Assembly: GCA_030613245.1 (NCBI GenBank) | Contig: JAUWMI010000009.1 | Span: 1 to 64,000 of the forward strand | Reading direction: 5' to 3' | Length of the DNA stretch: 64,000 nucleotides | From: Candidatus Sumerlaeota bacterium | Lineage (GTDB): Bacteria > Sumerlaeota > Sumerlaeia > MWCT01 > JAUWMI01 | Part shown: positions 1 to 64,000 of the stretch, in pieces | How the letters are laid out: every line of letters starts with the position of its first letter | Numbering within the stretch: position 1 is the first letter of the stretch | The notes under the pieces: generated by a model | Database searches by the model: none | Seen by the model: the letters and a program-made list of their open reading frames with translations, nothing else | What the model was told of the DNA's origin: nothing | Position numbers and translations under genes: made by a program

Positions 1-64
1 TGGCGGGTCTTATTAAAAGATAGCTAATTTCATCTGCGCGGGCGTGTATAATAAGCTAAACTGC

Positions 65-142
65 TGGGGGTTAGCCAAGTTGGTAAGGCACGGGTCTTTG
101 GCACCCGCATGCGTAGGTTCGAATCCTAGTCCTTTCAAGCCA
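65..142 (+). pseudogene. Degenerate tRNA-Gln(TTG) copy 1
   Basis: This stretch matches the intact tRNA-Gln at 2566-2641 through the 5' acceptor strand, D arm, anticodon arm (TTG) and most of the T arm. The last T-stem base (CCTAG instead of CCTAC) and the 3' acceptor strand (TCCTTTC instead of ACCCCCA) no longer pair with the 5' strand TGGGGGT. Homology resumes at GCCATCTT after the gene. The roughly 30 bases upstream also resemble the flanks of the other two copies and hold a good -10-like TATAAT (about 48-53). It may be transcribed but probably cannot form a functional tRNA. Confidence 0.75.
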
Positions 143-278
143 TCTTAGAGAAGATAAGATAAACCACAACGTCACCGCGCTTACTGCGATAGGAATTCAC
201 AATAGGAAAATGTGGTGCTAACTACTTCGTCGTCGTCGTGTATGTTGCTTCGTGTCTAAATAGGGACGAGAAAGCATT

Positions 279-593
279 ATGGAGATAAAAGAAATACTCA
301 AGGAATTCAGAAAAGAAATTAAAAAATTATACGGGAAGAGATTGAAAGATACTATTCTCTACGGCTCATGGGCAAGAGGCGAGGCAACAGAGGGTTCGGA
401 TATAGACGTACTTATCGTTCTTGAAGGGAAAGTAACGCCAGGGAAGGAAATAGACAGGATGATTGATATAATCACAGAGATAAATTTAAAATACGGTGCA
501 TTGATATCCGTCTACCCCGTCTCTGAGGAGGACTTTCCTACGGTTAACAGCCCGTTGCTTATAAATGTGCGGAGAGAAGGGGTTTCTGTATGA
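279..593 (+). CDS. MNT-type minimal nucleotidyltransferase (antitoxin-like)
   Basis: 104 residues with the polymerase-beta nucleotidyltransferase signature: GS at residues 29-30 followed by DID at 41-43 (GSx10DxD), the metal-binding core of MNT/MntA proteins. In known HEPN-MNT modules MNT neutralises the HEPN ribonuclease toxin, in studied cases by adding nucleotides to it. Its stop codon overlaps the ATG of the HEPN reading frame (ATGA at 590-593), the usual arrangement of the pair. No strong Shine-Dalgarno precedes the ATG. The gene is AT-rich compared with the housekeeping genes downstream, which fits transfer. The HEPN partner is broken, so the module may be decaying. Confidence 0.85.
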   Translation: MEIKEILKEFRKEIKKLYGKRLKDTILYGSWARGEATEGSDIDVLIVLEGKVTPGKEIDRMIDIITEINLKYGALISVYPVSEEDFPTVNSPLLINVRREGVSV

Positions 594-970
594 AAGAAAC
601 AGAATCCCTCATTTAAAGGGCTGGAAAGTATCTTAAAAGTGCTGAAATCCTTATTCAAGCAGAGGATTATGAATCGTCAGTCTCAAGAACATACTATGCC
701 ATGTTCTATTCTGCTCAAGCGATGCTGCTTACAAAGAATCTGTCGTTTTCATCTCATAAAGGTGCAATTTCTGCTTTCGGTGAGCATTTTGTCAAAACTG
801 GTATTTTCCCCAGGGAGATGGCAAGAGAACTCAATAGAGCGTTTGAGAAAAGGCAGATAAGCGATTACGAGTATACCTTCGTGATATCCAAAGAAGAAGC
901 CGAAGAAATGCTTGCAAAGGGAAAGCAGTTTGTAGAAAAGATAGTTCAGTACCTGATTGAGAAGAAATAA
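590..970 (+). pseudogene. HEPN-domain toxin, interrupted by an in-frame stop
   Basis: Read from the ATG at 590, which overlaps the MNT stop, the frame gives MKETESLI and then TAA at 614-616. It then continues without interruption as an HEPN protein: RAGKYLKSAEILIQAEDYES, then the SRTYYAMF and SFSSHKG segments, to the stop at 968-970. A TAA for AAA substitution would explain the break. The downstream ATG at 701 could start an 89-residue product, but this would lack the first helix of the bundle. The conserved RQISDYEY segment near the C-terminus is present. Either the toxin is dead, a low-level product is made from 701, or the stop is an assembly or sequencing error. Confidence 0.75.
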
Positions 971-1110
971 TACGAATATTGCACGTCGCTTAACAGAGCG
1001 TATCAGACTTCGTTACGCTCCGCCCAAATTGAGCCCATGGCTGGGCTTCTGATATGCTCACAACGACATCTGATTTCACGTACGCGGGTGTGCATAACAA
1101 ACTAAACTGC

Positions 1111-1155
1111 TGGAGGTTAGCCAAAGTTGGTAAGGCACGGGTCTTTGGCACCCGC
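1111..1155 (+). pseudogene. Truncated tRNA-Gln(TTG) copy 2
   Basis: A 5' fragment of the same tRNA: acceptor strand (one change, TGGAGGT), D arm with one inserted A, and the complete anticodon arm with TTG. Similarity ends right after the anticodon stem (ACCCGC), and the T arm and 3' acceptor strand are missing. The upstream flank (about 1083-1110) is similar to that of copy 1. The fragment lies between the broken HEPN and the HicB-like gene. Confidence 0.75.
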
Positions 1156-1208
1156 GATTTCGATTTCTGAGTAAATCCGCTCAAGGATAGATAAGGAGCT
1201 GGAAACAA

Positions 1209-1421
1209 ATGCCAAAAGGAAGAACAAGACATTATACCCTCACTGTTATAATCGAGCAGGACCAGGACGGATACTACGTGGCAACGGTTCCAGCCTTGAA
1301 AATCTGCTATACTCAGGCCAAAATTTTTGAGCAACTTCATCCTAGAATTAAGCAAGTGATTGAGCTTTCTCTTGAAGAGGAGCAGGAGCCAGCTCCTATG
1401 AGATTTATTGCCATTCAGTAG
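1209..1421 (+). CDS. HicB-like antitoxin, solitary
   Basis: 70 residues with the HicB N-terminal fold: YTLTVIIEQDQDGYYVATVP, then a stretch where HicB normally reads LPGCHTQG (here LKICYTQA), then an IKQVIELSLEEE helix. In HicAB modules HicB neutralises the mRNA-cleaving HicA toxin and often represses its own promoter. There is no C-terminal DNA-binding domain and no HicA-like dsRBD protein is encoded on either side, so this is an orphan or a HicB-related UPF0150 protein. A GGAG-like ribosome site (about 1196-1201) precedes the ATG. Confidence 0.65.
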   Translation: MPKGRTRHYTLTVIIEQDQDGYYVATVPALKICYTQAKIFEQLHPRIKQVIELSLEEEQEPAPMRFIAIQ

Positions 1422-1527
1422 CTTGAAGTTGGTGCTTAAGATGGCTTATGAACAGGATGCCAACAATTACGGCGAAAGTGATGGTATAGTTTATTAAGAG
1501 TTTCGGGATTAAACAGGAGCTGTGAAG

Positions 1528-2052
1528 ATGGACAACATTTTGGCCGGCGAGATTTACCAAAACCGGATCCGCCAGGGGCTTACCCAGGATCAGTTTGGGA
1601 AGATCTACAACGTATCGGGGCCGGCAATCTTCAAGTTTGAGAAGGGGTACGTAAACCCGTCATTTCAATTATGGTTACGCATGGCGAAGGACTTCAAAAT
1701 TCCAGAGAAGAAGGCGGTGCTGATGTGGATTAAATCGCGGTTGCCGAGCGAATATCAGAGTCTAATCGACTTGCGCGAAATGATGGTAACCGAAGAAGGC
1801 GAGGCTTACGGCGAAGCCGAGAAGCGCATAATGAGGCTCGATGAAGCTAAAACCATATATCATGGTGAATGGATTGCTTTCAGGGCTTGTGACGAGAGCA
1901 ATAATCCTGAGGGTGAGGTAATCCTTCACTACAAAGACCGTTGGACCTTTGATAGGGAATTGATTGAGCGTGGGATTACGGATGTCTATATCACTTTTGC
2001 TGGCCCTTTAGTAAAAGAAGGCTTTTCGGTAATGTTTCAGGTAAATAAATGA
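1528..2052 (+). CDS. HTH-domain protein with C-terminal DUF5678-like domain
   Basis: The N-terminal part (residues about 4-60) is a Cro/C1-type helix-turn-helix: NRIRQGLTQDQFGKIYNVSG followed by an IFKFEKGYVNPS recognition-helix region. The C-terminal part (HGEWIAFRACDESNNPEGEV, then a GITDVYITFAG segment) resembles DUF5678-type domains, often encoded beside retropepsin-like proteases. A GTG at 1522 is also in frame, but AGGAG at 1515-1519 is only 2 bases from it and 8 bases from the ATG at 1528, so 1528 is preferred. The gene is one base upstream of the protease gene, so the two are probably cotranscribed. The function is unknown; a DNA-binding regulator is likely. Confidence 0.6.
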   Translation: MDNILAGEIYQNRIRQGLTQDQFGKIYNVSGPAIFKFEKGYVNPSFQLWLRMAKDFKIPEKKAVLMWIKSRLPSEYQSLIDLREMMVTEEGEAYGEAEKRIMRLDEAKTIYHGEWIAFRACDESNNPEGEVILHYKDRWTFDRELIERGITDVYITFAGPLVKEGFSVMFQVNK

Positions 2053-2053
2053 T

Positions 2054-2431
2054 ATGCGACTGCCAGTTGGTATCCCTCTTATAGTTAGGAATGTCAAAAT
2101 TACAGGCCCAAAGGGTTCGGTCGGCGTAGATTTAATTTTTGACACTGGCTCAGCATTTACTGCACTTTCATGGTCTTTGCTCAAAATTATTGGCTATGAT
2201 CCTGCAGTTATTACAGAGCGTCAGGAAATCGTCACAGCAAATGGCGTAATTGAAGCTCCAAAACTTCGGGTAGATAGTGTGGTTATTGGCAATGTTAAGG
2301 CAAGGGAAGTTGAAGTCATCTGTCATGACATACCAGAACTTGTAGAAGTTAGAGGACTTCTTGGCCTGAGTTTCCTGAAGCATTTTAGAACGGTAATAGA
2401 TTATAAAGAAGGTTACCTTGAACTTTCATAA
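2054..2431 (+). CDS. Retropepsin-like (clan AA) aspartic protease
   Basis: 125 residues with one catalytic DTG triad (IFDTGSAFTALS, about residues 29-40), then GLLGLSFLKHFRTVIDY, the hydrophobic-Gly-LGL-xFL segment typical of bacterial clan AA single-domain proteases that act as homodimers. There is no signal peptide, so a cytoplasmic enzyme is expected. It follows the HTH/DUF5678 gene with 1 base between them, a pairing seen in several phyla with unknown substrate. It lies just before the intact tRNA-Gln and is part of the accessory strip. Confidence 0.8.
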   Translation: MRLPVGIPLIVRNVKITGPKGSVGVDLIFDTGSAFTALSWSLLKIIGYDPAVITERQEIVTANGVIEAPKLRVDSVVIGNVKAREVEVICHDIPELVEVRGLLGLSFLKHFRTVIDYKEGYLELS

Positions 2432-2565
2432 TGAAAAATATAACTTGGGCTAACATGATGTGAAAGACCGCGCTAGGCCACGTCCAAATATGCTTGCGAC
2501 AGGCTTCTTTTGCCTCAGAGATGTCTGGATATACCTTAACAGGTATGCATAGTAGTATAAGCTGC

Positions 2566-2641
2566 TGGGGGTTAGCCAAGTCGGTAAGGCACGGGTCTTT
2601 GGCACCCGCATGCGTAGGTTCGAATCCTACACCCCCAGCCA
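2566..2641 (+). tRNA. tRNA-Gln (TTG), intact
   Basis: A complete cloverleaf: acceptor TGGGGGT (2566-2572) pairs with ACCCCCA (2631-2637); the anticodon stem is CGGGT/ACCCG with loop CTTTGGC, giving anticodon TTG; the T arm is GTAGG-TTCGAAT-CCTAC. The discriminator G and CCA (2639-2641) are encoded. It is the only functional-looking copy of three in the first 2.7 kb and sits 72 bases before prs. Confidence 0.95.
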
Positions 2642-2713
2642 TCTTTCGGTTTGTCGGTTTCATCTGAGTTCGGCTACATTCCGTGAATACAAGACGAAAG
2701 GAGAAAAGGGGCC

Positions 2714-3652
2714 TTGCAATCAGAGCCGATTATCTTTAGTGGCAGCGCGAGTAATCAGCTTGTCGAGGATATTTGCAGTTTCCTTAAGCTCCCCGAAGGT
2801 AATATCGAGACACGACAGTTTAGCGATAAGGAGACGTGGGTAAAAATCAATGAGAACGTCCGGGGAGCAGATGTCTTTGTCGTTCAGTCAACCTGCACAC
2901 CTGCAAATGATAACCTCATGGAACTTCTGTTGATTATAGACGCGCTACGCCGCGCCTCAGCCCAACGCGTTAATGCCGTTATTCCCTACTTTGGCTATGC
3001 ACGTCAGGATCGAAAAGATCAGGGCCGCGTAGCCTTGTCGGCAAAGCTGGTGGCTAACCTGATTACCACTGCTGGCGCGGAGCGCGTGCTTACGGTGGAT
3101 TTACACTCAGGCCAGATTCAAGGCTTCTTCGACATCCCTGTGGATCATCTGCTTGCTGCCCCGCTCCTCGTTGAATATGTCAAGAAGCTGAATCTCGAGA
3201 ACTATGTGGTTGTCTCGCCAGACGTCGGCAATGTCAAGCGGGCCCGCGGCTATGCTGAACGGCTTGACGCGCCGCTGGTCATTATAGACAAACGGCGACC
3301 TAGCCCCAACGTCTCAGAGGTCATGAACATTATTGGCGAGATCGCTGGCCGTAACGTCTTCATCTTTGACGATATGATTGACACAGCTGGCACCATTGTA
3401 AATGCCGCCAATGCGCTGAAAGAAAATGGAGCCAGGGATGTGTACGCTTGCTGTACGCACCCTATTTTTTCCGGCGATGCCCTGAAAATTATTGCCGAGT
3501 CTCCCCTGAAAGAGGTTATTGTTACCGACACAATCCCGTTAAGCGAAAAGAATCCTATTGGCAAAATCCGTGTGGCGTCCGTTGCTTCCTTTCTGGGCGA
3601 AGCGATTCGCCGCATTCACAACCACCAGTCTGTAAGCGCCCTGTTTTCCTGA
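2714..3652 (+). CDS. prs: Ribose-phosphate pyrophosphokinase
   Basis: 312 residues, the normal length of class I PRPP synthetase, which makes phosphoribosyl pyrophosphate from ribose 5-phosphate and ATP for nucleotide, His and Trp synthesis. Visible landmarks are the FGYARQDRK ATP-binding region, DLHSGQIQGFFDIPVDHL, and the PRPP-binding loop FIFDDMIDTAGT. The start is a TTG at 2714, placed 9 bases after AAAGGAG; no ATG fits the expected N-terminus. The prs-rplY-pth order is a common bacterial arrangement and makes the assignment secure. Confidence 0.96.
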   Translation: MQSEPIIFSGSASNQLVEDICSFLKLPEGNIETRQFSDKETWVKINENVRGADVFVVQSTCTPANDNLMELLLIIDALRRASAQRVNAVIPYFGYARQDRKDQGRVALSAKLVANLITTAGAERVLTVDLHSGQIQGFFDIPVDHLLAAPLLVEYVKKLNLENYVVVSPDVGNVKRARGYAERLDAPLVIIDKRRPSPNVSEVMNIIGEIAGRNVFIFDDMIDTAGTIVNAANALKENGARDVYACCTHPIFSGDALKIIAESPLKEVIVTDTIPLSEKNPIGKIRVASVASFLGEAIRRIHNHQSVSALFS

Positions 3653-3760
3653 CCACCGCGAATACAATGGACATAGCCTGACGGACGACCACAGGTTTTA
3701 TACGCCACAAACAGTCGCCGCGCTTTCTGCGGCGAAAAGAAATCGGAGGTCATTGCAACA

Positions 3761-4486
3761 ATGGAGAAACTCGTACTTAATGCACAGCATCGCGAGGAAA
3801 TAGGAAAGGGCTCCGGCGGTCGACTTCGCGCCCAGGGCCTGTTGCCCGCCGTTGTCTATGGCGAGAACAAGAAATCTGAACACGTGACCATTAACCGCCA
3901 TGATCTGCAACTATTGATACATCATGGCACAGGCGAAGGTACCATCATCTCGCTGAAAATCAAAGGCACAAAGGCCGCAAAAGAGCAGAAAGTGCTCATC
4001 CGCGACATTCAGAAAGACCCGGTGACGATGTACCCCATCCACGCGGATTTTTACCGTATCTCCTTGACTAAAAAACTTAAAGTTGAGGTGCCGGTCCGTG
4101 CGCTTGGAACACCCGAAGGTGTCAAGGCCGGAGGAATCCTGGAGTACCTCACCCGCACCGTTGAAGTTAAGTGTCTGCCCACCGCCATTCCCCGCAACTT
4201 TGAGGTTGACGTGAGTGAACTAGCCATCAACCACTCCGTCCACGTGAGCGACCTCAAGGTGGCTGAGGGTGTTGAAATACTCAACGATCCGGAGACCACG
4301 CTCTTCACCGTCCTGCCGCCACGCGTAGAGGAAGAAGTGGTAACTGCACCCGCTGCTGAAGAGCTGGCTGAAGGGGCCGAGCCTGAACTCATCACTCGAG
4401 AGAAGGGCGAGGAAGAGAAAGAAGAAAAGAAGGAAGAGAAAGCAGAAGAAAAACCGGAGAAAACAGAAACTAAAGAGAAAAAATAG
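3761..4486 (+). CDS. rplY: 50S ribosomal protein bL25 (long TL5/CTC form)
   Basis: 241 residues. The N-terminal 5S-rRNA-binding domain (residues about 1-95, ending with the IQKDPVTMYPIHADF signature) is followed by the beta-rich TL5 C-terminal domain (to about 185). The last 50 residues are a low-complexity Glu/Lys tail, probably disordered and lineage-specific. A GGAGG site precedes the ATG. A small GC hairpin (3715-3735) lies in the leader, between prs and this gene. Confidence 0.95.
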   Translation: MEKLVLNAQHREEIGKGSGGRLRAQGLLPAVVYGENKKSEHVTINRHDLQLLIHHGTGEGTIISLKIKGTKAAKEQKVLIRDIQKDPVTMYPIHADFYRISLTKKLKVEVPVRALGTPEGVKAGGILEYLTRTVEVKCLPTAIPRNFEVDVSELAINHSVHVSDLKVAEGVEILNDPETTLFTVLPPRVEEEVVTAPAAEELAEGAEPELITREKGEEEKEEKKEEKAEEKPEKTETKEKK

Positions 4487-4566
4487 CCTCCGTCTTTTCA
4501 TTGCAGTGCGAAAAGAACGCTATTGTAGATCGGACCCTTTGAAGACCACTCGAGTGCAAACACCAC

Positions 4567-5187
4567 ATGTATCTTATTGCCGGGCTTGGAAATCCAGGGC
4601 GCAAATACCGCGTCTCGCCTCACAATATCGGTTTTGACGTCATCGCTTCTCTGGCCCAACGCCATAGTATCCAGCTCAGGGCATCGCGCAAGTTCCACGC
4701 GCTGCTTGGGGAAGGTACAATTGCCAGCCAGCCGGTTGTCGTTATGCAACCAACTACGTTTATGAACCAAAGCGGCGAGGCAGTTGTCCCGTACCTTAAA
4801 TATCACAATCTGCCCCCGGAACAGCTGGTGGTGATCAGCGACGACGTCAATCTTCCGATGGGACGCATTCGCATCCGCGAGCAGGGAAGTCACGGAGGAC
4901 ACAAGGGGCTCTATTCGATCGTCTGCATGCTTGATTCAACGGGCTTCCCCCGTGTGCGCGTGGGCGTCCTGCCCCCGAATGATGTCTACGACATCACAAG
5001 CTTCGTACTCACCCCGCTCTGGGGCAAAGAGAAGACACTCATGGCCGATATGGTGGAAATCGCTGCTGACGCAGTCGAGATGCTGCTCAGCCACGGAATT
5101 ACGGCTGCCATGAATAAATATAACGGACTCGACCTTCTGCAGCCTGACTCTGATCCTGACACCAAGGGCACGGAAAAAGAACCATAA
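4567..5187 (+). CDS. pth: Peptidyl-tRNA hydrolase
   Basis: 206 residues. It recycles peptidyl-tRNA released from stalled ribosomes. The family signature GLGNPGRKY is at residues 6-14, the catalytic His is H19 in SPHNIGFD, and TTFMNQSGEAV and SDDVNLPMGRIRIREQGSHG contain the conserved Asn and Asp residues. The last about 15 residues are an unconserved charged tail. It is the last gene before a 1.17-kb non-coding stretch. Confidence 0.95.
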   Translation: MYLIAGLGNPGRKYRVSPHNIGFDVIASLAQRHSIQLRASRKFHALLGEGTIASQPVVVMQPTTFMNQSGEAVVPYLKYHNLPPEQLVVISDDVNLPMGRIRIREQGSHGGHKGLYSIVCMLDSTGFPRVRVGVLPPNDVYDITSFVLTPLWGKEKTLMADMVEIAADAVEMLLSHGITAAMNKYNGLDLLQPDSDPDTKGTEKEP

Positions 5188-5325
5188 ACAGCGCCATCGC
5201 CGTGCGAGTGGCTACTCTATAAAACGGTAATTGCCCTTACAGATTTGCCCTGCTTGTGCCGATCCTTGTTTTTCTCTCTACCTCACGCAAAGACGCAGAG
5301 ACGCAAAGAAATGCACGATTTAATA

Positions 5326-5969
5326 TTACTGGACTTTAGAACTTTTTCCAAGTGACTTGAGTGCGGTGAGGCTTTAAGAGCGCTATGAAAGGCCTTAAGA
5401 TACACGAATTATCCACGATGCCTTTATTTTAGGCCGTCTTGAGACGGTCTCTTCTGTGCACCCACCTTCAGGTGGGGTGAAAGCGAAAGTTCGCTAAACA
5501 AAAATCACCAGGGTTCACCCTGAAGGGCGCTTTAGCGTCGCTTATCTACCCTCGGCTTTAGCCATTAAAATCTGAGCCCTGAGAGCCTACCCCAAAATTG
5601 TCATGCTGAACGGAGTGAAGCATCTCCAGACAGCGAGATTCTCAGAATTACATTGTGGAAGACAGGGTCTTTGCGATAGGCCCTAAGCCACGCTGAAGCG
5701 CGCTAGTTGAGAATTTTTCTCCCAGTACCCCCCAGCTGAAGCTGGGGGCAAAGAAGAGTCCGCCGAGGCGGACTAAAACCAAAAAGGCCAGCTTCTCCTT
5801 AGACCAATTTGGCGAAGCGATCATAGCTAAGAATCCAAATCTCTGGGAATTTCGTTCAGTTTGCATTCAAGGCTTAAGGTGAACGAAATTCATCGCCTCG
5901 ACAACCTTGCCTAAGGCTCACAATAGATTTTTGGGCTTGAAGCATTCAAAAAATTCTAAAGCTCAGTAA
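5326..5969 (+). mobile_element. MITE-like mosaic non-coding element, copy A
   Basis: This 644-base element matches a second copy at 42915-43771 almost end to end. Its left end TTACTGGACTTTAGAACTTT and the reverse complement of its right end TTACTGAGCTTTAGAATTTT agree at 17 of the first 20 bases, so the ends are imperfect terminal inverted repeats. Inside are perfect or near-perfect short hairpins: GCCGTCTTGAGACGGTC (about 5432-5450), CCCACCTTCAGGTGGG (about 5460), CCCCCAGCTGAAGCTGGGGG (about 5727-5746) and GTCCGCCGAGGCGGAC (about 5758-5773). A stretch at 5598-5640 resembles the widespread GTCATGCTGAACGGAGTGAA repeat and is absent from copy B. There is no transposase and no clear target duplication. 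Confidence 0.65.
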
Positions 5970-6014
5970 GATTACACAATTCACCGTAATCTCCTAGCGA
6001 CTTGGCTTCTTTAA

Positions 6015-6042
6015 GTAGGGGCTTGATTAATCAAGCCCCTGC
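6015..6042 (+). repeat. GTAGGGGC-family palindrome
   Basis: Outer arms GTAGGGGC and GCCCCTGC with self-complementary inner arms TTGATTAATCAA. It is one member of a dispersed family (see findings). Confidence 0.8.
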
Positions 6043-6232
6043 CAAATCTGCGGACTAAACTGACGTACACTCAAAGCAAGTCTAAAAGAATTTGGCTATT
6101 GACAAGACCGTCTCGATCCCCTAAATAATGGCATTAATAGCATGAGTTAGCGCTTAGATAATATTTACTTCCGCGGACAACAATCGGGTCGGAAATCCGC
6201 AAACCGAAACTCTGCTAAAGCCAAACCAGCAT

Positions 6233-6323
6233 GTGAGATAAGGCTACAGCTCACCTGGTTGCCGTCGTCTCCACCATGAGTGGGGGCGTCAATCCCTGTT
6301 CCGGGGCCTGTAGAGGTGCCCGG
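6233..6323 (+). promoter_or_regulatory. Candidate structured rpsF leader
   Basis: Two hairpins precede the rpsF ribosome site: GTGAG (6233-6237) with CTCAC (6250-6254), and CCGGGGC (6301-6307) with GCCCGG (6318-6323). S6-S18 leader motifs are known upstream of rpsF in many bacteria, so an autoregulatory leader is possible. I did not match the published consensus. Confidence 0.3.
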
Positions 6324-6354
6324 GACTGCTTAAGCCGAAGGGAGGTGTCATCGA

Positions 6355-6945
6355 GTGCCAACCTACGAATGTGTTTTTATACTGAATCCCCAGCTAACCG
6401 ACGAACAAACCACTGAGACAATCGAGCAGATCAAATCTCTGATTGGCCAACATCAGGGAGAGGTGATGAAAGTTGATATCTGGGGAAAAAAGCGCCTGTC
6501 GTACCAAATACAGAAAATGCGGGAGGGGTTTTTCGTGCTGTTCACTGTCAAGCTCGAAGCGCAAACACCGCTGCTGGCCGAGATGGAACGCCTCGTGAAG
6601 CTCTCCGAGGCTATGATTCGACACATGGTAGTCAAAGTGCCCGCGATTAAACCCGCGGCTGAGAAGGAAGCACCACCGGCGGAACCAGAAAAGCTAGAAG
6701 CCGCAGCACCAGAGTCGAGCAGCGACAGCTCGTCGGCTCCGGCCGATGCTGCTCCACCCGCTGCTGCTCTACCCGATGCTGTTCCGCCTGTTGCTGCTCC
6801 ACCCACTGTTGCTCCGCCCGTTGCTGCTCCATCCGATGCTACTCTACCCGATGCTGTTCCACCCGTTGTTACTCCGCCACCTGCTGCGCCATCTCAGGCA
6901 ACGGACGAAAAACCCTCTTCACAGGGAGGTACAGAGAATGCTTGA
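6355..6945 (+). CDS. rpsF: 30S ribosomal protein bS6 with long Ala/Pro-rich tail
   Basis: Residues 1-100 are a typical bS6 (YECVFILNPQLTDEQ at the N-terminus; WGKKRLSYQIQKMREGFFVLF in the middle), the small-subunit protein that pairs with bS18. Residues about 100-196 are an extra tail of Ala, Pro, Val and Asp repeats, giving 196 residues where the family usually has 95-140. The start is GTG at 6355, 7 bases after GGAGGTG (6341-6347). The gene overlaps ssb by 8 bases and heads the rpsF-ssb-rpsR-DUF2232-rplI-dnaB cluster. Confidence 0.95.
   Translation: MPTYECVFILNPQLTDEQTTETIEQIKSLIGQHQGEVMKVDIWGKKRLSYQIQKMREGFFVLFTVKLEAQTPLLAEMERLVKLSEAMIRHMVVKVPAIKPAAEKEAPPAEPEKLEAAAPESSSDSSSAPADAAPPAAALPDAVPPVAAPPTVAPPVAAPSDATLPDAVPPVVTPPPAAPSQATDEKPSSQGGTENA
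6741..6895 (+). repeat. In-frame minisatellite in rpsF
   Basis: Imperfect tandem units of about 15-18 bases built on GTTGCTGCTCCACCC and GATGCTGTTCCACCC encode the Ala/Pro-rich tail of bS6. Units keep the frame. Copy-number variation would change tail length without harming the ribosomal domain. Confidence 0.75.
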
Positions 6946-7381
6946 ACTCAACAAGGTACTTATTATCGGTAACCTCACGCGCGATCCTGAAGTGCGTTAT
7001 CTCCCTTCAGGAACCGCTGTTGCGGAATTCGACATCGGTGTCAATCGCCGCTATAAGAATCGCGAAGGCGAGCCCCAGAAAGAAACACTGTTTATACGCA
7101 TCCAATCGTTTGGCCGCACAGCTGAATTCTGCGGTGAGTATCTCAAAAAAGGACGCCGTGTCTACGCTGAAGGACGCTTGCGCTCAGAAAGCTGGGAGGC
7201 CAAGGATGGAACCAAGCGTACCCGCATTAGTGTTGTGGCCGAGCGGATACAGTTCGCTGATCCCAAGCCTGCGGCTGCTGCAGAAGAAGAAGGGCAGGAG
7301 TCTCCTGCTGCGAACCAGGAAGCACAGGGAGAGTCAGGCAAAGAGCAGGAAACCACGACTGACAATGACCTCCCCTTCTAG
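6938..7381 (+). CDS. ssb: Single-stranded DNA-binding protein
   Basis: 147 residues. The OB-fold begins [20 protein letters not shown] and continues with [14 protein letters not shown] and [13 protein letters not shown]. The C-terminus is a Gln/Glu-rich linker ending DNDLPF, the canonical SSB tip that recruits partner proteins. A longer in-frame upstream extension is an artefact of the rpsF minisatellite. The ATG at 6938 follows AGGGAGGT (6923-6930) and overlaps the rpsF stop by 8 bases, indicating translational coupling. Confidence 0.95.
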
Positions 7382-7428
7382 CTCGCCATCCTGTTGGATG
7401 CGATCACGTAACTACGGAGGAGATTTGC

Positions 7429-7698
7429 ATGGCAGAACGACAACCCCAAAGATCCAGATTCACGGGTCGCCGACCCCCGGGCCGACGCTTCCCCCGGCGC
7501 AAGGTCTGTGTCTTCTGTGTGGATAAGACTGCAATCATAGACTACAAGGACATCAAGCGCATTCGCCGCTTTGTAACCGACCGGGGTAAAATCATTCCCC
7601 GGCGCATCTCCGGCACCTGCGCCCACCATCAGCGCCTCTTAACCATTGCCATCAAGCGAGCGCGCAACCTCGCCTTGCTCCCGTACAAAGCGGATTAG
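7429..7698 (+). CDS. rpsR: 30S ribosomal protein bS18
   Basis: 89 residues with a basic N-terminal arm, the [17 protein letters not shown] segment (two Cys, as in the C+ forms), and the LITDRGKI-like [20 protein letters not shown] core that contacts bS6 and 16S rRNA. A GGAGG site precedes the ATG. It is in the expected place between ssb and rplI. Confidence 0.96.
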
Positions 7699-7814
7699 CT
7701 CCTGGCTTGGAACACTGCGTTGCTCAGCTGTGTCTTTGGCTTCGGGTGTGGACTCTTTCAGCGCCTTAGTGCTCCTTTAGCCTGGTGAAATCACACAAGA
7801 AGGACAGCAATACC

Positions 7815-8783
7815 GTGATTCAACGGCAGAACAGTATGTTGCTGATCACGACACCCCTGATCATCATCGGACTGGTCTATATCGCTGCCCACGACCCCCT
7901 GCTGGCAGTTCTCAATTCTGCCTTCACTGTTGCTCTGGTTTTCAATATGTTAATGAAAACCGCAGGCACCGCACCGATGACCATCAGCATCTGTACCGGC
8001 ATTGCCCTGGTAATTTTCAGTAAAGCCAGCTGGCTGTCGCTTCTCTTTCTTGCAGCCATCATGACGGGCATGCTCTACCCCGTGCTGATACAGCGTCGCG
8101 CGCGTGAGGATGATTACATGTACATCGGCACTGGCATCTTTCTCGCTTGCTTCGCTCTCCTGATCGGCTTGCGCTATGCCACGTACGGCCAGGGTCCACT
8201 TGCTGCTCTGCAGACGCTTATGGCTGAGATACTCAGCAATATCGAAGAGGTACTCAAAGAGGGACTGCAGTCGGGCACATCCGAAGGTCAACAGCAACTA
8301 TTTGAGAACTGGCCCCAGTATAAGAACAGTCTACCATATTACCTGGTGGGAAGCGCACTGTCGCTCTGGATGCTTGTGACTTACGGCGTCACAAGAATGA
8401 TCCGCAGGCGCTTGAAAGGTGCTAACTCGCCAGTCCCACCCTTCCCTTTCTTTCGCATCAAAGAACAGTATCTTTTTGTCTTGATTTTTGGAATTGTTAT
8501 GGAGATACTTGCACGTCTACAGAATCAGGAAGCGCTATTTTACATCTCGCGAGCTATCTTTCTCTTTGCTGGAATAACGTACTTTCTCGTCGGGCTATCC
8601 CTGATTGCCTATTTGTTTCTTGTCAAGCACACGCAGACGAAGTCGCCGCTCTCTTTTGTCATGAAAGTCGTCTTCCTGTTCGTAATTGTATTTCAGCCTT
8701 ACATTTGTGCCATCTTGGGCTTGCTAGATGTGTGGTTCGATTTTCGCAAGCTCACCAAACCAGCGAGGAAGAGTGTAGCATGA
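7815..8783 (+). CDS. DUF2232 family membrane protein (YybS-like)
   Basis: A polytopic inner-membrane protein with about eight hydrophobic segments (first at MLLITTPLIIIGLVYIAA, last at VMKVVFLFVIVFQPYICAI). Its place just before rplI matches the DUF2232/YybS family of Firmicutes and other bacteria, whose function is unknown. A GTG at 7785 is also in frame, but the GTG at 7815 has AAGGA about 10 bases upstream and is preferred. The stop overlaps the rplI start (ATGA, 8780-8783). Confidence 0.75.
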   Translation: MIQRQNSMLLITTPLIIIGLVYIAAHDPLLAVLNSAFTVALVFNMLMKTAGTAPMTISICTGIALVIFSKASWLSLLFLAAIMTGMLYPVLIQRRAREDDYMYIGTGIFLACFALLIGLRYATYGQGPLAALQTLMAEILSNIEEVLKEGLQSGTSEGQQQLFENWPQYKNSLPYYLVGSALSLWMLVTYGVTRMIRRRLKGANSPVPPFPFFRIKEQYLFVLIFGIVMEILARLQNQEALFYISRAIFLFAGITYFLVGLSLIAYLFLVKHTQTKSPLSFVMKVVFLFVIVFQPYICAILGLLDVWFDFRKLTKPARKSVA

Positions 8784-9223
8784 AAGTTCTTCTCTTTAAA
8801 TCCCTTAATCGCCTGGGCAATCGCGGTCAAATCGTAGACGTTACGCCCGGATATTTTCGCAATTATCTCGCCCCACGGGGCATCGCCGCAGAAGCGAATC
8901 CCGCTAACCTCAAGCGGCTCGAACGGGAGAAAAAGCAAGCCGAAAAAGTCGCTCTGCATGATCTCTCTGATGCCAAAACACTGGCTGAACGCCTTGAAGA
9001 CATACCGCTAAAGGTCTCCCTTAAGGCAGGTGAGAATGATCGCCTTTTTGGATCCGTGACGGCAGCCGATATTGCGGAACAGTTGAAGACCGCCGGTTAC
9101 GATATTGATAAGAAAAAGATCTCTATCAGCGAGTCAATCAAGAAACTTGGCATGTACACCGTTCATGTGAAACTGCATACTGATGTTACTGCAAAAGTCA
9201 AACTCCTGGTTGACAAAGCGTAG
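8780..9223 (+). CDS. rplI: 50S ribosomal protein bL9
   Basis: 147 residues of standard bL9: N-terminal domain MKVLLFKSLNRLGNRGQIVD with the signature GYFRNYLAPRGIA, a central long helix, and the C-terminal domain (GENDRLFGSVTAADIAEQL). The true start is the ATG at 8780, overlapping the upstream stop; earlier in-frame codons lie inside the DUF2232 gene. Confidence 0.96.
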   Translation: MKVLLFKSLNRLGNRGQIVDVTPGYFRNYLAPRGIAAEANPANLKRLEREKKQAEKVALHDLSDAKTLAERLEDIPLKVSLKAGENDRLFGSVTAADIAEQLKTAGYDIDKKKISISESIKKLGMYTVHVKLHTDVTAKVKLLVDKA

Positions 9224-9231
9224 TTTGATTG

Positions 9232-9280
9232 GATCTCAGACGGACGTCCGTTTGTCGGTTAGCCGGAAAGGATTGAGATC
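9232..9280 (+). promoter_or_regulatory. Multi-branch RNA structure candidate upstream of dnaB
   Basis: GATCTCA (9232-9238) is complementary to TGAGATC (9274-9280). Between them are a hairpin in GACGGACGTCCGTTTGTC (9239-9256) and a small one, CGG-TTAG-CCG (9256-9265). The closing strand ends 4 bases before the dnaB ATG and the structure contains its likely Shine-Dalgarno (AAAGGA), so folding could limit dnaB translation. Confidence 0.3.
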
Positions 9281-9283
9281 ACC

Positions 9284-10663
9284 ATGAGTCTTCCCGGAAA
9301 AATTTCGGATGTGAAAGCGCCCCCGCACAACCTTGATGCCGAGCGCGCCGTGCTTGGCACTATGCTCCTTGATAACAACACGATCAGCCTCGTGGTTGAG
9401 CTGCTGCAAAAGGAGACTTTCTATAGCTCTGCCCACCAGATTATCTTCGAGGCCATCATGAGCCTGTTTGACAACGGCGTAGCTGTTGATCTCACTACCC
9501 TGTGCGACGAGCTGAAGCGCCGCAATGTGCTCGATGCTGTGGGCGGGCCCGGCTATCTCGCTTCACTCGAGCAATTTGTGCTTTCCACCGCCAACATCAA
9601 TCATCACGCCAAAATCGTCTATAATAAGGCCAAGCTCCGCAAACTCATTCGGGCCTCTGGCACCATCCTCGAGCAAGCTTACAACGAAGCCTATGAAGTT
9701 GAAGAAATGCTCGACCGGTCAGAGAAATTGATCTTCGACATCTCTCAGGAGCGGGCCACCAGGGATTTCGCTCACATCAGCGATCTGACCGCTGAGGCCA
9801 TAGAAGAGATCAACCTCCGCTATCACAGCAAAATGGAGGTAACAGGGCTGGCCACCGGATTTATCGAGCTGGACCAGATGACTTGCGGGCTACAAACATC
9901 CGAACTGATCATCATCGCTGGCCGGCCATCCATCGGAAAAACGGCATTCAGCCTGAACATCGCCACCCACGTGGGCCTGCGGCTGAATCGCCCGATAGGC
10001 ATCTTTAGTCTCGAAATGGCCGCCACGCAAGTTAACACCCGGCTCTTGTGCTCACTTGCCCACGTTTCCTCCGGCCGCGTGCGCACCGGCTACGTCTCCG
10101 GCCCGGAACTCAAACGCCTGACCGACAAGGCCAGTCTCCTCAGCGCCGCTCCCATCTATATTGACGATACGCCGGGAATGTCAATTCTCGAACTCCGGGC
10201 CAAGGCTCGCCGACTTAAGGCAATTGAAAAAGAGCTCGCCTTGATCATCGTTGACTATCTGCAGCTGATGCGGGGCAGTGGCCGTACGGAAAATCGCCAG
10301 CAGGAAGTGGCAGACATCTCCCGCTCCCTTAAAAGCCTTGCCCGCGAACTCGAAATCCCTATCATTGCCCTCTCACAGCTCAGCCGGCTTATTGAACATC
10401 GCAAAGGACACGAGAAGCGCCCCTTGCTCTCCGACCTGCGCGAGTCAGGCGCCATTGAGCAGGATGCTGACGTCGTCCTATTTGTACATCGCGAGCGCGA
10501 GATCGAGGAAACCGAGGAACCTAAGGACGAATCTGTACCAAAAAAATTGGGGCAGATTTCCGAAATCATCATCGGCAAGCAGCGCAATGGTCCACTCGGC
10601 ATCGTCAAGCTCATCTTCTTCCCCGATATCACTATGTTCGCAACCCCGCCGAAGAATCTCTAG
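9284..10663 (+). CDS. dnaB: Replicative DNA helicase
   Basis: 459 residues, normal for DnaB, the hexameric 5'-3' helicase of the replisome. The N-terminal domain starts PPHNLDAERAVLGTMLLD. The RecA-like domain has Walker A GRPSIGKT (213-220), Walker B LIIVDYLQLM, and the SQLSRLIEHR and SDLRESGAIEQDADVVLFVHR motifs. No intein is present. It ends the ribosomal protein cluster. Confidence 0.97.
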   Translation: MSLPGKISDVKAPPHNLDAERAVLGTMLLDNNTISLVVELLQKETFYSSAHQIIFEAIMSLFDNGVAVDLTTLCDELKRRNVLDAVGGPGYLASLEQFVLSTANINHHAKIVYNKAKLRKLIRASGTILEQAYNEAYEVEEMLDRSEKLIFDISQERATRDFAHISDLTAEAIEEINLRYHSKMEVTGLATGFIELDQMTCGLQTSELIIIAGRPSIGKTAFSLNIATHVGLRLNRPIGIFSLEMAATQVNTRLLCSLAHVSSGRVRTGYVSGPELKRLTDKASLLSAAPIYIDDTPGMSILELRAKARRLKAIEKELALIIVDYLQLMRGSGRTENRQQEVADISRSLKSLARELEIPIIALSQLSRLIEHRKGHEKRPLLSDLRESGAIEQDADVVLFVHREREIEETEEPKDESVPKKLGQISEIIIGKQRNGPLGIVKLIFFPDITMFATPPKNL

Positions 10664-10879
10664 CACGTCCTTCCACCCAAATCCAGACAGGTTCCTCCCG
10701 CAGCTTTAGTCCTCTGACTGTCAGTTCCCACACTACTGCACCTCACCGGTCCATCCGCTCCAGATATATCATAATTTCGAGCATCTCAAGTCACTCCAGG
10801 ATTTTACATGTCACTATCTCTTGACACCCGAAGGAATTCTTTCTACCTCTTAAGAGTGAAAAGTGAGGGACATGCCATA

Positions 10880-11839
10880 ATGTTTGAATATCAAAGAGGA
10901 ATTCATATTCGCGACACTGAGCTCTGGCTCGACTCGCCCCGCCGTCGCGAACTCTGTTTCGTTTCGCACGCTCACCTGGATCACGTGCGCCGTCACAAAA
11001 CTATCATCGCCTCCCGCGCCACCTCTCTCCTCTCCCAGCACCGCATAGGAAAATGCAAAGTCATCGAACTTGACTACAATCGCTGGATGTCTCTCGACGC
11101 CATGCGCTTGAAACTCCTGCCCGCTGGCCACATCCTTGGCTCCGCACAAATACTCATTGAGAAGAAAGGTCAGCGTTTGCTCTACTCAGGAGACTTCCGC
11201 CTGCGCCCTGCATTGACCGCCGAGCCCTTCCAGACTGAACAGGCTGACATCCTGATTATGGAGTCAACCTATGGTCGGCCTCACTATCGCTTCCCTTCCC
11301 GTCAGGTCGTAGTCAATCAGCTGCTCCAGGCGATCTCCTCGGCATTGTCCAATAATCTGCAGCCCGTGATTCTTGCCTACACGCTTGGCAAGAGTCAGGA
11401 GATGATTCGCATCCTCACCCAGGAAAAATTCCGCGTTGCAGTCACACGCGACATATATCCCCTCTGCCAGATTTACGGACAGCTGGGCGTGAAACTCGGT
11501 CGCTACGTGCCCTTTGACGGCCACCTGCCGTCAGACACCGTCCTGGTAGCATCTCCGTACCAGCGAAAAACCCGCTCGTTGCGCTCTATTCCGCGCAAAC
11601 GACTCTTCTTCGTCTCGGGGTGGGCTATTGACTCGCGAGCCCAATACCAATTCGGCGCCGATGAAGTCTTTCCCATTAGCGACCATGCCGACCACGACGA
11701 ACTCTTTGAATATATTGAGCAGGTGAAGCCGCAAATGGTCTATCTCACACATGGTTTCCCGGAATTTATCCACTCTCTCCGGGAAAAAGGCATCGAAGCA
11801 CATCCCCTCGTGCCACCAACGCAAAAAGAAAATTCATAA
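10880..11839 (+). CDS. Metallo-beta-lactamase/beta-CASP exonuclease-like protein
   Basis: About 319 residues. Metal-binding motifs of the MBL fold are seen: SHAHLDH (HxHxDH), the GH of LPAGHILGS, and D in YSGDFR. The beta-CASP signatures SDHADHDEL and YLTHG follow. This is the SNM1/YSH1-type layout shared with ligase-associated DNA exonucleases and RNA nucleases. An in-frame ATG at 10808 would add 24 residues with no family match, and family members usually begin near MFEYQRGIHI, so 10880 is chosen. No DNA ligase gene is adjacent. Whether it acts on DNA or RNA is open. Confidence 0.75.
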   Translation: MFEYQRGIHIRDTELWLDSPRRRELCFVSHAHLDHVRRHKTIIASRATSLLSQHRIGKCKVIELDYNRWMSLDAMRLKLLPAGHILGSAQILIEKKGQRLLYSGDFRLRPALTAEPFQTEQADILIMESTYGRPHYRFPSRQVVVNQLLQAISSALSNNLQPVILAYTLGKSQEMIRILTQEKFRVAVTRDIYPLCQIYGQLGVKLGRYVPFDGHLPSDTVLVASPYQRKTRSLRSIPRKRLFFVSGWAIDSRAQYQFGADEVFPISDHADHDELFEYIEQVKPQMVYLTHGFPEFIHSLREKGIEAHPLVPPTQKENS

Positions 11840-12036
11840 GGTAAGAATGTTCGGTCTCCTGCCTGCTTATTTATTTCGCCACATCACTCCCTGCCCATTC
11901 ACTAACCATTTGCGAATATAGTATAGTAATACAGGCCAACCTCACGCTCTTTTGCATTGACTTTTGCCCGGACGTCTTCTAGAAGGTAACGATTTTAAAC
12001 AACGGAAAGGTAGATTTTTTTAAAATTTTCTGACTG

Positions 12037-12645
12037 ATGGCGATTGTCAACTACAAACGGCGAGAGATTAACTGTAAAATCGTCTACGTCGGACCCAGCG
12101 TGGGTGGAAAAACTACCAATATTCAATGCATCCACGGCAGGCTCCCCTCTGATCACCGCAGTTCGCTTCAGTGCATAAACACTGAGGGCGATCGCACGCT
12201 TTTCTTCGACTACTTCTCCCTTGACTTGCAAACGGTGCAAGGTATGGCGACCAAATTTCTTGTCTACGCTGTACCCGGACAACCGCTCTATCGCTCAACT
12301 CGAAAAATGGTACTTAATGGTGTTGATGGGATCGTTTTCGTCGCCGACTCCAATGCAAATCGTCTGTCAGACAACCTCGAGGCGCTCCTCGAAATCAAAG
12401 CTATGCTAGAAGAATATGGCTACGACTATTCCAGCATCCCTCTTGTGCTTCAATACAACAAGCGCGATCTGGAGAACACCACACCTGTTGAAGAATTCGA
12501 AACGATGCTTAATGATCGCAACTGTCCCTATTTTGAGTCTGTTGCAATCGAGAACAAAGGCGTAATTGCTACTTTTAAGGCCATATGCACCAAAGTCATT
12601 GAACACTTGAACGAGAGCCTTGGCGTTTATTCGAAACCAAAATAG
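12037..12645 (+). CDS. mglA: MglA-like small Ras-family GTPase
   Basis: 202 residues. G1 is GPSVGGKTTN (19-28), the G3 region has the MglA-type VPGQP (79-83) in place of DxxGQ, and G4 is NKRD (141-144). MglA is the polarity switch of gliding motility and type IV pili in Myxococcus; relatives occur in many phyla. A roadblock gene follows 75 bases later, the usual GAP partner. A PilB-type ATPase is encoded 15 kb away, so a link with a pilus machine is plausible but inferred. Confidence 0.85.
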   Translation: MAIVNYKRREINCKIVYVGPSVGGKTTNIQCIHGRLPSDHRSSLQCINTEGDRTLFFDYFSLDLQTVQGMATKFLVYAVPGQPLYRSTRKMVLNGVDGIVFVADSNANRLSDNLEALLEIKAMLEEYGYDYSSIPLVLQYNKRDLENTTPVEEFETMLNDRNCPYFESVAIENKGVIATFKAICTKVIEHLNESLGVYSKPK

Positions 12646-12720
12646 CTAGGTGGCCAGCTCTGACCCGGACGCATCGAAACGGGTTTAAAACCAAATCCTC
12701 GGAGGGCATAAGTCAGGACA

Positions 12721-13203
12721 ATGATCTCGGACTTCTATAGCCTGTCAGAAGAAGCCATTAATACGATCATTCAGGAGATGCAAAAGCTCCTTGAGAACAC
12801 GAACGCCCGGTGTGCCCTGCTGGTTGACAAAAGCGGCTATATCATTGCCTCCGAAGGAAGCTTCTCGTATCTCCCGGCTGAAGATATAGGCGCGATTGCC
12901 GCGGGCTCTGTGGCTGCACTTGGCACCCTGGTCAATATCGCGAGTTCCAACGAAATGACTATCGATTTCCACAGTAGAGGAATTGATACCATCTATTTTG
13001 CTCTGCTTAATACTCGCATCTTTCTTAACATCCTTTACGACTCCTCCATCACCAAAAAGAAAATTCGAGACGCCTCAAAGGCCTTTGTTAAAACCGTCCA
13101 ACCTCTCCTCGATAAAGATGCCACTCAGCCCGTCAAATTACAATCCGTAGAATTTATTGAAGAGAAGCTGTCCGAACTTTTCAAAGAAGATGATGACAAA
13201 TAA
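12721..13203 (+). CDS. Roadblock/LC7 domain protein (MglB-like)
   Basis: 160 residues with the roadblock fold: ARCALLVDKSGYIIASEG, then the AAGSVAALGTLVNI helix and a YFALLNTRIFLNILYD beta pair. MglB homodimers act as GTPase-activating proteins for MglA. It is directly downstream of the mglA-like gene and probably cotranscribed. The C-terminal 30 residues are charged and extend beyond the domain. Confidence 0.85.
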   Translation: MISDFYSLSEEAINTIIQEMQKLLENTNARCALLVDKSGYIIASEGSFSYLPAEDIGAIAAGSVAALGTLVNIASSNEMTIDFHSRGIDTIYFALLNTRIFLNILYDSSITKKKIRDASKAFVKTVQPLLDKDATQPVKLQSVEFIEEKLSELFKEDDDK

Positions 13204-13286
13204 ATCTCGCCCTTCCTGAACCAGGCCTCTGATGTGCTCACCGTGAGGAAAGTAAACAGTAGAGAGGCCAGAATAAGAGTGAACTC

Positions 13287-14570
13287 ATGCGCATACCCTA
13301 TATCCTCATCATTCCCCTCTTACTTTCGTTTATCTCCTGTGAACACTTCTCCGCCCAACGACCCCAGCCACGCCAGCCTGCAGGGAAAAAGATTTACCTC
13401 TGGTTCGATGCCACAGCCAATCTCCAGCGCCTGAGTTCGCGCCATGGCGTTGCGCGCATTCTGGATCAGTGCGTGGACGCCGGTGTGGATTGCGTGATCG
13501 TGGATGTGAAGCCAATCTCCGGTCATGTACTTTACCAGAGCAAGATCGCACCCCGCCTCACAGAGTGGAAAGGCTTCGTGTATCCGCAGGACTACGACCT
13601 GCTGGCCACCGTGGTGGATGAAGGCCATCAGCGGAATCTTGAGGTATTCGCCGCCATGAACGTCTTTGCCGAAGGCCACACGCATTTCAAGATCGGCGCA
13701 GTATACACAGATCGGCCGCACTGGCAGAGCTATGACTACGTGATCCCAGAGGGCGAGACTCAGGCACGCATTGCGCCAACTACTGAAGTGACGAAAAATC
13801 CCGCAGCCTTCGTTACCCCCCTCCTGCCCGACGTGTGTAACTATGAGCTGAGCATCCTGCGCGAGATTGTGACCAGCTACGCCATTGATGGCGTCTGCCT
13901 TGATCGCGTCCGATTTGCCAGTCTGGCCGCTGATTTCAGTCCCGCCGCGCGCGCTGCATTCGAACAGTTCATCGGTCATCCTGTTGAACGCTTCCCCGAT
14001 GACATTTACCGCCTGACACAAAACCCTGAAGGGATAAAGCGCGAACCCGGACCGCTCTATGCCAAATGGCTCTTCTGGCGCGCAAGTGTCATCAAGGAGT
14101 TCTTCCTCCAGGCCCGTCTCGTCGTCAAGAACGCAAAACCCAGTGTGACCTTCGCCGATTACGTTGGCTCCTGGTACCCAAACTACTATGAAGAAGGGGT
14201 GAACTGGGCAAGCCCCAACTTCTATCCTGAAAAGACGTATGCATGGGCACCGCCTGATTACAACCAAACCGCCTATGCTGACCTTCTTGATCTCCTCTTC
14301 AGCGGTCTCTATTATTATGACGTCGAGGAGCAGGCCCCGCTAAAAAAGGGACTCCCCGCATGGCAGAGCGTTATTGGCGGAGCGCGGCTGACAAACCATG
14401 TCGTCCAATCTATTGTCCCTGTTATTGGGGGGCTCTACATTTTTCAGTACCAGAATCATCCCGATCAATTTCAAAAAGCCATGCGCGCCGCATATGAGCA
14501 TACTCAGGGACTCATGCTCTTTGACCTGGTTTACCTAGAGGAGTACGAATGGTGGGATCTTGTGAAGTAG
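13287..14570 (+). CDS. Lipoprotein with family-10-like glycoside hydrolase (GHL10/DUF187-type) barrel
   Basis: 427 residues. The N-terminus is a signal peptide with a plausible lipobox ending FISC (Cys18), so export and lipid anchoring are expected. The body looks like a TIM-barrel glycoside-hydrolase relative: YLWFDATAN, DAGVDCVIVDVKPISGHVLY, and AIDGVCLDRVRFAS, resembling uncharacterised GHL10 proteins; DR and WASPNFYPE segments are candidate active-site strands. The substrate is unknown. The stop codon is part of a dispersed palindrome (14567-14614). Confidence 0.6.
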   Translation: MRIPYILIIPLLLSFISCEHFSAQRPQPRQPAGKKIYLWFDATANLQRLSSRHGVARILDQCVDAGVDCVIVDVKPISGHVLYQSKIAPRLTEWKGFVYPQDYDLLATVVDEGHQRNLEVFAAMNVFAEGHTHFKIGAVYTDRPHWQSYDYVIPEGETQARIAPTTEVTKNPAAFVTPLLPDVCNYELSILREIVTSYAIDGVCLDRVRFASLAADFSPAARAAFEQFIGHPVERFPDDIYRLTQNPEGIKREPGPLYAKWLFWRASVIKEFFLQARLVVKNAKPSVTFADYVGSWYPNYYEEGVNWASPNFYPEKTYAWAPPDYNQTAYADLLDLLFSGLYYYDVEEQAPLKKGLPAWQSVIGGARLTNHVVQSIVPVIGGLYIFQYQNHPDQFQKAMRAAYEHTQGLMLFDLVYLEEYEWWDLVK

Positions 14571-14614
14571 GGGGCGGTTCGCGACTTGTGCGCCTCAGGC
14601 GTAACCGCCCCTAC
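14567..14614 (+). repeat. Long GTAGGGGC-family palindrome overlapping a stop codon
   Basis: A 48-base palindromic unit nearly identical (one extra G) to the unit at 20410-20456. Its second to fourth bases are the TAG that ends the preceding lipoprotein gene. Confidence 0.85.
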
Positions 14615-14615
14615 A

Positions 14616-15152
14616 TTATGGTTTATTTTGTCTAACCGGATTTTCCTCATCCTCATCCCATTTAAACGGATTATTCACAATATATTCACGAATACTGTTC
14701 AATTTCATTTCATTACGAATGATGTGTTCATAATAATTGCGCTGCCATACGGGTGCGGCCACGCTCTTGCGCATATCATTAATACGTTTTGCAGAAACGG
14801 TTTTAAATGCTCCAATTAAGCGGCCCAATGGCTTTCGTTTATCCCCTTTCGTAGGGGCGGTTCGCGCACCGCCCTTACATTGACCGGTAATTACGATAAT
14901 CCCATGTAAATGATTTGGCATTAGGATCCATTCGTCCAAATAGATATAATCGTATTGTTGGCCCAACCACCTCCAATAATCGGCAACAACCTTTCCAATC
15001 TCACTAAGCTGCACTTTGGCATCCAAAATATTCCCAAGCAAACATTCTTTGTTAAATGTACAAATAGTTACAAAATACGCCCCTCCCTGCGAATAATCAT
15101 AATTCTTCAACCTTATGGACCGCCTATGATGTTTTCCTTTATCGAACTTCAT
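14616..15152 (-). CDS. REP-associated tyrosine transposase (RAYT, IS200-like Y1/HUH)
   Basis: 178 residues. The HUH nuclease motif is MPNHLHG (His81 and His83). The candidate catalytic tyrosine is in QRNYYEHIIRN (Tyr140/141), followed by the RAYT-typical REYIVNNP. RAYTs are single-copy domesticated relatives of IS200 transposases thought to move REP palindromes. A GTAGGGGC palindrome starts 1 base beyond the stop codon, and another lies in frame within the gene (14851-14878), encoding about residues 92-102 (CKGGARTAPT). No transposon ends like IS200 are visible around it. Confidence 0.88.
   Translation of the reverse strand: MKFDKGKHHRRSIRLKNYDYSQGGAYFVTICTFNKECLLGNILDAKVQLSEIGKVVADYWRWLGQQYDYIYLDEWILMPNHLHGIIVITGQCKGGARTAPTKGDKRKPLGRLIGAFKTVSAKRINDMRKSVAAPVWQRNYYEHIIRNEMKLNSIREYIVNNPFKWDEDEENPVRQNKP
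14851..14878 (+). repeat. GTAGGGGC-family palindrome inside the RAYT gene
   Basis: Outer arms GTAGGGGCGG and CCGCCCTTAC with central TTCGCGCA. Read on the minus strand it is in frame and replaces part of the loop between the HUH motif and the tyrosine helix. Confidence 0.85.
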
Positions 15153-15191
15153 ACCAACGAAATCTCATTTGCTCGTATTACGCGAAGCGGT

Positions 15192-16358
15192 TCACGCATC
15201 GTCCCTTCTTTTCTTTTTGAATTTAATACTAGCATACAATTTATCCATATCCGCAATAAGGCGTTCGCTTGAGAAAGATTTCTTCACGCGGGAGCGACCG
15301 GCATCGCCCATACGCTGCCGCAAATCCGCATCTCCCAGCAGCCGCATAATTGCCTCTGCCAGGCCTATCGGGTCGCGCGGCTTCACCAATATTCCGGTTT
15401 CTCCGTCTACGATTGCCTCGCCATTTCCTCCAACATCGGTCGCAACGACCGGTTTTCCAGCAGCCATTGCTTCCAGAATTACGTTCGAAAATCCTTCCTC
15501 GTAAGATGCCAGTACCTGAATGTCAAAGACCCGCAGCAATGCTGGAATGTCCTGGCGACTGCCTGGAAACAGTACCTCTTTCTCCACGCCGCACTCCGCC
15601 ACCTGTGCCTTCAGCGCTTCCAGCATCCCCCCATCGCGCCCCACAAAAACAAACCGCACTCCTGGAAACCGCTCCTTGACGCGTCGTGCAGCTTCGATAA
15701 TCTCCTTATGGCCTTTGTAATGAATTAAATTCGCCACAACGCCTACAATCAGAGCATCCGGCGCCAGGCCTAGTTCGCGCCGTGTCTGCGCCGCATCCCC
15801 TTCTATCGCGAATTGAGCAACATCAACGCCATTGCAAATGAGCTTGATCTTCCGCGGGTCAATCCGCTCTCGCGCCAGCACGTCTCTCTTCACTGCCTCT
15901 GCATTAACCAGCACGACGTCGGTCCAACGATTCACCAGATTCTCCATCCACTGTTTCCATGGCTTTGCGTCTTTAAAATACCCCAGGCTCCGCCGGCTGG
16001 CAATAGTCACCGGAACCCCGGCCAGCCGCGCACAGACCACACCAAAGAGGTATGCAGTGAAAAGATAGGCGTGCACAATGTCCGGCTTCAATGTCCGGAA
16101 ATACCGAATAAGCCGCCACGTGTTTCGGAGAAGCAGAACGTAGGAAAGCGGATGGAATTTGCCATACACCAGATACAGGTTAAACACCTGCACCGGTACC
16201 TCCAGGGCTTCTACTTCCGCTGCCAGGGGGCCACGCTCAGTCATGCAGCAGATACTGAGGCGGTAGCGCGTTTTATCGAGTCCCTTGACAAGCTCGACTA
16301 TCTGGCGCTCCGACCCGCCAATGCGCAAACTACCGATAACATACGCAATTGTGATCAC
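15192..16358 (-). CDS. Glycosyltransferase family 4 (GT-B fold)
   Basis: 388 residues. The N-terminal domain opens YVIGSLRIGGSERQIVEL, typical of GT4 enzymes. The C-terminal nucleotide-sugar-binding domain has the EX7E motif in EEGFSNVILEAMAAGKPVVA, followed by TDVGGNGEAI. It probably adds a sugar to a lipid-linked surface glycan in the cytoplasm. The start is a GTG that overlaps the stop of the flippase gene by 3-4 bases (GTGA), so the two are translationally coupled. Order on this strand is acyl ligase, flippase, glycosyltransferase. Confidence 0.9.
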   Translation of the reverse strand: MITIAYVIGSLRIGGSERQIVELVKGLDKTRYRLSICCMTERGPLAAEVEALEVPVQVFNLYLVYGKFHPLSYVLLLRNTWRLIRYFRTLKPDIVHAYLFTAYLFGVVCARLAGVPVTIASRRSLGYFKDAKPWKQWMENLVNRWTDVVLVNAEAVKRDVLARERIDPRKIKLICNGVDVAQFAIEGDAAQTRRELGLAPDALIVGVVANLIHYKGHKEIIEAARRVKERFPGVRFVFVGRDGGMLEALKAQVAECGVEKEVLFPGSRQDIPALLRVFDIQVLASYEEGFSNVILEAMAAGKPVVATDVGGNGEAIVDGETGILVKPRDPIGLAEAIMRLLGDADLRQRMGDAGRSRVKKSFSSERLIADMDKLYASIKFKKKRRDDA

Positions 16359-17713
16359 CGTTTCCTCTGCCCGGTTATGAACACTTGAATCTTTCGCATC
16401 CGATCGCGCAAAAACTGAATGCTTCGACGCACCGCATCACGATACCCAGCCAGATCCTCGCGGGTAATTATAAAAAACTCGTGCAAGCGCCGCATACCGC
16501 TATCGCGCACAAACAGCGTGAAATAGACAAGAAACATCAACATGTAAACACCCGTGGTGGCAATTGCCGTACCTCGAATCCCGTATTGCACGGTCAGCCA
16601 GATAACCAGCGGCACCTTTATGGCAAGCATTATCCACGCTATTGTCGCAGCTATCCATGGCTTCCCCTTATGACCAGTAAAATAGATGGCAAAGATGCGG
16701 CACCCTCCGAAAAATATCGTTCCGCATAAAAGCACGCGGAGCGGAAAAAGACTGGGCAAGTATTGCTTCGTGTAAACAAGCGCAATTAGCGGATAGCTCA
16801 CTGCCAGCAACGCCACAACGATCACCGCCGAAATGAAAAACGTGTTGCGAAAAAGCTTCTTGATCAACTCGCACGCTTCCGGCTTCTCCGCTCCCGTCAC
16901 GCTCGAATACGATGCCTTCTCCATTGATGCTGCTACCATCCATACCTTCTCCGCCAACGAGGTGGCAAGCCCGTAGTACCCTATTCCAATATCGCCAATC
17001 CTGTTACTGATGACCATCCAATCCACACGCCCGAGCAGCGTTGAGAAAACGTTACTGATGTGAGCCACTATGCCGAATCCCAATACCCGCTTGAGCAGAG
17101 TCTTATTCACCGGCACCCACAGAGGCACCCAGCGGTGCAGAATATAAACCATACATATGACAGCAAGAATCTGCACAACGGCCCACGAAATCAGCAACGT
17201 AGTAAGCCACAGCCGCAAGATCAACAAAATAATGATAAACAGCACTGACTGCACTACGTAGTATGTGGCGTTGAAGTACGAGAGCAGCTTGATCTCACCC
17301 AGACCAATCAACATACCACCCCACACCACGTGGTAGAATGTAAAAGGTAACAAGCCCACAGCTATCAGCAGGTGAGGGGCACTGACGTCGCGAAATAGCA
17401 CGTGCCGCAGCCACTCACCACTAATCAGCACCACAGCAAACACAAACAGCGTCATCACAATGATCACGCACACCGACAGGCTGTGCAGGTCCGCCAGCTT
17501 TGTACGATCTTTTCCAAGATGGTAGGTATTTGCTATCCCAATTCCCAGGTTCGACATGTTGACACAAAGCAGATTGCAAAACAGCACCAGGCGAAACACA
17601 CCGCTGACTTTTGGTCCCAGAATAACCGCGACTGCTACACCCGACACAAAGGTGAACGCCAGAATTACCAGCTGCGACACAAAATCATACGTGCTCTTCT
17701 TCGCAATACTCAC
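16355..17713 (-). CDS. Polysaccharide flippase (Wzx/MATE-like, MOP superfamily)
   Basis: 452 residues with about 12-14 hydrophobic segments, starting STYDFVSQLVILAFTFVSGV, the common N-terminal helix of polysaccharide exporters. It is expected to move lipid-linked glycan across the inner membrane. The start codon is GTG with AAGGA about 10 bases upstream. It is coupled to the downstream glycosyltransferase and is 40 bases from the upstream acyl ligase gene. The substrate cannot be inferred. Confidence 0.82.
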   Translation of the reverse strand: MSIAKKSTYDFVSQLVILAFTFVSGVAVAVILGPKVSGVFRLVLFCNLLCVNMSNLGIGIANTYHLGKDRTKLADLHSLSVCVIIVMTLFVFAVVLISGEWLRHVLFRDVSAPHLLIAVGLLPFTFYHVVWGGMLIGLGEIKLLSYFNATYYVVQSVLFIIILLILRLWLTTLLISWAVVQILAVICMVYILHRWVPLWVPVNKTLLKRVLGFGIVAHISNVFSTLLGRVDWMVISNRIGDIGIGYYGLATSLAEKVWMVAASMEKASYSSVTGAEKPEACELIKKLFRNTFFISAVIVVALLAVSYPLIALVYTKQYLPSLFPLRVLLCGTIFFGGCRIFAIYFTGHKGKPWIAATIAWIMLAIKVPLVIWLTVQYGIRGTAIATTGVYMLMFLVYFTLFVRDSGMRRLHEFFIITREDLAGYRDAVRRSIQFLRDRMRKIQVFITGQRKR

Positions 17714-17753
17714 CGCGCTACGTCCTTCGCATCATGTCTAAATGAGAGAAGTA

Positions 17754-19316
17754 TCATCTGTTCTGTGCTTCTCCTTGTGCATCACGCTTCTCCGCTCGCA
17801 CCAGCATATACTTGAGCACCTTGCCCAGCACATTGCATGGCAAATCTGCCAGAAATTCCACCTCGCGCGGAATCTTAAACGAGGCCAGCTGCTTCCTGCA
17901 AAACTCCTTCAAGTCGCGCGCACTCACGTGACAATTCTCCTTAATCTTCACAAACGCCTTGGGATATTCCCCGCGTAACTTATCGTGCACCCCCACCACA
18001 GCCACCAACTCCACCGCAGGATGCGCAGCGATCACATCCTCAATCTCCTGCGGATAAATATTTTCGCCACCGCAAATGATCAGATCTTTTTTTCTCCCTG
18101 TAATATAGAGAAATCCATCATCATCCAGAAATCCACAATCCCCCGTGTGCAGCCACGCCTCTTTGGTAATCACCTGGCGCGTCTCCTCCTCCAGGCCATG
18201 GTATCCCTTCATTACGTTGTCGCCCTGCACCATGATTTCGCCAATTGTTCCGCGCTCCAGGCGTTGCCCACGATCGTCCCAGATTTCCACTCGCAGGTTG
18301 GGCAGCGGAAATCCGACGCTCCCTGGCCGCCGCTTCTGCGGAAGATTCACCGAAATCACTGGAGCGGCTTCTGTCAGGCCATATCCGTTGAGCAAGGGCA
18401 TCCCCGTTGCATCCTCAAACGTCTTCTCCAGCAATGGCGACAAAGGTCCGCCACCTGATATGGCATAACGCAACGAACCAAGCTGCGTCTTGCTTAGCAG
18501 CTGCGACTTCAGCAGCAGCTCGTACATTGCCGGCACCAGCATCAGCACGCTCACACGCTCATCCGAGACGAGCTTCAGCATTTGACTGGCCATGAATCGC
18601 CCCTGGAGAACAACCCGTGCACCGCTTAGAAGTGGAAGAAGCATTGCCGCGGTAATTGCGAATGAGTGAAACAGTGGGAGTACGCACAGAAACACGTCAT
18701 CCGGCCCGATGGCCATCAGCTCGCGACAACCCTTATAATTTGCAACCAGATTCCGATGGCTCAGCACCACACCTTTTGCCATGCCCTGCGTTCCTGAGGT
18801 ATAGAGCAGACATGCAGCATCCTCCGCACCTACACCGCTATCCCGCTCTAGCGTTGCAATCGCCCCCACCGTATCATCCAGTTTTGCCTTTCCATATCCT
18901 TGCATCATCTCCGGCTGATCAAGATACACCACCTTGAGCGTACCACCACTTGCCTCACATAGATTACGCGCCAGCTCACTGAACGGCAACGCCGTCAGAA
19001 GCAATGAAATTTTTGCATCGTTCAGAATTCTGTGAATCTCCGACGGACTCAGCAGAAAATTTACCGGCACAACCGTCTTCCCTGAAACCATAACCCCAAA
19101 AAATGCTGCGAGATACCCGATACTATTAGGCAGGAGAATGCCAATGTTTTCCGGCCCTGCGCCTCTTTGTTGCCGGATAATCCTTGCTATTCCCAGAGCC
19201 TGCCCGGCCAGAGCGGCGAGCGGGAGACGCACTTCGCCGTCTACAACCTTTTCTTCATGCGGCGCTTGCTCCACCACGCGCCCGAACAAAGTGACCAGCG
19301 TTTCAGCACGTTCCAT
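17754..19316 (-). CDS. AMP-dependent acyl-CoA/acyl-ACP synthetase
   Basis: About 520 residues of the ANL superfamily, which activates a carboxylic acid as acyl-AMP before transfer to CoA or ACP. Visible motifs are the P-loop YTSGTQGMAKG, GYGLTEAAPVIS, the TGD motif WLHTGDCGFLDDDG, the hinge ITGRKKDLII, and the C-terminal catalytic Lys in NVLGKVLKYML. Frames extend upstream to 19352 (TTG) and 19331 (ATG), but the ATG at 19316 has AAAGGTG 7 bases upstream. It lies at the head of the surface-glycan operon, so it might supply an acyl group for glycan or lipid modification; a general fatty acid role is equally possible. Confidence 0.85.
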   Translation of the reverse strand: MERAETLVTLFGRVVEQAPHEEKVVDGEVRLPLAALAGQALGIARIIRQQRGAGPENIGILLPNSIGYLAAFFGVMVSGKTVVPVNFLLSPSEIHRILNDAKISLLLTALPFSELARNLCEASGGTLKVVYLDQPEMMQGYGKAKLDDTVGAIATLERDSGVGAEDAACLLYTSGTQGMAKGVVLSHRNLVANYKGCRELMAIGPDDVFLCVLPLFHSFAITAAMLLPLLSGARVVLQGRFMASQMLKLVSDERVSVLMLVPAMYELLLKSQLLSKTQLGSLRYAISGGGPLSPLLEKTFEDATGMPLLNGYGLTEAAPVISVNLPQKRRPGSVGFPLPNLRVEIWDDRGQRLERGTIGEIMVQGDNVMKGYHGLEEETRQVITKEAWLHTGDCGFLDDDGFLYITGRKKDLIICGGENIYPQEIEDVIAAHPAVELVAVVGVHDKLRGEYPKAFVKIKENCHVSARDLKEFCRKQLASFKIPREVEFLADLPCNVLGKVLKYMLVRAEKRDAQGEAQNR

Positions 19317-19734
19317 CTCTACACCTTTCATGGCATCCCGTTTTTCTAACAAGAACTATGGAGAATATCTCACGAAAAGCAAGAAAAAACCAGGATAAAC
19401 CAATAACTCACGGCCAGAATGGACATGCCACACAAACCATGCTCCACAAATGGACATGCCACCAAATATAAGGTGGCACGGGCATCTTGTAAGTGGCACG
19501 GGCATCTTGCCACAGGTGCATTTTCAACTTGCCCGTGATACCTCGTACTCAGCGAGGAAGAATCTATTGCGTTTGGGCGGGGAAAAATCACCGGAACAAT
19601 AGCTAACTTACGTGGCGCTTGACAAATGGCCGCTCTCACGCCATGTAAGAAACGTACTCTGCTCAGCAGCGTTTTCAAAGCGTGAAATACAGATCATCCC
19701 TCATTTGTACGCCTCAGGCGTATTGGGAAATCCC
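19317..19734 (+). other. Divergent intergenic region with tandem repeats
   Basis: About 400 bases between the divergent acyl ligase and acyltransferase genes. A GGACATGCCA pair (about 19420-19460) and two copies of GTGGCACGGGCATCTTG (about 19473-19507) form a small repeat cluster with complementary parts. No gene is evident. Promoters in both directions are expected but not identified. Confidence 0.5.
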
Positions 19735-20409
19735 ATGGCAAAACAGCGACGCGCCATCTATTATTTTTTTCTGCAAACCATCGGTATTCCGCTAGCCTAC
19801 GTCTTGATCCGCCTCATTGTTCTAACGCTGCGCATCCGCTTCACCAATCAGCACATTCTCGATGCCCTACTCGCTGAGGAAAAAGGCATCATCTATGCAT
19901 TCTGGCATGGCGACCTCGTGCTGACTGCCCCTCTTGGTGCGATAGCGAATCGCAGACGCCGTATCTTTATCATGACCAGCCTGAGTCGGGATGGTGAGCT
20001 GCTAGCCCGTTTTCTGCGTCTCTTCAAGTTTGGCACCGTACGAGGCTCTACCTCGCGGGCTGCTGTGCAAGGACTCCACCAGCTGAAGAAGCGGCTCGAC
20101 GAAGGCTATAGCGTGGCAGTCGCCGTTGACGGCCCGCGTGGCCCGCGCCATCAGGTTAAACCCGGCATTGCTCTCCTTGCCAAGGCTTCTGGCTGTCCGA
20201 TTCTTCCGTCTGCTATTACTCTGTCGCATGCGATTCGACTCCGCTCCTGGGATCGGTGTGAAATCCCTCTGCCCTTTTCCCGCTGTGAGGTTCGCTTAGG
20301 CACACCCGTCCGGCTTGCGCCCAACACTGACCACGAGACGCTGCACCAGGTATGCCGCGAACTCGAGGCAACACTGCTAGACTTGAAAGGCACACAGAAA
20401 CCGCAATAA
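19735..20409 (+). CDS. DUF374 lysophospholipid acyltransferase-like protein
   Basis: 224 residues. The WHG of YAFWHGDLVL, the SLSRDGELLARFLRLFKFGT block, VRGSTSRAA, and VDGPRGPRHQVKPG are the landmarks of DUF374, a PlsC-related acyltransferase family common in Gram-negative bacteria with suspected roles in lipid A or phospholipid acylation. One N-terminal hydrophobic segment would anchor it to the inner membrane. A longer frame starts at 19612, but the family begins near MAKQRRA, hence 19735. Its TAA is followed immediately by a palindrome. Confidence 0.82.
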   Translation: MAKQRRAIYYFFLQTIGIPLAYVLIRLIVLTLRIRFTNQHILDALLAEEKGIIYAFWHGDLVLTAPLGAIANRRRRIFIMTSLSRDGELLARFLRLFKFGTVRGSTSRAAVQGLHQLKKRLDEGYSVAVAVDGPRGPRHQVKPGIALLAKASGCPILPSAITLSHAIRLRSWDRCEIPLPFSRCEVRLGTPVRLAPNTDHETLHQVCRELEATLLDLKGTQKPQ

Positions 20410-20456
20410 GTAGGGGCGGTTCGCGACTTGTGCGCCTCAGGCGTAACCGCCCCTAC
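20410..20456 (+). repeat. Long GTAGGGGC-family palindrome after the DUF374 gene
   Basis: A 47-base unit almost identical to 14567-14614, beginning at the first base after the stop codon. It could fold into a strong hairpin in the mRNA 3' end. Confidence 0.85.
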
Positions 20457-20566
20457 ATTTCCGGAGAAGCCCATTGACATTTGCATCGCCTCACGCACAA
20501 TAAAACACGCCAGATTATTCAGGCCTACCAAAGTCGCACGATTTCAGGAGGAAAGGAGTCTTACCC

Positions 20567-21211
20567 ATGAAATTCTTTCTCGATACCGCTGACATCGAAG
20601 AGATCAAGCGAGCCAAAGCCCTTGGCATCCTTGACGGCTTGACCACCAACCCAAGCCTGGTGAGCAAAACTGGTCGGAAATTCTCTGAACTCCTACCTGA
20701 GCTCGTCACCCTTGTTGACGGCCCAATCAGCGCCGAAGTTATAGCCACCGACACTGCAGGCATGATAAAAGAAGCAGAAGCACTGGCCGCTGTAGCACCA
20801 AATATTGTGATCAAGATCCCCCTGATCCCCGACGGCCTCGTAGCCACCAGGGTGTTGAAGAGCAAGGGCATCAAGACAAACGTCACACTCTGCTTCAATG
20901 CGCTCCAGGCACTGCTCGCCGCCAAAGCAGGCGCTACCTACGTAAGCCCTTTCATCGGTCGCCTCGACGACATCGGCCACGTTGGCATGGACGTCGTGAG
21001 TGATATTAAAACCATCTTCACCAATTATAAGTTCACCACCCAGATTATCGTCGCCAGTATTCGGCATCCACTCCACGTACTGGAAGCCGCACTGATCGGT
21101 GCCGACATCGCCACCATCCCCTTTTCTGTGTTCGACAAACTCGTCTCGCATCCACTCACCGACAAAGGGCTCAAAAGATTTCTTGACGACTGGAAAAAGG
21201 TCCCCCGCTAA
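20567..21211 (+). CDS. tal: Fructose-6-phosphate aldolase/transaldolase (TalC/MipB type)
   Basis: 214 residues, the length of the short transaldolase class. It starts [13 protein letters not shown], and contains [11 protein letters not shown], the Schiff-base lysine in [31 protein letters not shown], and [12 protein letters not shown]. It works in the non-oxidative pentose phosphate pathway, or as an aldolase on fructose 6-phosphate; the two cannot be told apart here. A GGAGGAAAGGAG site precedes the ATG. Confidence 0.92.
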
Positions 21212-21947
21212 GTACATATCAAATACAATGACGTATTATGATTCATTATGAAAAATAGAGATATTGAGTCTTTCAAAAAATGCATTCAGAGGTTATGCTC
21301 GCAGCCGTGTTGAAACCGTTGTATGTTGTCGGGGCAGACCCGTGTGTCTGCCCTAAAAAAAAGGGCGAACACATAGGTTCGCCCCTACATGCCGATAAAT
21401 GTATCTCCTATTCATCCAGTCTGCCCCTATTTCATCCCATTATTATAATGTAAGGGCGTTCAATTGAACGCCCCTACTTGCCCATCCTGTTAATTGTGCT
21501 GATCTTTTGTTACATCAATAAGCCCCAGGCTCACTAATGCCATACTCTTCCCAGTTATCTGGGGCAACGTCCCACAATATTGCAAGCCCTGAAAGGGCGT
21601 AATATTCTCAATCGCTGGTTAATGACTGGGGCATGAATCTTTCGTGGGTATAAAGATTATTTCGCCCTATTCAGGGCTGATGGAGGGAAATAATTTAACC
21701 TTAAACCCAGCGCTACGCACTGGGCTATTTTATTCCGTTCCTTCGGAACTTAACAATTCTTGCGATACCATAGCCATAATCAGAATTGCTTCCCCCTGCC
21801 TGTTTTGCCCACACTAAATTCTGAGATATCAGATGTCGCCATGCCTTCGGGTTCTTGCGTCTGGATTCGGGAAAGAGGGAAGATGGAAGTGAGAAGTGGG
21901 ACGCAGGAAGGCATCCGGTGAGTATATTGGATGGATTTCTGGATGTC
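21212..21947 (+). other. 736-bp intergenic repeat field
   Basis: No gene is visible. It holds three GTAGGGGC-type palindromes (21331-21477) and, at about 21570-21755, another set of hairpins: GCCCTGAAAGGGC, CGCCCTATTCAGGGC, AACCCAGCGCTACGCACTGGG and CCGTTCCTTCGGAAC. It separates the transaldolase gene from the convergent FHA/kinase operon, where terminators are expected; the hairpins may serve this. Confidence 0.6.
21331..21477 (+). repeat. Cluster of three GTAGGGGC-type palindromes
   Basis: Units at 21331-21353 (inner arms CAGACCCGTGTGTCTG), 21363-21388 (GAACACATAGGTTC) and 21450-21477 (GTTCAATTGAAC). The outer GGGGC/GCCC arms are shared while the inner arms differ but remain self-complementary. 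Confidence 0.8.
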
Positions 21948-23654
21948 CTAGCTGGTAATAAGCTGCCTACTTGTAGGAAGGACCATTATAAATTTGGCGC
22001 CACGACCAATGTGGGTTTCCACCCGGATGGTTCCTTTATGCCGCTCAACGATCTTCTTAGAAATAGCCAGTCCAAGTCCTGATCCTTCAGAGCCCCTGGT
22101 ACCGAAAAACACACTCCAGATTCTCGGTAGCACCTCATCGCTAATACCCAGACCTGTGTCTCGGACCGAAATGGCAAAGTAATCGCCCTCGGGTAATGCT
22201 TCAGTTCGAATCTCGATTCGGCGTTCGTCATCAGGCTTCTCCGGTTTGTCCTCAATGGCCTCAAAGGCATTCCCTATCAGGTTCCTCAGGGCCTCTTCAA
22301 TCGCTTTCTCGTCCATCCACGCGAGTTTCACCGTCGGGTCCAGAGTCACAGCCAGATCAATAGACTGCTGCATCACTGCTGACCGGTATGAATCGCTAAT
22401 ACGCTTAACAAACTCATTGACGCTCACGATGACCAGCTCGAGCTTACGGTCAGTTGAATAAGCCATTATTCCCTGCATAAGGTTAAGCATCTGCTCGTAG
22501 CTTGCTTTCAACTCCCTCCACACTTGCTCGGCGCCTTGCGAATCCTGCCTGCGCAGCGCGCGATCCATCTGTTTCAGGCGGTCTGAACTGTCCGACAGTA
22601 CGCTCTGCAGAAACTGACCCATGCTGGCAATCGTCTCGCCAGTTGCAGCAGACCGGTCACGTCGCACCTGCTCGCGATGCAGCGAATCGTAGTCAAGCGC
22701 CAGACCAACCTGATTAGCAATACACGCCAGCAGTGAAATGTCGCTCTCCGTAAACGTTCTCTTCGCCGTGAAGGAGTCAAGATACACGGCTCCCCGGACC
22801 CGTTTGCCCCCTACAAGTGGCGCGCACAGCGAATTCTGGACTTGCCCCCTCAGAATACTACTCGAACTATACGGCTGCTGCGGGGTAAACAGAACGGCTA
22901 TCTTTTCGCTCACCACGCGCCGGACAATCGCCGTGCTGAAGCCCATATTGTCATCTCGCGACACTGACAATTCTGGCCGAAACCAGCACGTTTTCACCTC
23001 GAATTCCGACGCCTCTCCCCCTTCCATGTACAAATCATGCCGGTAAATCACCAGCACGCGATCCGCACCGGTCGCTACACCCAGACATTCAATCACCTTC
23101 TCCAGCATTATTCCTGAGTCGCGAGTCTCATTGATAATTTCACCCACTTCGTATAGCACACGCAAATTACGCCGAATCTGATTCAGCATTTTGGGATCAA
23201 TATTTTGCACCTTCTCCAGACTCGCGACCGAGAGCTCCATAGCGGTCTTCGCCTCACTTGCTTTGATCTTCGAGCTAATGATATCGCGATATTCCTCAAA
23301 CGCCTCCTCTTCAATCACGGCTCGCACTTCCGCGGTGCTACACTCATCCAGATCCGATGTGCGCAGAAAAATCAGCTGATAGCGAGATTCCTTACCAAAC
23401 GTGATCACCGCATTGTTATCCAGGAACTGCTCAACAATACGCCGGCCATTCACGAACGTCCCATTCGTACTCTGCAGATCCGTGACCACATACTGGCCGT
23501 CGCGAAATCGCACCACACACTGGTCGCGCGAGATCGCAGGTGAGGACAGCACAATATCAACTTCCGGACTCCGACCGATGCGCACCTCGCCCTGCGCAAT
23601 CTCGTAAGTCTGCGAATCCTTCCCTTCCACACAGAGTTTTAGTTTTGCACTCAT
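21948..23654 (-). CDS. FHA-GAF-histidine-kinase-like protein lacking the phosphoacceptor His
   Basis: 568 residues. FHA domain at about 1-97 (GRSPEVDI, then NGTFVNGRR), although the usual SxxH is SRDQ at 42-45. GAF domain at about 165-325. A DHp-like two-helix region at about 335-405 reads GETIASMGQFLQSVL where relatives have xxLSHYIKNIL, so the phosphoacceptor His is replaced by Gln347. The HATPase domain is complete: N box NLIGNAFEAIED, G1 DTGLGI, G2 GSGLGLAI. FHA domains bind phosphothreonine, and the upstream gene 11 bases away is a Ser/Thr kinase, so the kinase may dock on or feed this protein. It may act as a pseudokinase or an ATP-dependent scaffold. Confidence 0.85.
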   Translation of the reverse strand: MSAKLKLCVEGKDSQTYEIAQGEVRIGRSPEVDIVLSSPAISRDQCVVRFRDGQYVVTDLQSTNGTFVNGRRIVEQFLDNNAVITFGKESRYQLIFLRTSDLDECSTAEVRAVIEEEAFEEYRDIISSKIKASEAKTAMELSVASLEKVQNIDPKMLNQIRRNLRVLYEVGEIINETRDSGIMLEKVIECLGVATGADRVLVIYRHDLYMEGGEASEFEVKTCWFRPELSVSRDDNMGFSTAIVRRVVSEKIAVLFTPQQPYSSSSILRGQVQNSLCAPLVGGKRVRGAVYLDSFTAKRTFTESDISLLACIANQVGLALDYDSLHREQVRRDRSAATGETIASMGQFLQSVLSDSSDRLKQMDRALRRQDSQGAEQVWRELKASYEQMLNLMQGIMAYSTDRKLELVIVSVNEFVKRISDSYRSAVMQQSIDLAVTLDPTVKLAWMDEKAIEEALRNLIGNAFEAIEDKPEKPDDERRIEIRTEALPEGDYFAISVRDTGLGISDEVLPRIWSVFFGTRGSEGSGLGLAISKKIVERHKGTIRVETHIGRGAKFIMVLPTSRQLITS

Positions 23655-23665
23655 TTTATATCTTC

Positions 23666-26600
23666 TTAATGAATGGTTTCCGGCGAAATAGTCCTCAGCA
23701 TCTCGTAAAGATCATTCCCGTCTCTGGGGCGTTGCTCTCGATCCTTTTCCAGACAGCTAAAGATCACCTCACGAAACCTTTCCGGCACGTCCGCACGCAA
23801 CTTCTCTAACGGTGGCGGCTCGCTATGAAGATGCTGGGCAAGCACATTGCCACCGACAAATGGTGTGTGTCCAACCAGCAGCTCGTACATCATAATCCCC
23901 AAGGCATAAATGTCCGTGCGCGAATCAACTTCCTTGCCCTTGATCTGTTCGGGTGCCATATAGGGTAACGAGCCCATCAGGCTGCCCTCCCGCGTCAGGC
24001 TGACCTCATCGGCCAGCCGGGCCAGGCCAAAGTCCATCACTTTGACGTTGTCGCCATCTGTGGTTATCATGATGTTTTCTGGCTTGATATCACGATGAAT
24101 AATGTTCTCCTTGTGCGCCTGGCTGAGCGCATCAGCAATCTGCAGTGCATAGCGCAACGCCTGCAGAACCGCCAAGGTCTGCTGGTTCTGTAGGATTTTG
24201 CGCAAATTCGTACCCTTGATGTACTCCATGGAAATAAAACATTCGTTCTTTTCCGCACCCACATCGTATATGGCCACAATGTGCTGATGGCTCAGCCGCG
24301 CAGTGGCTCGCGCCTCTCGTACCAGGCGCTGGCGCAACACCTCGTTGTGGCTCAGGTGCGTAGGGAGCACCTTCCACGCCACCTCACGGTTCAGCTTGCG
24401 GTCAAGTGCCAGGTAAACAACACCCATTCCTCCCTCTCCCAGGCGCGACATAATCTGGTAGCGCCGCCTCATGTCGTCGCTCAGATCGTGAATCCGTCGC
24501 GTCATTGAGGCCTGCGAAGCCTGGGATGAACCACTTGCATCGGAAAATACCGCACTCAGCTCCTCAACCCGTTTCAGCCGATCCCGCACATCGCGATAGT
24601 AGAAATCCACTGCAAGAATCTTCTCGTAAATCTCCTTCGAGTTCGGAAAGCGGCCTGCAAACTCGTAGGCCAGGCCCAGACCGTAGAACGCCGGCCGGTT
24701 CTCAAATGTCACCTTTGTTGCCCCACCCAGGCACTCCATGTAGCGGTCAATCGCAATATCATAGAGCTGCTCCTGCACAAAGCACTCGGCCAGGCTCATC
24801 AGGGCATCCCGGCGGTATTCCTCCGCTGGAACCAGCTTCTGAAAGACTTTAATCGCCTCTTCGATGCGCTCCTCCCGCAAGTACAAGACTCCAAGCGCGT
24901 AGGCGATCTGATTGTCCTCGCCATACTCATCCAGATGTTTCTCATAGTTTAAAATGGCCTGCTGGTTCTGATTCACGTCCCGGTAGAGCTTAGCCGCCTT
25001 GTTGTATAGTTCCGCTCGTTCGTAAAAGCTGGCCGACAGCAACTTGTCCGAAAGCCCCTCGTAGAGTTCAGCCGCTTTCTCGAAATTACCTGCTTTCCCA
25101 TAACAATACGCAGCCTTAGCGAGCTCCTGAATTTCCTCATAAAGTCCCGCGGCTTTTCCGAAATTTCCCGCCTTCTCAAAGTGGTTCGCCGCTGTCAGAA
25201 TATCACCAATAAGGTGGATATTCTGCGCTGCCTTCTCGAAGTCGCCCACTTCCTTATAGAGCCGAAACGCCTCTTTATGGTCGGCAATTGATTCATAAAT
25301 CTCCGCTGCCTTGCACAAGTCCTTGCCCGCTTCATAGCACGCTGCGGCCCGCCGTTTACAATCAAGCAGTTGCAGTGACAGCATGACGCGGTTCTCCAGC
25401 GCCAGCGTAAAATGCCCCGGACGTCGATCCAGACTTACCACTCGGATTTTATCTTCATAGTGCCATTGCCCATGACATCTCCCCTCAACGTCAAACACCA
25501 GCACATCATGGGCATCAGCCAAAACTACAAGCGGCTCATCGGATAGATAGAAGAAATCTTCAATCGCCTCACCATGCGTATGACACCACACTTCCTCCAG
25601 GGCTCTGGTGAAAACCCCGATCCGATTCTCTCCTATGCCTGCCAGTACATGGTCAGCCTGGCCTCCGCACCGCAACCTATAAACGCGACCCCCAAGCGAA
25701 CGTCGCTTCCGCACCACACCGCTCGCGTCAAGACAATACAAATCCCCGGCCAGCGTTCCAGCATACACTGTCTGCTGATCCGGCGCATGACAGACACTCC
25801 ATGCCTTGAACGACGTCTCTAGCTCCCACCTGACGTCCCCTGTGGCATCCAGACACTGAATTATGTCCCCCGTGGCGATCACCACACTCTCGCCTTCTCG
25901 AGACACCGACATCCCGCGCACCACCTCAGGGTATTCCTTTTGCCAGACCACCGTATGTTTGTCATCCAGACAGTAGAGCTGCCCATCGTCCGTCCCAACG
26001 ATAATGCGGCTCGCCTTTTCGTCAGTGCTTAGCGACACTGGGAAGGCTGCACCCGGAATCTTGAATTGCCAAACTCGCTCGAATTCCTCATTAAACAAAA
26101 GGATCTCGCGAGTATCCAGTCCTATGACTAGATGCCCGGATTTCAGGGCGTGGGCCGTACAAATCACCTCGCCACGTTCCTCAATCCGTTGCACTTCCTC
26201 ACAAAGCAGCAAAACCTCATATAGCGCCGCTGCCCGCAGTACAGTGCCTGCATCCTGCTCATAATATTCTGCAGCACGCTGAAGGTGATTGCGCTGCTCG
26301 TATATCTCGCCCGCCTTCTCGAAGTTCTGGTTCTTCACATACAGCGCTACTGCCTTCTCCACATCACCGATCAGCACATAAAGCGCCGCCGCGCGGTCCA
26401 GCTGGCCCGCTCGTTCCCAGAGCGCCGCCGCATAAAGGTGTTCCCCGTTTGCTTCGCACGTCTTTGCATCTTCTGCACTACGACCCTTCTTTTCGTACAT
26501 CTGCAGCACAATATCATGGTGCCCAAGCCGCTTGTACAGCCGAATAGCATCGTCCAGATGCCCTCCCATTGCATAGTACTGCGCTGCCTTCTCGCGCTTT

Positions 26601-26962
26601 CCGCTCTGCTCGCAGATCTGCGCGGCCCGACGCCTATCACCGAGATCAAGGTAGAGATCAACTGCCTTCTGCAATTCTCCCCCCAGGAAATAACAACGGG
26701 CAGCCTGGAGCATCAGCTGCTCCTCGCGCAACAACTCGGCTGCCCGCAAAAACTCGCCTCTCCGAATGCACATGGCCGTTGCTTTGCGCCGATTCCCGCT
26801 TTGTACCCACGCCTCTATGGCTGGCGCAAACTGGCCCTGCTCTTCGTAGAGCTCTGCCACGCGCCTGAAGTTCCTCGCGCGCGCATACCAACGAATTGCC
26901 TTCTCCAGATCTCCACGTTCACAATGCTTGCTGGCCCGCGACTCCAGAATTCGGCTGAACAT
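23666..26962 (-). CDS. TPR / beta-propeller / TPR Ser-Thr protein kinase
   Basis: About 1,098 residues. An alpha-solenoid of TPR-like repeats (about 1-270, units such as EKAIRWYARARNFRRVAELYEEQ) is followed by a WD40/PQQ-like propeller (about 275-540, with IIVGTDDGQLYCLDD-type blades), a second TPR block (about 545-800), and a C-terminal Hanks-type kinase (about 832-1098). The kinase is complete: GEGGMGVVY glycine loop, VAWK lysine, HRDIKPEN, DFGLA, and APEQ. No membrane segment is seen, so it is cytoplasmic. The ATG at 26968 has no spaced Shine-Dalgarno, whereas 26962 has AAGG 6 bases upstream. It is between the PilB-like ATPase and the FHA protein genes in one operon. It is paralogous to the kinase at the end of the window. 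Confidence 0.88.
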   Translation of the reverse strand: MFSRILESRASKHCERGDLEKAIRWYARARNFRRVAELYEEQGQFAPAIEAWVQSGNRRKATAMCIRRGEFLRAAELLREEQLMLQAARCYFLGGELQKAVDLYLDLGDRRRAAQICEQSGKREKAAQYYAMGGHLDDAIRLYKRLGHHDIVLQMYEKKGRSAEDAKTCEANGEHLYAAALWERAGQLDRAAALYVLIGDVEKAVALYVKNQNFEKAGEIYEQRNHLQRAAEYYEQDAGTVLRAAALYEVLLLCEEVQRIEERGEVICTAHALKSGHLVIGLDTREILLFNEEFERVWQFKIPGAAFPVSLSTDEKASRIIVGTDDGQLYCLDDKHTVVWQKEYPEVVRGMSVSREGESVVIATGDIIQCLDATGDVRWELETSFKAWSVCHAPDQQTVYAGTLAGDLYCLDASGVVRKRRSLGGRVYRLRCGGQADHVLAGIGENRIGVFTRALEEVWCHTHGEAIEDFFYLSDEPLVVLADAHDVLVFDVEGRCHGQWHYEDKIRVVSLDRRPGHFTLALENRVMLSLQLLDCKRRAAACYEAGKDLCKAAEIYESIADHKEAFRLYKEVGDFEKAAQNIHLIGDILTAANHFEKAGNFGKAAGLYEEIQELAKAAYCYGKAGNFEKAAELYEGLSDKLLSASFYERAELYNKAAKLYRDVNQNQQAILNYEKHLDEYGEDNQIAYALGVLYLREERIEEAIKVFQKLVPAEEYRRDALMSLAECFVQEQLYDIAIDRYMECLGGATKVTFENRPAFYGLGLAYEFAGRFPNSKEIYEKILAVDFYYRDVRDRLKRVEELSAVFSDASGSSQASQASMTRRIHDLSDDMRRRYQIMSRLGEGGMGVVYLALDRKLNREVAWKVLPTHLSHNEVLRQRLVREARATARLSHQHIVAIYDVGAEKNECFISMEYIKGTNLRKILQNQQTLAVLQALRYALQIADALSQAHKENIIHRDIKPENIMITTDGDNVKVMDFGLARLADEVSLTREGSLMGSLPYMAPEQIKGKEVDSRTDIYALGIMMYELLVGHTPFVGGNVLAQHLHSEPPPLEKLRADVPERFREVIFSCLEKDREQRPRDGNDLYEMLRTISPETIH

Positions 26963-27022
26963 ACCCATCCTTGCAATACTCTCCGCAACGAGATCTCTTT
27001 ACAGTCGCTATCCATCTCTGTA

Positions 27023-29023
27023 CTAGCTCGTACTTGTTGGCTGCTTGACTTCGGCCCGTTCGGGTGTTGAAACCTCTTCTTTCTCGATCTCAATCCCGCT
27101 CCACCGCTGAATCTCCTGGAACGTCAGATCAATGGTTGCAAAGCTCTCCCTCTCGCTGTACGACAAAACGCTAATCCCCTCCTCCAGTGTGCTAATGTGC
27201 TGCAGTGCCTTGATAAAGCCGGACTCACGCAACGAAATGTAATTCCCCGTCTTGTATGCCAGCCGCCGTATCTCCGCGGCATTCTTATTCAGCAAAAAGG
27301 CGCCACGGATCTCATCGTTCATAGCCAGTAGTTCAAACGTCCCCGAGCGCCCAAAATATCCAGTATAGTTACACTCCGCACACCCCTTGCCGCGGTAGAA
27401 TTCAAACCGATCCGGGTCGAAATTCTTGATATGAAACTCCTTCACGATCTCCACAGACGGAGAATAGCGCTCCCGACACTGCGGACAAATCTTGCGAACG
27501 AGCCGCTGCGAAAGTATCGCCATACTGGTACTCGACAACAGAAACGTCCGCAGACCCGAATCCAGTAGCCGCAAGACCGCTCCGATCGAATCGTCCGTGT
27601 GAATGGTTGAGCACACCATATGCCCTGTCAACGCCGTCTGAATCGCCCCGTACGCAGTTGCTTCGTTGCTAATCTCGCCTATCACCATTACATCGGGATC
27701 CTGATGCATCATAGCCTTTACCCGCTCAGCTATAATCCCCTCCTTCATTGACTTGACCTGGCATTGAGATATCCCTTCAATGCTATACTCCACCGGGTCT
27801 TCCAGCGTCACGATCTTGACGTTCCAGGTATTGAGATAATTCAGGCAGGCATAGAGTGACGTCGTTTTCCCACATCCCGTTGGCCCTGTAAATAGTATCA
27901 GCCCACTGGGCGAATCCAGAATCAATTTCAACGTCTTCAGCACGCGCGGGAGCATGCCCAGGTCTTCCAAATCGCGCAGTCCCAATTCCTTGGTCAATAA
28001 GCGAATCGTCACCGTTCCACCCAGTACCGTTGTGAAGATGGAGACACGCAGGTCAATATCCTGCTTATTATAAGAGATAAAAATCCGCCCCTCCTGGGTA
28101 TCGCGTATCTCTGTAATGTCCATCCGCGCCATGACCTTCAAGCGCCGGATAATCGGATCCATCAGGTACTTCGGCAAATCCGTCCTGTAGATCAATTTGC
28201 CATCAATCCGGTAGCGAACGCGCAGCCGATCTACCTGCGACTCTATATGAATATCACTGGCTCGCTCCTTGATCGCATTGCTCAGAATGTAATTGACGAT
28301 ATTGACGATCTGGCCTGTTCCGCTTCGCGCTGGTGTATCATCATCCATAGGATAACGCCGAAAGGCCGCCTGTTGCGAGTCGTCCACCGGGCTCATTACA
28401 CTACTACTCACCAACTCCTTCTCCTTGACAATCTCCTCGAGCACCTTTTTGATGACCGCCTTCGGTGCCACTGCCATTTCGTACTTCTCACCGAAGGTGT
28501 TGCGCAGAAACTTCTGCGCGAACCCATCTGTCGGATCGTGAACCAGCACCGTTACCGCGCCTTCATTCTCCCACATCGGCAGCACACCGTACTCACGCAT
28601 GAACTTTTCCGGCAGCCGACCGAACAGCTTCATGTCAATCAGCCGCTTGTCAGGTAACACGTACGGGAGATCCATCTGGATGCTGAATGCCTTGGCAAAT
28701 TCTTCCTGCGTAATCGCGCCAAGATCAATCAGAATTTCCCCTATCGGTTTCTTCTTCTCCTTCTGAATCTCCAGCGCCTCTTCAAGTACCTCGGACGTGA
28801 TCGCACGATTCTCAATCAGGATTACTCCAAGATTCACCTTGTGCTCATACTTCTTCGTTACCTCGCGCAGGTCCCGCTTGCTCACGTATCCAAGATCAAT
28901 CAGTATCTCTCCAAGCCGCTTCTTCTTAATCAACTCCTTCTGAACCTGCAGGGCGTGCTGGAGCTGATTCTCATTGATCTTACTGTCCTTAATCAGCACC
29001 TCACCAATCTTTAATCGCATCAT
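27023..29023 (-). CDS. PilB/GspE-type secretion or pilus assembly ATPase
   Basis: 666 residues. Two tandem MshEN/GspE-N domains (about 1-60 and 64-125, each with an LGEILIDLG-type motif) are followed by the ATPase core: Walker A GPTGCGKTTSLY, the His box HMVCSTIHTDDS, and a tetracysteine zinc site (CPQC and CAEC). Such ATPases drive pilin or pseudopilin assembly; MshEN domains of this type bind cyclic di-GMP in characterised cases. The Walker B end reads GEISNEAT where the family has GEIRDxET. No other pilus genes are in the window. It is the first gene of the operon with the kinase (54 bases) and the FHA protein. Confidence 0.92.
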   Translation of the reverse strand: MMRLKIGEVLIKDSKINENQLQHALQVQKELIKKKRLGEILIDLGYVSKRDLREVTKKYEHKVNLGVILIENRAITSEVLEEALEIQKEKKKPIGEILIDLGAITQEEFAKAFSIQMDLPYVLPDKRLIDMKLFGRLPEKFMREYGVLPMWENEGAVTVLVHDPTDGFAQKFLRNTFGEKYEMAVAPKAVIKKVLEEIVKEKELVSSSVMSPVDDSQQAAFRRYPMDDDTPARSGTGQIVNIVNYILSNAIKERASDIHIESQVDRLRVRYRIDGKLIYRTDLPKYLMDPIIRRLKVMARMDITEIRDTQEGRIFISYNKQDIDLRVSIFTTVLGGTVTIRLLTKELGLRDLEDLGMLPRVLKTLKLILDSPSGLILFTGPTGCGKTTSLYACLNYLNTWNVKIVTLEDPVEYSIEGISQCQVKSMKEGIIAERVKAMMHQDPDVMVIGEISNEATAYGAIQTALTGHMVCSTIHTDDSIGAVLRLLDSGLRTFLLSSTSMAILSQRLVRKICPQCRERYSPSVEIVKEFHIKNFDPDRFEFYRGKGCAECNYTGYFGRSGTFELLAMNDEIRGAFLLNKNAAEIRRLAYKTGNYISLRESGFIKALQHISTLEEGISVLSYSERESFATIDLTFQEIQRWSGIEIEKEEVSTPERAEVKQPTSTS

Positions 29024-29261
29024 CCTATACCGGTTCCTTTCAAGGATCGCTAAGAGAAGTCCTCCTGAATATGCCAGACCCTTAGCTTACGAGCTCGTCA
29101 TGAGACACAAATAATAGGATGGGCACAATTCAATAAATCGTCATCATTTTTAACAAAGTATAGCATTCTCAGGCATCTACAAAATTATTTTCCTCTCCTG
29201 AAAAGGCCAATTTTCTCCTGGCCAATGTCTCGCCAAATGTGGATTAATTTTTTAAATTTTT

Positions 29262-30392
29262 CTAGTTTCGGTAAACAAGCGGCACGCGCCCCCCAACTTC
29301 GCATACAATCTCGTTGGGAATAGTTCCGATCGTCTCAGCAATCTCTTCAATTGGCAGATGAGCTGTGCCTTTCTTTCCATAGATGAGCACTTCGTCACCT
29401 ACCTCTGCGCCCGGAACTCTGGCAACATCCAGCAGAACCTGATCCATACACACGCGGCCAACTATTGGCACCCGACGCCCGCGCACGATCATGACACCAC
29501 GGTTTGACAGACTCCGCGGATAGCCATCTCCGTAGCCAATTGGGACGGTTGCTACGCGCATACGGCGCGGGGCCTTAAACGTACGGCCGTAGCTGATATA
29601 TCGCCCTTTGCCCACGTTGCGTATCATCACGATCCGGCTCAGCAGCGTCATCGCAGGATGAAGAACCACTGTGCGCTCTACAACCGGCGTGGGGTATAAG
29701 CCAAACACTGTAATTCCAGGTCGTACCAGATCAAAGTGGGCATCCGGATGCTGAAGAATCGCCCCGCTGTTAGCTGCGTGAATCTTGCCCGGCCTAAACC
29801 CCACATGCTGGCACTCCTCCAAAACGCATTGAAAATTTCTTAACTGCCACTTCGTGTAGCGCGGCGACTTGCCATCTGAATCTGAAAAATGTGTAAAAAG
29901 CCCGTCAAATCGCAAATGCGCATATCGCACAAGCTCGGGCAGCACTTTCTTCCACTCCTCATGCCAGAATCCAAATCGCCCCATCCCCGTATCAATCTTC
30001 ACATGCACGCCGGCCCTCCGCCCCTGACGCCGTGCTGCGCGATCCAGCGACCGCGCCACGTCCAGGGAACCCAGAGCCACTGAAATCCGCTTGCGCACCA
30101 CAACTTCCGCATCGCTTCGAAACACCGGCCCGAGCATGAGAATCGGGAGTCGAATCCCCTGTGCCCGCAGCGCCACGGCTTCGTCCATCGTTGCCACGCC
30201 GAGCTCCGCTGCGCCACCCTCAATCGCTGCGCGCGCCGCTTCTAGCATGCCATGCCCATACCCACGTGCCTTCACTACGGCCATCACGTGGCGCTTCTTG
30301 CCAATCTTTCTTTGAATCGCCCGAATATTCCTGCTGATTGCGTTCAGATGTATCACCGCAACTGTTGGCCGATGGATTCCTTTGTCGCCCAT
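29262..30392 (-). CDS. alr: Alanine racemase
   Basis: 376 residues, a PLP enzyme making D-alanine for peptidoglycan. The PLP lysine is Lys41 in AVVKARGYGHG (usually VKANAYGHG), the catalytic tyrosine is in ISYGRTF, and GYGDGYPR and GRVCMDQ are conserved. The start ATG follows AAAGGAG by 6 bases. A CACAGAG-type repeat lies between it and the upstream FAH gene. Confidence 0.93.
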   Translation of the reverse strand: MGDKGIHRPTVAVIHLNAISRNIRAIQRKIGKKRHVMAVVKARGYGHGMLEAARAAIEGGAAELGVATMDEAVALRAQGIRLPILMLGPVFRSDAEVVVRKRISVALGSLDVARSLDRAARRQGRRAGVHVKIDTGMGRFGFWHEEWKKVLPELVRYAHLRFDGLFTHFSDSDGKSPRYTKWQLRNFQCVLEECQHVGFRPGKIHAANSGAILQHPDAHFDLVRPGITVFGLYPTPVVERTVVLHPAMTLLSRIVMIRNVGKGRYISYGRTFKAPRRMRVATVPIGYGDGYPRSLSNRGVMIVRGRRVPIVGRVCMDQVLLDVARVPGAEVGDEVLIYGKKGTAHLPIEEIAETIGTIPNEIVCEVGGRVPLVYRN

Positions 30393-30424
30393 CCTTCGCT
30401 CCTTTCATGTAGTACATCAAAGAT

Positions 30425-30553
30425 AGCCACAGAGACTCAGAGGCACAGAGGGTTTGAAAATGTCTCTGTGATCTTCAATTCCCCACTTGGTAATTACTTT
30501 TGGCTTGAGTATTGATCTTATACTTTCTCTGTGCCTCCGTGCCTCCGTGGCCC
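30425..30553 (+). repeat. CACAGAG/TCTGTG dispersed repeat pair
   Basis: CCACAGAGACTCAGAGGCAC at about 30427 and the reverse-oriented TCTGTGCCTCCGTGCCTCCG at about 30529 belong to a short GA-rich repeat also seen near 5283, 40170 and 57440. The second copy encodes the last residues of the FAH-family protein. Confidence 0.65.
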
Positions 30554-31453
30554 TTCTACCGGATTGCGCAAAATACCAATTCGTTCAACCTCCACTTCTA
30601 CCACGTCGCCGGGAAAGATCGGCTGTATGCCTTCAGGTGTTCCCGTGGCAATCACGTCACCCACCTCCAGTGTTATAAACCGCGTGATCGCCTCTATCAG
30701 CTGCGGGATTGAGAAGAGAAATTGCCGCGTATTTGCATGCTGCCGGACTTCACCATTCACCCGACAGCTAACATCCAGGGCCACTGGCTCGGGACATTCA
30801 TCTGCGGTCAGCATAACGGGGCCAATCGGGCAAAACGTATCCATGCTCTTTGAACGAAACCAGGGATGGCCTTTCCCGGTATCTTGCTTTTGCAGATCCC
30901 GGGCTGTAACGTCATTTAACGCAGTGTATCCGGCAATGTACCGTGCTGCATCAGACGCCACTACCTGCCGCGCACGCCGCCCGATAATCACGGCAAGCTC
31001 CGCCTCAGGGTCCACTCGCGTTAGATGGGAGCGGTAGATAATCGGCTCGCCATGAGCAATTACTGCCGATGGAGACTTGGCAAAGAGAATCGGTTCACGA
31101 GGTGCCTCATGTCCGGTCTCTCGCGCATGCGCCAGATAGTTTCGGCCCACGCAAATAATATTCCGCGGCTGTTCAACCGGCGCACACAAGCGAACACCGC
31201 TCAACGGTCTGATTACTCCAGTCTCTTGCGAGCATTCTGCTGCAAATTCTATCAGCTCCTCAACCGCCTTTCTCCGGTCCATTAAGAGCTGCAGGAACTG
31301 CGGCCATGTTTCCAGCTTCGGTATCTCTGCCTCGCGGCTTTTTTCTCCGTAGAGCGAGCTGGCTAGACTCAAATCAATAACGCGCTCGCCCTGCACCACG
31401 CCAATGCACCGCCGTGTGGTGTTTGCTTCGTGCTTAAAAAAAGCAATCCTCAT
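30518..31453 (-). CDS. Fumarylacetoacetate hydrolase (FAH) family protein
   Basis: 311 residues. ICVGRNYLAHARETG, the metal-binding EPILFAKSPSAVI and DPEAELAVIIGRRA (acidic ligands), and GDVIATGTPEGI are hallmarks of the FAH superfamily, which includes 2-hydroxyhepta-2,4-diene-1,7-dioate isomerases, acylpyruvases and oxaloacetate decarboxylases. The exact substrate cannot be told. An N-terminal domain of about 70 residues precedes the catalytic part. The last dozen residues (EGPRRHGGTEKV) come from a dispersed repeat. Confidence 0.88.
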   Translation of the reverse strand: MRIAFFKHEANTTRRCIGVVQGERVIDLSLASSLYGEKSREAEIPKLETWPQFLQLLMDRRKAVEELIEFAAECSQETGVIRPLSGVRLCAPVEQPRNIICVGRNYLAHARETGHEAPREPILFAKSPSAVIAHGEPIIYRSHLTRVDPEAELAVIIGRRARQVVASDAARYIAGYTALNDVTARDLQKQDTGKGHPWFRSKSMDTFCPIGPVMLTADECPEPVALDVSCRVNGEVRQHANTRQFLFSIPQLIEAITRFITLEVGDVIATGTPEGIQPIFPGDVVEVEVERIGILRNPVEGPRRHGGTEKV

Positions 31454-31589
31454 CTCTCATCTCGCTTTCTCATTAGTCTTCTTCCACGCCATCGTGAACT
31501 GCAATTTTTCCCTTTCGTGATTATCCCGCCTCACAATCAACCGGCTCGCCTGATCCCTAATGGATTTACCATTGAAAATCAACAGAATA

Positions 31590-31609
31590 ACGCCGCGGCG
31601 TGCCCCTAC
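31590..31609 (+). repeat. Half GTAGGGGC-family palindrome
   Basis: ACGCCGCGGCGT followed by GCCCCTAC; the left outer arm is missing. The same inner arms occur in the complete unit at 57382-57408. Confidence 0.6.
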
Positions 31610-31733
31610 TTAAGCTGCCTTTAAGCCCTTGACAATGTTTCATTCCTTCAGTACACGCAATGCATGAATAGGCCTGGCGAAACTGGCAGGTCTGAAGTTG
31701 TTTGACTGCATAATAGGATGAAGGAGAACGCTC

Positions 31734-32729
31734 GTGCTTGGATGTGCCATTATTGGTGCGGGCTTTATGGGTGAGATCCACGCCGCATCAATGCACCATA
31801 TTCCCTCGGCTCAACTCAAATGGGTGGTTGATAAGAACCCTGATAGGGCTAAAGAGCTCGCCCAGCCAAATAATGCGCGCTATACTGATCGGATTGATCC
31901 GGTTCTCAATGACCCTGATGTCGTGGCAGTCATCCACTGCCTTCCGACCATCTTCCGCCTGGATTTCCTCAAACAGTATGTATCAGCCGAAAAACATATT
32001 TTCTGCGAAAAGCCGTTGGCACGTACCCTGACTGAAGCGCGCGCCATCAAGCGATTGCTCCAGGGCTATAAGAAGGTTTTCATGGTGGGCCATGTGGTGC
32101 GCTTTTTCTGGGAATACGAGCAGACGCGCCAGCTCGTGCGCAGCAATGCAATTGGCACTCCCGGGATTGTGCGTTTCTCACGTTGCGGTGGCTTTCCGCG
32201 CGGCGGCACAGACTGGTACGGCGATTACGAAGCAAGTGGCGGTGCCGCCCTTGACCTTTCTGTTCATGACTTCGACTACATGCTCTGGACCTTTGGCCCG
32301 ATAAAACGTATCTTCGCAAAAGGTCTGGCAAAGACGCAGCTCAGACATGGCGACTACATGCTGGCTATTCTGAAGTTCGCCAACGGCATGATAGCTCATT
32401 CAGAAGTCAGCTGGGCGGAACCACTCGGTTCCTTCTTCACCCGCTTTGAGGTGTGCGGGAGCAAAGGAATGATAGAATTCGACAGTCGCAAGGCTTCCTC
32501 GTTCACCCTCACGGAGAAAGCGGTTGGCGACGACACTCTACCCGGCCTGGTTGTACCCCAGCGCGCGGAACTCGAAAGTCCCTTCGTAAGGGAACTCAAA
32601 CACTTTATCCAATGCATTGAGCAGAAAAAGAAACCGCTGATCACGGTTGACGCTGGCCTGCGAGCCCTGACCGCGTCGCTCGGCTGCCTTGAATCAATCC
32701 AAACCGGCAGACCGGTTAATATAAAATAA
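31734..32729 (+). CDS. Gfo/Idh/MocA family oxidoreductase
   Basis: 331 residues. The NAD(P)-binding Rossmann motif GAGFMGEIHA is at the N-terminus, FCEKPLARTL holds the conserved EKP, and GGAALDLSVHDFDYMLW carries the catalytic-region Asp/His. Family members oxidise or reduce sugars and inositols at C-OH groups. The start is GTG at 31734, 7 bases after AAGGAG. A second, distinct member follows 176 bases downstream, suggesting a shared sugar pathway. Confidence 0.9.
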   Translation: MLGCAIIGAGFMGEIHAASMHHIPSAQLKWVVDKNPDRAKELAQPNNARYTDRIDPVLNDPDVVAVIHCLPTIFRLDFLKQYVSAEKHIFCEKPLARTLTEARAIKRLLQGYKKVFMVGHVVRFFWEYEQTRQLVRSNAIGTPGIVRFSRCGGFPRGGTDWYGDYEASGGAALDLSVHDFDYMLWTFGPIKRIFAKGLAKTQLRHGDYMLAILKFANGMIAHSEVSWAEPLGSFFTRFEVCGSKGMIEFDSRKASSFTLTEKAVGDDTLPGLVVPQRAELESPFVRELKHFIQCIEQKKKPLITVDAGLRALTASLGCLESIQTGRPVNIK

Positions 32730-32806
32730 CCAGGTTCATATAGGATGGCGATTCCATTCGCCAAGGAGAATGGAATCTCCCGTAAGAAAAGGTTTAGGAG
32801 GGGAGC

Positions 32807-32843
32807 GCGAGGGGAGACCCTTTTTCTAAAGGGTCCCCCTCGC
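32807..32843 (+). repeat. Strong hairpin between the two oxidoreductase genes
   Basis: GCGAGGGGAGACCCTTT (32807-32823) pairs with AAAGGGTCCCCCTCGC (32828-32843) with one bulged A and a TTCT loop. No T-run follows, so it is not a standard terminator. It could be a processing site or a repeat. Confidence 0.5.
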
Positions 32844-32905
32844 ATGTAGACACTGTTCAAATGCAAAATCCGGATTTAACTACCTGCCGAAAGGATTGGA
32901 ATTGT

Positions 32906-33922
32906 ATGATCCGTATCGCCCTACTTAGCTTTGAGCACGTACACGCCTGTGGCTATGCTGAGGTGCTCGGGCAGCTCCAAAACGTTAAGTTCACCGCCTT
33001 TGCTGACGATAACCCCAAACGACGCCGTGCCATGGCGCGTCGATTTCCCAAACCCAAAGCCTACGCCAGCTGGCGACGTCTCCTGGCCGAAGCACCCTGC
33101 GATGCCGTGATCATAACCTCGGCCAATGCGCGCCATTACGAAATGGGTATCGCAGCCGCGAAGGCTGGCAAGCACATCCTTTGCGAAAAACCCATTACCA
33201 CAACACTCGAAGACGCCCGCGATCTTATTGACACCTGCGCCGCCCATAACGTTAAGCTCCAGGTGGCCTTCCCGGTTCGCTATTGTGCTGCTATTCAACA
33301 GGCGCGCAACGTCATTGCCTCTGGTGAGCTCGGCGAGATTCTTGCCATTAACACCACCAACCACGGCACAATGCCCGGGGGATGGTTTGCGAATAAAAAA
33401 CTAGCAGGCGGGGGCGCCATCATGGATCACACCGTCCACGTCGTTGATCTTCTCCGCTACCTGCTTGGCAAAGAATTCACCCGGGTCTATTCCGAATCTA
33501 CCACGAAACTCTATCCCATTAAGGTCGAAGATTGCGCGCTCCTGATGCTCGAGATGGCAGACGGTCCATTTGTGTCTCTTGATGCGAGCTGGTCGCGTCC
33601 GCCTTCGTATAAAACCTGGGGCAATGTTGTTCTCGAATTCAAGGGCACCAAAAGCAATCTTTCGCTCGATTGCTTCCCCACGACCCTGAACATCTACCAG
33701 AATAAAACAATGCGACATACTACCCTGTCGGGCGGTGATAACTTTGACCGTGAGATGATGGCGGCATTCGTGGATGCAATTATCAACAACCGCAAGCCCG
33801 ACATCACCGGCGAAGATGGCTATAAAGCCCTGGAGGTAGCGCTGGCCGCCTATCAGGCAATTAAGAGAAGGCAGCCGGTTTCTCTTCCGCTTGGCCTTGG
33901 CCAGGTCCGCGCCGCGAATTGA
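32906..33922 (+). CDS. Gfo/Idh/MocA family oxidoreductase
   Basis: 338 residues from the ATG at 32906; an upstream in-frame ATG at 32861 would add 15 residues that do not fit the family, and AAGGA lies just before 32906. LCEKPITTTLEDA gives the EKP motif and GGGAIMDHTVHVVDLLRYL the active-site His. The N-terminal motif is LLSFEHVHACGY rather than GxGxxG, so cofactor binding may differ. It is in tandem with, but not closely similar to, the upstream member. The substrate is unknown. Confidence 0.88.
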   Translation: MIRIALLSFEHVHACGYAEVLGQLQNVKFTAFADDNPKRRRAMARRFPKPKAYASWRRLLAEAPCDAVIITSANARHYEMGIAAAKAGKHILCEKPITTTLEDARDLIDTCAAHNVKLQVAFPVRYCAAIQQARNVIASGELGEILAINTTNHGTMPGGWFANKKLAGGGAIMDHTVHVVDLLRYLLGKEFTRVYSESTTKLYPIKVEDCALLMLEMADGPFVSLDASWSRPPSYKTWGNVVLEFKGTKSNLSLDCFPTTLNIYQNKTMRHTTLSGGDNFDREMMAAFVDAIINNRKPDITGEDGYKALEVALAAYQAIKRRQPVSLPLGLGQVRAAN

Positions 33923-34197
33923 GTGTGATCTTCCTCTGCAAAAATGACGCGGCGGCGCGTTCGAGAGCCCTAAATCAGCGTACGCGTGCTGTGCTGATGG
34001 AGATCCTGCTGGCACCACTTTCCTCTTGATTTTCCTGAATGTAACCTCCACAATTTTCCGGATTCTATAGCCTTATGGTATCCAAAGTGTAAATGTCGTA
34101 AAAATTCACGCCGTATGTAAAATAACGAACAAATACCCTGCATATCTCCATATAAACAACTTGACCGTGACACGCAGAGTGCACAAGGAAAAACACA

Positions 34198-35064
34198 ATG
34201 GCCAAAATTCTCGAAAAAACTATTCTCGCACCTAAAATCGTACGCATGATCATTGATACGCCTGAGATCGCACGTAAGCGCCAGGCTGGCCAGTTTGTTA
34301 TCGTCCGCATCTCAGAACTGGGCGAGCGTATTCCCCTGTCCATAGCCGATGCTGATCCGGAGCGCGGCACACTAACTCTCGTGATTCAGGAGGTCGGCAA
34401 AACCAGCGCGTGTCTGAATGAAATGGAGCCCGGCGAAGAGATTCTTGACGTCGTAGGCCCACTGGGCATCCCAACTCATATCGAAAACTTCGGCCGTGTG
34501 GTTGGCATTGGCGGCGGCGTTGGGATCGCGCCTCTCCACCCTATTATTCAGGCACTCAAACGCGCGGGCAATCACGTCACGACCATCCTGGGTGGCCGCT
34601 CGAAAGAATTCGTGATTATGGAAGATGAGATGCGCAAAGTCAGCGATGAGCTGCTGATCTGCACTGATGACGGCAGCTATGGGAAAAAGGGCTTTGTCAC
34701 CGTTGTTCTGCAAGAATTACTCGATGCCAAAACTCCCATTGACTTCTGCATCGCCATTGGCCCGCCCATCATGATGCGCAACGTTTGCAAGATTACCAAA
34801 CCCTACGGAGTCGCTACCTATGTCAGCCTCAACACCATTATGGTTGATGGCACTGGGATGTGCGGTTCCTGCCGCGTAACTGTAGATGGCAAGACACGAT
34901 TTGTCTGCGTTGATGGCCCTGAGTTTAACGGCCACCAGGTAGATTTCGACGAGATGTTCAAACGCATGGAAACATTTAAGCCGCTTGAAGACGAGGCGTA
35001 TCGCCGCCATCAGGAGCAAATGAAAAAGAAGCCCGTGCGCAAGGTCGCTATGGAGGGCGACTAA
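34198..35064 (+). CDS. NfnA-like ferredoxin-NADP+ oxidoreductase alpha subunit
   Basis: 288 residues: a flavin-binding barrel (residues about 1-95, with RIPLSIADADPERGTL), an NAD-binding domain (GIGGGVGIAPL), and a C-terminal Cys cluster (MCGSCRVTV and CVDGPEF) that ligates a [2Fe-2S] centre. This is the dihydroorotate-dehydrogenase-K-like small subunit of NfnAB/SudB, which bifurcates electrons from NADPH to ferredoxin and NAD. The partner gene starts 20 bases later. Anaerobic energy metabolism is implied. Confidence 0.9.
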   Translation: MAKILEKTILAPKIVRMIIDTPEIARKRQAGQFVIVRISELGERIPLSIADADPERGTLTLVIQEVGKTSACLNEMEPGEEILDVVGPLGIPTHIENFGRVVGIGGGVGIAPLHPIIQALKRAGNHVTTILGGRSKEFVIMEDEMRKVSDELLICTDDGSYGKKGFVTVVLQELLDAKTPIDFCIAIGPPIMMRNVCKITKPYGVATYVSLNTIMVDGTGMCGSCRVTVDGKTRFVCVDGPEFNGHQVDFDEMFKRMETFKPLEDEAYRRHQEQMKKKPVRKVAMEGD

Positions 35065-35084
35065 ATATCAAAGTGAGAGACTAA

Positions 35085-36500
35085 ATGGGAGATCCGGAAA
35101 AGAAAAAAGCTGCACTGCGCATTCCGCGCCAGAAAATGCCCCATCTCGGCCTCCATCTACGCAAGACAACGTTTCAGGAGGTACCTCTTGGGTACTCTGC
35201 GAAGCAGGCACGACTCGAAGCGCAGCGCTGTCTCCAGTGCAAGCGCACCGTTTGCATTCAAGGGTGTCCGGTTTTGATTGATATCCCGGCGTTCCTGCAG
35301 CTCATTGTAGATGGTGACATTATCGGCGCATCCCGCAAGATCAAAGAGGCTAACGCCCTGCCTGCTATCTGCGGCCGCGTTTGCCCACAAGAAGATCAAT
35401 GCGAAAAGACCTGCGTTTTGGCTAAGAAAGGCGAGCCGCTGGCTATCGGACGCCTTGAACGCTACGTTGCCGACTACGAGCGGGAGCACAACGCCGTGGA
35501 AGTCCCACCTCTGCCACCGCCAACAGGCAAGCGCATCGCCGTGATCGGGTCTGGCCCGGCCGGACTTATCGCTGCCAGCGAACTCGCACTTAAAGGCCAC
35601 GATGTCACCATTTTCGAAGCACTTCACAAGCCCGGTGGCGTGCTCGTGTACGGCATTCCCGAGTTCCGCCTTCCCAAAAAGATTGTCGAAGCCGAGATTA
35701 ACTACATCCAATCGCTTGGCGTGAAGATCAAGACCGGCTACATAATCGGAATGTTATACAGCGTAGACGAGCTCTTCGCCCAGGGCTTTCAGGCGGTCTT
35801 TATTGGTATAGGTGCAGGCTTGCCCCGTTTCCTCAACATTCCTGGTGAGAATCTCTGCGGCATCTTCTCGGCCAACGAGTTCCTTACTCGCGCCAATCTC
35901 ATGTTTGCCTACGATTTCCCGAGGGCTGACACGCCCATCGTCGTTGGCAAGAAGGTGGTTGTGCTCGGTGCAGGAAATACCGCCATGGATGCGGCCCGCA
36001 TCGCCATTCGCCTTGGCGCCGACGATGTCTGCATTGTCTATCGCCGTACACGCGCTGAGGCCCCTGCACGCATCGAGGAAATCCAACGCGCGGAAGAGGA
36101 AGGCCTTAAGTTTCATTTCCTCATGGCACCTACCCGCTTTATTGGCAACGACGATGGCTGGCTTCGCACCATGGAATGCATCCGTATGGAGCTCGGTGAA
36201 CCCGACGACTCTGGTCGCCGCCGTCCCGTCCCCATACCCGGCTCTGAATTCATAATGGAGGTTGATACGATCGTCAATGCAATCGGCAGCGGCTCCAATA
36301 CCATTCTCTTCCGCACAGCGTCTGATATTGAACGCAGCAAATGGGGCACCATCGTCGCCGACGAAGAAACCGGCTTGACCTCCAAAAAAGGGGTTTACGC
36401 AGGTGGCGACATCGTCACTGGAGCCGCGACCGTGATCCTCGCCATGGGCGCAGGAAAAGCCGCAGCCGTAGCAATAGATGAATACCTCGCAACGCTCTGA
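35085..36500 (+). CDS. NfnB-like glutamate-synthase-type (GltD family) subunit
   Basis: 471 residues. The N-terminal region binds two [4Fe-4S] clusters (RCLQCKRTVCIQGCPV and CGRVCPQEDQCEKTC). Two dinucleotide-binding motifs follow: FAD at VIGSGPAGLIAASELALKG and NADPH at VVLGAGNTAMDAAR. The order and spacing after the alpha subunit identify the NfnAB/SudAB pair rather than true glutamate synthase, whose large subunit is absent. The complex is cytoplasmic. Confidence 0.9.
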   Translation: MGDPEKKKAALRIPRQKMPHLGLHLRKTTFQEVPLGYSAKQARLEAQRCLQCKRTVCIQGCPVLIDIPAFLQLIVDGDIIGASRKIKEANALPAICGRVCPQEDQCEKTCVLAKKGEPLAIGRLERYVADYEREHNAVEVPPLPPPTGKRIAVIGSGPAGLIAASELALKGHDVTIFEALHKPGGVLVYGIPEFRLPKKIVEAEINYIQSLGVKIKTGYIIGMLYSVDELFAQGFQAVFIGIGAGLPRFLNIPGENLCGIFSANEFLTRANLMFAYDFPRADTPIVVGKKVVVLGAGNTAMDAARIAIRLGADDVCIVYRRTRAEAPARIEEIQRAEEEGLKFHFLMAPTRFIGNDDGWLRTMECIRMELGEPDDSGRRRPVPIPGSEFIMEVDTIVNAIGSGSNTILFRTASDIERSKWGTIVADEETGLTSKKGVYAGGDIVTGAATVILAMGAGKAAAVAIDEYLATL

Positions 36501-36688
36501 CCGCCTCGCCATAGGGGAGAGGATCAAGGTTTACCCGCCTCAGGCGAGGCGAGGTTGAAAATGCGCCTTGTGCGTAGGGATTGCCTTTCCTTTTTACTAC
36601 CCGAAATGAGAACTCATTTGAGAAAGAGCCACGAATAATTCCAAACCCTGCTCTACACACAAATTGCGAACGCCGTGAGTTCGACAAT

Positions 36689-37114
36689 ATGATGGATTCC
36701 GGCGTCTACCATCTACTGATCTTTGTGCGCTCGGGTCGTCACATTGAGATCGGGCGGCTCGGACGCTATTGGTTTCCGCGCGGCTATTACGTCTATACCG
36801 GCCGGGCGAAAAAGGGGTTGCAGAAGCGGCTGGAGCGCCACTGGCGACACGATAAAAAGCGGCGATGGCACATTGATTATCTGCTTCATCACGCGCAGCT
36901 TATGGGAGAAAAAAAGTGTTTGACAAGGGCGGAGCGGGAATGTTTGCTAAACGGGCGAATTTTACGTCGCTCCAATGCTCAGGTGATTGTGAAAAAATTC
37001 GGCGCATCGGATTGCCTGTGCATTACTCATTTAGCGTACTTTAGCCACCGGCCTCGGTGGTTGCACGTAAAGCGCGCAACGCGTAGAAAGAAGACGATGC
37101 TGACCCGAGCATAG
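36689..37114 (+). CDS. GIY-YIG domain protein (DUF123)
   Basis: About 141 residues. YHLLIFVRSG, the GRLGRYWFPRGYYVYTGRAKKGLQKRLERHWR segment and KRRWHIDYLL are typical of DUF123, a GIY-YIG-like family found alone or fused to endonuclease III. The nuclease activity is not proven for the family. A longer frame begins at 36581, but the family start matches the ATG pair at 36689/36692. The tail is Arg/Lys-rich. Confidence 0.8.
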   Translation: MMDSGVYHLLIFVRSGRHIEIGRLGRYWFPRGYYVYTGRAKKGLQKRLERHWRHDKKRRWHIDYLLHHAQLMGEKKCLTRAERECLLNGRILRRSNAQVIVKKFGASDCLCITHLAYFSHRPRWLHVKRATRRKKTMLTRA

Positions 37115-37181
37115 AGAAGCTAGTTTCTCCGTGTACCGCGGTTACAGCTGCATACAAATTTAATTTGGAGGAGGCGTTTTA

Positions 37182-40148
37182 ATGAGTCCGAAATACGTGT
37201 ACTTCTTTGGTGGAGGAAAAGCGGCTGGTCGTACTGAAATGAGAAACCTCCTGGGTGGAAAAGGTGCGGACCTGGCTGAAATGACCAATATTGGCATTCC
37301 TGTTCCCCCCGGGTTCACAATCACTACAGAAGTGTGCACCCACTATTACGAGCATAGAAAAACCTACCCAAAGGGTCTGCGCCAGGAAGCTGAAAAAGCG
37401 ATGAAGCAGGTAGAGAAAATAATGGGCGCGAAGTTTGGTGACCCGAACGATCCACTGCTGGTCTCGGTACGGTCAGGTGCGCAGGTCAGTATGCCTGGGA
37501 TGATGGAAACGGTGCTTAATATTGGCCTGAACGAAGAGACCATCCAGGGCTTGATTGCCAGGACGCAGAACAAGCGCTTTGCCTACGACGCCTACCGTCG
37601 CTTCATTCAGATGTATTCGGACGTGGTAATGGAGAAGGCCGAACAGGTGGGGCTACCCGAAGAAGAGAAGAAGCAGGGTATCCGCGAGCAGCTTGAGCAT
37701 GAGATGGATCGCATGAAGAAGGCGAAAGGTGTAGAGCTTGATACGGATCTTGATGCTGAGGATCTCAAGACGCTGTGTCGGATTTTTAAGGCAAAGGTAC
37801 GCGAGTTTCTGGGTCGTGAATTTCCTGAGCAGCCCAAAGATCAGCTCTGGGGCGCTATTGGTGCGGTCTTTTCATCGTGGAATGGCAAGCGCGCAATAAG
37901 CTATCGGAAGATTAACAAAATTCCAGATCACTGGGGCACAGCGGTCAACGTGCAGGTGATGGTGTTCGGGAACATGGGAAATGACTCTGCCACGGGCGTT
38001 GCGTTTACACGCGATCCATCGACCGGGGAACGGCGCTTTTTTGGCGAGTGGCTGCGCAATGCGCAGGGCGAGGACGTGGTAGCTGGCATTCGCACACCTC
38101 GGCCGATAAACATCGCTGGGAAGCGAAAAGGTGAGAAGCCTCTTCCTTCGCTCGAAGAAGAGATGTCCCAGATCTACAATGAACTGAAAGGCCTCTATGA
38201 GAAGCTCGAGCGACATTACAGGAATATGCTTGATATAGAGTTCACCATTCAGCAAGGCAAACTCTGGATGTTACAAACGCGCGTGGGCAAGCGCACTGCA
38301 CTGGCGGCGATCAGGATCGCCGTGGATATGGTGAATGAGAAGATGATCAGTCAGCGCGAGGCAGTGCTGCGCGTTGCCCCGGAGCAGATAGATCAGTTGT
38401 TACACCCCATGATTGATCCAAACGCGCAGAAAAAGGTAATTGCGAAAGGCTTGCCAGCATCGCCCGGTGCAGCGAGCGGGCAGATAGTGTTTACCGCAGA
38501 CGACGCGGAGGAGCAAGGCAATGCAGGCAGGAATGTGATCCTGGTACGCCACGAGACCTCGCCGGAAGACATTCATGGTATGAATGCGGCAAGGGCAATC
38601 CTGACCGCAAAAGGAGGCATGACGTCGCACGCAGCCGTAGTGGCGCGCGGCATGGGCAAGTGCTGTATCGTGGGCTGCGGCGCCATCCATATTGACTATG
38701 CACAGAAGCAGTTCACGGTCAATAGCCGCGTTTACAAGGAGGGCGACTCGATCACCCTGGACGGCAGCAGCGGTGAAGTCATGGAGGGTGTTGTGGCGAC
38801 GATTAAGCCAGAAATGGATGAGAACTTTGTGACGCTGATGTCGTGGGCTGATCGCTTTCGACGCCTTGGGGTCTGGACAAACGCTGACACTCCGAAAGAC
38901 GCCAAGGTCGCACGGAACTTTGGTGCTGAGGGCATCGGGCTATGTCGCACTGAGCATATGTTCTTCGACGAAAGCCGGATCGCTGCAATGCGCGAGATGA
39001 TTATTGCTGATTCCCAAGAGCAGCGCGAGAAGGCGCTGGCGAAGATTCTCCCCTACCAGAAGAATGATTTTTTAGGTCTCTTTAAAGTCATGGAGGGCTT
39101 ACCAGTAACAATTCGCCTGCTCGACCCACCACTCCACGAATTCCTTCCGCACGACGACGAGGCCATCTCTGAGCTTGCACAAAACATGGGGGTGCCGTTT
39201 GATAAGCTGAAGGCAAAGGTTGGGCAATTGCACGAGCTCAACCCAATGCTCGGACATCGGGGATGCCGGCTGGGTATCAGCTATAATGAAATTACGGAGA
39301 TGCAAGCCCGGGCAATCTTCGAGGCTGCAGCCGAGTTGACTCAGCAGGGGAAAAAGGTGCTGCCCGAAGTGATGGTGCCGCTCGTCGGCATTGTGAAGGA
39401 GTTTGAGGATCAGAAGCGTGTGATTGATCGAGTAGCCAGGGAGGTAATGGCAAAGTACGGCGTCAAGTTCACCTATCACGTAGGGACGATGATCGAAGTG
39501 CCACGGGCAGTGCTGGTGGCTGATCAGATTGCTCGAAGTGCAGAGTTCTTCTCATTCGGTACCAACGACCTGACACAGATGACATTCGGATTCAGCCGCG
39601 ATGATGCGGGCACGTTTCTGCCAGAATACGTTGAGAAGGGCATTCTGGCAGACGATGTATTCCAGACTATTGACCAGGAAGGCGTCGGTCAACTGGTAGC
39701 ACAGGGTTTAGAGCTCGGGAAAAGTGCGAATCCGAAGCTAAAGATCGGCATCTGCGGAGAGCATGGCGGAGACCCGCGGTCAGTGGTGTTTTGCCACCAC
39801 GTGGGACTGGACTATGTGAGTTGCTCACCGTATCGCGTGCCTATTGCGCGCCTGGCAGCAGCCCATGCAGCAATTAAGGAGATGAAAAAGAAGGCAGGAG
39901 CGCCTGCAAAAACAGCAAAACGAAAAGCCGTAAAGAAAAAGGTTGCGAAGAAGCCGAAAAAGCAGTTGCTAAAGAAGAGACCCACGAGCAAGGCAGCGAA
40001 GAAAAAGACTAAAGCAAAGAAATCGGCTGCCAAAAGACCTTCTAAAAAGAAAACGAAAAAGACGCGGGCAGCTTCACGTCGGGCGAAGAAACCCGCGAGG
40101 AAAACAAAGGCCAGAAAAACAGCCAAAAAGACGCGCACACGCCGCTGA
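37182..40148 (+). CDS. ppdK: Pyruvate, phosphate dikinase with histone-H1-like C-terminal tail
   Basis: 988 residues; the family is normally about 870-890. It interconverts pyruvate, ATP and phosphate with PEP, AMP and PPi. The nucleotide-binding domain begins FGGGKAAG and GGKGADLAEM; the phosphohistidine domain has GGMTSHAAVVARGMG (catalytic His with the regulatory Thr two residues before); the PEP domain has GLCRTEHMF, GTMIEVPRA and SFGTNDLTQ. The last 87 residues (902-988) contain 46 Lys/Arg with Ala, Thr and Pro, like an H1 or Alba tail, and lie outside the enzyme fold. GGAGGAGG precedes the ATG. Confidence 0.95.
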   Translation: MSPKYVYFFGGGKAAGRTEMRNLLGGKGADLAEMTNIGIPVPPGFTITTEVCTHYYEHRKTYPKGLRQEAEKAMKQVEKIMGAKFGDPNDPLLVSVRSGAQVSMPGMMETVLNIGLNEETIQGLIARTQNKRFAYDAYRRFIQMYSDVVMEKAEQVGLPEEEKKQGIREQLEHEMDRMKKAKGVELDTDLDAEDLKTLCRIFKAKVREFLGREFPEQPKDQLWGAIGAVFSSWNGKRAISYRKINKIPDHWGTAVNVQVMVFGNMGNDSATGVAFTRDPSTGERRFFGEWLRNAQGEDVVAGIRTPRPINIAGKRKGEKPLPSLEEEMSQIYNELKGLYEKLERHYRNMLDIEFTIQQGKLWMLQTRVGKRTALAAIRIAVDMVNEKMISQREAVLRVAPEQIDQLLHPMIDPNAQKKVIAKGLPASPGAASGQIVFTADDAEEQGNAGRNVILVRHETSPEDIHGMNAARAILTAKGGMTSHAAVVARGMGKCCIVGCGAIHIDYAQKQFTVNSRVYKEGDSITLDGSSGEVMEGVVATIKPEMDENFVTLMSWADRFRRLGVWTNADTPKDAKVARNFGAEGIGLCRTEHMFFDESRIAAMREMIIADSQEQREKALAKILPYQKNDFLGLFKVMEGLPVTIRLLDPPLHEFLPHDDEAISELAQNMGVPFDKLKAKVGQLHELNPMLGHRGCRLGISYNEITEMQARAIFEAAAELTQQGKKVLPEVMVPLVGIVKEFEDQKRVIDRVAREVMAKYGVKFTYHVGTMIEVPRAVLVADQIARSAEFFSFGTNDLTQMTFGFSRDDAGTFLPEYVEKGILADDVFQTIDQEGVGQLVAQGLELGKSANPKLKIGICGEHGGDPRSVVFCHHVGLDYVSCSPYRVPIARLAAAHAAIKEMKKKAGAPAKTAKRKAVKKKVAKKPKKQLLKKRPTSKAAKKKTKAKKSAAKRPSKKKTKKTRAASRRAKKPARKTKARKTAKKTRTRR

Positions 40149-40247
40149 GAGCGTCATAAAGAAATCTATTCTGTGATAATCTCCGTGACTCTGTGGCAGC
40201 CTTTACAAAAGGTGAAATTGCAATAGCAATAAGAAGGGGGATAAATC

Positions 40248-40514
40248 ATGAGCAACGCATCGGAACAGTCGCAGCGATTCACGTTCAAGGGTTACGTGAT
40301 TATCAACCTGATCTTCTGGGCATACTGTCTGCTTCAGTTCTTCGTGGTGAAATGGCTGATTAGAGACATGACGGGACTGATCTTCTTCTTCGTTGTACTC
40401 GCAGTAGGATTTACGCTCGTCTCAATTTACGACGGTCTGTATGAGCGCTTTTCGCGACCAGAAGGGACAGAGGAATCAGCAGACCGGCCTATCACATCCG
40501 AAACGCAGGGCTAG
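40248..40514 (+). CDS. Small membrane protein, unknown function
   Basis: 88 residues with two hydrophobic segments (YVIINLIFWAYCLLQFFVV and GLIFFFVVLAVGFTLVSI) and a polar C-terminal tail; I recognise no family. The ATG is preceded by AAGGGGG. It is 99 bases after ppdK and is followed by a clear terminator. Confidence 0.6.
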   Translation: MSNASEQSQRFTFKGYVIINLIFWAYCLLQFFVVKWLIRDMTGLIFFFVVLAVGFTLVSIYDGLYERFSRPEGTEESADRPITSETQG

Positions 40515-40583
40515 CATACAGGGCAGAGGATACCCCATAAGGTAAAGTTGATCTGAAACACAGGCTTGCTCATGAACCCAAAC

Positions 40584-40616
40584 AGGCGAGATGGAGCCGT
40601 CTCGCCTATTTCATTT
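40584..40616 (+). terminator. Rho-independent terminator
   Basis: AGGCGAGA (40584-40591) pairs perfectly with TCTCGCCT (40600-40607) around an 8-base loop, followed by ATTTCATTTTT. It lies between convergent genes and ends the ppdK/small membrane protein transcript. Confidence 0.85.
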
Positions 40617-40637
40617 TTGGCGGAGAATTCACAAGGC

Positions 40638-42635
40638 TCAAGGCGAGGATAGAGTAGCTGTAGAGGGTGAGCCAGGGGTACTGGGTTGGTCGTGCGTGCC
40701 GGGCACAGCCGGGGTAGAAGTTTCGGAGGCCTGTCTTTCTTTTGCCCATATTTGTCTGTCAAGCTCGAGAGAGACCCATTCATAGAGCTGGTTATATTCA
40801 TATTGAGCAGCGGGGCGCCGGGCAAAGTAGATACGCCAGTTCTCGAGGGCCTTCTTCTTCTCGCCCAGATTCATGTATGCCTCGCCGAGGCGAAGGTAAA
40901 TTTCGCTGGCCACCAGCCGCTCGCGCAAGCGTGTCAGGTGATGGACTGCCTCGTCGTGGCGCTTCTCATCGAGGAGAAACACAGCGTAAGCGCTGCGGCA
41001 GTCGGAATGCTCCGGGTTCAGTGCAAGCGCCGTGCGGAATTCCTGCTCTGCATCTGCTTTCGCATCATACTGAAGCAGAATAGTTGCCCGCTTATAGTGG
41101 TAATCGCTTTGCATGGGAACCAGGCTCAACCCCAGAGCAAGTGCAAACCCCATCGCCATCACGCCCACCAGCACGTATGCAACCCAGGGGGTCGGCAAAA
41201 ATCGAAATTCCAGCTCACGCGGTATTCTCATCTTCTCGACATAAGCAGTGATCTTCAACTGTCCATAGTCGAGTTCCAGAGGGAGCAGGAATTGCGATCG
41301 TGCCTTTTGCGTTTTGTCTTTCAACACTATCGGAATGCACAGGAGAGAAAAGAAGAGCAGCGTTGTGGTGGGAAGCCGAAGCGGATAGTTCATCATTGAT
41401 TGAATAACAAACGCGCTCATACAGGCGATTGCGCAAAGGCGGATGAGATAATTTATCTTGCCTGAACGTGTGAGCCCATCAGCCAGATCTCTGTAAAAGA
41501 GAGCGATGATAAACACCATGGCCCCCAGGCCAAATACGCCCAGCTCGGCCCAGAGATGCAGCAGCTCGTTATGTGCTGCATTAGTATATGCGCCAGCGTA
41601 TACTATAAGATCGGGTCGTCCAAACAGCATTGGCGAGAATTCCTGCACGTAGCGGTAGGAGAAGTTGCCTGCGCCAATGCCCAGCCAAGGATTTTTCCGG
41701 ATCATCTCTGAGGTATTGGCCCAGATGACAAGCCGGGTTGGCCAGCCAGCTTTCCAGCGCTCCGATTCAAAAGCCTCGCGGAAAATAGAAGGTCGGTGCG
41801 GATTAAGGCGATGATTCGTTGTATAGAAAAGGGTGATCACGGCGAAGCCCGCGAAGAGCACGGCCAGGCGCACCGCCTTGCGACGCCAGAATCGTTGCGA
41901 CTCGTGGCGAACCAGCATAAAGCCCAGCACGAGGCATGCGACGATGACGCTGGCATTCGAGGTTACCGACCAGCAGACAATCATGCCGGCGTACAATACG
42001 CCCAGTGCGCCAAGCGTGAAAATCTCCCGCACCTTGCCGCGCACGTAAAGGTAGAGGAGCAGTGCGACGGGAAACACGAAAGCCAGATAGTCGCCAATGT
42101 AGTTCGTATTGCCGAGACCCGCACTCAGAAAGCCGCGCCAGTCCGAGAGGCGAGGCACAATAGGCAGACGGCCCGGGGCAAATGCCTGCATAAAGTCCTG
42201 ATAAAGCACCCAGACACCCGTCAGAAAAGCACTGGCCACGAGCGCCCACCCCAGTATCATCACGCGCCTCCGGTTCCCATTAAGATAGTCCTGAAGCACC
42301 AGGATGATCAGGTAAATCATGAGGAGAAACCGGATGTGGTCTTTGGCAAGTGACCAGCTCTGGGCTTTGACGAGGGAGAGAAAGTTTATGACGAGAAACA
42401 CGAGCAACGCAACGTTCAGGTAGCTAAGCGACAGCCGAAAAGGACGCCCCCGCACCAGCGCTATAAGTGTTAAGCCCACGAGCAGCAGGCCAAAAAAGCT
42501 AATCCAGACGGTCTTCGGCAGATCGAAATTGTTATAGGTGTATGGATTGATGTAGAGAGCGGTCCCGCCCAGGAGAAGTAGCAGGCAGAGAGTTCTTCCT
42601 TGTCGGCATAAATATAGCAATTTGCCTTCAGACAT
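40638..42635 (-). CDS. O-antigen ligase family protein with C-terminal TPR
   Basis: 665 residues. About a dozen membrane segments, a Wzy_C-type periplasmic loop (NPWLGIGAGNFSYRY, then AHNELLHLWAELGVFGLGAM, the conserved H-N-E motif), and a C-terminal TPR part (about 520-620, QEFRTALALNPEHSDCRSAY). The C-terminal end is Ser/Thr/Pro-rich. The family transfers or polymerises glycans, either as O-antigen ligase, Wzy polymerase or pilin glycosyltransferase; the TPR addition is common in uncharacterised members. Substrate unknown. Confidence 0.85.
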   Translation of the reverse strand: MSEGKLLYLCRQGRTLCLLLLLGGTALYINPYTYNNFDLPKTVWISFFGLLLVGLTLIALVRGRPFRLSLSYLNVALLVFLVINFLSLVKAQSWSLAKDHIRFLLMIYLIILVLQDYLNGNRRRVMILGWALVASAFLTGVWVLYQDFMQAFAPGRLPIVPRLSDWRGFLSAGLGNTNYIGDYLAFVFPVALLLYLYVRGKVREIFTLGALGVLYAGMIVCWSVTSNASVIVACLVLGFMLVRHESQRFWRRKAVRLAVLFAGFAVITLFYTTNHRLNPHRPSIFREAFESERWKAGWPTRLVIWANTSEMIRKNPWLGIGAGNFSYRYVQEFSPMLFGRPDLIVYAGAYTNAAHNELLHLWAELGVFGLGAMVFIIALFYRDLADGLTRSGKINYLIRLCAIACMSAFVIQSMMNYPLRLPTTTLLFFSLLCIPIVLKDKTQKARSQFLLPLELDYGQLKITAYVEKMRIPRELEFRFLPTPWVAYVLVGVMAMGFALALGLSLVPMQSDYHYKRATILLQYDAKADAEQEFRTALALNPEHSDCRSAYAVFLLDEKRHDEAVHHLTRLRERLVASEIYLRLGEAYMNLGEKKKALENWRIYFARRPAAQYEYNQLYEWVSLELDRQIWAKERQASETSTPAVPGTHDQPSTPGSPSTATLSSP

Positions 42636-42856
42636 GCGCGTTCCAGGAGATACAAAGACTTAACGATAGACACCTAGGAGAGAAACTGAGAATTGTAAAC
42701 AAAAAATTACGTTTTGCTGCGTGGCCTGGCCTACCCAGAATTAATCCCCAGGCACAGCTCCTTCGTATTTCGAATAGAGAAAACGGAAATCTTCGTGCAC
42801 TTCGTGCGCTTCGTGGTATATATATTCAGAACCAATTACCACGAAGAATGACACCA

Positions 42857-42881
42857 GGGCAGGCGCAAGACCTGCCCCTAC
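42857..42881 (+). repeat. GTAGGGGC-family palindrome, left arm reduced
   Basis: GGGCAGG-CGCAAGA-CCTGCCCCTAC; right outer arm complete, left arm lacks GTAG. Confidence 0.7.
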
Positions 42882-42914
42882 AACGGGAAAATCATCCAGG
42901 ATGAATATAGTATC

Positions 42915-43771
42915 CTGGACTTTAGAACTTTTGCCAAGTGACTTGAGTGCGGTGAGGCTTTAATGGCGCTATATGAAGGGCATTATCGCTCTTTGTACAG
43001 CTAAAGAAACAGCGGATGGCCTTGAGGGTCTGATTATTAACGCCACATTGTCATTTCAACTTTGCAGCTATCTATGCGCTTCAATCGTAGGGGCAATTCA
43101 TGAATTGCCCCTACAAAGCTTGCATGCGTACCATTAACTATACAAACATCAATAAGAGCGCTATGAAAGGCCTTAAGATACACGAATTATCCACGATACC
43201 TTTATTTTAGGCCGTCTTGAGGCGGTCTCTACTTTGCACCCACCTTCAGGTGCAATGAGGCTTTAATGGCGCTACATAAAGGGCATTAAGATACACGAAT
43301 TTTGAACGATACCTTTATTGTAGGCCGCCTTGAGGCGGTCTCTACTTTGCACCCACCTTCAGGTGGGGTGAAAGCGAAAGTTGGCTAAATAAGAACTAGG
43401 GCGCTTTAGCGTCGCTTATCCACCCGCGGCTTTAGCCATTGCTATCTGAGCACTGAGCCACTGCGAGAAGCCACGCTGAAGCGCGCTGTGCGAAAGAATG
43501 CTTCTTTTACCCCCCCAGCTAAAGCAGGGGGCAAAGAAGAGTCCGCCGAGGCGGACTAAAACCAAAAGGCCACATTCTCCTTTGGGCAATATGGCAAAGG
43601 GGTCATAGCTGAAAAGCCAGAGCTCTGGGGATTTCGTTCAGTTTGCATTCAGGGCTTAAAGTGAACGAAATTCACCGCGCCAAAGGCGGGTAAATCGCCT
43701 GGACGACCTTGCCTAAGGCTCACAATAGCTTTTTGGGCTTGAAGCATTCAAAAAGTTCTAAAGCTCAGTAA
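42915..43771 (+). mobile_element. MITE-like mosaic non-coding element, copy B
   Basis: An 857-base relative of 5326-5969 with the same ends: CTGGACTTTAGAACTTTTGC on the left and the inverted match AAAGTTCTAAAGCTCAGTAA on the right. Shared modules in the same order are GGCCGTCTTGAGGCGGTC, CCCACCTTCAGGTGGG, GGGCGCTTTAGCGTCGCTTA, ACGCTGAAGCGCGCT, a CCCCCAGCTAAAGCAGGGGG variant, and GTCCGCCGAGGCGGACTAAA. Copy B also carries a tandem duplication of an about 110-base module (about 43155-43370) and an insertion (about 42980-43150) that includes a GTAGGGGC palindrome. There is no coding potential for a transposase. Confidence 0.65.
43087..43114 (+). repeat. GTAGGGGC-family palindrome inside element B
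   Basis: GTAGGGGC with inner arms AATTCATGAATT and GCCCCTAC; a perfect 28-base palindrome nested in the mosaic element. Confidence 0.85.
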
Positions 43772-43820
43772 CTTAGAGCACATAACAGAGCCATGATGGC
43801 ACAACGTGCAAATTCAGAAT

Positions 43821-43848
43821 GTAGGGGCGTTTAATTAAACGCCCCTAC
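43821..43848 (+). repeat. GTAGGGGC-family palindrome
   Basis: Inner arms GTTTAATTAAAC; perfect 28-base palindrome 49 bases after element B. Confidence 0.85.
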
Positions 43849-44141
43849 AACTATGCGTGGCATCCGCCTAGGTGGATGAATCTACACGGGCAAGTTAGAA
43901 AATGCGCCTGTGGCGTGATGCCCGTGCTACGTTGAATGGCACAGTTGAAGGCCAAGCATTCGCACAAAAACAAGGCCTTCACCGGCTTCGTTTATTTATG
44001 CGAAAAGCAATAAGAAAGAGACGGCTTACCCGGATGGACACCACGGCTAGCACCTGGTCCGCCTGTGCGTTCCTTGTTTATTCAGAGCGGGAAATCCGCG
44101 TCCCTATGAACATCCTAACCCCAGTGCCTCCAGCACCCGGC

Positions 44142-45194
44142 TCAAGCCACTGATTCCAGGTACTCTCGCACCAACTTATCCTCAAACCCGATTCGCTGCA
44201 TCAGCGTGGCAAAGCTGCGCGGCGACAATTTCCCACCTGTTGCCGCATCATGGCCAAACCCATACGCCCCTTCAACCGCGCAATCGCGTAAGACCTCGTT
44301 GAGAAACGCAATCTGACTCTCGTCGCGTTGACTGCGCAGCGAGAAAACAATTTTACCAGGTATGTATCCGTTGTTTGAAGCCAGCACACGGTAGCGCAGA
44401 AGCCGATTAGCCCACCGCGACGCCATGAGGCCTTGTATGAGGCACGGTGAAGAGCAACGAATCCACGCCGTCTCGCCGCTAAAAATCGGGCCAACTCGTA
44501 CCGCCTCGTCTATGGCCTCCTTCACCTCTGCCTTATACGCCCGAAGCCGCGCAAGCACCGCATGCTCCTTTGTAACCAGCTCCTTTGGCGAATTGGCCAC
44601 GCCAAGTGCCTCGTAGGCCGTTTTCACGTCGTACGCCGCTGCACGCCGCGCCGCGTTCAACAGCGACACCGCCCGCTTGCAGTGCGTCTTGCCATAGCGT
44701 TTCACAATCGGTGCAAGATACGGAAATGCCTCTATGCTCCCAAGATCGCCAAACACACCAAGAAGCGGAATCCACGCCTGCTCCTCCACCACAACAATCT
44801 CCTCGCACACCAGATAGCATATCAGCGACGACGTCTCCACCGGCCGGTGCTTGTAGGAACTGCAAAACACTACATCCGGGGGAATCCCCAGCGGCCGGTG
44901 ATGGTCAATTACCAAAACTGGCGTTGGCGCATACGGATTCTCCGGTGTGCTTCCCATATCCACGATCACAAGATAATCCGGTGCCGCAGCTCGAACCTGC
45001 TCTACCACCCGTGGCAAATACGCATATTCCGTTTTCCCGGGAAATACTGGCTGCGTCGTCACACCAAGCTCCCGCAGCGTGTACTCCAGTATCTTCCCCC
45101 CTGACAGACCATCCGCATCGCCATCCATAAGTAAAACCACGCGGCTACCCTTAGGAATTGACTCCAAAAATGCTTTCGCCTCCGGAAATCTCAT
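44142..45194 (-). CDS. DHH-family phosphoesterase (RecJ/NrnA-like)
   Basis: 350 residues. Metal-binding motifs of the DHH superfamily are MDGDADGLSGG, IVDMGSTPE and IDHHRP; the DHHA1-type C-terminal domain has GHDAATGGKL, a variant of the usual GGGHxxAAG. The family includes RecJ exonuclease, nanoRNases and cyclic dinucleotide phosphodiesterases. At 350 residues it is closer in size to NrnA-type enzymes, but the substrate is not certain. GAGGAGCGG precedes the ATG. Confidence 0.85.
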   Translation of the reverse strand: MRFPEAKAFLESIPKGSRVVLLMDGDADGLSGGKILEYTLRELGVTTQPVFPGKTEYAYLPRVVEQVRAAAPDYLVIVDMGSTPENPYAPTPVLVIDHHRPLGIPPDVVFCSSYKHRPVETSSLICYLVCEEIVVVEEQAWIPLLGVFGDLGSIEAFPYLAPIVKRYGKTHCKRAVSLLNAARRAAAYDVKTAYEALGVANSPKELVTKEHAVLARLRAYKAEVKEAIDEAVRVGPIFSGETAWIRCSSPCLIQGLMASRWANRLLRYRVLASNNGYIPGKIVFSLRSQRDESQIAFLNEVLRDCAVEGAYGFGHDAATGGKLSPRSFATLMQRIGFEDKLVREYLESVA

Positions 45195-45608
45195 TATCCG
45201 CTCCTCTTCTCACCAACAACCCGCACAAACAAATGCACACAATCAGCCCTGAGCCCTTTCGGCTCCACTCCCCACCTCTCCTGAAGACCCCCTATTGCCT
45301 GAAGAGCTCACAAAAAGCAACAGCTTCTTACACGGTGCGGTGAGGAGGAGCCACCCAGATGCCGAACCATCAGAGAGACAAAGAAAGCCAAATCTACAAG
45401 CTTGGATACATCATAAGTTCAGCCAAGGCCCATCACTCGATATTTAGGACAATCAATAATTCTTTGCTTGTCAACAAACCAAGAATCTGCAAAATAGTCT
45501 CTTAAACTGAGACGGAAAAAATCTCTTTAATCTTTTCATCCTTTGTGCAGTAGTTTAATAAATTCTGAAAATCAACTGAACAACACGATTTCGGAGAACC
45601 TTCGCATA
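45195..45608 (+). other. Divergent intergenic region
   Basis: About 410 bases between the divergent DHH and PASTA genes. No repeat or RNA is recognised. An in-frame extension of the PASTA gene to a TTG at 45543 is possible. Confidence 0.4.
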
Positions 45609-46505
45609 ATGGATGAGCAAGAACGGCGAAACCTCGAAAAGCACATCAGGTTTACTCACGATCTTTCAGATGAAACGCAGTCGACCGAAAGCGTCTCTGC
45701 TAAAGCATCGAAGAGCCAGAGGCCATCTCTGCTGTTCGGCGCGCCTGAGAGTCAGCGCGGATCGAGATTTCGCAGCTTCGTGGGATTCTTGTTTCGGCTG
45801 GCCATCGTTGTCATCCTGGTATTCATCTTGCTGACAACCATCAGCTATCTAACCATTCGCCACTTTATTTCCGCTGAAGAGGTTGTTGTGCCCAACCTCG
45901 TTAGCACGAGCCCGAGTGAAGCGCTTGAAAAATTGCGCGCGCTCAATCTCTCCCTCAAGCTCGACAAGAAAGAATACAGTGAGATAGTCCGAGAGGGCGA
46001 CATCATTTCGCAATTTCCCTTCCCCGGCACGCATGCCAAAATCGGCGCTGACGTCAAAGTCGTTCTCAGTAAAGGGCCAACGTTAATCCAGGTACCGGAT
46101 TTGCGCGGCGAAAGCTATCTGAATGCAGGCGTCAAATTGCGCGCGCTTGATCTCCAGGTTGGCAAAACTTCATACCTCTACAACAACGAAGTGAAAAAAG
46201 GAAACGTCATCACTCAGGATCCTCTCCCCCAGAGCGCTGCGCCACGAAAGTATGCGATTAATCTGCTTGTCAGCAGCGGGCCACAACCCCGCAAGTTTCC
46301 AATGCCCGGCCTGGTAAATTCCACCCTCAAAGAGGCCCAGCCTCTTCTGGCCAGACTCGATCTTACCATTGACCAGATTACCAGAAAGGAACAGCCCGGT
46401 GTGGAGAAGGGAATTATCCTTGCACAAAGCCCTCCGGCTGGCACAATCGTATCGAATGAGACAAAAATTAGTGTGGTCATTGCCTCGGGACTGAATATCC
46501 CCTAA
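45609..46505 (+). CDS. Membrane-anchored protein with three PASTA domains, no kinase domain
   Basis: 298 residues. A cytoplasmic charged segment (1-55), one transmembrane helix (about 59-83, LFRLAIVVILVFILLTTISY), then three PASTA repeats on the outside (about 88-155, 156-225, 226-298), each with a VPxL/MPGL start. PASTA domains bind muropeptides or beta-lactams and are usually the sensor part of PrkC/PknB kinases or PBPs. Here the sensor stands alone. The start ATG at 45609 fits MDEQERRNLEKHI; a TTG at 45543 is possible. Confidence 0.85.
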   Translation: MDEQERRNLEKHIRFTHDLSDETQSTESVSAKASKSQRPSLLFGAPESQRGSRFRSFVGFLFRLAIVVILVFILLTTISYLTIRHFISAEEVVVPNLVSTSPSEALEKLRALNLSLKLDKKEYSEIVREGDIISQFPFPGTHAKIGADVKVVLSKGPTLIQVPDLRGESYLNAGVKLRALDLQVGKTSYLYNNEVKKGNVITQDPLPQSAAPRKYAINLLVSSGPQPRKFPMPGLVNSTLKEAQPLLARLDLTIDQITRKEQPGVEKGIILAQSPPAGTIVSNETKISVVIASGLNIP

Positions 46506-46904
46506 GCCATGCACATCCAGGTCAAGCACTGTTATTCCTAGATTTACAGTCAAGCGGCGACCCGGAGGCTCCATACTTTCGACTCCCCGCATCCCGACAC
46601 CACCTAAAAATGCACAATGAAAAAGTGCCCCGACAAACACCTTGTCTCTTACTATCAAACTATCAAAACTCCCGTAAATTCGACCAACATCTTCCTCGGA
46701 GTCTGAGGGCCAGCGCTCCGTCCCACTCGCTTATCAGCAGGTTCAAACATGGCGAGATAAAAAAATTCACAGCGCATTCGCAAAATTTAGTTGACCCGAA
46801 AACCAGATAATGCTAGGGGAAGGGCACGAAAACTGGAAATATGTTTTCAAGCCTTGATGCAGATTTTTGACCAAGACACAGAAAGCGAAGGAGGTGACTA
46901 ATTA
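46506..46904 (+). other. Intergenic region upstream of HU
   Basis: About 400 bases without a gene or recognised repeat. The HU promoter must lie here, but no strong -35/-10 pair is seen. Confidence 0.4.
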
Positions 46905-47183
46905 ATGACCAAAGCAGAGCTGATTGAAGCGGTTAAGAAAAGCACGGGGAAATACGATGTCAGCAAGGTTGCAACGGAAGCCATTGTGGATGCCACCTTC
47001 GACCAAATTGCAAAAACCATTAAGCAGAAAAAAAGATTTCAGATGCCCGGGTTTGGGACGTTCACCGTCAGGCAACGCAAGGCACGAATGGGCAGAAATC
47101 CTCAAACCGGTGAGGCAATCAAAATCAAGGCATCCAAGGCTGTTGGCTTCAAAGCAGCCCCGAAATTGAAAAAGGCACTCTGA
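46905..47183 (+). CDS. HU/IHF family DNA-binding protein
   Basis: 92 residues of the HU fold: MTKAELIEAV at the N-terminus, the GFGTFTVRQRKARMGRNPQTG beta-arm with the conserved RNPxTG tip, and a KIKASKAVGFKAAPKLKKAL C-terminus. It bends and compacts DNA as a dimer. GAAGGAGGTGA lies 7-8 bases before the ATG. It is monocistronic, ending at the terminator at 47256. Confidence 0.95.
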   Translation: MTKAELIEAVKKSTGKYDVSKVATEAIVDATFDQIAKTIKQKKRFQMPGFGTFTVRQRKARMGRNPQTGEAIKIKASKAVGFKAAPKLKKAL

Positions 47184-47255
47184 GCAGCTCGCTCCGCTTG
47201 TATGGATTTTTCAAGCTGCAAATTAGTCTGCTCAGACAGTGGAATGGATTCTGCA

Positions 47256-47297
47256 GGAGGTGAAGTAATCAAATTAGACTACTTCATCTCCTTTTTT
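47256..47297 (+). terminator. Rho-independent terminator after HU
   Basis: GGAGGTGAAGTAATC (47256-47270) pairs with GACTACTTCATCTCC (47277-47291) with two mismatches and a 6-base loop, followed by TTTTTT. It serves HU and, being nearly symmetric, possibly the convergent nitroreductase gene. Confidence 0.9.
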
Positions 47298-47327
47298 ATT
47301 CATGTTCATGATGGAGATATGCGTTGC

Positions 47328-47825
47328 TCAGGAGAAGCGTTCCCAGTGAATGACATCTTCAAGCGGACGCTTAGCCAGTGAAGGTGTCGGCTTCGCACTC
47401 AACCCAATGGAAACAAGGCTGATCAATCGGTAGCCCTCTGGCACGCCAAGCAAGTCCCGCAGTGCCGCGGCGTACCGTTTCTTGTCTCCTGCTACCCAGC
47501 ACGAACCCATACCCAGAGCCGTTGCAGCCACCAGCAGGTTCTGGGTGGCCGCACTTCCGTCTTCCAGAGCGTATTTCGTTGACTTACAAAACACTGCGAT
47601 ACACACGGGCGCTTCAGCAATGAATTTCCCGTAGTCCGAGAGATCGGCAATCGCATTGCGGATTTTCTCATCCTGCACAATAACGAATTCCCAGGGCTGT
47701 ATATTGTTTGCTGTTGGGGCCAGCCGTCCAGCGTCTACGATCTCACTAACTACGTCGCGCGGTACAGCAGTTGATTGATAGTGCCTGGCACTGCGTCGCG
47801 TCTTCAATGCATCAAGTGCATCCAT
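47328..47825 (-). CDS. Nitroreductase family flavoprotein
   Basis: 165 residues. RRSARHYQSTAVPRD, APTANNIQPWEFVIVQD and the C-terminal GYRLISLVSIGLSAKPT are the FMN-binding landmarks of the short nitroreductase family. These use NAD(P)H to reduce nitro compounds, quinones or flavins; the physiological substrate is unknown. GAGGAGGAAG precedes the ATG. Confidence 0.9.
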   Translation of the reverse strand: MDALDALKTRRSARHYQSTAVPRDVVSEIVDAGRLAPTANNIQPWEFVIVQDEKIRNAIADLSDYGKFIAEAPVCIAVFCKSTKYALEDGSAATQNLLVAATALGMGSCWVAGDKKRYAAALRDLLGVPEGYRLISLVSIGLSAKPTPSLAKRPLEDVIHWERFS

Positions 47826-48413
47826 CGTGGCTTCCTCCTCTTGCTCTTCATAAGTCTGATTTCCTTATCAGAATACACGTCGGCACTTCAAGACCTGTGT
47901 TCGAAACCACCTGACGCCTCTCCCTCCCACTATACTCAGCACAGGAACAGGCGCCCTCACCTTCCGGAATCCTTGACCCAAGCCGATACTCAATACCCGG
48001 GAATCCCCTGTTATAGCAAGGCTTTGCGGGGGGTCGTAATTTTTCTCTTGAACCGCAAAAGTGTTTTGTATTATACTATGATTACAGTGGCCATTTGTGA
48101 TACGATGAAGACCGCTTCGGGTTCTTGTTCCATTCTGTTTCAGTCCTGAGCGCCACAACCATAGTATCACTATCTTGGGGTGGCTTTTTGCTGAACCAGT
48201 ATTCGGAACTGGATAAAACCACGGATAGCATACTGCGTCCCATGGCTGCAAGACCTTACGGTCCCTTAGGGAGAAAAAACATCTTGCAGGCCGGATGCGA
48301 AATAGCTGCCAACGGACCGAAGAACCCGTCAGCCAATGACTCTTCTCTGTAAAGAGCTCAAACAGATTCGGATAGGTATAAGGCAGATGGCCCCGTCTAG
48401 GAGGAGTTTTTAA
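47826..48413 (+). other. 588-bp intergenic region, long leader of the GH57-like gene
   Basis: Open frames here look random. A possible promoter lies at 48048-48077, which would give a leader of more than 300 bases containing several short inverted repeats (for example AAGACCTTACGGTCCCTTAG at about 48251). No known riboswitch is recognised. Confidence 0.4.
48048..48077 (+). promoter_or_regulatory. Candidate sigma70 promoter for the GH57-like gene
   Basis: -35 TTGAAC (48048-48053) and -10 TATACT (48072-48077) with an 18-base spacer, directed to the right. Confidence 0.4.
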
Positions 48414-50474
48414 ATGAATTTTCTACATCCTATTTATCATGGTCATTCTTATCAAGTCGGCTCGCGGATGGATCTTGATCGCCGATTGCCGCGCAAACTC
48501 GACGAAGCAGACCTTAACGAGCTTCTCGACTCTTTTTCCGAGCATCCACGCTATATCGAGCGCATAGCTCCGGTTAGTGCTCATATCGGCGAAGACGTAA
48601 TTCGGGGAAAAAACTGGACAGAACTAATGATAAAAGGCTATCGCATTTTTACTGGCATTTTTTCAAATATTACAACGTACGTACGCCAGACTATGCGCGA
48701 TGTTTTCAAAGAGAAGGGTATGGTGCCATTTCTCTCCATCGCTATTGAACCAGATACGCTTTATCGCATCCTGGAGATGGATTACGAAACCGCTGAAAAT
48801 ACCTATGCGCGAATTATGGAACTCTACAGGGAGGGTGTGGTCGCCCCGTGCGCAACTGTCCCCTTCCACGTGATCCTGCCCATGCTGGAGGACGACTACG
48901 ATGTGCGGCTGTGCACCCGGATCGGTCTCCTATTTTACTGGCCCATTCTGATAACATATCATAATTACCTCAAGACGACCCATAATGGTTCCCGATTCGT
49001 TGTTCCCTTCTGGCTTCCCGAAGGGGGGTACAGCAAACGCATGCTGGAAATTCTATACGACCAGTTCATGTCGAAGTGTAATGAAGAAAAAATTAAGGAT
49101 CCCCATCTGGTGCTAATGCTCGACAACCATCAGGCCATAGAGCGCGATACTGACGTCCTGATGAAATCTTGGAATATCATTAAACTCGACTCCGCAAAAA
49201 ATGCCTTCGTCTCTGTGGTCTTCCGGGATCGCCACTTCAGCAACTGGGTGACGTTTTCCAACCCTTCGGTCAAAAAGCTCCTTGATCGGACGATTGCCAA
49301 AGTTGACGCCGATCTCAACATCCAGAATATTGATTACTGCTGGTCCCATTTTGAGGACATTGAGGCACTGACTTATACCATCAAAGCATCGAAGAACTTC
49401 GAACAGAAAATCATCAAGCTAACAGAGCTTGGCTACTTAGCCCTCGCGCCTGACATGTTCGTGCGACGAAAATTAAGCCGTAACTTCCGCCGTACAGATT
49501 ACGAGCCGCAAAGCATCATGGTGAAAGACAACACGACGTGGACCGACTGGCATGTTAACAACATCTCTCTAGGCAGATGGCAGGGTACTCTCGACAGCAA
49601 TGCAGAATATAAGCTGGTAGACGAAAATCACGCCTATACACGCTTCACCAAGAATGGTGCGGTAGAAGAGCAGGGGCCCCAGTGCTGGAAAATCGGCTTT
49701 AATAAGGCCGTGGCCGCTTGCGTGCGCACCGTCAAGGGCGATTCCAAGACCTGCGCCTCAGGGATGCTCGGCGTCCTGGCCTCCCTGGTCCCTAGCAAAA
49801 ATGCCAGAATCAAACGCCGCAACGTGGACAACTTCCTCGTCCACTATGCCTATATCCACTGGAAGGAGCACTTCGTCCATCACGGTATGTCGGAGGCCGA
49901 TATCTATTTGCCAAGCCTTGCTAAACAATACCTCTTCCAGGGATGCAAAGGAAAGCCGTCAGCCAAGAAGACGCTGATCGCCGGTTTGGCAGCACAGGCC
50001 TATTACTTCGCTCTGGATGGGTATAAATCCTGCGGCACATTCTGGGAAAACTTCGATCAGCGCGCCGTCTACCAAAACGTCGCCATGGTGACCCTGGCCA
50101 TGGTGAATGCGATGTACGCCTATCACTGGCTGGGCAAGCCACAAGAAGCAAGGAAAGTTCTCAACGTGCTTAAGGAGGAATTTATTGGTTTTGAACACGC
50201 GTACCGCCGATATAAGCTCGCCGAGTACGGTGTTACCGAGCCTGAATGGAAAGACGCCATAAAGTCCACCGTTGACGACAGTGACCTCAACGTCGTAGCA
50301 CGCGCTGCACGCCGTATTGGTGCTCGTCATCTTCGACTGCTCGGCTATCGGAAAGACTTCTCCTTCGAGGACGAAAATATTTCCACCAACACCGGCCATA
50401 TATGGTCGGGCGAAATCAGCAATACAAATTTCAAATGGGAAAACCGACTCTTTTGCGGCCTGCTTGAGGAATAA
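48414..50474 (+). CDS. GH57-like glycoside hydrolase-type protein, unknown substrate
   Basis: 686 residues. A beta/alpha-barrel resembling GH57 (FLSIAIEPDTLYRIL, CATVPFHVILPMLEDDYDVRL, and FWLPEGGYSKRML, where GH57 has WLPE) is followed by an all-alpha C-terminal part (about 420-686). The N-terminal PIYHGHSYQVG may correspond to the HxHQP motif, but with the Gln moved. There is no signal peptide, so it is cytoplasmic. Assignment of catalytic residues is uncertain, and the protein may be a divergent or inactive branch. AGGAGGAG precedes the ATG. Confidence 0.5.
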   Translation: MNFLHPIYHGHSYQVGSRMDLDRRLPRKLDEADLNELLDSFSEHPRYIERIAPVSAHIGEDVIRGKNWTELMIKGYRIFTGIFSNITTYVRQTMRDVFKEKGMVPFLSIAIEPDTLYRILEMDYETAENTYARIMELYREGVVAPCATVPFHVILPMLEDDYDVRLCTRIGLLFYWPILITYHNYLKTTHNGSRFVVPFWLPEGGYSKRMLEILYDQFMSKCNEEKIKDPHLVLMLDNHQAIERDTDVLMKSWNIIKLDSAKNAFVSVVFRDRHFSNWVTFSNPSVKKLLDRTIAKVDADLNIQNIDYCWSHFEDIEALTYTIKASKNFEQKIIKLTELGYLALAPDMFVRRKLSRNFRRTDYEPQSIMVKDNTTWTDWHVNNISLGRWQGTLDSNAEYKLVDENHAYTRFTKNGAVEEQGPQCWKIGFNKAVAACVRTVKGDSKTCASGMLGVLASLVPSKNARIKRRNVDNFLVHYAYIHWKEHFVHHGMSEADIYLPSLAKQYLFQGCKGKPSAKKTLIAGLAAQAYYFALDGYKSCGTFWENFDQRAVYQNVAMVTLAMVNAMYAYHWLGKPQEARKVLNVLKEEFIGFEHAYRRYKLAEYGVTEPEWKDAIKSTVDDSDLNVVARAARRIGARHLRLLGYRKDFSFEDENISTNTGHIWSGEISNTNFKWENRLFCGLLEE

Positions 50475-50598
50475 AGCATCATCCACTCAGCAATAATTTA
50501 GCCGCAGAGAAATGCGGGTTGAGGGAATGACGTCCTGTCCGCCTCTGGCGGAATGCAGCAGCTCGCCCTTCCCCAAAAGAACATTGTTTTTGAGAAAG

Positions 50599-51069
50599 CT
50601 ATAGATGCTGGCTAAATTCCGCCACGGTTGGTTTGACGAGCTTGGTAAAATCTTTGTACTTCATGTGCACCGTATCGGTGTGCGTACCTGCGCGAAAGAC
50701 AATCTCCTTCGCCTCAGTCAGCGTCTTGTCCACGTACACCGGTAGATCATAGAGATTCCCAAAGGGCGGCATAGCACCAGTTTCGCATTGCGGAAACAGT
50801 CCTTTAAATTCCTCCTCAGTAGCAAGACGCGCCTCAGGCTTCCCGAGCACTTCGCTTAACTTCTCAACGACGATGCGCTGCGTGGCAGGCAAAACGACCA
50901 TCACAAACTCTTCATTGGCCCTGATCATCACGACTTTCGCCAGTTGCGCTCCCGGCACGTGCTCCGCCGCTGCTACTTCCTGCGACGTGTAAACCACCGG
51001 ATGTGTACACACAGCATATTTCACCTTCTTCTTGTCGAGAAATTCCTTAAGCTTATTCAAGATTGTCAT
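50599..51069 (-). CDS. YbaK/ProX-type aminoacyl-tRNA deacylase
   Basis: About 156 residues. The YbaK fold is shown by VKYAVCTHPVVYTSQEVAAAE, KVVMIRANEEFVMVVLPA with the conserved Lys, and TGAMPPFGNLYDLPVYVD, the GxxxPFG motif. These enzymes clear mischarged tRNA (Cys-tRNAPro, Ala-tRNAPro). A frame extends 13 residues upstream, but the ATG at 51069 has GGAGGGAT 5-6 bases before it. It is the last gene on the strand of the polyamine cluster, 185 bases from agmatinase, so a functional link is uncertain. Confidence 0.88.
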   Translation of the reverse strand: MTILNKLKEFLDKKKVKYAVCTHPVVYTSQEVAAAEHVPGAQLAKVVMIRANEEFVMVVLPATQRIVVEKLSEVLGKPEARLATEEEFKGLFPQCETGAMPPFGNLYDLPVYVDKTLTEAKEIVFRAGTHTDTVHMKYKDFTKLVKPTVAEFSQHL

Positions 51070-51254
51070 TTCGATCCCTCCTCTATCAGCAACATGCGGC
51101 CATGTCACACCTTAGATATGGCCAGCCATTTCTCCGGTCCCATGAGGACACTTTAGCCACACCGCAAAATCCAAGTCAAGAAAATCCCTTCTCCCAAGCC
51201 CGTGAGACTCTCCAGAAGGCACTAAAAGGGATGGCAAGGAAAAACAACCCATGA

Positions 51255-52169
51255 TCAGCCGCGACTCGCCTTACCCACATACCCCAACATGCGGTAAACC
51301 AATTTCGCCGCAAGGAAATTCGGCGCTACCAGACCGGGAATAGGACTCAACTCCACGACATCGAATCCCAATACCTTCTTCGAAAAAATCAACGGACGCA
51401 GAATCTTCAAAAGCGGCGCCCACAAAAGCCCCCCGGGTTCTGGAGTACCCGTCGAGGGCATGATTGATGGATCCAGAACATCCAGGTCAATTGAAATGTA
51501 AATCGCCCTCGGAAGCCTTTTGATCACCGACGAGATCAGCGAATCCAGCTGATCGCCACCAAGATCCTGCATTCGGACTGTGTGAATGGTCTTCGCCTGA
51601 AACAGATCCTTTTCCTCGGCGGAGAGCGACCGGACGCCAATCTGCACAATCGAAACTCCCAGCTCCTCAATGCGGCGTGCCACACAGGAGTGGTTAAATG
51701 AACTACCCGCATACTCTTGCCTGTAGTCCGCATGAGCGTCAAACTGCACCACAGCAAACTGCCCAGGCTTGCTCGCCCTCAGTGCCTGCACAACGCCATA
51801 TGTAATCGAATGCTCACCACCCAGTACCACTGGGAATTTTTTTGCTCGCAGTATATCCCGATACACGCGGCCCACGCGACGCATCATGGCACGGGGACCC
51901 TTGGTTGTCACCTCTACCGGATTCAGCGTGTGGATGCCCAGACGGTAGGTCTCAGTGTCGAGCTCCTCATCATAAAGCTCAACGTGTGCGGACGCCTCAA
52001 GGATGGCCTGCGGCCCGAATCGTGCGCCTGGTTGATAGGAAGTCGTCAGGTCGTACGGCACAGGCAGCACGGCAAATGCAGACGATTTGAAGGCCGAAAA
52101 TCTTGGCTCTAGTCCAAGGAAATTCATCTGCGGTGCAAAGTCGCTCTTCTTCATTCGTTCCCAGTCCAA
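51255..52169 (-). CDS. speB: Agmatinase (ureohydrolase family)
   Basis: 304 residues. The binuclear manganese ligands are all present: GGEHSIT, FDAHADYR, and SIDLDVLDPS followed by PGTGTPEPGG-like PSTGTPEPGG. It hydrolyses agmatine to putrescine and urea. With the arginine decarboxylase upstream it makes the two-step arginine to putrescine route. The start may be TTG at 52169 (AAAGG upstream) or ATG at 52154. Confidence 0.93.
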   Translation of the reverse strand: MDWERMKKSDFAPQMNFLGLEPRFSAFKSSAFAVLPVPYDLTTSYQPGARFGPQAILEASAHVELYDEELDTETYRLGIHTLNPVEVTTKGPRAMMRRVGRVYRDILRAKKFPVVLGGEHSITYGVVQALRASKPGQFAVVQFDAHADYRQEYAGSSFNHSCVARRIEELGVSIVQIGVRSLSAEEKDLFQAKTIHTVRMQDLGGDQLDSLISSVIKRLPRAIYISIDLDVLDPSIMPSTGTPEPGGLLWAPLLKILRPLIFSKKVLGFDVVELSPIPGLVAPNFLAAKLVYRMLGYVGKASRG

Positions 52170-52306
52170 TTCGCCTTTAAGAGGAAAACAATGGCGAACA
52201 AGTATCGAAACAATGTATCAAAACTCACACACTGAGAGGCCATCTGTCCTCTTGCCTCACACTAGCACGCAACGAAACAGTTTCGCACATCCTGCCTTAC
52301 ATGCTC

Positions 52307-53332
52307 CTATTTGGCCAGCTGTGCAAACAAATCCGGCGCTTGCCGCTTGCGAATCAGGGGCCTGTAATTTTGCGTCACTGCGTGCACCAGCAGCGGCAGC
52401 GCAATCGTGGCGTCACAAAAAACCACAACCTTCTTCGCCTTGCGCGCAATCTTCCCCCACGACTGCGCCTCTTCAAAACTGCACCCGCTCAGCCCTCCCC
52501 AATGGGGCGCATCCGCAGTCACCTGGATCGCATAGCGATGCCCTGCCGACGCCTCGCTACTCATGATTGAGTTGGTGATTTCAGTCTGCTGGATAAAATT
52601 CTTGGGTGCTCCTCCTGCAATGTAAATAACCCCCGTGACGCGTGCTCGCGCGACAATCTTCGCTGTCTCCAGTACGTCTACTATCGGATCAAGAAAGAGC
52701 GAGTTCGTACCCTGTGCCCGGCCATACGCCAGCGCAATCCCGTACGAGGAATCGCCCAACGCCGGACAATAAATCGGAACTCCCGCCTTATGTGCTGCTG
52801 TGATGATGCCTTCCCTCTTCTTCTCCCTACGCAGCTTTGCCCCAAGCTCAAAGAAAAACTCCCGCGTCGAATAACGCTGCGTCTGGTCAAGACTTGCGGC
52901 AAACCGGGCGATGAAGCGATCCGTCTTGCGGAATTCTGCCTCGCTGGCAAATACGTCGTGGATCCGGTCAATACCCATTGCAGCAAGACGTGTATCATCA
53001 ACCTGCTCGCTTCCCTGATAATGTGCATTGCCGAGTGTCTCGTGCAAATCGTGAAACAGGTTCGCGCCCGTCGAGACCAAACAATCAATAAAGCGATGCT
53101 TGATCACATGAGCAAGCACAGCACGCATGCCAGCAGGGATCATCGCGCCAGCCAGGCCCATCAGGATTGTGGTACGGCCGCGCAGCATAGCGGCCCAGAT
53201 GTCCGCCGCGCGCGCGAGATTGCGCGCCTGAAACGCCGTATCCCCCATTGCACGCACAACCGAACCCGCTGTCGCATGCTCGCGTACCGCAATCGGCTTG
53301 ACCGGCTTCCGCAAGAGATGTCTTCGAATCAT
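52307..53332 (-). CDS. Deoxyhypusine-synthase-like protein (bacterial)
   Basis: 341 residues with DHS-family landmarks: FQARNLARAADIWAAM, STGANLFHDLHETLG, YCPALGDSSYGIALA, IYIAGGAPKNFIQQTEI (the Lys in the active-site region) and TADAPHWGGLSG. True DHS modifies eIF5A, which bacteria lack; bacterial relatives are known or proposed to make homospermidine or related polyamines. Its place between arginine decarboxylase and agmatinase supports a polyamine role. AAAGGAAG precedes the ATG. Confidence 0.9.
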   Translation of the reverse strand: MIRRHLLRKPVKPIAVREHATAGSVVRAMGDTAFQARNLARAADIWAAMLRGRTTILMGLAGAMIPAGMRAVLAHVIKHRFIDCLVSTGANLFHDLHETLGNAHYQGSEQVDDTRLAAMGIDRIHDVFASEAEFRKTDRFIARFAASLDQTQRYSTREFFFELGAKLRREKKREGIITAAHKAGVPIYCPALGDSSYGIALAYGRAQGTNSLFLDPIVDVLETAKIVARARVTGVIYIAGGAPKNFIQQTEITNSIMSSEASAGHRYAIQVTADAPHWGGLSGCSFEEAQSWGKIARKAKKVVVFCDATIALPLLVHAVTQNYRPLIRKRQAPDLFAQLAK

Positions 53333-53367
53333 CGCCTTGATGCTTCCTTTCCTATACGCCAGAGCAT

Positions 53368-53395
53368 GTAGGGGCGTTTAACTAAACGCCCCTAC
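53368..53395 (+). repeat. GTAGGGGC-family palindrome
   Basis: Inner arms GTTTAACTAAAC; one central base differs from the unit at 43821-43848, and both are followed downstream by an ATGCGTGGCATCCGCCTA motif. Confidence 0.85.
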
Positions 53396-53480
53396 AACTA
53401 CCCACTATGGAATCCCAGGAACCTCTTTTTGTTCTATGCGTGGCATCCGCCTACGGCGACCGCCTGCGGCGGATTAATAC

Positions 53481-54068
53481 TCAGGGAACAAATACAGCTG
53501 CAGCCAGCACCGTAGTCCACCTGCCATCCTTGTCCCCTCTCGTTGTTTCAGTAATGTTTGTAGTTCGGACGATCTGGTTAGAAATTTTGTAGATTTCTTT
53601 CCGCTCGTCGTAGGACGTATCGGGATCAAATGGCACGCCAAGAATCATCGCCAGCATGCTGGCAGCGAGATCCTCTACAAAATCACCTGCTATGGCCTCT
53701 GTCTGGCCAAAGCTATGATGTTCCGAAATGTAGCCGTATTTCGTGCGGTCCTTTGGCACAGCCAGCCCAATGGAAGCAGCCATCTGCCGATGCGGCTCAT
53801 TGGTGGAATTTTCACTCAAGACGCAATACACAATCTGGCCCGGCTTAAGGAGCTCAATACCGCGCTTCCTGGAAATCACCTTACAATGCGGAGGAAAAAT
53901 GCTTGAGACACGCACTAGATTCAACTGCGAGATCTTGGCGTTACGAAGTGCCATCTCAAAACTCGTCAATTTCTCCTTCGCCACACCCTGTCCCTTCGTG
54001 AGAAAAACCCTTGACGGAACTGATCCCAATCCCTCACCGCGGACGCGTTTGCTTTTTGTCCTCACCAA
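53481..54068 (-). CDS. pdaD: Pyruvoyl-dependent arginine decarboxylase
   Basis: 195 residues. The family signature LVRVSSIFPP holds the Ser-Ser self-cleavage site (Ser55-Ser56), where Ser56 becomes the pyruvoyl cofactor. GYISEHHSFGQ contains residues of the trimer active site. It converts arginine to agmatine without PLP. The family is best known from archaea, Chlamydia and some bacteria. The start is TTG at 54068 or GTG at 54065, about 10 bases after AGGAGGG. It is the first gene of the polyamine cluster. Confidence 0.93.
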   Translation of the reverse strand: MVRTKSKRVRGEGLGSVPSRVFLTKGQGVAKEKLTSFEMALRNAKISQLNLVRVSSIFPPHCKVISRKRGIELLKPGQIVYCVLSENSTNEPHRQMAASIGLAVPKDRTKYGYISEHHSFGQTEAIAGDFVEDLAASMLAMILGVPFDPDTSYDERKEIYKISNQIVRTTNITETTRGDKDGRWTTVLAAAVFVP

Positions 54069-54303
54069 ATCTGTAAACCCTCCTTTGCCAGAATCTGTTC
54101 TTTCTTCGCCATTGCCAACACTGACCCGCAGCTCGCGAATCCGAACAATAGCCCACTGCTCCAGTCACAATGGCATACATGAAAATTGTAAATTTGAAAA
54201 ACTCTCTCCACTTACTCACTAAAGTCTATTACGAAGAAACTTTCACCCATGTCAAACAGAAAATACGAGAGGAGATTCCTGGGCGACAGAATGCCAGGTG
54301 CTT

Positions 54304-54329
54304 GTAGGGGCGTATTGCCATGCGCCCCC
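54304..54329 (+). repeat. GTAGGGGC-family palindrome, imperfect
   Basis: GTAGGGGCGTATTGCCATGC followed by GCCCCC; the arms pair with a short interior mismatch. Confidence 0.65.
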
Positions 54330-54506
54330 GCCTCTGTCTATCTGTCCGCTACAGGAAACGTCGCGCAGCAACAGACCTCTGCGCCGCACGATTTTCTCGC
54401 TGGGCCATTAACCGCCGCACGTGAATATTCCACCTTGCGATACTAACCCCATGTAAATCAACAGTTTAACTCGACTACTGACAGCTTCACAATGCTGAAG
54501 TAAAAA

Positions 54507-54545
54507 AGAAGGTCTGTTTTTCCAAGCAGCCTTCTATTTTTTTTT
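54507..54545 (+). terminator. Terminator or attenuator between divergent genes
   Basis: AGAAGG-T-CTG (54507-54516) pairs with CAG-CCTTCT (54527-54535) around a 10-base loop, then nine T. On the other strand a run of T also follows. No gene ends here; the next gene starts 87 bases downstream, so attenuation of the activator gene is possible. Confidence 0.65.
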
Positions 54546-54631
54546 GACATACCGGCTATTTTCCCCTATTGTCCTTTTTCACCTGTAACGGCAGAAACAA
54601 GGCAATCTCTTTTCGAGCGTTTGGACGCACC

Positions 54632-56527
54632 ATGGCAACACTGCTCGCCATCAAAGGCCAACACATTGGAGTACGATTTCCTCTTGAGTCACGAACAACC
54701 ATCGGTCGTGCAGAGGAGAGCACTATCGAGGTTCCCGATAGCGGTGTGTCACGCCTTCACGCGGAGATCATTCAACGCGGCCGCGCCTTCACCATTTACG
54801 ACAAAGAAAGCAAAAATGGTGTGTTCGTAAACGGCAGACAAGTCAAGGAACACATTCTGTTGAAAAACGATGAGATCAAAATCGGATCCACTATCTTCCT
54901 GTTTGATTCAGACTTTGATCTTAAGAACGCGCGCTACAGCAACAAAACAATCTACCTGAGCGCTCCTCAGGATGACACGGCCAAAACCGAGCTGCCAAGT
55001 ATCGAACCAGCTGAGCTGATAGAATACGAACGTACCACACTCGAATTGCTCAATCAAGTGGGCGATCTCTTGTCGCCCTCCTCGCTACCACCTCCCGAAG
55101 CACTCAATTCAATGATGCACCAGCTCCTTGTGACGTTCAAAGCCGAACAGGGCTTTATTATGCTTTGGGATCCGGTGCTGAAAGAACTACAGCCCATCGT
55201 GGCCGCAGGTGAAGACGAGCAAATTCCAGCCAGCAAGACTCTTATCAACAGCGTGTATCACGAAAAAAAGGCGCTGCTCTCCTCGGACTTGGATATTGAC
55301 TATCGCTACGCCAGCGAGCCTCTGCCTGAACCACCCGGCCGCTCGACGCTCTGCGCCCCATTACTTCTTGAGGACGAGCCGATCGGCCTGATCCAGATCT
55401 CCAAGCGAGGACTTGACCAGTATAGCCTGAAGGATTTACGGCTGCTGCAGGCGATTAGTCGCCTGGTGGCAATATCAATCGAGCATTCCCAGAGCGCTGA
55501 CAGACTCAAGACCCAGCCGGAGGATCTGGAGCAGCACGGCGTCATCGGCGAAAGCCGCCAGATTAAAGATGTCGCCAACATGATTCACAAAGTGGCCCCG
55601 CACACCTCATCCGTCCTATTCACCGGCGAAACCGGTACGGGCAAGGAACTCTTTGCCTGCGAGCTGCACCGATTGAGTCCCCGAAGCCACTATCCATTTA
55701 TTGCCATCAACTGCTCGGCAATTCCCGAGACACTGTTCGAGAGCGAGCTGTTCGGCTACGAAAAAGGCGCGTTTACCGGCGCAAGCAGACTACAGCGGGG
55801 CAAAACCGAACTCGCCCACGGCGGTACCTTGCTCCTCGATGAAATTGGCGAACTGTCTCTCACCGTGCAACCCAAGCTCCTCCACTTCTTGCAGGATAAG
55901 GTGTTTTACCGTGTTGGAGGGACACGACCCGTCAAGGTTGATGTGCGCATAATCGCTGCCACGAACACAGATCTCGAGAAAGCAGTGAGAGAGGGGAGGT
56001 TTCGCGAAGATCTGCTATTCCGCCTGAGCATAGTGAAGATTCACATTCCTCCGTTGCGTGAGCGGCGGTCCGACATCACCCTGCTGGTCAATCATTTTAT
56101 CAAGAAATGCTCACTCGAGATTCAAAAACCCATTCTTGGCATTAGTGACAACGCAATGATCCTGCTCGAAAAATATTCCTGGCCTGGCAACATTCGTGAA
56201 CTAGAAAACTGTATCGAACGCGCCATTATCCTCTGCGAAGGGAAAATTCTTAAACCTCAGCATTTCCTGCTCGAATCCCCGTTTGCCGTTCCGTCCGCTG
56301 CCCCAGTGCCTTCCTCTTCCGCGCAGCGTAATGCCACCAATCAAAAGGAGGAACCAATAAAAAAGCCAGAACCGATTCTTCCTCTTAAAGAATATGAACG
56401 ACGCTATGTGCAAAGCGCGCTGGACCAGTGTCACTGGAACCAGCAGGAAGCCGCCCGGCTTCTGCAGATTCACCGCAACACACTGCGAAAAAAAATTCGG
56501 GACTACAGGCTTAAGCCCAAGACCTAA
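54632..56527 (+). CDS. FHA-GAF-sigma54-dependent transcriptional activator
   Basis: 631 residues. An intact FHA domain (about 1-95; IGRAEES, SRLHAEI and NGVFVNG) is followed by a GAF domain (about 135-285), an AAA+ domain (about 300-535) with Walker A GETGTGKE (332-339), the GAFTGA sigma54-contact loop (379-384) and the R-finger region, and a Fis-type HTH (about 585-625, [19 protein letters not shown]). It activates RNA polymerase-sigma54 from enhancer-like sites; the FHA domain suggests control by Thr phosphorylation. The frame extends to 54569, but [13 protein letters not shown] at 54632 fits the FHA start. Confidence 0.92.
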
Positions 56528-56611
56528 CTCGTGATTGCCCATCGCTGTGAATCCCATGAACTCGCAGGAGCACAATGGGCAGGCCACACCCTGGACAGGA
56601 AGTGAATTCCC

Positions 56612-57292
56612 ATGTGCGGACAGCTCGACTTGGAGCGGAAAATTCGCCTCTACTATGGGGGAAACATTACGCTCCGCATCAACAACAACTCGACTAACAT
56701 TTTCTCCCTGGAAAAAACGTACTCCACGCGCGAAGTCAAACTCAGCCTCCACCGGATATTCCTGAAGGCACCGATGCCGGTCATTAAATCTCTTGTGCGC
56801 TTTATTAAAAATCCAATCGAAAAACACAAAAAGGACATCCGTATATTCATTTACGAGCATTCGGACGAAATCGAGTTGGAACCCAGAGCCTCACGTCCTA
56901 TTCCTGTTGTGACCAAAGGAAAATATTTCAATCTCTCCACGATTATGGACCGCATAAATAAAGAGTACTTTCGCAATCAGCTGCGCGTTATGGTCTCCTG
57001 GGGAAAAGCGGGAACAGTCATGGGCAAAGCGCGAAGCAATATTCAATTTGCCAACTTTGATGCAAACAAGAATCTCATCCGCGTCAACCCGGCCCTGGAT
57101 AAGCAGGTTGTGCCCGAATACTTCATGGAATACATCATTTTTCACGAAATGCTTCACAAGGTGGTTCCGCCAACCATCTCACCGGCTGGCCGACTCTGCT
57201 TCCACACAAAGGCATTTCGCCAACGTGAACGGGAGTTTAAGGACTTCAAGAAAGCCGTCTGCTGGCTGCGGGAAAACTGGCATCGCCTCTGA
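56612..57292 (+). CDS. SprT-like zinc metalloprotease domain protein
   Basis: 226 residues. The zincin motif HEMLH (178-182) with a third histidine in CFHTKAF (His198) matches the SprT-like family. The N-terminal half (1-100) is basic and resembles no family I know. SprT-like proteins include SPRTN, which cleaves DNA-protein crosslinks; bacterial roles are mostly unknown. It is 84 bases downstream of the sigma54 activator on the same strand. Confidence 0.75.
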   Translation: MCGQLDLERKIRLYYGGNITLRINNNSTNIFSLEKTYSTREVKLSLHRIFLKAPMPVIKSLVRFIKNPIEKHKKDIRIFIYEHSDEIELEPRASRPIPVVTKGKYFNLSTIMDRINKEYFRNQLRVMVSWGKAGTVMGKARSNIQFANFDANKNLIRVNPALDKQVVPEYFMEYIIFHEMLHKVVPPTISPAGRLCFHTKAFRQREREFKDFKKAVCWLRENWHRL

Positions 57293-57381
57293 AACTACTG
57301 TTCATACGTACCAGCCTGAAGTAACCGATTCATGCCCCGGCAGGTGATCACAATTGCTGGAGCTGGCATCGTCTGTTAGAA

Positions 57382-57408
57382 GCAGGGGCACGCCGCGGCG
57401 TGCCCTAC
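57382..57408 (+). repeat. GTAGGGGC-family palindrome
   Basis: GCAGGGGC with inner arms ACGCCGCGGCGT and GCCCTAC; followed at about 57436 by a degraded CACAGAG-type repeat. Confidence 0.75.
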
Positions 57409-57523
57409 GGTCTAGAGGACTGCATAAAGAGCTCTATTCTTTGACCATCTCGGTGTCTCTCTGGCAAATAAAAATCCGCGGAGCTACAATGACGAGCCCC
57501 ACGGACCAACATTCCGCCCAGCC

Positions 57524-58273
57524 CTATGCCCCGATCTTTTCTATCACCTCATCAGCAATATCAAAATTCGCCGACACCGACTGCACATCATCCTGCTCTT
57601 CCAGCGCACCTACCAGCTTTAACAGATGTTCGGCATCTTTACCCTCAAGCTTTACGGTTGTATTCGGAACCATGGAAATCTCTGCCGACTCCACTTTGAC
57701 CCCTTTTCCCTCCAGGGCACTACGCACAGCATCCAGATCACCAGGCTCCGTAGTGACCGTAAAAGAATCCCCATTATTTACGAGATCCTCTGCCCCTGCT
57801 TCTATGGCAATTTCAGTCAGCGTATCCTCGTCTGCAGCAGATGCATCCACCAGGACAATCCCCTTCTTGGCAAACATCCATGACACACAGCCAACTTCCC
57901 CCAGGTTCCCATTGTGTTTCGAAAGAATGTTACGAATTACTGCTGACGTTCGATTCCTGTTATCTGTCGAGCCGTGGATGAAAATCGCCACACCGCCCGG
58001 GCCATACCCTTCGTAGGTCACATCTTCGTATGAAACGCCCGGCAGCTCACCGGTCCCTTTTCTTATCGCTTTGTCAATGGTATCCTTTGGCATATTCACA
58101 TCTTTCGCCGCCTGAATCGCAGTGCGCAGCCGCGGGTTTGCATCAAGATTGCCACCCCCAGTCCTGGCCGCCACAGTCAGTTCCCGGATGATCTTGGTGA
58201 ATAGCTTGCCGCGCTTAGCATCCACCGCGGCTTTCTTATGCCTGATCGAATGCCATTTTGAATGCCCCGACAT
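57524..58273 (-). CDS. YebC/PmpR/TACO1 family protein
   Basis: 249 residues, normal family length. It starts MSGHSKWHSIRHKKAAVDAKRGK, the near-invariant N-terminus, and continues NPRLRTAIQAAKDVNMPKD and YEGYGPGGVAIF. Members act as transcriptional regulators or as translation factors helping proline-rich stretches; the very Pro-rich bS6 tail in this window would be a candidate client (inference). GGAGGGTG precedes the ATG at 58273; a GTG at 58279 is less likely. Confidence 0.95.
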   Translation of the reverse strand: MSGHSKWHSIRHKKAAVDAKRGKLFTKIIRELTVAARTGGGNLDANPRLRTAIQAAKDVNMPKDTIDKAIRKGTGELPGVSYEDVTYEGYGPGGVAIFIHGSTDNRNRTSAVIRNILSKHNGNLGEVGCVSWMFAKKGIVLVDASAADEDTLTEIAIEAGAEDLVNNGDSFTVTTEPGDLDAVRSALEGKGVKVESAEISMVPNTTVKLEGKDAEHLLKLVGALEEQDDVQSVSANFDIADEVIEKIGA

Positions 58274-58470
58274 TCTCACACCCTCCTTGCCCTAGCGCTC
58301 CTGATTTTTGCCCCCGCTCTCTCGGGCGTACATATCATCTTCATCTAACATAGCTTTTCAGCAGCCAGAAAATCAAGTTATTTTTCCTCCGTTTTTCACA
58401 ATCGTCCGCACGTCCGAATTCTCCTTCGCCCTATATTTACAATATCGCCCTTTGCAATATCGTGTTCAAA

Positions 58471-60081
58471 TCACCGATTTACATCAATACGCAACCCCCT
58501 GAGAAGCGATTCAGCCCTCACGCTGCTTAGCAGATCATCAGAGGGAATACGAAACACATAAGCCCAGGGCCGACTCGCCGCGGCAGGCGGATCGCTAAAG
58601 CTCTCCACAATCGCCGCCCGGGGAAACAGCCGCCTTACCTCGGGATACACCTCGCCATAGAGAGTAGTCACCACCAGATGATCACGCGCCTGCTTATCAT
58701 CACGTGTGAATGCATCAGGTAGGCGCATGGGAAAAACATCCTGACGCCCCCGGACTATGAACTTGAACGTTGTATGGTAAAAAATGTCCCCCGGCACGTA
58801 GATCAAATACTGCTCCTTAGGTACCTGCGCCACACTTCTGGCCAGCTCCGCCCACCTGCTATTAAAATCATACCACGTCCGAATGTCGTTACGCCACACA
58901 ACAAAGTAGCGTGTAACCTCGACCGTTCCAAACATGCCCAAACAGAAAAGCATTACCACCGTTGCCAAACCACGCGAACGCCAACCACTCCGCGCCAGCT
59001 CGTACCCCTTCTCGTAGCCCAGAGCCAGAATAATCGCTAACGCCGGGCTCAGCCCCAGTACACGCAGCAGGTTCGGCGCTCCAAACGACAGTACGCTCGG
59101 CAACATCATGACCAGAAACCACCAGAATACCAGACTATGAAACACCGACCGCTTCAGCCCTCGTATCAGCATCACAATACCCAGTAGAAAAAATAGCGAC
59201 GTCAGAGCATCCAGTACCGGCACGTAGGGGATGTTATGCTTCGGAACATGATCGCCTTTAAATGAAAACATCAGAAGCACGTCCCAACCATTCCTCATGA
59301 TCTGCTTAATCCCAGGCCAAAGCCCCTCGTCAAAGAGCGACACCATATCAACCCGTCCCAGAAAAAACTCAGGTTGTCCGACATACGTGATACCAAGTGG
59401 CAAAAAGACTACGGCACCAACCGCAAACATGAGCACTATCTGCTTCCACGTTCGCCTAAGCGAATGGCTTTTTGCCCAATAAGCACTACCGAGCGTCAGC
59501 AGCAAAATCAGCGGCACAAAATAGAAAGAAAGGTACGTATAAAATCCTAATCCAAGAAACACTCCTGCCAGCACAAATGCCGACCATTTTTTCGTGCGCA
59601 GACCACGCAAGAAAAAGAGGAAACAAGCCAGTGTAACGAGTGGAACAAGAATGGTGCGAAAACCAACACGGCTGAAGTGAACGTGCCACCGCAGCAGCGC
59701 TAAACACAACGCCGAAAGCAACGCCACGCGCCGACCCGCGCTCTCCCTTACCACATAATAGAGCAGCGGTATCGTCAGCGATCCTATAACAGCGCTCGCG
59801 ATCCTGATTACCAACCCTGATGCACCAAACAGCAGAAAGAAACCGGCAATCAGGTACATAAAAAACGGTTCCTGGGGGAGACCTTCGTATATAAAAGCAA
59901 GACGCAGCGGCTGCTCCTCGATCAGACTCAAAGCATTCAGCCCATTCAGCGCCTCATCATACCATAATCCTGGCGGCAAATGCGCCAGATCGTAAAAGCG
60001 TAACACGATCCCCAGAATCCAGATGGCTATAAACAGGTAGGCATTAAAGTAACGGTGAGGTTGTATGTGACGTGCAGACAT
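58471..60081 (-). CDS. GT-C glycosyltransferase (PMT/ArnT family)
   Basis: 536 residues. An N-terminal membrane helix leads into the first loop PPGLWYDEALNGLNAL, which has the catalytic-type Asp-Glu of the GT39/GT83 families. About ten membrane segments follow, then a soluble periplasmic tail (about 380-536). These enzymes use polyprenyl-phosphate sugars to glycosylate proteins or lipids outside the membrane. The acceptor is unknown. Confidence 0.85.
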   Translation of the reverse strand: MSARHIQPHRYFNAYLFIAIWILGIVLRFYDLAHLPPGLWYDEALNGLNALSLIEEQPLRLAFIYEGLPQEPFFMYLIAGFFLLFGASGLVIRIASAVIGSLTIPLLYYVVRESAGRRVALLSALCLALLRWHVHFSRVGFRTILVPLVTLACFLFFLRGLRTKKWSAFVLAGVFLGLGFYTYLSFYFVPLILLLTLGSAYWAKSHSLRRTWKQIVLMFAVGAVVFLPLGITYVGQPEFFLGRVDMVSLFDEGLWPGIKQIMRNGWDVLLMFSFKGDHVPKHNIPYVPVLDALTSLFFLLGIVMLIRGLKRSVFHSLVFWWFLVMMLPSVLSFGAPNLLRVLGLSPALAIILALGYEKGYELARSGWRSRGLATVVMLFCLGMFGTVEVTRYFVVWRNDIRTWYDFNSRWAELARSVAQVPKEQYLIYVPGDIFYHTTFKFIVRGRQDVFPMRLPDAFTRDDKQARDHLVVTTLYGEVYPEVRRLFPRAAIVESFSDPPAAASRPWAYVFRIPSDDLLSSVRAESLLRGLRIDVNR

Positions 60082-60224
60082 AGATGTCCGTCATTGAATC
60101 AGAGGAAGAAACAGCCTGCCGGGCCCTACTCAGCGCACACAGACAGGATGCGCCGCCGCTCTCTCTTCCCGGCCTCCAGCTGAAGACACCGTCGCATGAA
60201 TTACCCGGAGCGTCAAGCCAATTT

Positions 60225-60252
60225 GTAGAGACAGATTATAATCCGCCCCTAC
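60225..60252 (+). repeat. Degenerate GTAGGGGC-family palindrome
   Basis: GTAGAGACAGATTATAATCC followed by GCCCCTAC; it overlaps the last four bases of the TPR-kinase gene on the other strand. Confidence 0.55.
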
Positions 60253-63200
60253 GATGTCCGCACGGTTTTCAGATCGCGAATCAACTCGTCCATGCTGGCA
60301 TAGCGGCTAGCTGGGTCTTTCTCCAGGCACCTCATGACCATAACCGCCAGGCGCTTTTTCACGCCCTTCATGGCTGGAGGTTTGGTAAAAATATGATGGT
60401 AGGCCACATTGCCGAGGCGGAAGGGTGGATAGCCCATTAGCATTTCGTACATGACCACACCAAGGGAATAAACGTCGGACCCCGCGCTGCATGGTTTCCC
60501 CTCATTCTGCTCAGGCGACATATAGAGCGGAGTTCCGACGATAATCTCTGAGGAGGTCTCTTGAGCTTCCGTCATCACCGTAGCAATGCCAAAATCTGTG
60601 AGTTTGACCTTCTGATCCGTAGTAATCATCACATTAGCAGGCTTTATATCCCGATGAAGTATGTCCATGCCATGCGCATAGGCAAGACCCAGCGCAATCT
60701 CAATGGCGTAATGGAGCATTTCGCTGACCGACAGCTTCTTCTTCCCAGCAATAATTTGCTTCAAATCCTCGCCTTCAATAAACTCCATGGAAATATACTT
60801 ACGCCCTTCTTCCTCACCGATGTCAAAAATCCGTACAATATTAGGATGCGTCAGGCGTCGAGCCGCCTTCGCCTCTTGTTTGAACCTTGCGACCGCCTCC
60901 TTGTCACGTGAGAAATGCGCCGGAAGAATCTTGAGCGCAATCACCTCATCCAGCTCCCGATCATAAGCCTTGAAGACCAAACCCATACTGCCTCTGCCAA
61001 TTTCCTCAAGGAGCTTAAAACGGCGGCGCGCACGCGTATTAAGCTGCGCCCAGATCGAACGATGCTGCCCCTCCGGAATCGCGGCATTCTCCATCTCCTC
61101 TCGCAACTCGCGCACCCTCATACTAACATCACGATACGCAATGTCCACCGCCATGATCTCTTGAAATGCTGCGATTGCCTTTTCAAACTCCCCTCGCGTA
61201 TAAAAATCATCACCCAGCTCATAGAGCAAATCCTTAACGTCATCCGTCTTCTCAAGCTTTGTGTAATAACCGTAGGCGACCTCGAGCAGGGCCTTTTTGT
61301 GAAAACACTCGCCAAGGGCGAGCATTGCATCGGGGCTATCCTTCTTGTACTGCAGAACTTTCTGGTACGTCGCAATGCAGTCGTCCAGCTCGCCAATCTC
61401 GAAGTAGAGCTGGCCCAATTTGCTCATCAGTTCGACATCCGGCTCCTTTTGTGTAGCAATATATGCCGCATACGTCTCTGCCAATTCATACAAAACATTC
61501 GCATTTTCTTTGGCCAGCTCATAGGCAGATTCCAGGTCGGCAATCGCCTCTTCAAAGCGGCCGGTTAGCTTGTAAATTACTCCCCGTTCAATCCACACCT
61601 GCACATTCACCGGATCCTTCGTGATAATCTTTGTATAGCAATCAATCAATTCGCCGCAAAAACGGTGGTAATCACTCTGAAGCGTGGTTAGCTCCCTCAA
61701 TGCCTGATCAATCCGTCCCACATCAATATAGAGCGCACTCAGCTTCAGAATCGCCTCGCTCGTCCAGACATTTGTTCCTTTAAACCGCTCCAGCCGTTTA
61801 ATCACCTCTGGAAGGCTTTCCGGCATTCGGGCTACGATCAAGTCAACTACCTGCCACCCCTGGTCCACCAGCTCCATCTGGAACAGCATCTCCATCAGGT
61901 GGAGCTGTAATTCACGATCAAACGGATCCTCGCTCGAGGCCTGTTGAATGATTTCCAGCGATTGTCTGGATCTCATGTTCATCTTAGCATAAAGCTTTGC
62001 CAGCCGGTTCGTAATGGTGACATCATCGGGAATGGCCATCCGGATGCGTTCATAGACCTCCAGAGATCGGTCGTAATCTCCCATTTGCTCATAGCAGCGG
62101 GCCTGGCATCCCAGGAGATCCAGATCATCCGGCTTTACGCGCAGCGCTTTTTCGTACACAGCCAGCGCCCTCTTGCTATAGTTCTTCACCTTCGAGTAGA
62201 TCAGAGCCAGAGCCACACAAAGCTTCTCGCTATCCATGCACTTCACATATAGCGATTCCAGAAATTCCAGCGTCTCCCGATCAACCTCCTCGCATTGGCT
62301 CAGACAGAGGGTCAGAATATCGAGCACATTCGGATCCAGCACCTCCGCGCTCAGCTGTTTCCTGCAAAAATCAAACACCGGCTCTACCTGATTATTCTCA
62401 ATGTAGGACTGCATGAGAGCATAGCGCAGTGGTTTGTTTCTCGGAAGCCATTGAATAGCGGCCTGGTAATACGCAATGGCCTCCAAAGAGCGATCCTCGT
62501 TGTCCAGTGCAAACTGCGCAAGCTTGATCACTATCCCTGGCGAGCGGTCGCCTTTTTGATAACACCGCTGATACACCTCTTGCGCATCAACACCCACTGC
62601 ATTTCTATCAAGATAGTACTGGCCAAGGCACACACACACCTCCGGACAATCTACCCGTGCGGACTCGCCCGGCTTTCGCTGCTCATCCAGCGGGCATAAC
62701 TGGCGGCATAATGTGTAAATCTCCTTGTCGAACACAATGCCTTTATCTTGCTCCCCTCTCGCATGAGCAATCGCGCTCAAGCGACTCAACAGCGCCAACT
62801 TCTCACCACCAGCCAGCAACGCCCCTTCGTAAACCCGGACCGCCTTGTCGTCATCACGATTCTCCTGTAAATAATACTCGCTGAGCTGCCGCTCCACACT
62901 CCCAGCTTCCGGCGCCAGACTGTAGAGCTCCTCCAGAATCAGCCGCCTGCTATCTGCGTCAAGCTGCTCCAGACACTCCAACTCGTCTGCTGTACCGCTC
63001 TCAACAATACACCAGGCCACAATTCGCACTGCCGTGCTATCGCAGGCATACAACCGCAAATGCCGCAGCCCTTCCTCCAACGCCCTCGCATATTCGCCAT
63101 TCGCAACATAGGCATGACACAATCCCAGACGCGCACCCATGTGCTGTCGCTGTATCTGCAGTGTCTCTTTGAAGCACTTCATGGCATGAGCATCATGGCG

Positions 63201-64000
63201 AGCAGTCTTAAAGTAAAAGTCACTGAGAATAGGCAGCATATTGGCATCCCGGCATTCAAATTCCACCGCCTTCTCATAGAGCATTATTGCCCCGGTATCC
63301 GTGCGTTGAAAAGCTGCGTATGCGGTTGCAATCGGCACTACAATATCCGCCCCCAGCCCGCTTTTCTCTTTCAGCTCTTCATACACCTCGATCACATCTG
63401 ACCACTGCTGACCTTCGTAGTAGCAGCGCCCCAGCAATCTCAGGTAGCGCTCGCGCTGCTCCGTTAAGGGCAGAACCCTCCTATAGATCCCAACAGCCTC
63501 AGCAGTCACCGCATTTTGCGCAGCATAGTAGTCTGCCACGACTTGCAGCACATCCATGTCTGTCCGATTCAGTTTCAAATACTGCATAAACCAGTGGAGT
63601 GTCGAAGGGCTAACTTGTTGAGTGTCAATGTAATAGCTAACAATACGCTTAAGGACGGTGATCTCCTGGGGATCATCCTTGTGGATTGCCGTCAGAATTG
63701 CCAGTCCTTCCTCCTGACGACCAATGCCAAAGTAAGCTTCGCTCAGCAGTAGCTGCAGCTCTTTGTCATGCGGCTTATAGGCAAGATATTGCTCGTACCA
63801 CTGAACCGCCTCACTATCAATTCGCCTGGCACTACTGTGGCTCTTCACAATTAGGTCCAGGATAGCCATGTGCTCTCCATCCGACTGCAATATCTCTTGG
63901 TACACCGACATGGCCTTCTCATCCGTCTTACCCAAATTAACGTATATGTCAGACAGCGAATGCAGAGCCTCGGCATAGGTCTCCTCTGCCGCCTTCCAGT
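60249..64000 (-). CDS. TPR-rich Ser/Thr protein kinase, 5' end outside the window
   Basis: At least 1,249 residues; the frame is open to the window edge (WKAAEETYAEALHSLSDIY), so the N-terminus is missing. About 950 residues of TPR-like repeats (for example AIADLESAYELAKENANVLY) lead to a C-terminal Hanks-type kinase (last 259 residues) with GRGSMGLVF, IALK, HRDIKPAN, DFGIA and SPEQ, so it should be active. The linker (AVDIAYRDVSMRVRELREEM) matches the paralogue at 23666-26962 (AVDFYYRDVRDRLKRVEEL), but no propeller is seen. No transmembrane helix in the visible part. Confidence 0.88.
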   Translation of the reverse strand, partial: WKAAEETYAEALHSLSDIYVNLGKTDEKAMSVYQEILQSDGEHMAILDLIVKSHSSARRIDSEAVQWYEQYLAYKPHDKELQLLLSEAYFGIGRQEEGLAILTAIHKDDPQEITVLKRIVSYYIDTQQVSPSTLHWFMQYLKLNRTDMDVLQVVADYYAAQNAVTAEAVGIYRRVLPLTEQRERYLRLLGRCYYEGQQWSDVIEVYEELKEKSGLGADIVVPIATAYAAFQRTDTGAIMLYEKAVEFECRDANMLPILSDFYFKTARHDAHAMKCFKETLQIQRQHMGARLGLCHAYVANGEYARALEEGLRHLRLYACDSTAVRIVAWCIVESGTADELECLEQLDADSRRLILEELYSLAPEAGSVERQLSEYYLQENRDDDKAVRVYEGALLAGGEKLALLSRLSAIAHARGEQDKGIVFDKEIYTLCRQLCPLDEQRKPGESARVDCPEVCVCLGQYYLDRNAVGVDAQEVYQRCYQKGDRSPGIVIKLAQFALDNEDRSLEAIAYYQAAIQWLPRNKPLRYALMQSYIENNQVEPVFDFCRKQLSAEVLDPNVLDILTLCLSQCEEVDRETLEFLESLYVKCMDSEKLCVALALIYSKVKNYSKRALAVYEKALRVKPDDLDLLGCQARCYEQMGDYDRSLEVYERIRMAIPDDVTITNRLAKLYAKMNMRSRQSLEIIQQASSEDPFDRELQLHLMEMLFQMELVDQGWQVVDLIVARMPESLPEVIKRLERFKGTNVWTSEAILKLSALYIDVGRIDQALRELTTLQSDYHRFCGELIDCYTKIITKDPVNVQVWIERGVIYKLTGRFEEAIADLESAYELAKENANVLYELAETYAAYIATQKEPDVELMSKLGQLYFEIGELDDCIATYQKVLQYKKDSPDAMLALGECFHKKALLEVAYGYYTKLEKTDDVKDLLYELGDDFYTRGEFEKAIAAFQEIMAVDIAYRDVSMRVRELREEMENAAIPEGQHRSIWAQLNTRARRRFKLLEEIGRGSMGLVFKAYDRELDEVIALKILPAHFSRDKEAVARFKQEAKAARRLTHPNIVRIFDIGEEEGRKYISMEFIEGEDLKQIIAGKKKLSVSEMLHYAIEIALGLAYAHGMDILHRDIKPANVMITTDQKVKLTDFGIATVMTEAQETSSEIIVGTPLYMSPEQNEGKPCSAGSDVYSLGVVMYEMLMGYPPFRLGNVAYHHIFTKPPAMKGVKKRLAVMVMRCLEKDPASRYASMDELIRDLKTVRTS

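Follow-up and report, generated by a model that had tools for sequence, protein, structure and literature searches.

An in-frame REP-type palindrome in a RAYT gene as a probable cognate hairpin site of the transposase lineage

The window analyzed here, a stretch of 64,000 nucleotides from a Candidatus Sumerlaeota bacterium (contig JAUWMI010000009.1), contains an intact open reading frame for a protein of 178 amino acids, a RAYT or TnpAREP-like Y1 HUH nuclease (Table 1). The protein shows the RAYT motifs P79-N-H81-L-H83, W136-Q137, and Y157-x3-N161-P, and in a 54-row alignment (A1) the HUH histidines H81/H83 were accompanied by a single tyrosine, Y157, followed after three residues by N161-P162; by motif, Tyr157 is the predicted catalytic residue. 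The Pfam model Y1_Tnp matched with 25.9 bits, above its gathering threshold of 23, and the NCBIfam model REP_Tyr_transpos with 62.7 bits, below its cut-off of 80. The predicted structure (pLDDT 83) has the TnpAREP fold, its top match by Z (VIA-align) being 4er8_A, a TnpAREP with bound REP hairpin (Z 12.5, rmsd 3.0, 131 residues aligned). Thg1 and ribosomal protein S6 in the fold library gave Z values under 8 and were set aside as sharing the common fold only.

Table 1. Coordinates of the RAYT gene and of REP-type palindromes in the window
Feature	Positions	Strand	Basis or remarks
RAYT / TnpAREP-like Y1 HUH nuclease gene	14616-15152	-	ORF, Pfam/NCBIfam matches, model vs 4er8_A
In-frame REP-type palindrome	14851-14878		codes residues 92-101; tip GGTTCG; 12/14 pairs kept
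Downstream flanking REP-type unit, longer (47-nt class)	14567-14614		sequence, fold, genomic copies
Upstream flanking unit, weak and decayed	15181-15208		18/28 consensus match
Unit sharing the arms of the downstream flanking unit	20410-20456		
Genomic palindrome, same outer stem, tip AATTCATGAATT	43087-43114		
Genomic palindrome, same outer stem, tip GTTTAATTAAAC	43821-43848		
Genomic palindrome, same outer stem, tip GTTTAACTAAAC	53368-53395		

A preliminary description of this DNA had reported, inside the RAYT gene, an in-frame palindrome of the RAYT's own type, and this was confirmed. The palindrome, an imperfect one of the GTAGGGGC type, lies between the HUH strand (residues 81 to 88 of the model) and the next helix (109 to 128); it reads GTAGGGGCGGTTCGCGCACCGCCCTTAC on the plus strand and CKGGARTAPT in the gene, and the frame is unbroken. 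All but two of its pairs are Watson-Crick, the GTAG foot is intact on the plus strand and reads GTAA on the coding strand, and the z value of the DNA fold is -2.85 for the plus and -2.35 for the minus strand. With a mean pLDDT of 51, residues 91 to 100 are predicted to be flexible; modeling, which had been proposed as a check, recovered the fold of the protein and was uninformative for the insert itself. The estimate of about 10 extra codons is plausible in the light of an aligned paralogue without the insert (L221), but the frame of L221 contains a TGA. Taken alone, the window copy is weak and would fail a test against chance, as its inverted-repeat score of 8 was reached by 38 of 300 variants in which the loop had been recoded synonymously. 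Having two broken pairs and having lost one of two GTAG feet, it is decaying, and as an ageing example it is a poorer specimen for tests than the intact copies.

A second unit just past the gene end, likewise announced in the preliminary description, is separated from the RAYT stop codon (14616-14618) by a single base (14615), and similar units occur in the same genome at C1:20410, C47, C49, and C92. Its GTAG foot forms the TAG stop (14568-14570) of a convergent plus-strand ORF (13287-14570). The consensus match of the upstream unit was equalled by 5 of 1000 shuffles; flanking GTAG-footed palindromes repeated in the genome, a trait of RAYTs, are represented by the downstream unit and only weakly by the upstream one. 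In the host genome (4.29 Mb, 97 contigs) we counted 110 exact GTAGGGGC-N2..32-GCCCCTAC palindromes, and a reversed control gave none. Among 39 other genomes of the phylum, 37 had no such palindrome and two had one each; a match to the N-terminal half of the RAYT (E <= 1e-10) was found in one of the 39, a genome without exact palindromes. The host-genome palindromes agree in outer stem and feet and differ in the six base pairs at their center (the tip), for which GGTTCG, GTTTAA, AATTCA, GTATTG, AGGTTT, and others occur. These 110 palindromes, the excess of the 16-mer GTAGGGGCGGTTCGCG (4 matches in the window with at most 3 mismatches, 0.41 expected), and perfect palindrome versions at the same codons in homologues show that the window palindrome, as a member of a family, is not a product of chance. 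The homologues also ruled out a one-off accident in the window.

RAYT-like matches were found at five places in the host genome (the window, C50 twice, C65, and C74), and the four outside the window all have an inverted repeat with a score of at least 10 in the same loop. Those at C50:51500-54800 (L225) are tandem RAYT genes with similar N-termini and different loop palindromes (VGATLVVA...GTRPAPT and KGVLQYAPT). The gene at C65:11500-13600 (L226) has two loop palindromes with the tips GTTCTATTGAAC and GTTTATTTAAAC. The tip GTTTAATTAAAC, common among the genomic palindromes listed, would introduce a stop codon in either of the usable frames, and the two L226 tips look like stop-free variants of it.

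To see how widespread the loop palindrome is, we used the best 80 of at least 579 relatives, with one of the query peptides falling within the loop. L053, which has a broken frame and, as taken, lacks the HUH/Y motif, was left out, giving 80 loops from 79 homologues and the window. An inverted repeat scoring at least 10 was present in 74 of the 80 loops (74/79 homologues), compared with 2/80 control gene parts upstream and 2/80 downstream. When each loop was recoded synonymously 300 times, none of the recodings reached the loop score in 54 of the 80 genes, and at most 15 of the 300 did so in 77, the exceptions being L041, L073, and the window. Fifty of the same genomes were then searched with the N-terminal 88 residues only, which answers the bias from the loop peptide in part only because the same genomes were used. 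This search gave 79 places, 78 of them with a usable ORF (L223, without a HUH ORF, was left out) and 27 new. With the loop taken to the gene end in new paralogues lacking the end motif, 22 of the 27 had a strong repeat and 22 had a foot; the five without a foot were L152 (decayed), L216 and L219 (more distant), and L220 and L221 (without insert).

The site of the palindrome is homologous among the relatives of the window gene: it lies 29 nt after the HUH motif in 10 of 14 window-type genes, has the same frame in all 14, and is followed by a conserved LGRLIGAFK-like stretch. Across the relatives the loop measures 47 to 115 amino acids. In L079, L070, L086, L018, and L203 each loop holds at least two palindrome units, with a longer protein and an unbroken frame. 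In the 79 loci the density of perfect-foot palindromes was 2.86 per kb in the RAYT loop, 0.027 in other ORF proxies, and 0.23 elsewhere, which corresponds to an about 100-fold higher density in the loop than in other ORF proxies.

These data bear on the main rival explanation, the one taken by Quentin et al. (2018), according to which the RAYT copies REPs nearby, only in-frame copies in a tolerant peripheral loop of its own gene survive, and similarity reflects recent copying, without selection. The flexibility of the loop fits this neutral recurrent insertion, and so do the wide range of loop lengths, the decayed copies (window, L152), and the relatives without an insert; loops with two or more units are what repeated insertion would be expected to give. 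The near-universal presence of the palindrome among relatives, its constant spacing and frame among window-type genes, and its density compared with other ORF proxies speak against it.

The reading frame bears on whether DNA or peptide is the conserved feature. Of the 80 genes, 44 have the 5' foot in frame 0, 28 in frame 1, and one in frame 2, where GTAG would give a TAG stop. Because the foot is read in two frames, the peptides VGAGLKPAPT and CRGGSRTAPT represent one DNA stem read in two ways. When genes sharing a palindrome peptide were compared, codons at shared residues (families of at least four codons) were identical in 996 of 1065 cases (94%) inside the palindrome and in 2336 of 7233 (32%) outside, the motifs having been searched over the ORF to the next stop, so that this count includes L015 (DSRIAP) and probably L036 and L052 (TGRSP), which seem to be read-through into the flanking unit and not loop. 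In a set of 12 genes from the window's group, mean protein identity outside the palindrome was 58%, and codon identity was 498/498 inside and 866/2858 outside; with L027 added, the inside value was 534/546. Twelve of these genes can be assigned to a named phylum, and they cover seven phyla. Homologues with the same residues in non-palindromic DNA, which the preliminary description had named as evidence against itself, did not occur: 12 of 13 homologues with GGSRTAP have identical codons, and the 13th, L027, uses different codons and still forms a 9-bp stem. For 70 elements of 28 nt, 383 of 420 tip-pair cells were Watson-Crick (at most 205 in 2000 shuffles), and for 29 elements of 29 nt, 142 of 174 (shuffle maximum 104), a test that is inflated by the relatedness of the genes. 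Compensatory changes within the same peptide amounted to only four both-sided cases, counted per gene pair in few genes, and are too few to lean on. Outer-stem changes matched on the opposite arm were seen in L025, L082, and L090 (e.g. GTAAGGGC...GCCCTTAC in L090).

The reading in two frames and the codon conservation indicate that it is the DNA, and not the peptide, that persists, and show that the DNA is conserved beyond the needs of the protein. A function of the peptide was rejected on the same grounds. The view that selection acts on an ordinary protein loop whose DNA is palindromic by accident could draw on G94 and P100, which are at least 90% conserved in alignment A1, but both residues follow from GGGC/GCCC in either frame. 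As one place encodes unrelated peptides, codons are conserved far beyond residues, and predicted order is low, this view is already contradicted, and we regard it as extremely improbable. The suggestion of the preliminary description that the inserted peptide may alter activity found no support, given the unrelated peptides from two frames and the predicted flexibility of the segment.

The strong inverted repeat in the coding region of 74 of the 80 genes would also suit selection of an mRNA hairpin that limits translation or is bound by the RAYT protein for autoregulation. Such a hairpin would be expected to leave a wobble signature, an excess of G-T among stem mismatches on the coding strand; this was looked for among the few mismatches and not found (G-T 11, A-C 14, small numbers). 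The GTAG foot and the identity of tips across genomes point to a DNA site, and HUH proteins are established to act on single-stranded DNA (PMC8266576). An mRNA hairpin is accordingly an improbable explanation, and the earlier idea that it limits translation was not borne out, small as these numbers are.

A link between the in-gene palindrome and other palindromes was provided by the tips. In loci with a foot in both loop and flanks, the in-gene 6-nt tip equalled a tip in the 400-bp flanks in 40 of 68 cases, whereas the average over 2000 shuffles was 3.3 and the highest value 10; in the other 28, the window included, the tips differed by this exact 6-mer test. The palindrome thus shares its tip with flanking palindromes in most comparable loci. 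For the genome as a whole, six of the visible tip classes were counted in 50 genomes, which had been selected beforehand from the 80 according to tip class. Of 28 cognate genome-tip cells, 19 had exact copies at a distance of more than 1 kb (mean 6.9 and maximum 13 in 5000 permutations of genomes); so did 46 of 272 non-cognate cells, counted irrespective of other RAYTs in those genomes. The in-gene tip therefore predicts palindromes that the host genome tends to hold. In L017 and L075 no copy is farther than 1 kb from the gene; in L017 three identical palindromes upstream of, inside, and downstream of the RAYT (3365-4153) are the only exact copies of the genome. In 7 of the 28 genomes there was no exact copy beyond the in-gene one, and in one of these, L028, no flanking palindrome was found within 500 bp either. 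This absence cuts two ways: there is no visible donor, yet the genomes are mostly drafts, and as many of them are draft MAGs, a missing copy may be an assembly gap.

On a quick tree of the protein core (loop excluded, 101 rows; 57 of 98 inner branches open), 17 tip classes required 33 changes for 81 rows, against at least 56 in 200 shuffles; the classes were set by peptide patterns, and the 20 of 101 rows in no class were left out. Phylum required 43 changes for 69 rows, against a shuffle mean of 47.9. Since the tip follows the core tree and phylum does not, the type of palindrome stays with the enzyme while enzymes switch host phylum, i.e. palindrome and transposase core are inherited together across phyla. 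The concordance of tip and core is explained by co-inheritance alone and is no proof that the protein reads the tip.

The tips also bear on neutral insertion: flanking copies with the same tip agree with it, and the agreement of tip and core tree and the genomes without another exact copy, including L028 without a flanking one, count against it. Near-universality, position, tree, and density weaken the neutral view, but flanking copies may renew the in-gene one, and conservation could stem from re-insertion or conversion by such copies and not from selection. We consider neutral insertion less likely than not, while keeping it as the main competitor. The explanation that we favor, with a probability of about 0.55, regards the insert as a cognate hairpin site of the REP type that, as a DNA feature, belongs to the transposase lineage.

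As a cognate site, the in-gene hairpin, with its GTAG foot and its stem or tip, would be recognized by the Y1 HUH nuclease when the gene is single-stranded; both recognition and cleavage by these proteins are predictions from sequence. The code may tolerate a palindrome in the flexible stretch that joins the HUH strand to the next helix. A copy inside the reading frame is inseparable from the enzyme, and a gene that is transferred would therefore carry a usable substrate along. The flanking and dispersed REPs may have been seeded from the in-gene copy or matched against it; alternatively, the in-gene copy may be kept matched to the flanking copies by the enzyme's own activity. In either case, the in-gene palindrome would be an inherited or in situ renewed cognate REP that links enzyme and substrate. 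More tentatively, and at somewhat less than even odds, we propose a self-addressed family, in which each gene encodes its own hairpin in frame, selection at the level of single-stranded DNA and not of protein holds the hairpin across phyla, and enzyme and substrate form a one-piece unit seeding matching REPs after horizontal transfer. If the substrate is locked in the gene of the enzyme, the question of how RAYTs retain matching REPs when they change genomes becomes testable: the in-gene tip names that substrate, and specificity could be read from sequence. The family is also a clear case of a coding segment conserved for its DNA, which can mislead protein annotation and tests of selection.

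In-frame REPs have been in print since 2018, when Quentin et al. (PMC6006769) described REPs located between HuH and Y as unique to TnpAY1 subclass 2.4, which equals Bertels group 4, and placed the inserts in a peripheral region with likely little impact. The preliminary description had called the gene a target or carrier: it is a carrier of its own palindrome, whereas the notion of a one-off insertion understates a family-wide feature already contained in that paper. The window family resembles subclass 2.4 in the in-frame REP, the 'double foot' GT[AG]G...C[TC]AC REPs, the WQ and YIxNNP motifs, and the distribution over many phyla. The window gene, with NHLH, WQ, and YIVNNP, differs in its degenerate copy and in a leucine absent from the printed NH[IFV]H, and is most likely a member of the subclass. 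Among the hits recognized as relevant in a literature search of limited scope, the phenomenon appeared only in this paper, the accessible part of which holds no test of codon-level conservation, of two frames, of tip-core co-inheritance, or of genome-wide cognates of the in-gene copy; the same search found codon-level conservation, two-frame reading, and tip-core co-inheritance nowhere in print. As far as searched, the repeats in 74/79 homologues and 22/27 paralogues, the two-frame and codon result, the tip-core tree, and the sharing of tips with flanking and distant palindromes are new. TnpAREP proteins of E. coli and S. maltophilia are described as cutting single-stranded GTAG-footed hairpins at CT, and two TnpAREP groups as having co-evolved with their REPs (PMC8266576). 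The E. coli TnpAREP and REPtron (4ER8) agree with the window gene in fold, in HUH with one Tyr, and in GTAG-footed flanking hairpins, whereas the window family adds a palindrome inside the coding sequence, and its palindromes have two feet and are almost perfect. Rickettsia palindromic elements and intragenic REPs (Di Nocera et al. 2013, PMC3733652) are likewise palindromic repeats read in frame; they are described in many unrelated genes, whereas the palindromes of the 79 loci are concentrated in one loop of the enzyme's own gene (2.86 versus 0.027 per kb).

Follow-up and report, generated by a model that had tools for sequence, protein, structure and literature searches.

A PilB/GspE-type ATPase and a solenoid-propeller Ser/Thr kinase form a conserved gene pair in Sumerlaeota and a second phylum

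Introduction

PilB and GspE work with a platform protein (PilC or GspF) whose gene is usually adjacent, and c-di-GMP and PilZ proteins are known regulators of T4P and T2S ATPases. In the genome of a Candidatus Sumerlaeota bacterium, a gene for an ATPase of this type is followed instead by genes for a Ser/Thr kinase and an FHA protein. Does this locus encode a circuit that couples a pilus or secretion motor to protein phosphorylation and, if so, which of the three genes belong to it? An earlier note, made from the DNA alone, proposed that all three do. Here, we analyze the locus within a 64,000-nucleotide stretch of contig JAUWMI010000009.1 (assembly GCA_030613245.1; hereafter the window) and compare it with related genomes.

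Results

Organization of the locus

The three genes are present as the earlier note described them, as consecutive open reading frames on the minus strand with gaps of 54 and 11 bases. The features discussed below are as follows.

27023..29023, minus strand: PilB/GspE-type ATPase, 666 aa, first gene of the three
28409..29011, minus strand: tandem MshEN modules (ATPase residues 5-205) with four 24-residue MshE-type motifs
23666..26968, minus strand: solenoid-propeller-solenoid Ser/Thr kinase, 1100 aa, second gene
25361..26209, minus strand: 7-bladed beta-propeller of 28 strands (kinase residues 254-536), from PQQ_2 / Beta-prop matches and the structure model
23693..24460, minus strand: PknB-like catalytic domain (kinase residues 837-1092), from profile matches and the structure model
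21948..23654, minus strand: FHA-GAF-HATPase_c protein, 568 aa, third gene, accessory and not conserved with the pair
21361..21386, minus strand: terminator-like hairpin (10 pairs and a T-run) downstream of the FHA gene

On the upstream side, 238 bases separate the ATPase gene from the end of an alanine racemase gene at 29262; at the other end, a convergent gene (20567..21211) lies beyond the hairpin. A scan for hairpins with T-runs gave no excess of such matches over shuffled sequences for the region overall. The short gaps support the single transcript that had been considered likely, which we regard as a plausible prediction. No stretch resembling a membrane helix was seen in any of the three proteins. 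The host belongs to Sumerlaeota (BRC1), its genome is 4.29 Mb and 96% complete, and the named relatives in which the kinase occurs are without exception metagenome-assembled genomes of Candidatus Sumerlaeota / BRC1.

The ATPase and kinase genes travel together

Two sets of 386 genomes were searched with profiles, as were 68 genomes of a second phylum, and only the top candidates of each genome were scored; contigs were scanned with a single peptide pattern, which the second-phylum copies do not match. Protein and profile searches recovered the full kinase architecture in 10 of 39 Sumerlaeota genomes and, with the same profile, the kinase in 2 of the 68 genomes of the other phylum. In all 12 of these genomes, the ATPase gene lies directly upstream of the kinase gene on the same strand. 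The two genes are at most 174 bases apart in the Sumerlaeota genomes (10/10), where the remaining neighbors differ, and 0 (L135) or 22 bases apart (L138) in the second phylum. Two loci vary in detail: the kinase of G029 is split over two contig ends, the ATPase adjoining its N-terminal half, and the ATPase gene of L138 is preceded by a gene for a separate MshEN protein. Second-phylum copies share 38-40% identity in the ATPase and 32% in the kinase, and over both phyla the pair is kept at 32-52% identity while neighboring genes are otherwise not conserved. A Sumerlaeota-only invention was considered and rejected once the kinase, and then the pair, had been found in another phylum.

Joint inheritance is evident from the ATPase and kinase trees, which agree on all well-supported groups and show no supported conflict. 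Because adjacency in 12 of 12 genomes over such wide divergence is not chance, the ATPase and kinase are a real two-gene unit, and synteny of the two genes across two phyla makes a functional link between them likely. The pair is missing from most genomes of the class, though these have other T4P-type ATPases. In G007 the ATPase occurs without the kinase, which was probably lost there, because the G007 ATPase nests inside the kinase-linked clade and its upstream ligA is shared with G021.

Features of the pair-linked ATPases

Profile matches divide the ATPase into a T2SSE core (4.9e-101) and MshEN, and all hallmark residues of the PilT-like (T2SSE) ATPase superfamily are present. Its scores fall below the curated equivalog cut-offs for both PilB (TIGR02538; 434.5 against 675.65) and GspE (TIGR02533; 446.9 against 630.25). 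A separate ATPase of the same genome, on contig C25, passes both and is adjoined by a T2SSF/PilC gene. In all, five ATPase loci of the host genome have a T2SSF gene next to the ATPase, a place taken in the window by the kinase. No platform (pilC/T2SSF) or pilin gene was found beside the pair-linked ATPase copies examined (13 loci). The protein is a T2SSE-type ATPase, as had been suggested, with a putative role as the motor of a pilus or secretion machine.

Residue roles were mapped on Geobacter metallireducens PilB (PMC5424180). All 11 Sumerlaeota copies share the Walker A Lys, the Asp-box Glu and the catalytic Glu, two Arg fingers and two His-box His, and no copy has lost the zinc cysteines. 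Changes in the GEIRD, RQDPD and EDP motifs had raised the suspicion of a catalytically dead enzyme, which we rejected because the mapping shows all catalytic residues named for G. metallireducens PilB to be intact. The GEIRD-box arginine is lost in 13 of 13 subfamily members, replaced by S, N, H, A, K, P or G (S452 in the window), and is R in the seven other ATPases of the host genome (7/7). In 10 of the 13, RQDPD has become H(Q/H)DPD, with H440 in place of the Arg in the window copy. Loss of the GEIRD arginine could reflect altered or lost motor coupling. Beyond the T2SSE domain, a C-terminal tail (residues 620-666) carries SYS or SFS in the 11 Sumerlaeota copies; S621 and S623 are invariant among them and, judged from this conservation, are possible phosphosites. 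A single-chain structure model of the ATPase was of moderate quality (pLDDT 71). In the ATPase tree, from which one row in the wrong reading frame (L088) was left out, the 13 members form one clade (support 99/100) on a long stem branch. Overall, the pair-linked ATPases are a distinct subfamily, which appears to be previously undescribed.

These features also bear on the main alternative to the reading favored below, somewhat unlikely in our judgment, in which the ATPase would no longer be a motor but a signaling hexamer that senses nucleotide or c-di-GMP, controls or scaffolds the kinase, and has outputs unrelated to pilus assembly. The clade-wide loss of the GEIRD arginine, the long stem branch, PilB and GspE scores that fall far short of the cut-offs, and 13 loci with no pilus gene found alongside all fit such a protein. 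However, catalytic residues and zinc cysteines in every copy suggest continued ATP turnover, and ATPases are often encoded away from their platform in T4P biology. Precedent comes from Myxococcus xanthus, where PilB signals to exopolysaccharide production independently of pilus assembly (PMC5544727).

A possible c-di-GMP input

MshEN receptors of c-di-GMP have two tandem (R/K/L)LGxx...LxxQ motifs per module, a consensus that we took, with its extension, from published work (PMC5013675, PMC11731258). The first Arg of the motif is dispensable, and c-di-GMP was not bound by a module in which one motif is degenerate (PMC11731258). In the window ATPase, motifs lie at residues 5, 36, 64 and 93, and an MshEN C-subdomain follows the second module. 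They match 8, 8, 8 and 6 of the 11 consensus positions (PMC11731258), and those of the G013 ATPase match 11, 6, 10 and 10; G021 likewise has better motifs than the window copy. MshEN motifs are present in every ATPase copy; of the 39 class genomes, 38 encode GGDEF proteins, and the host genome has six matches. Binding of c-di-GMP is thus plausible for the family on the strength of its motifs and uncertain for the window ATPase. Two MshEN domains able to bind c-di-GMP had been expected here: the two tandem modules are present, and the case for binding is weakened by the incomplete motifs.

A kinase with two solenoids and a propeller

The expectation of a kinase with solenoids and a propeller is borne out by a single-chain AlphaFold2 model (pLDDT 85.7, pTM 0.53), which places 19 short helices, the propeller, 18 helices and the catalytic domain in that order. 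The N-terminal solenoid (residues 2-252) has a helix period of about 13 residues, and the second (residues 538-810) is joined to the catalytic domain by a low-confidence linker (810-834). The protein matches Pkinase at 1.9e-55 and has the glycine loop, VAxK Lys, HRD, DFG and activation-loop Thr of a PknB-like kinase (K866, E885, HRD 958-960, DFG 979-981, T992); the catalytic residues and T992 are nearly invariant among relatives. In Foldseek searches, PknB, PknA and Stk1 matched the catalytic domain, and PkwA (TMt 0.85) was among the WD40 structures matched by the propeller. The top fold match of the whole chain was to IFT-A, at a TM of only about 0.12; the domain order is alike, and homology is not claimed. 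This solenoid-propeller-solenoid kinase architecture appears to be undescribed.

The FHA gene is a local addition

The third protein matches FHA, GAF and HATPase_c, and domain profiles gave no HisKA match. It retains its ATP-binding motifs, and its FHA domain keeps G27-R28, S42-R43 and N64. Two positions have changed: Gln occupies the site of the phospho-acceptor His (Q347), and Q45 replaces the conserved FHA His. Both are His in every correctly read homologue of the alignment (rows L093 and L102, in wrong frames, were left out). Because both are lost, the window protein is a probable pseudo-histidine-kinase with an altered FHA domain. It forms the longest branch in the FHA tree. Given such long branches, the FHA proteins of the window and G012 may be orthologues or may have been recruited independently.

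Genes for FHA-GAF-histidine-kinases occur in 29 of 39 class genomes (matches below 1e-45) and adjoin the pair at 2 of 12 loci, in the window and in G012. In the latter, the gene is on the other side of the pair, 39 bases from the ATPase gene. As such genes are few per genome, this adjacency is unlikely to be chance (by a rough estimate, about 1% over the 11 other loci), and a loose functional link with the pair is therefore credible. A conserved three-gene operon was rejected on the 2 of 12 count, and the FHA gene is a local add-on, not a conserved third member. The synteny suggested as a check on the three genes thus holds for ATPase and kinase, in two phyla, and fails for the FHA gene.

The 'complete circuit' of the earlier note is not supported by this comparison. 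In such a circuit, the kinase would phosphorylate the ATPase, and the FHA protein would read phosphothreonine and signal through its histidine-kinase part. The 11-base gap between the kinase and FHA genes, the second adjacency in G012, and FHA-GAF-HK genes close to further TPR kinases in genomes of family f9 point toward it, but 10 of the 12 pairs had no FHA gene found next to them and both His are missing from the window copy, leaving the three-gene circuit improbable.

Discussion

What, then, does the conserved pair do? We tentatively favor, at somewhat less than an even chance, control by the kinase of a specialized T4P-type ATPase that is catalytically competent and serves machinery encoded at other loci. 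The core would be a two-gene module of a specialized PilB/GspE-type hexameric ATPase and its own cytosolic Ser/Thr kinase. The solenoids and propeller may bind the kinase to the ATPase or its membrane platform, and phosphorylation of Ser/Thr on either would gate a T4P- or T2S-type machine that has its platform and pilin genes elsewhere in the genome. MshEN modules would give, or once gave, a c-di-GMP input, and in the host genome the FHA-GAF pseudo-histidine-kinase may have been added to read the phosphorylated state or to act as its scaffold.

This kinase-controlled motor draws on the invariable adjacency, the agreement of the trees, the retained active-site residues, the tail serines S621/S623, and the MshEN motifs together with GGDEF proteins. 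T4P genes, reported in all Sumerlaeota metagenome-assembled genomes of PMC8092238, count in the same direction. Against it stand the absence of a platform or pilin gene beside the copies examined, the uniform loss of the GEIRD arginine, the G007 ATPase without a kinase, and the absence of the pair from most class genomes. The evidence is compatible both with this reading and with the signaling hexamer described above. Alternatively, and a little more doubtfully, the two proteins could form a two-phylum signaling system, a complex of a new-subfamily T4P-type ATPase and a dedicated solenoid-propeller kinase, in which c-di-GMP input or the nucleotide state of the ATPase is turned into Ser/Thr phosphorylation, or the reverse, and passed to lineage-specific readers such as the FHA pseudo-histidine-kinase. 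Least probable of all is that ATPase and kinase are neighbors merely through shared expression, without contact or phosphorylation: adjacency alone is no proof of contact and G007 kept the ATPase after losing the kinase, but the pair has stayed together across two phyla at 32-40% identity, with every other neighbor changed, and no kinase without the ATPase was seen in the genomes searched.

The components are of known kinds. Closest are the PilB, MshE and GspE ATPases, including Thermus thermophilus PilF with three GSPII (MshEN) domains, which share with the window protein the T2SSE core, Walker A, Asp-box Glu, catalytic Glu, Arg fingers, His box, zinc cysteines and tandem MshEN. Unlike them, the window ATPase scores below the equivalog cut-offs, lacks the GEIRD arginine, carries a C-terminal tail and is partnered with a kinase rather than PilC/GspF. 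PkwA-type WD40 Ser/Thr kinases also join a kinase to a beta-propeller, whereas in the window protein a helical solenoid flanks the propeller on each side and the kinase domain is C-terminal. In M. xanthus, the gene of EspA, an FHA histidine kinase, lies beside the Ser/Thr kinase genes PktA5/PktB8, an arrangement similar to that of the kinase and FHA genes; that locus is not known to include a T4P-type ATPase, and EspA is a real histidine kinase in contrast to the window protein without its His.

The closest working analogues are two pathways built on other machines and other gene sets. The T6SS threonine-phosphorylation pathway (PpkA-Fha-PppA; PMC3953482, PMC6082577) likewise links a Ser/Thr kinase gene to a nanomachine component and includes an FHA protein. 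It differs in its machine and in its conserved kinase-FHA gene pair, and the operon here has neither a phosphatase gene nor T6SS genes. In the archaellum network, Ser/Thr kinases (ArnC/ArnD) and an FHA protein (ArnA/ArnB system) control a T4P-related machine, but they act on archaellum gene expression and no ATPase-kinase gene pair is described there (PMC4307647). M. xanthus PilB, a PilB-type ATPase with MshEN motifs that takes part in signal transduction, is also a pilus motor and has no described dedicated kinase gene partner (PMC5544727). A search of the open literature (PilB, Ser/Thr kinase, FHA, T4P; subscription papers lay outside its scope) found no system of this composition, in line with the claim of novelty made for this locus, and the ATPase-kinase pairing appears to be undescribed.

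Finally, loss of the GEIRD arginine together with an adjacent propeller kinase provides a signature for finding more members, and the pair is a compact two-protein unit accessible in vitro. Dedicated control by a Ser/Thr kinase of the same operon, if true, would be a new regulatory route for a very common bacterial nanomachine.

Kinase repeats and FHA-kinase neighbourhoods

The helical repeat of the studied kinase is short, at about 13 residues per helix where the canonical TPR is longer, and is weakly assigned by Pfam to TPR/SNAP. It occupies two segments:

window 26965-26213: residues 2-252
window 25357-24977: residues 538-664

Elsewhere, the window encodes a second large TPR Ser/Thr kinase, which has no adjoining ATPase gene, and a further FHA-bearing protein:

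window 60249-63935, -: TPR Ser/Thr kinase, 1228 aa
window 54569-56527, +: FHA-bearing protein, 652 aa

FHA-kinase neighbourhoods seem to be a recurring theme. Four Sumerlaeota genomes of family f9 encode a giant TPR Ser/Thr kinase (~1650 aa), of a different family from the studied pair's kinase, with an intact gene for an FHA-GAF-histidine-kinase only a few kb away (locus L110, 4673-13229; contigs G030:C37, G034:C208 and G038:C76).

Genes adjoining the pair and a probable kinase loss

Two further genes border the pair in other genomes:

L138 (second phylum) 13060-13857, -: stand-alone MshEN protein, 265 aa, immediately 5' of the ATPase-kinase pair
L061 (Sumerlaeota genome G025) 10673-11608, -: ORF without a family match, 311 aa

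The latter overlaps the ATPase's first reading-frame start by 4 bases and is possibly a lineage-specific operon member.

Finally, one Sumerlaeota genome, G007, carries the pair-type ATPase with the kinase absent:

L109 8165-10174, -: pair-type ATPase

ligA lies upstream of this ATPase in both G007 and another Sumerlaeota genome, G021. G007 probably represents a natural loss of the kinase with the ATPase retained, and would serve as a comparison case.
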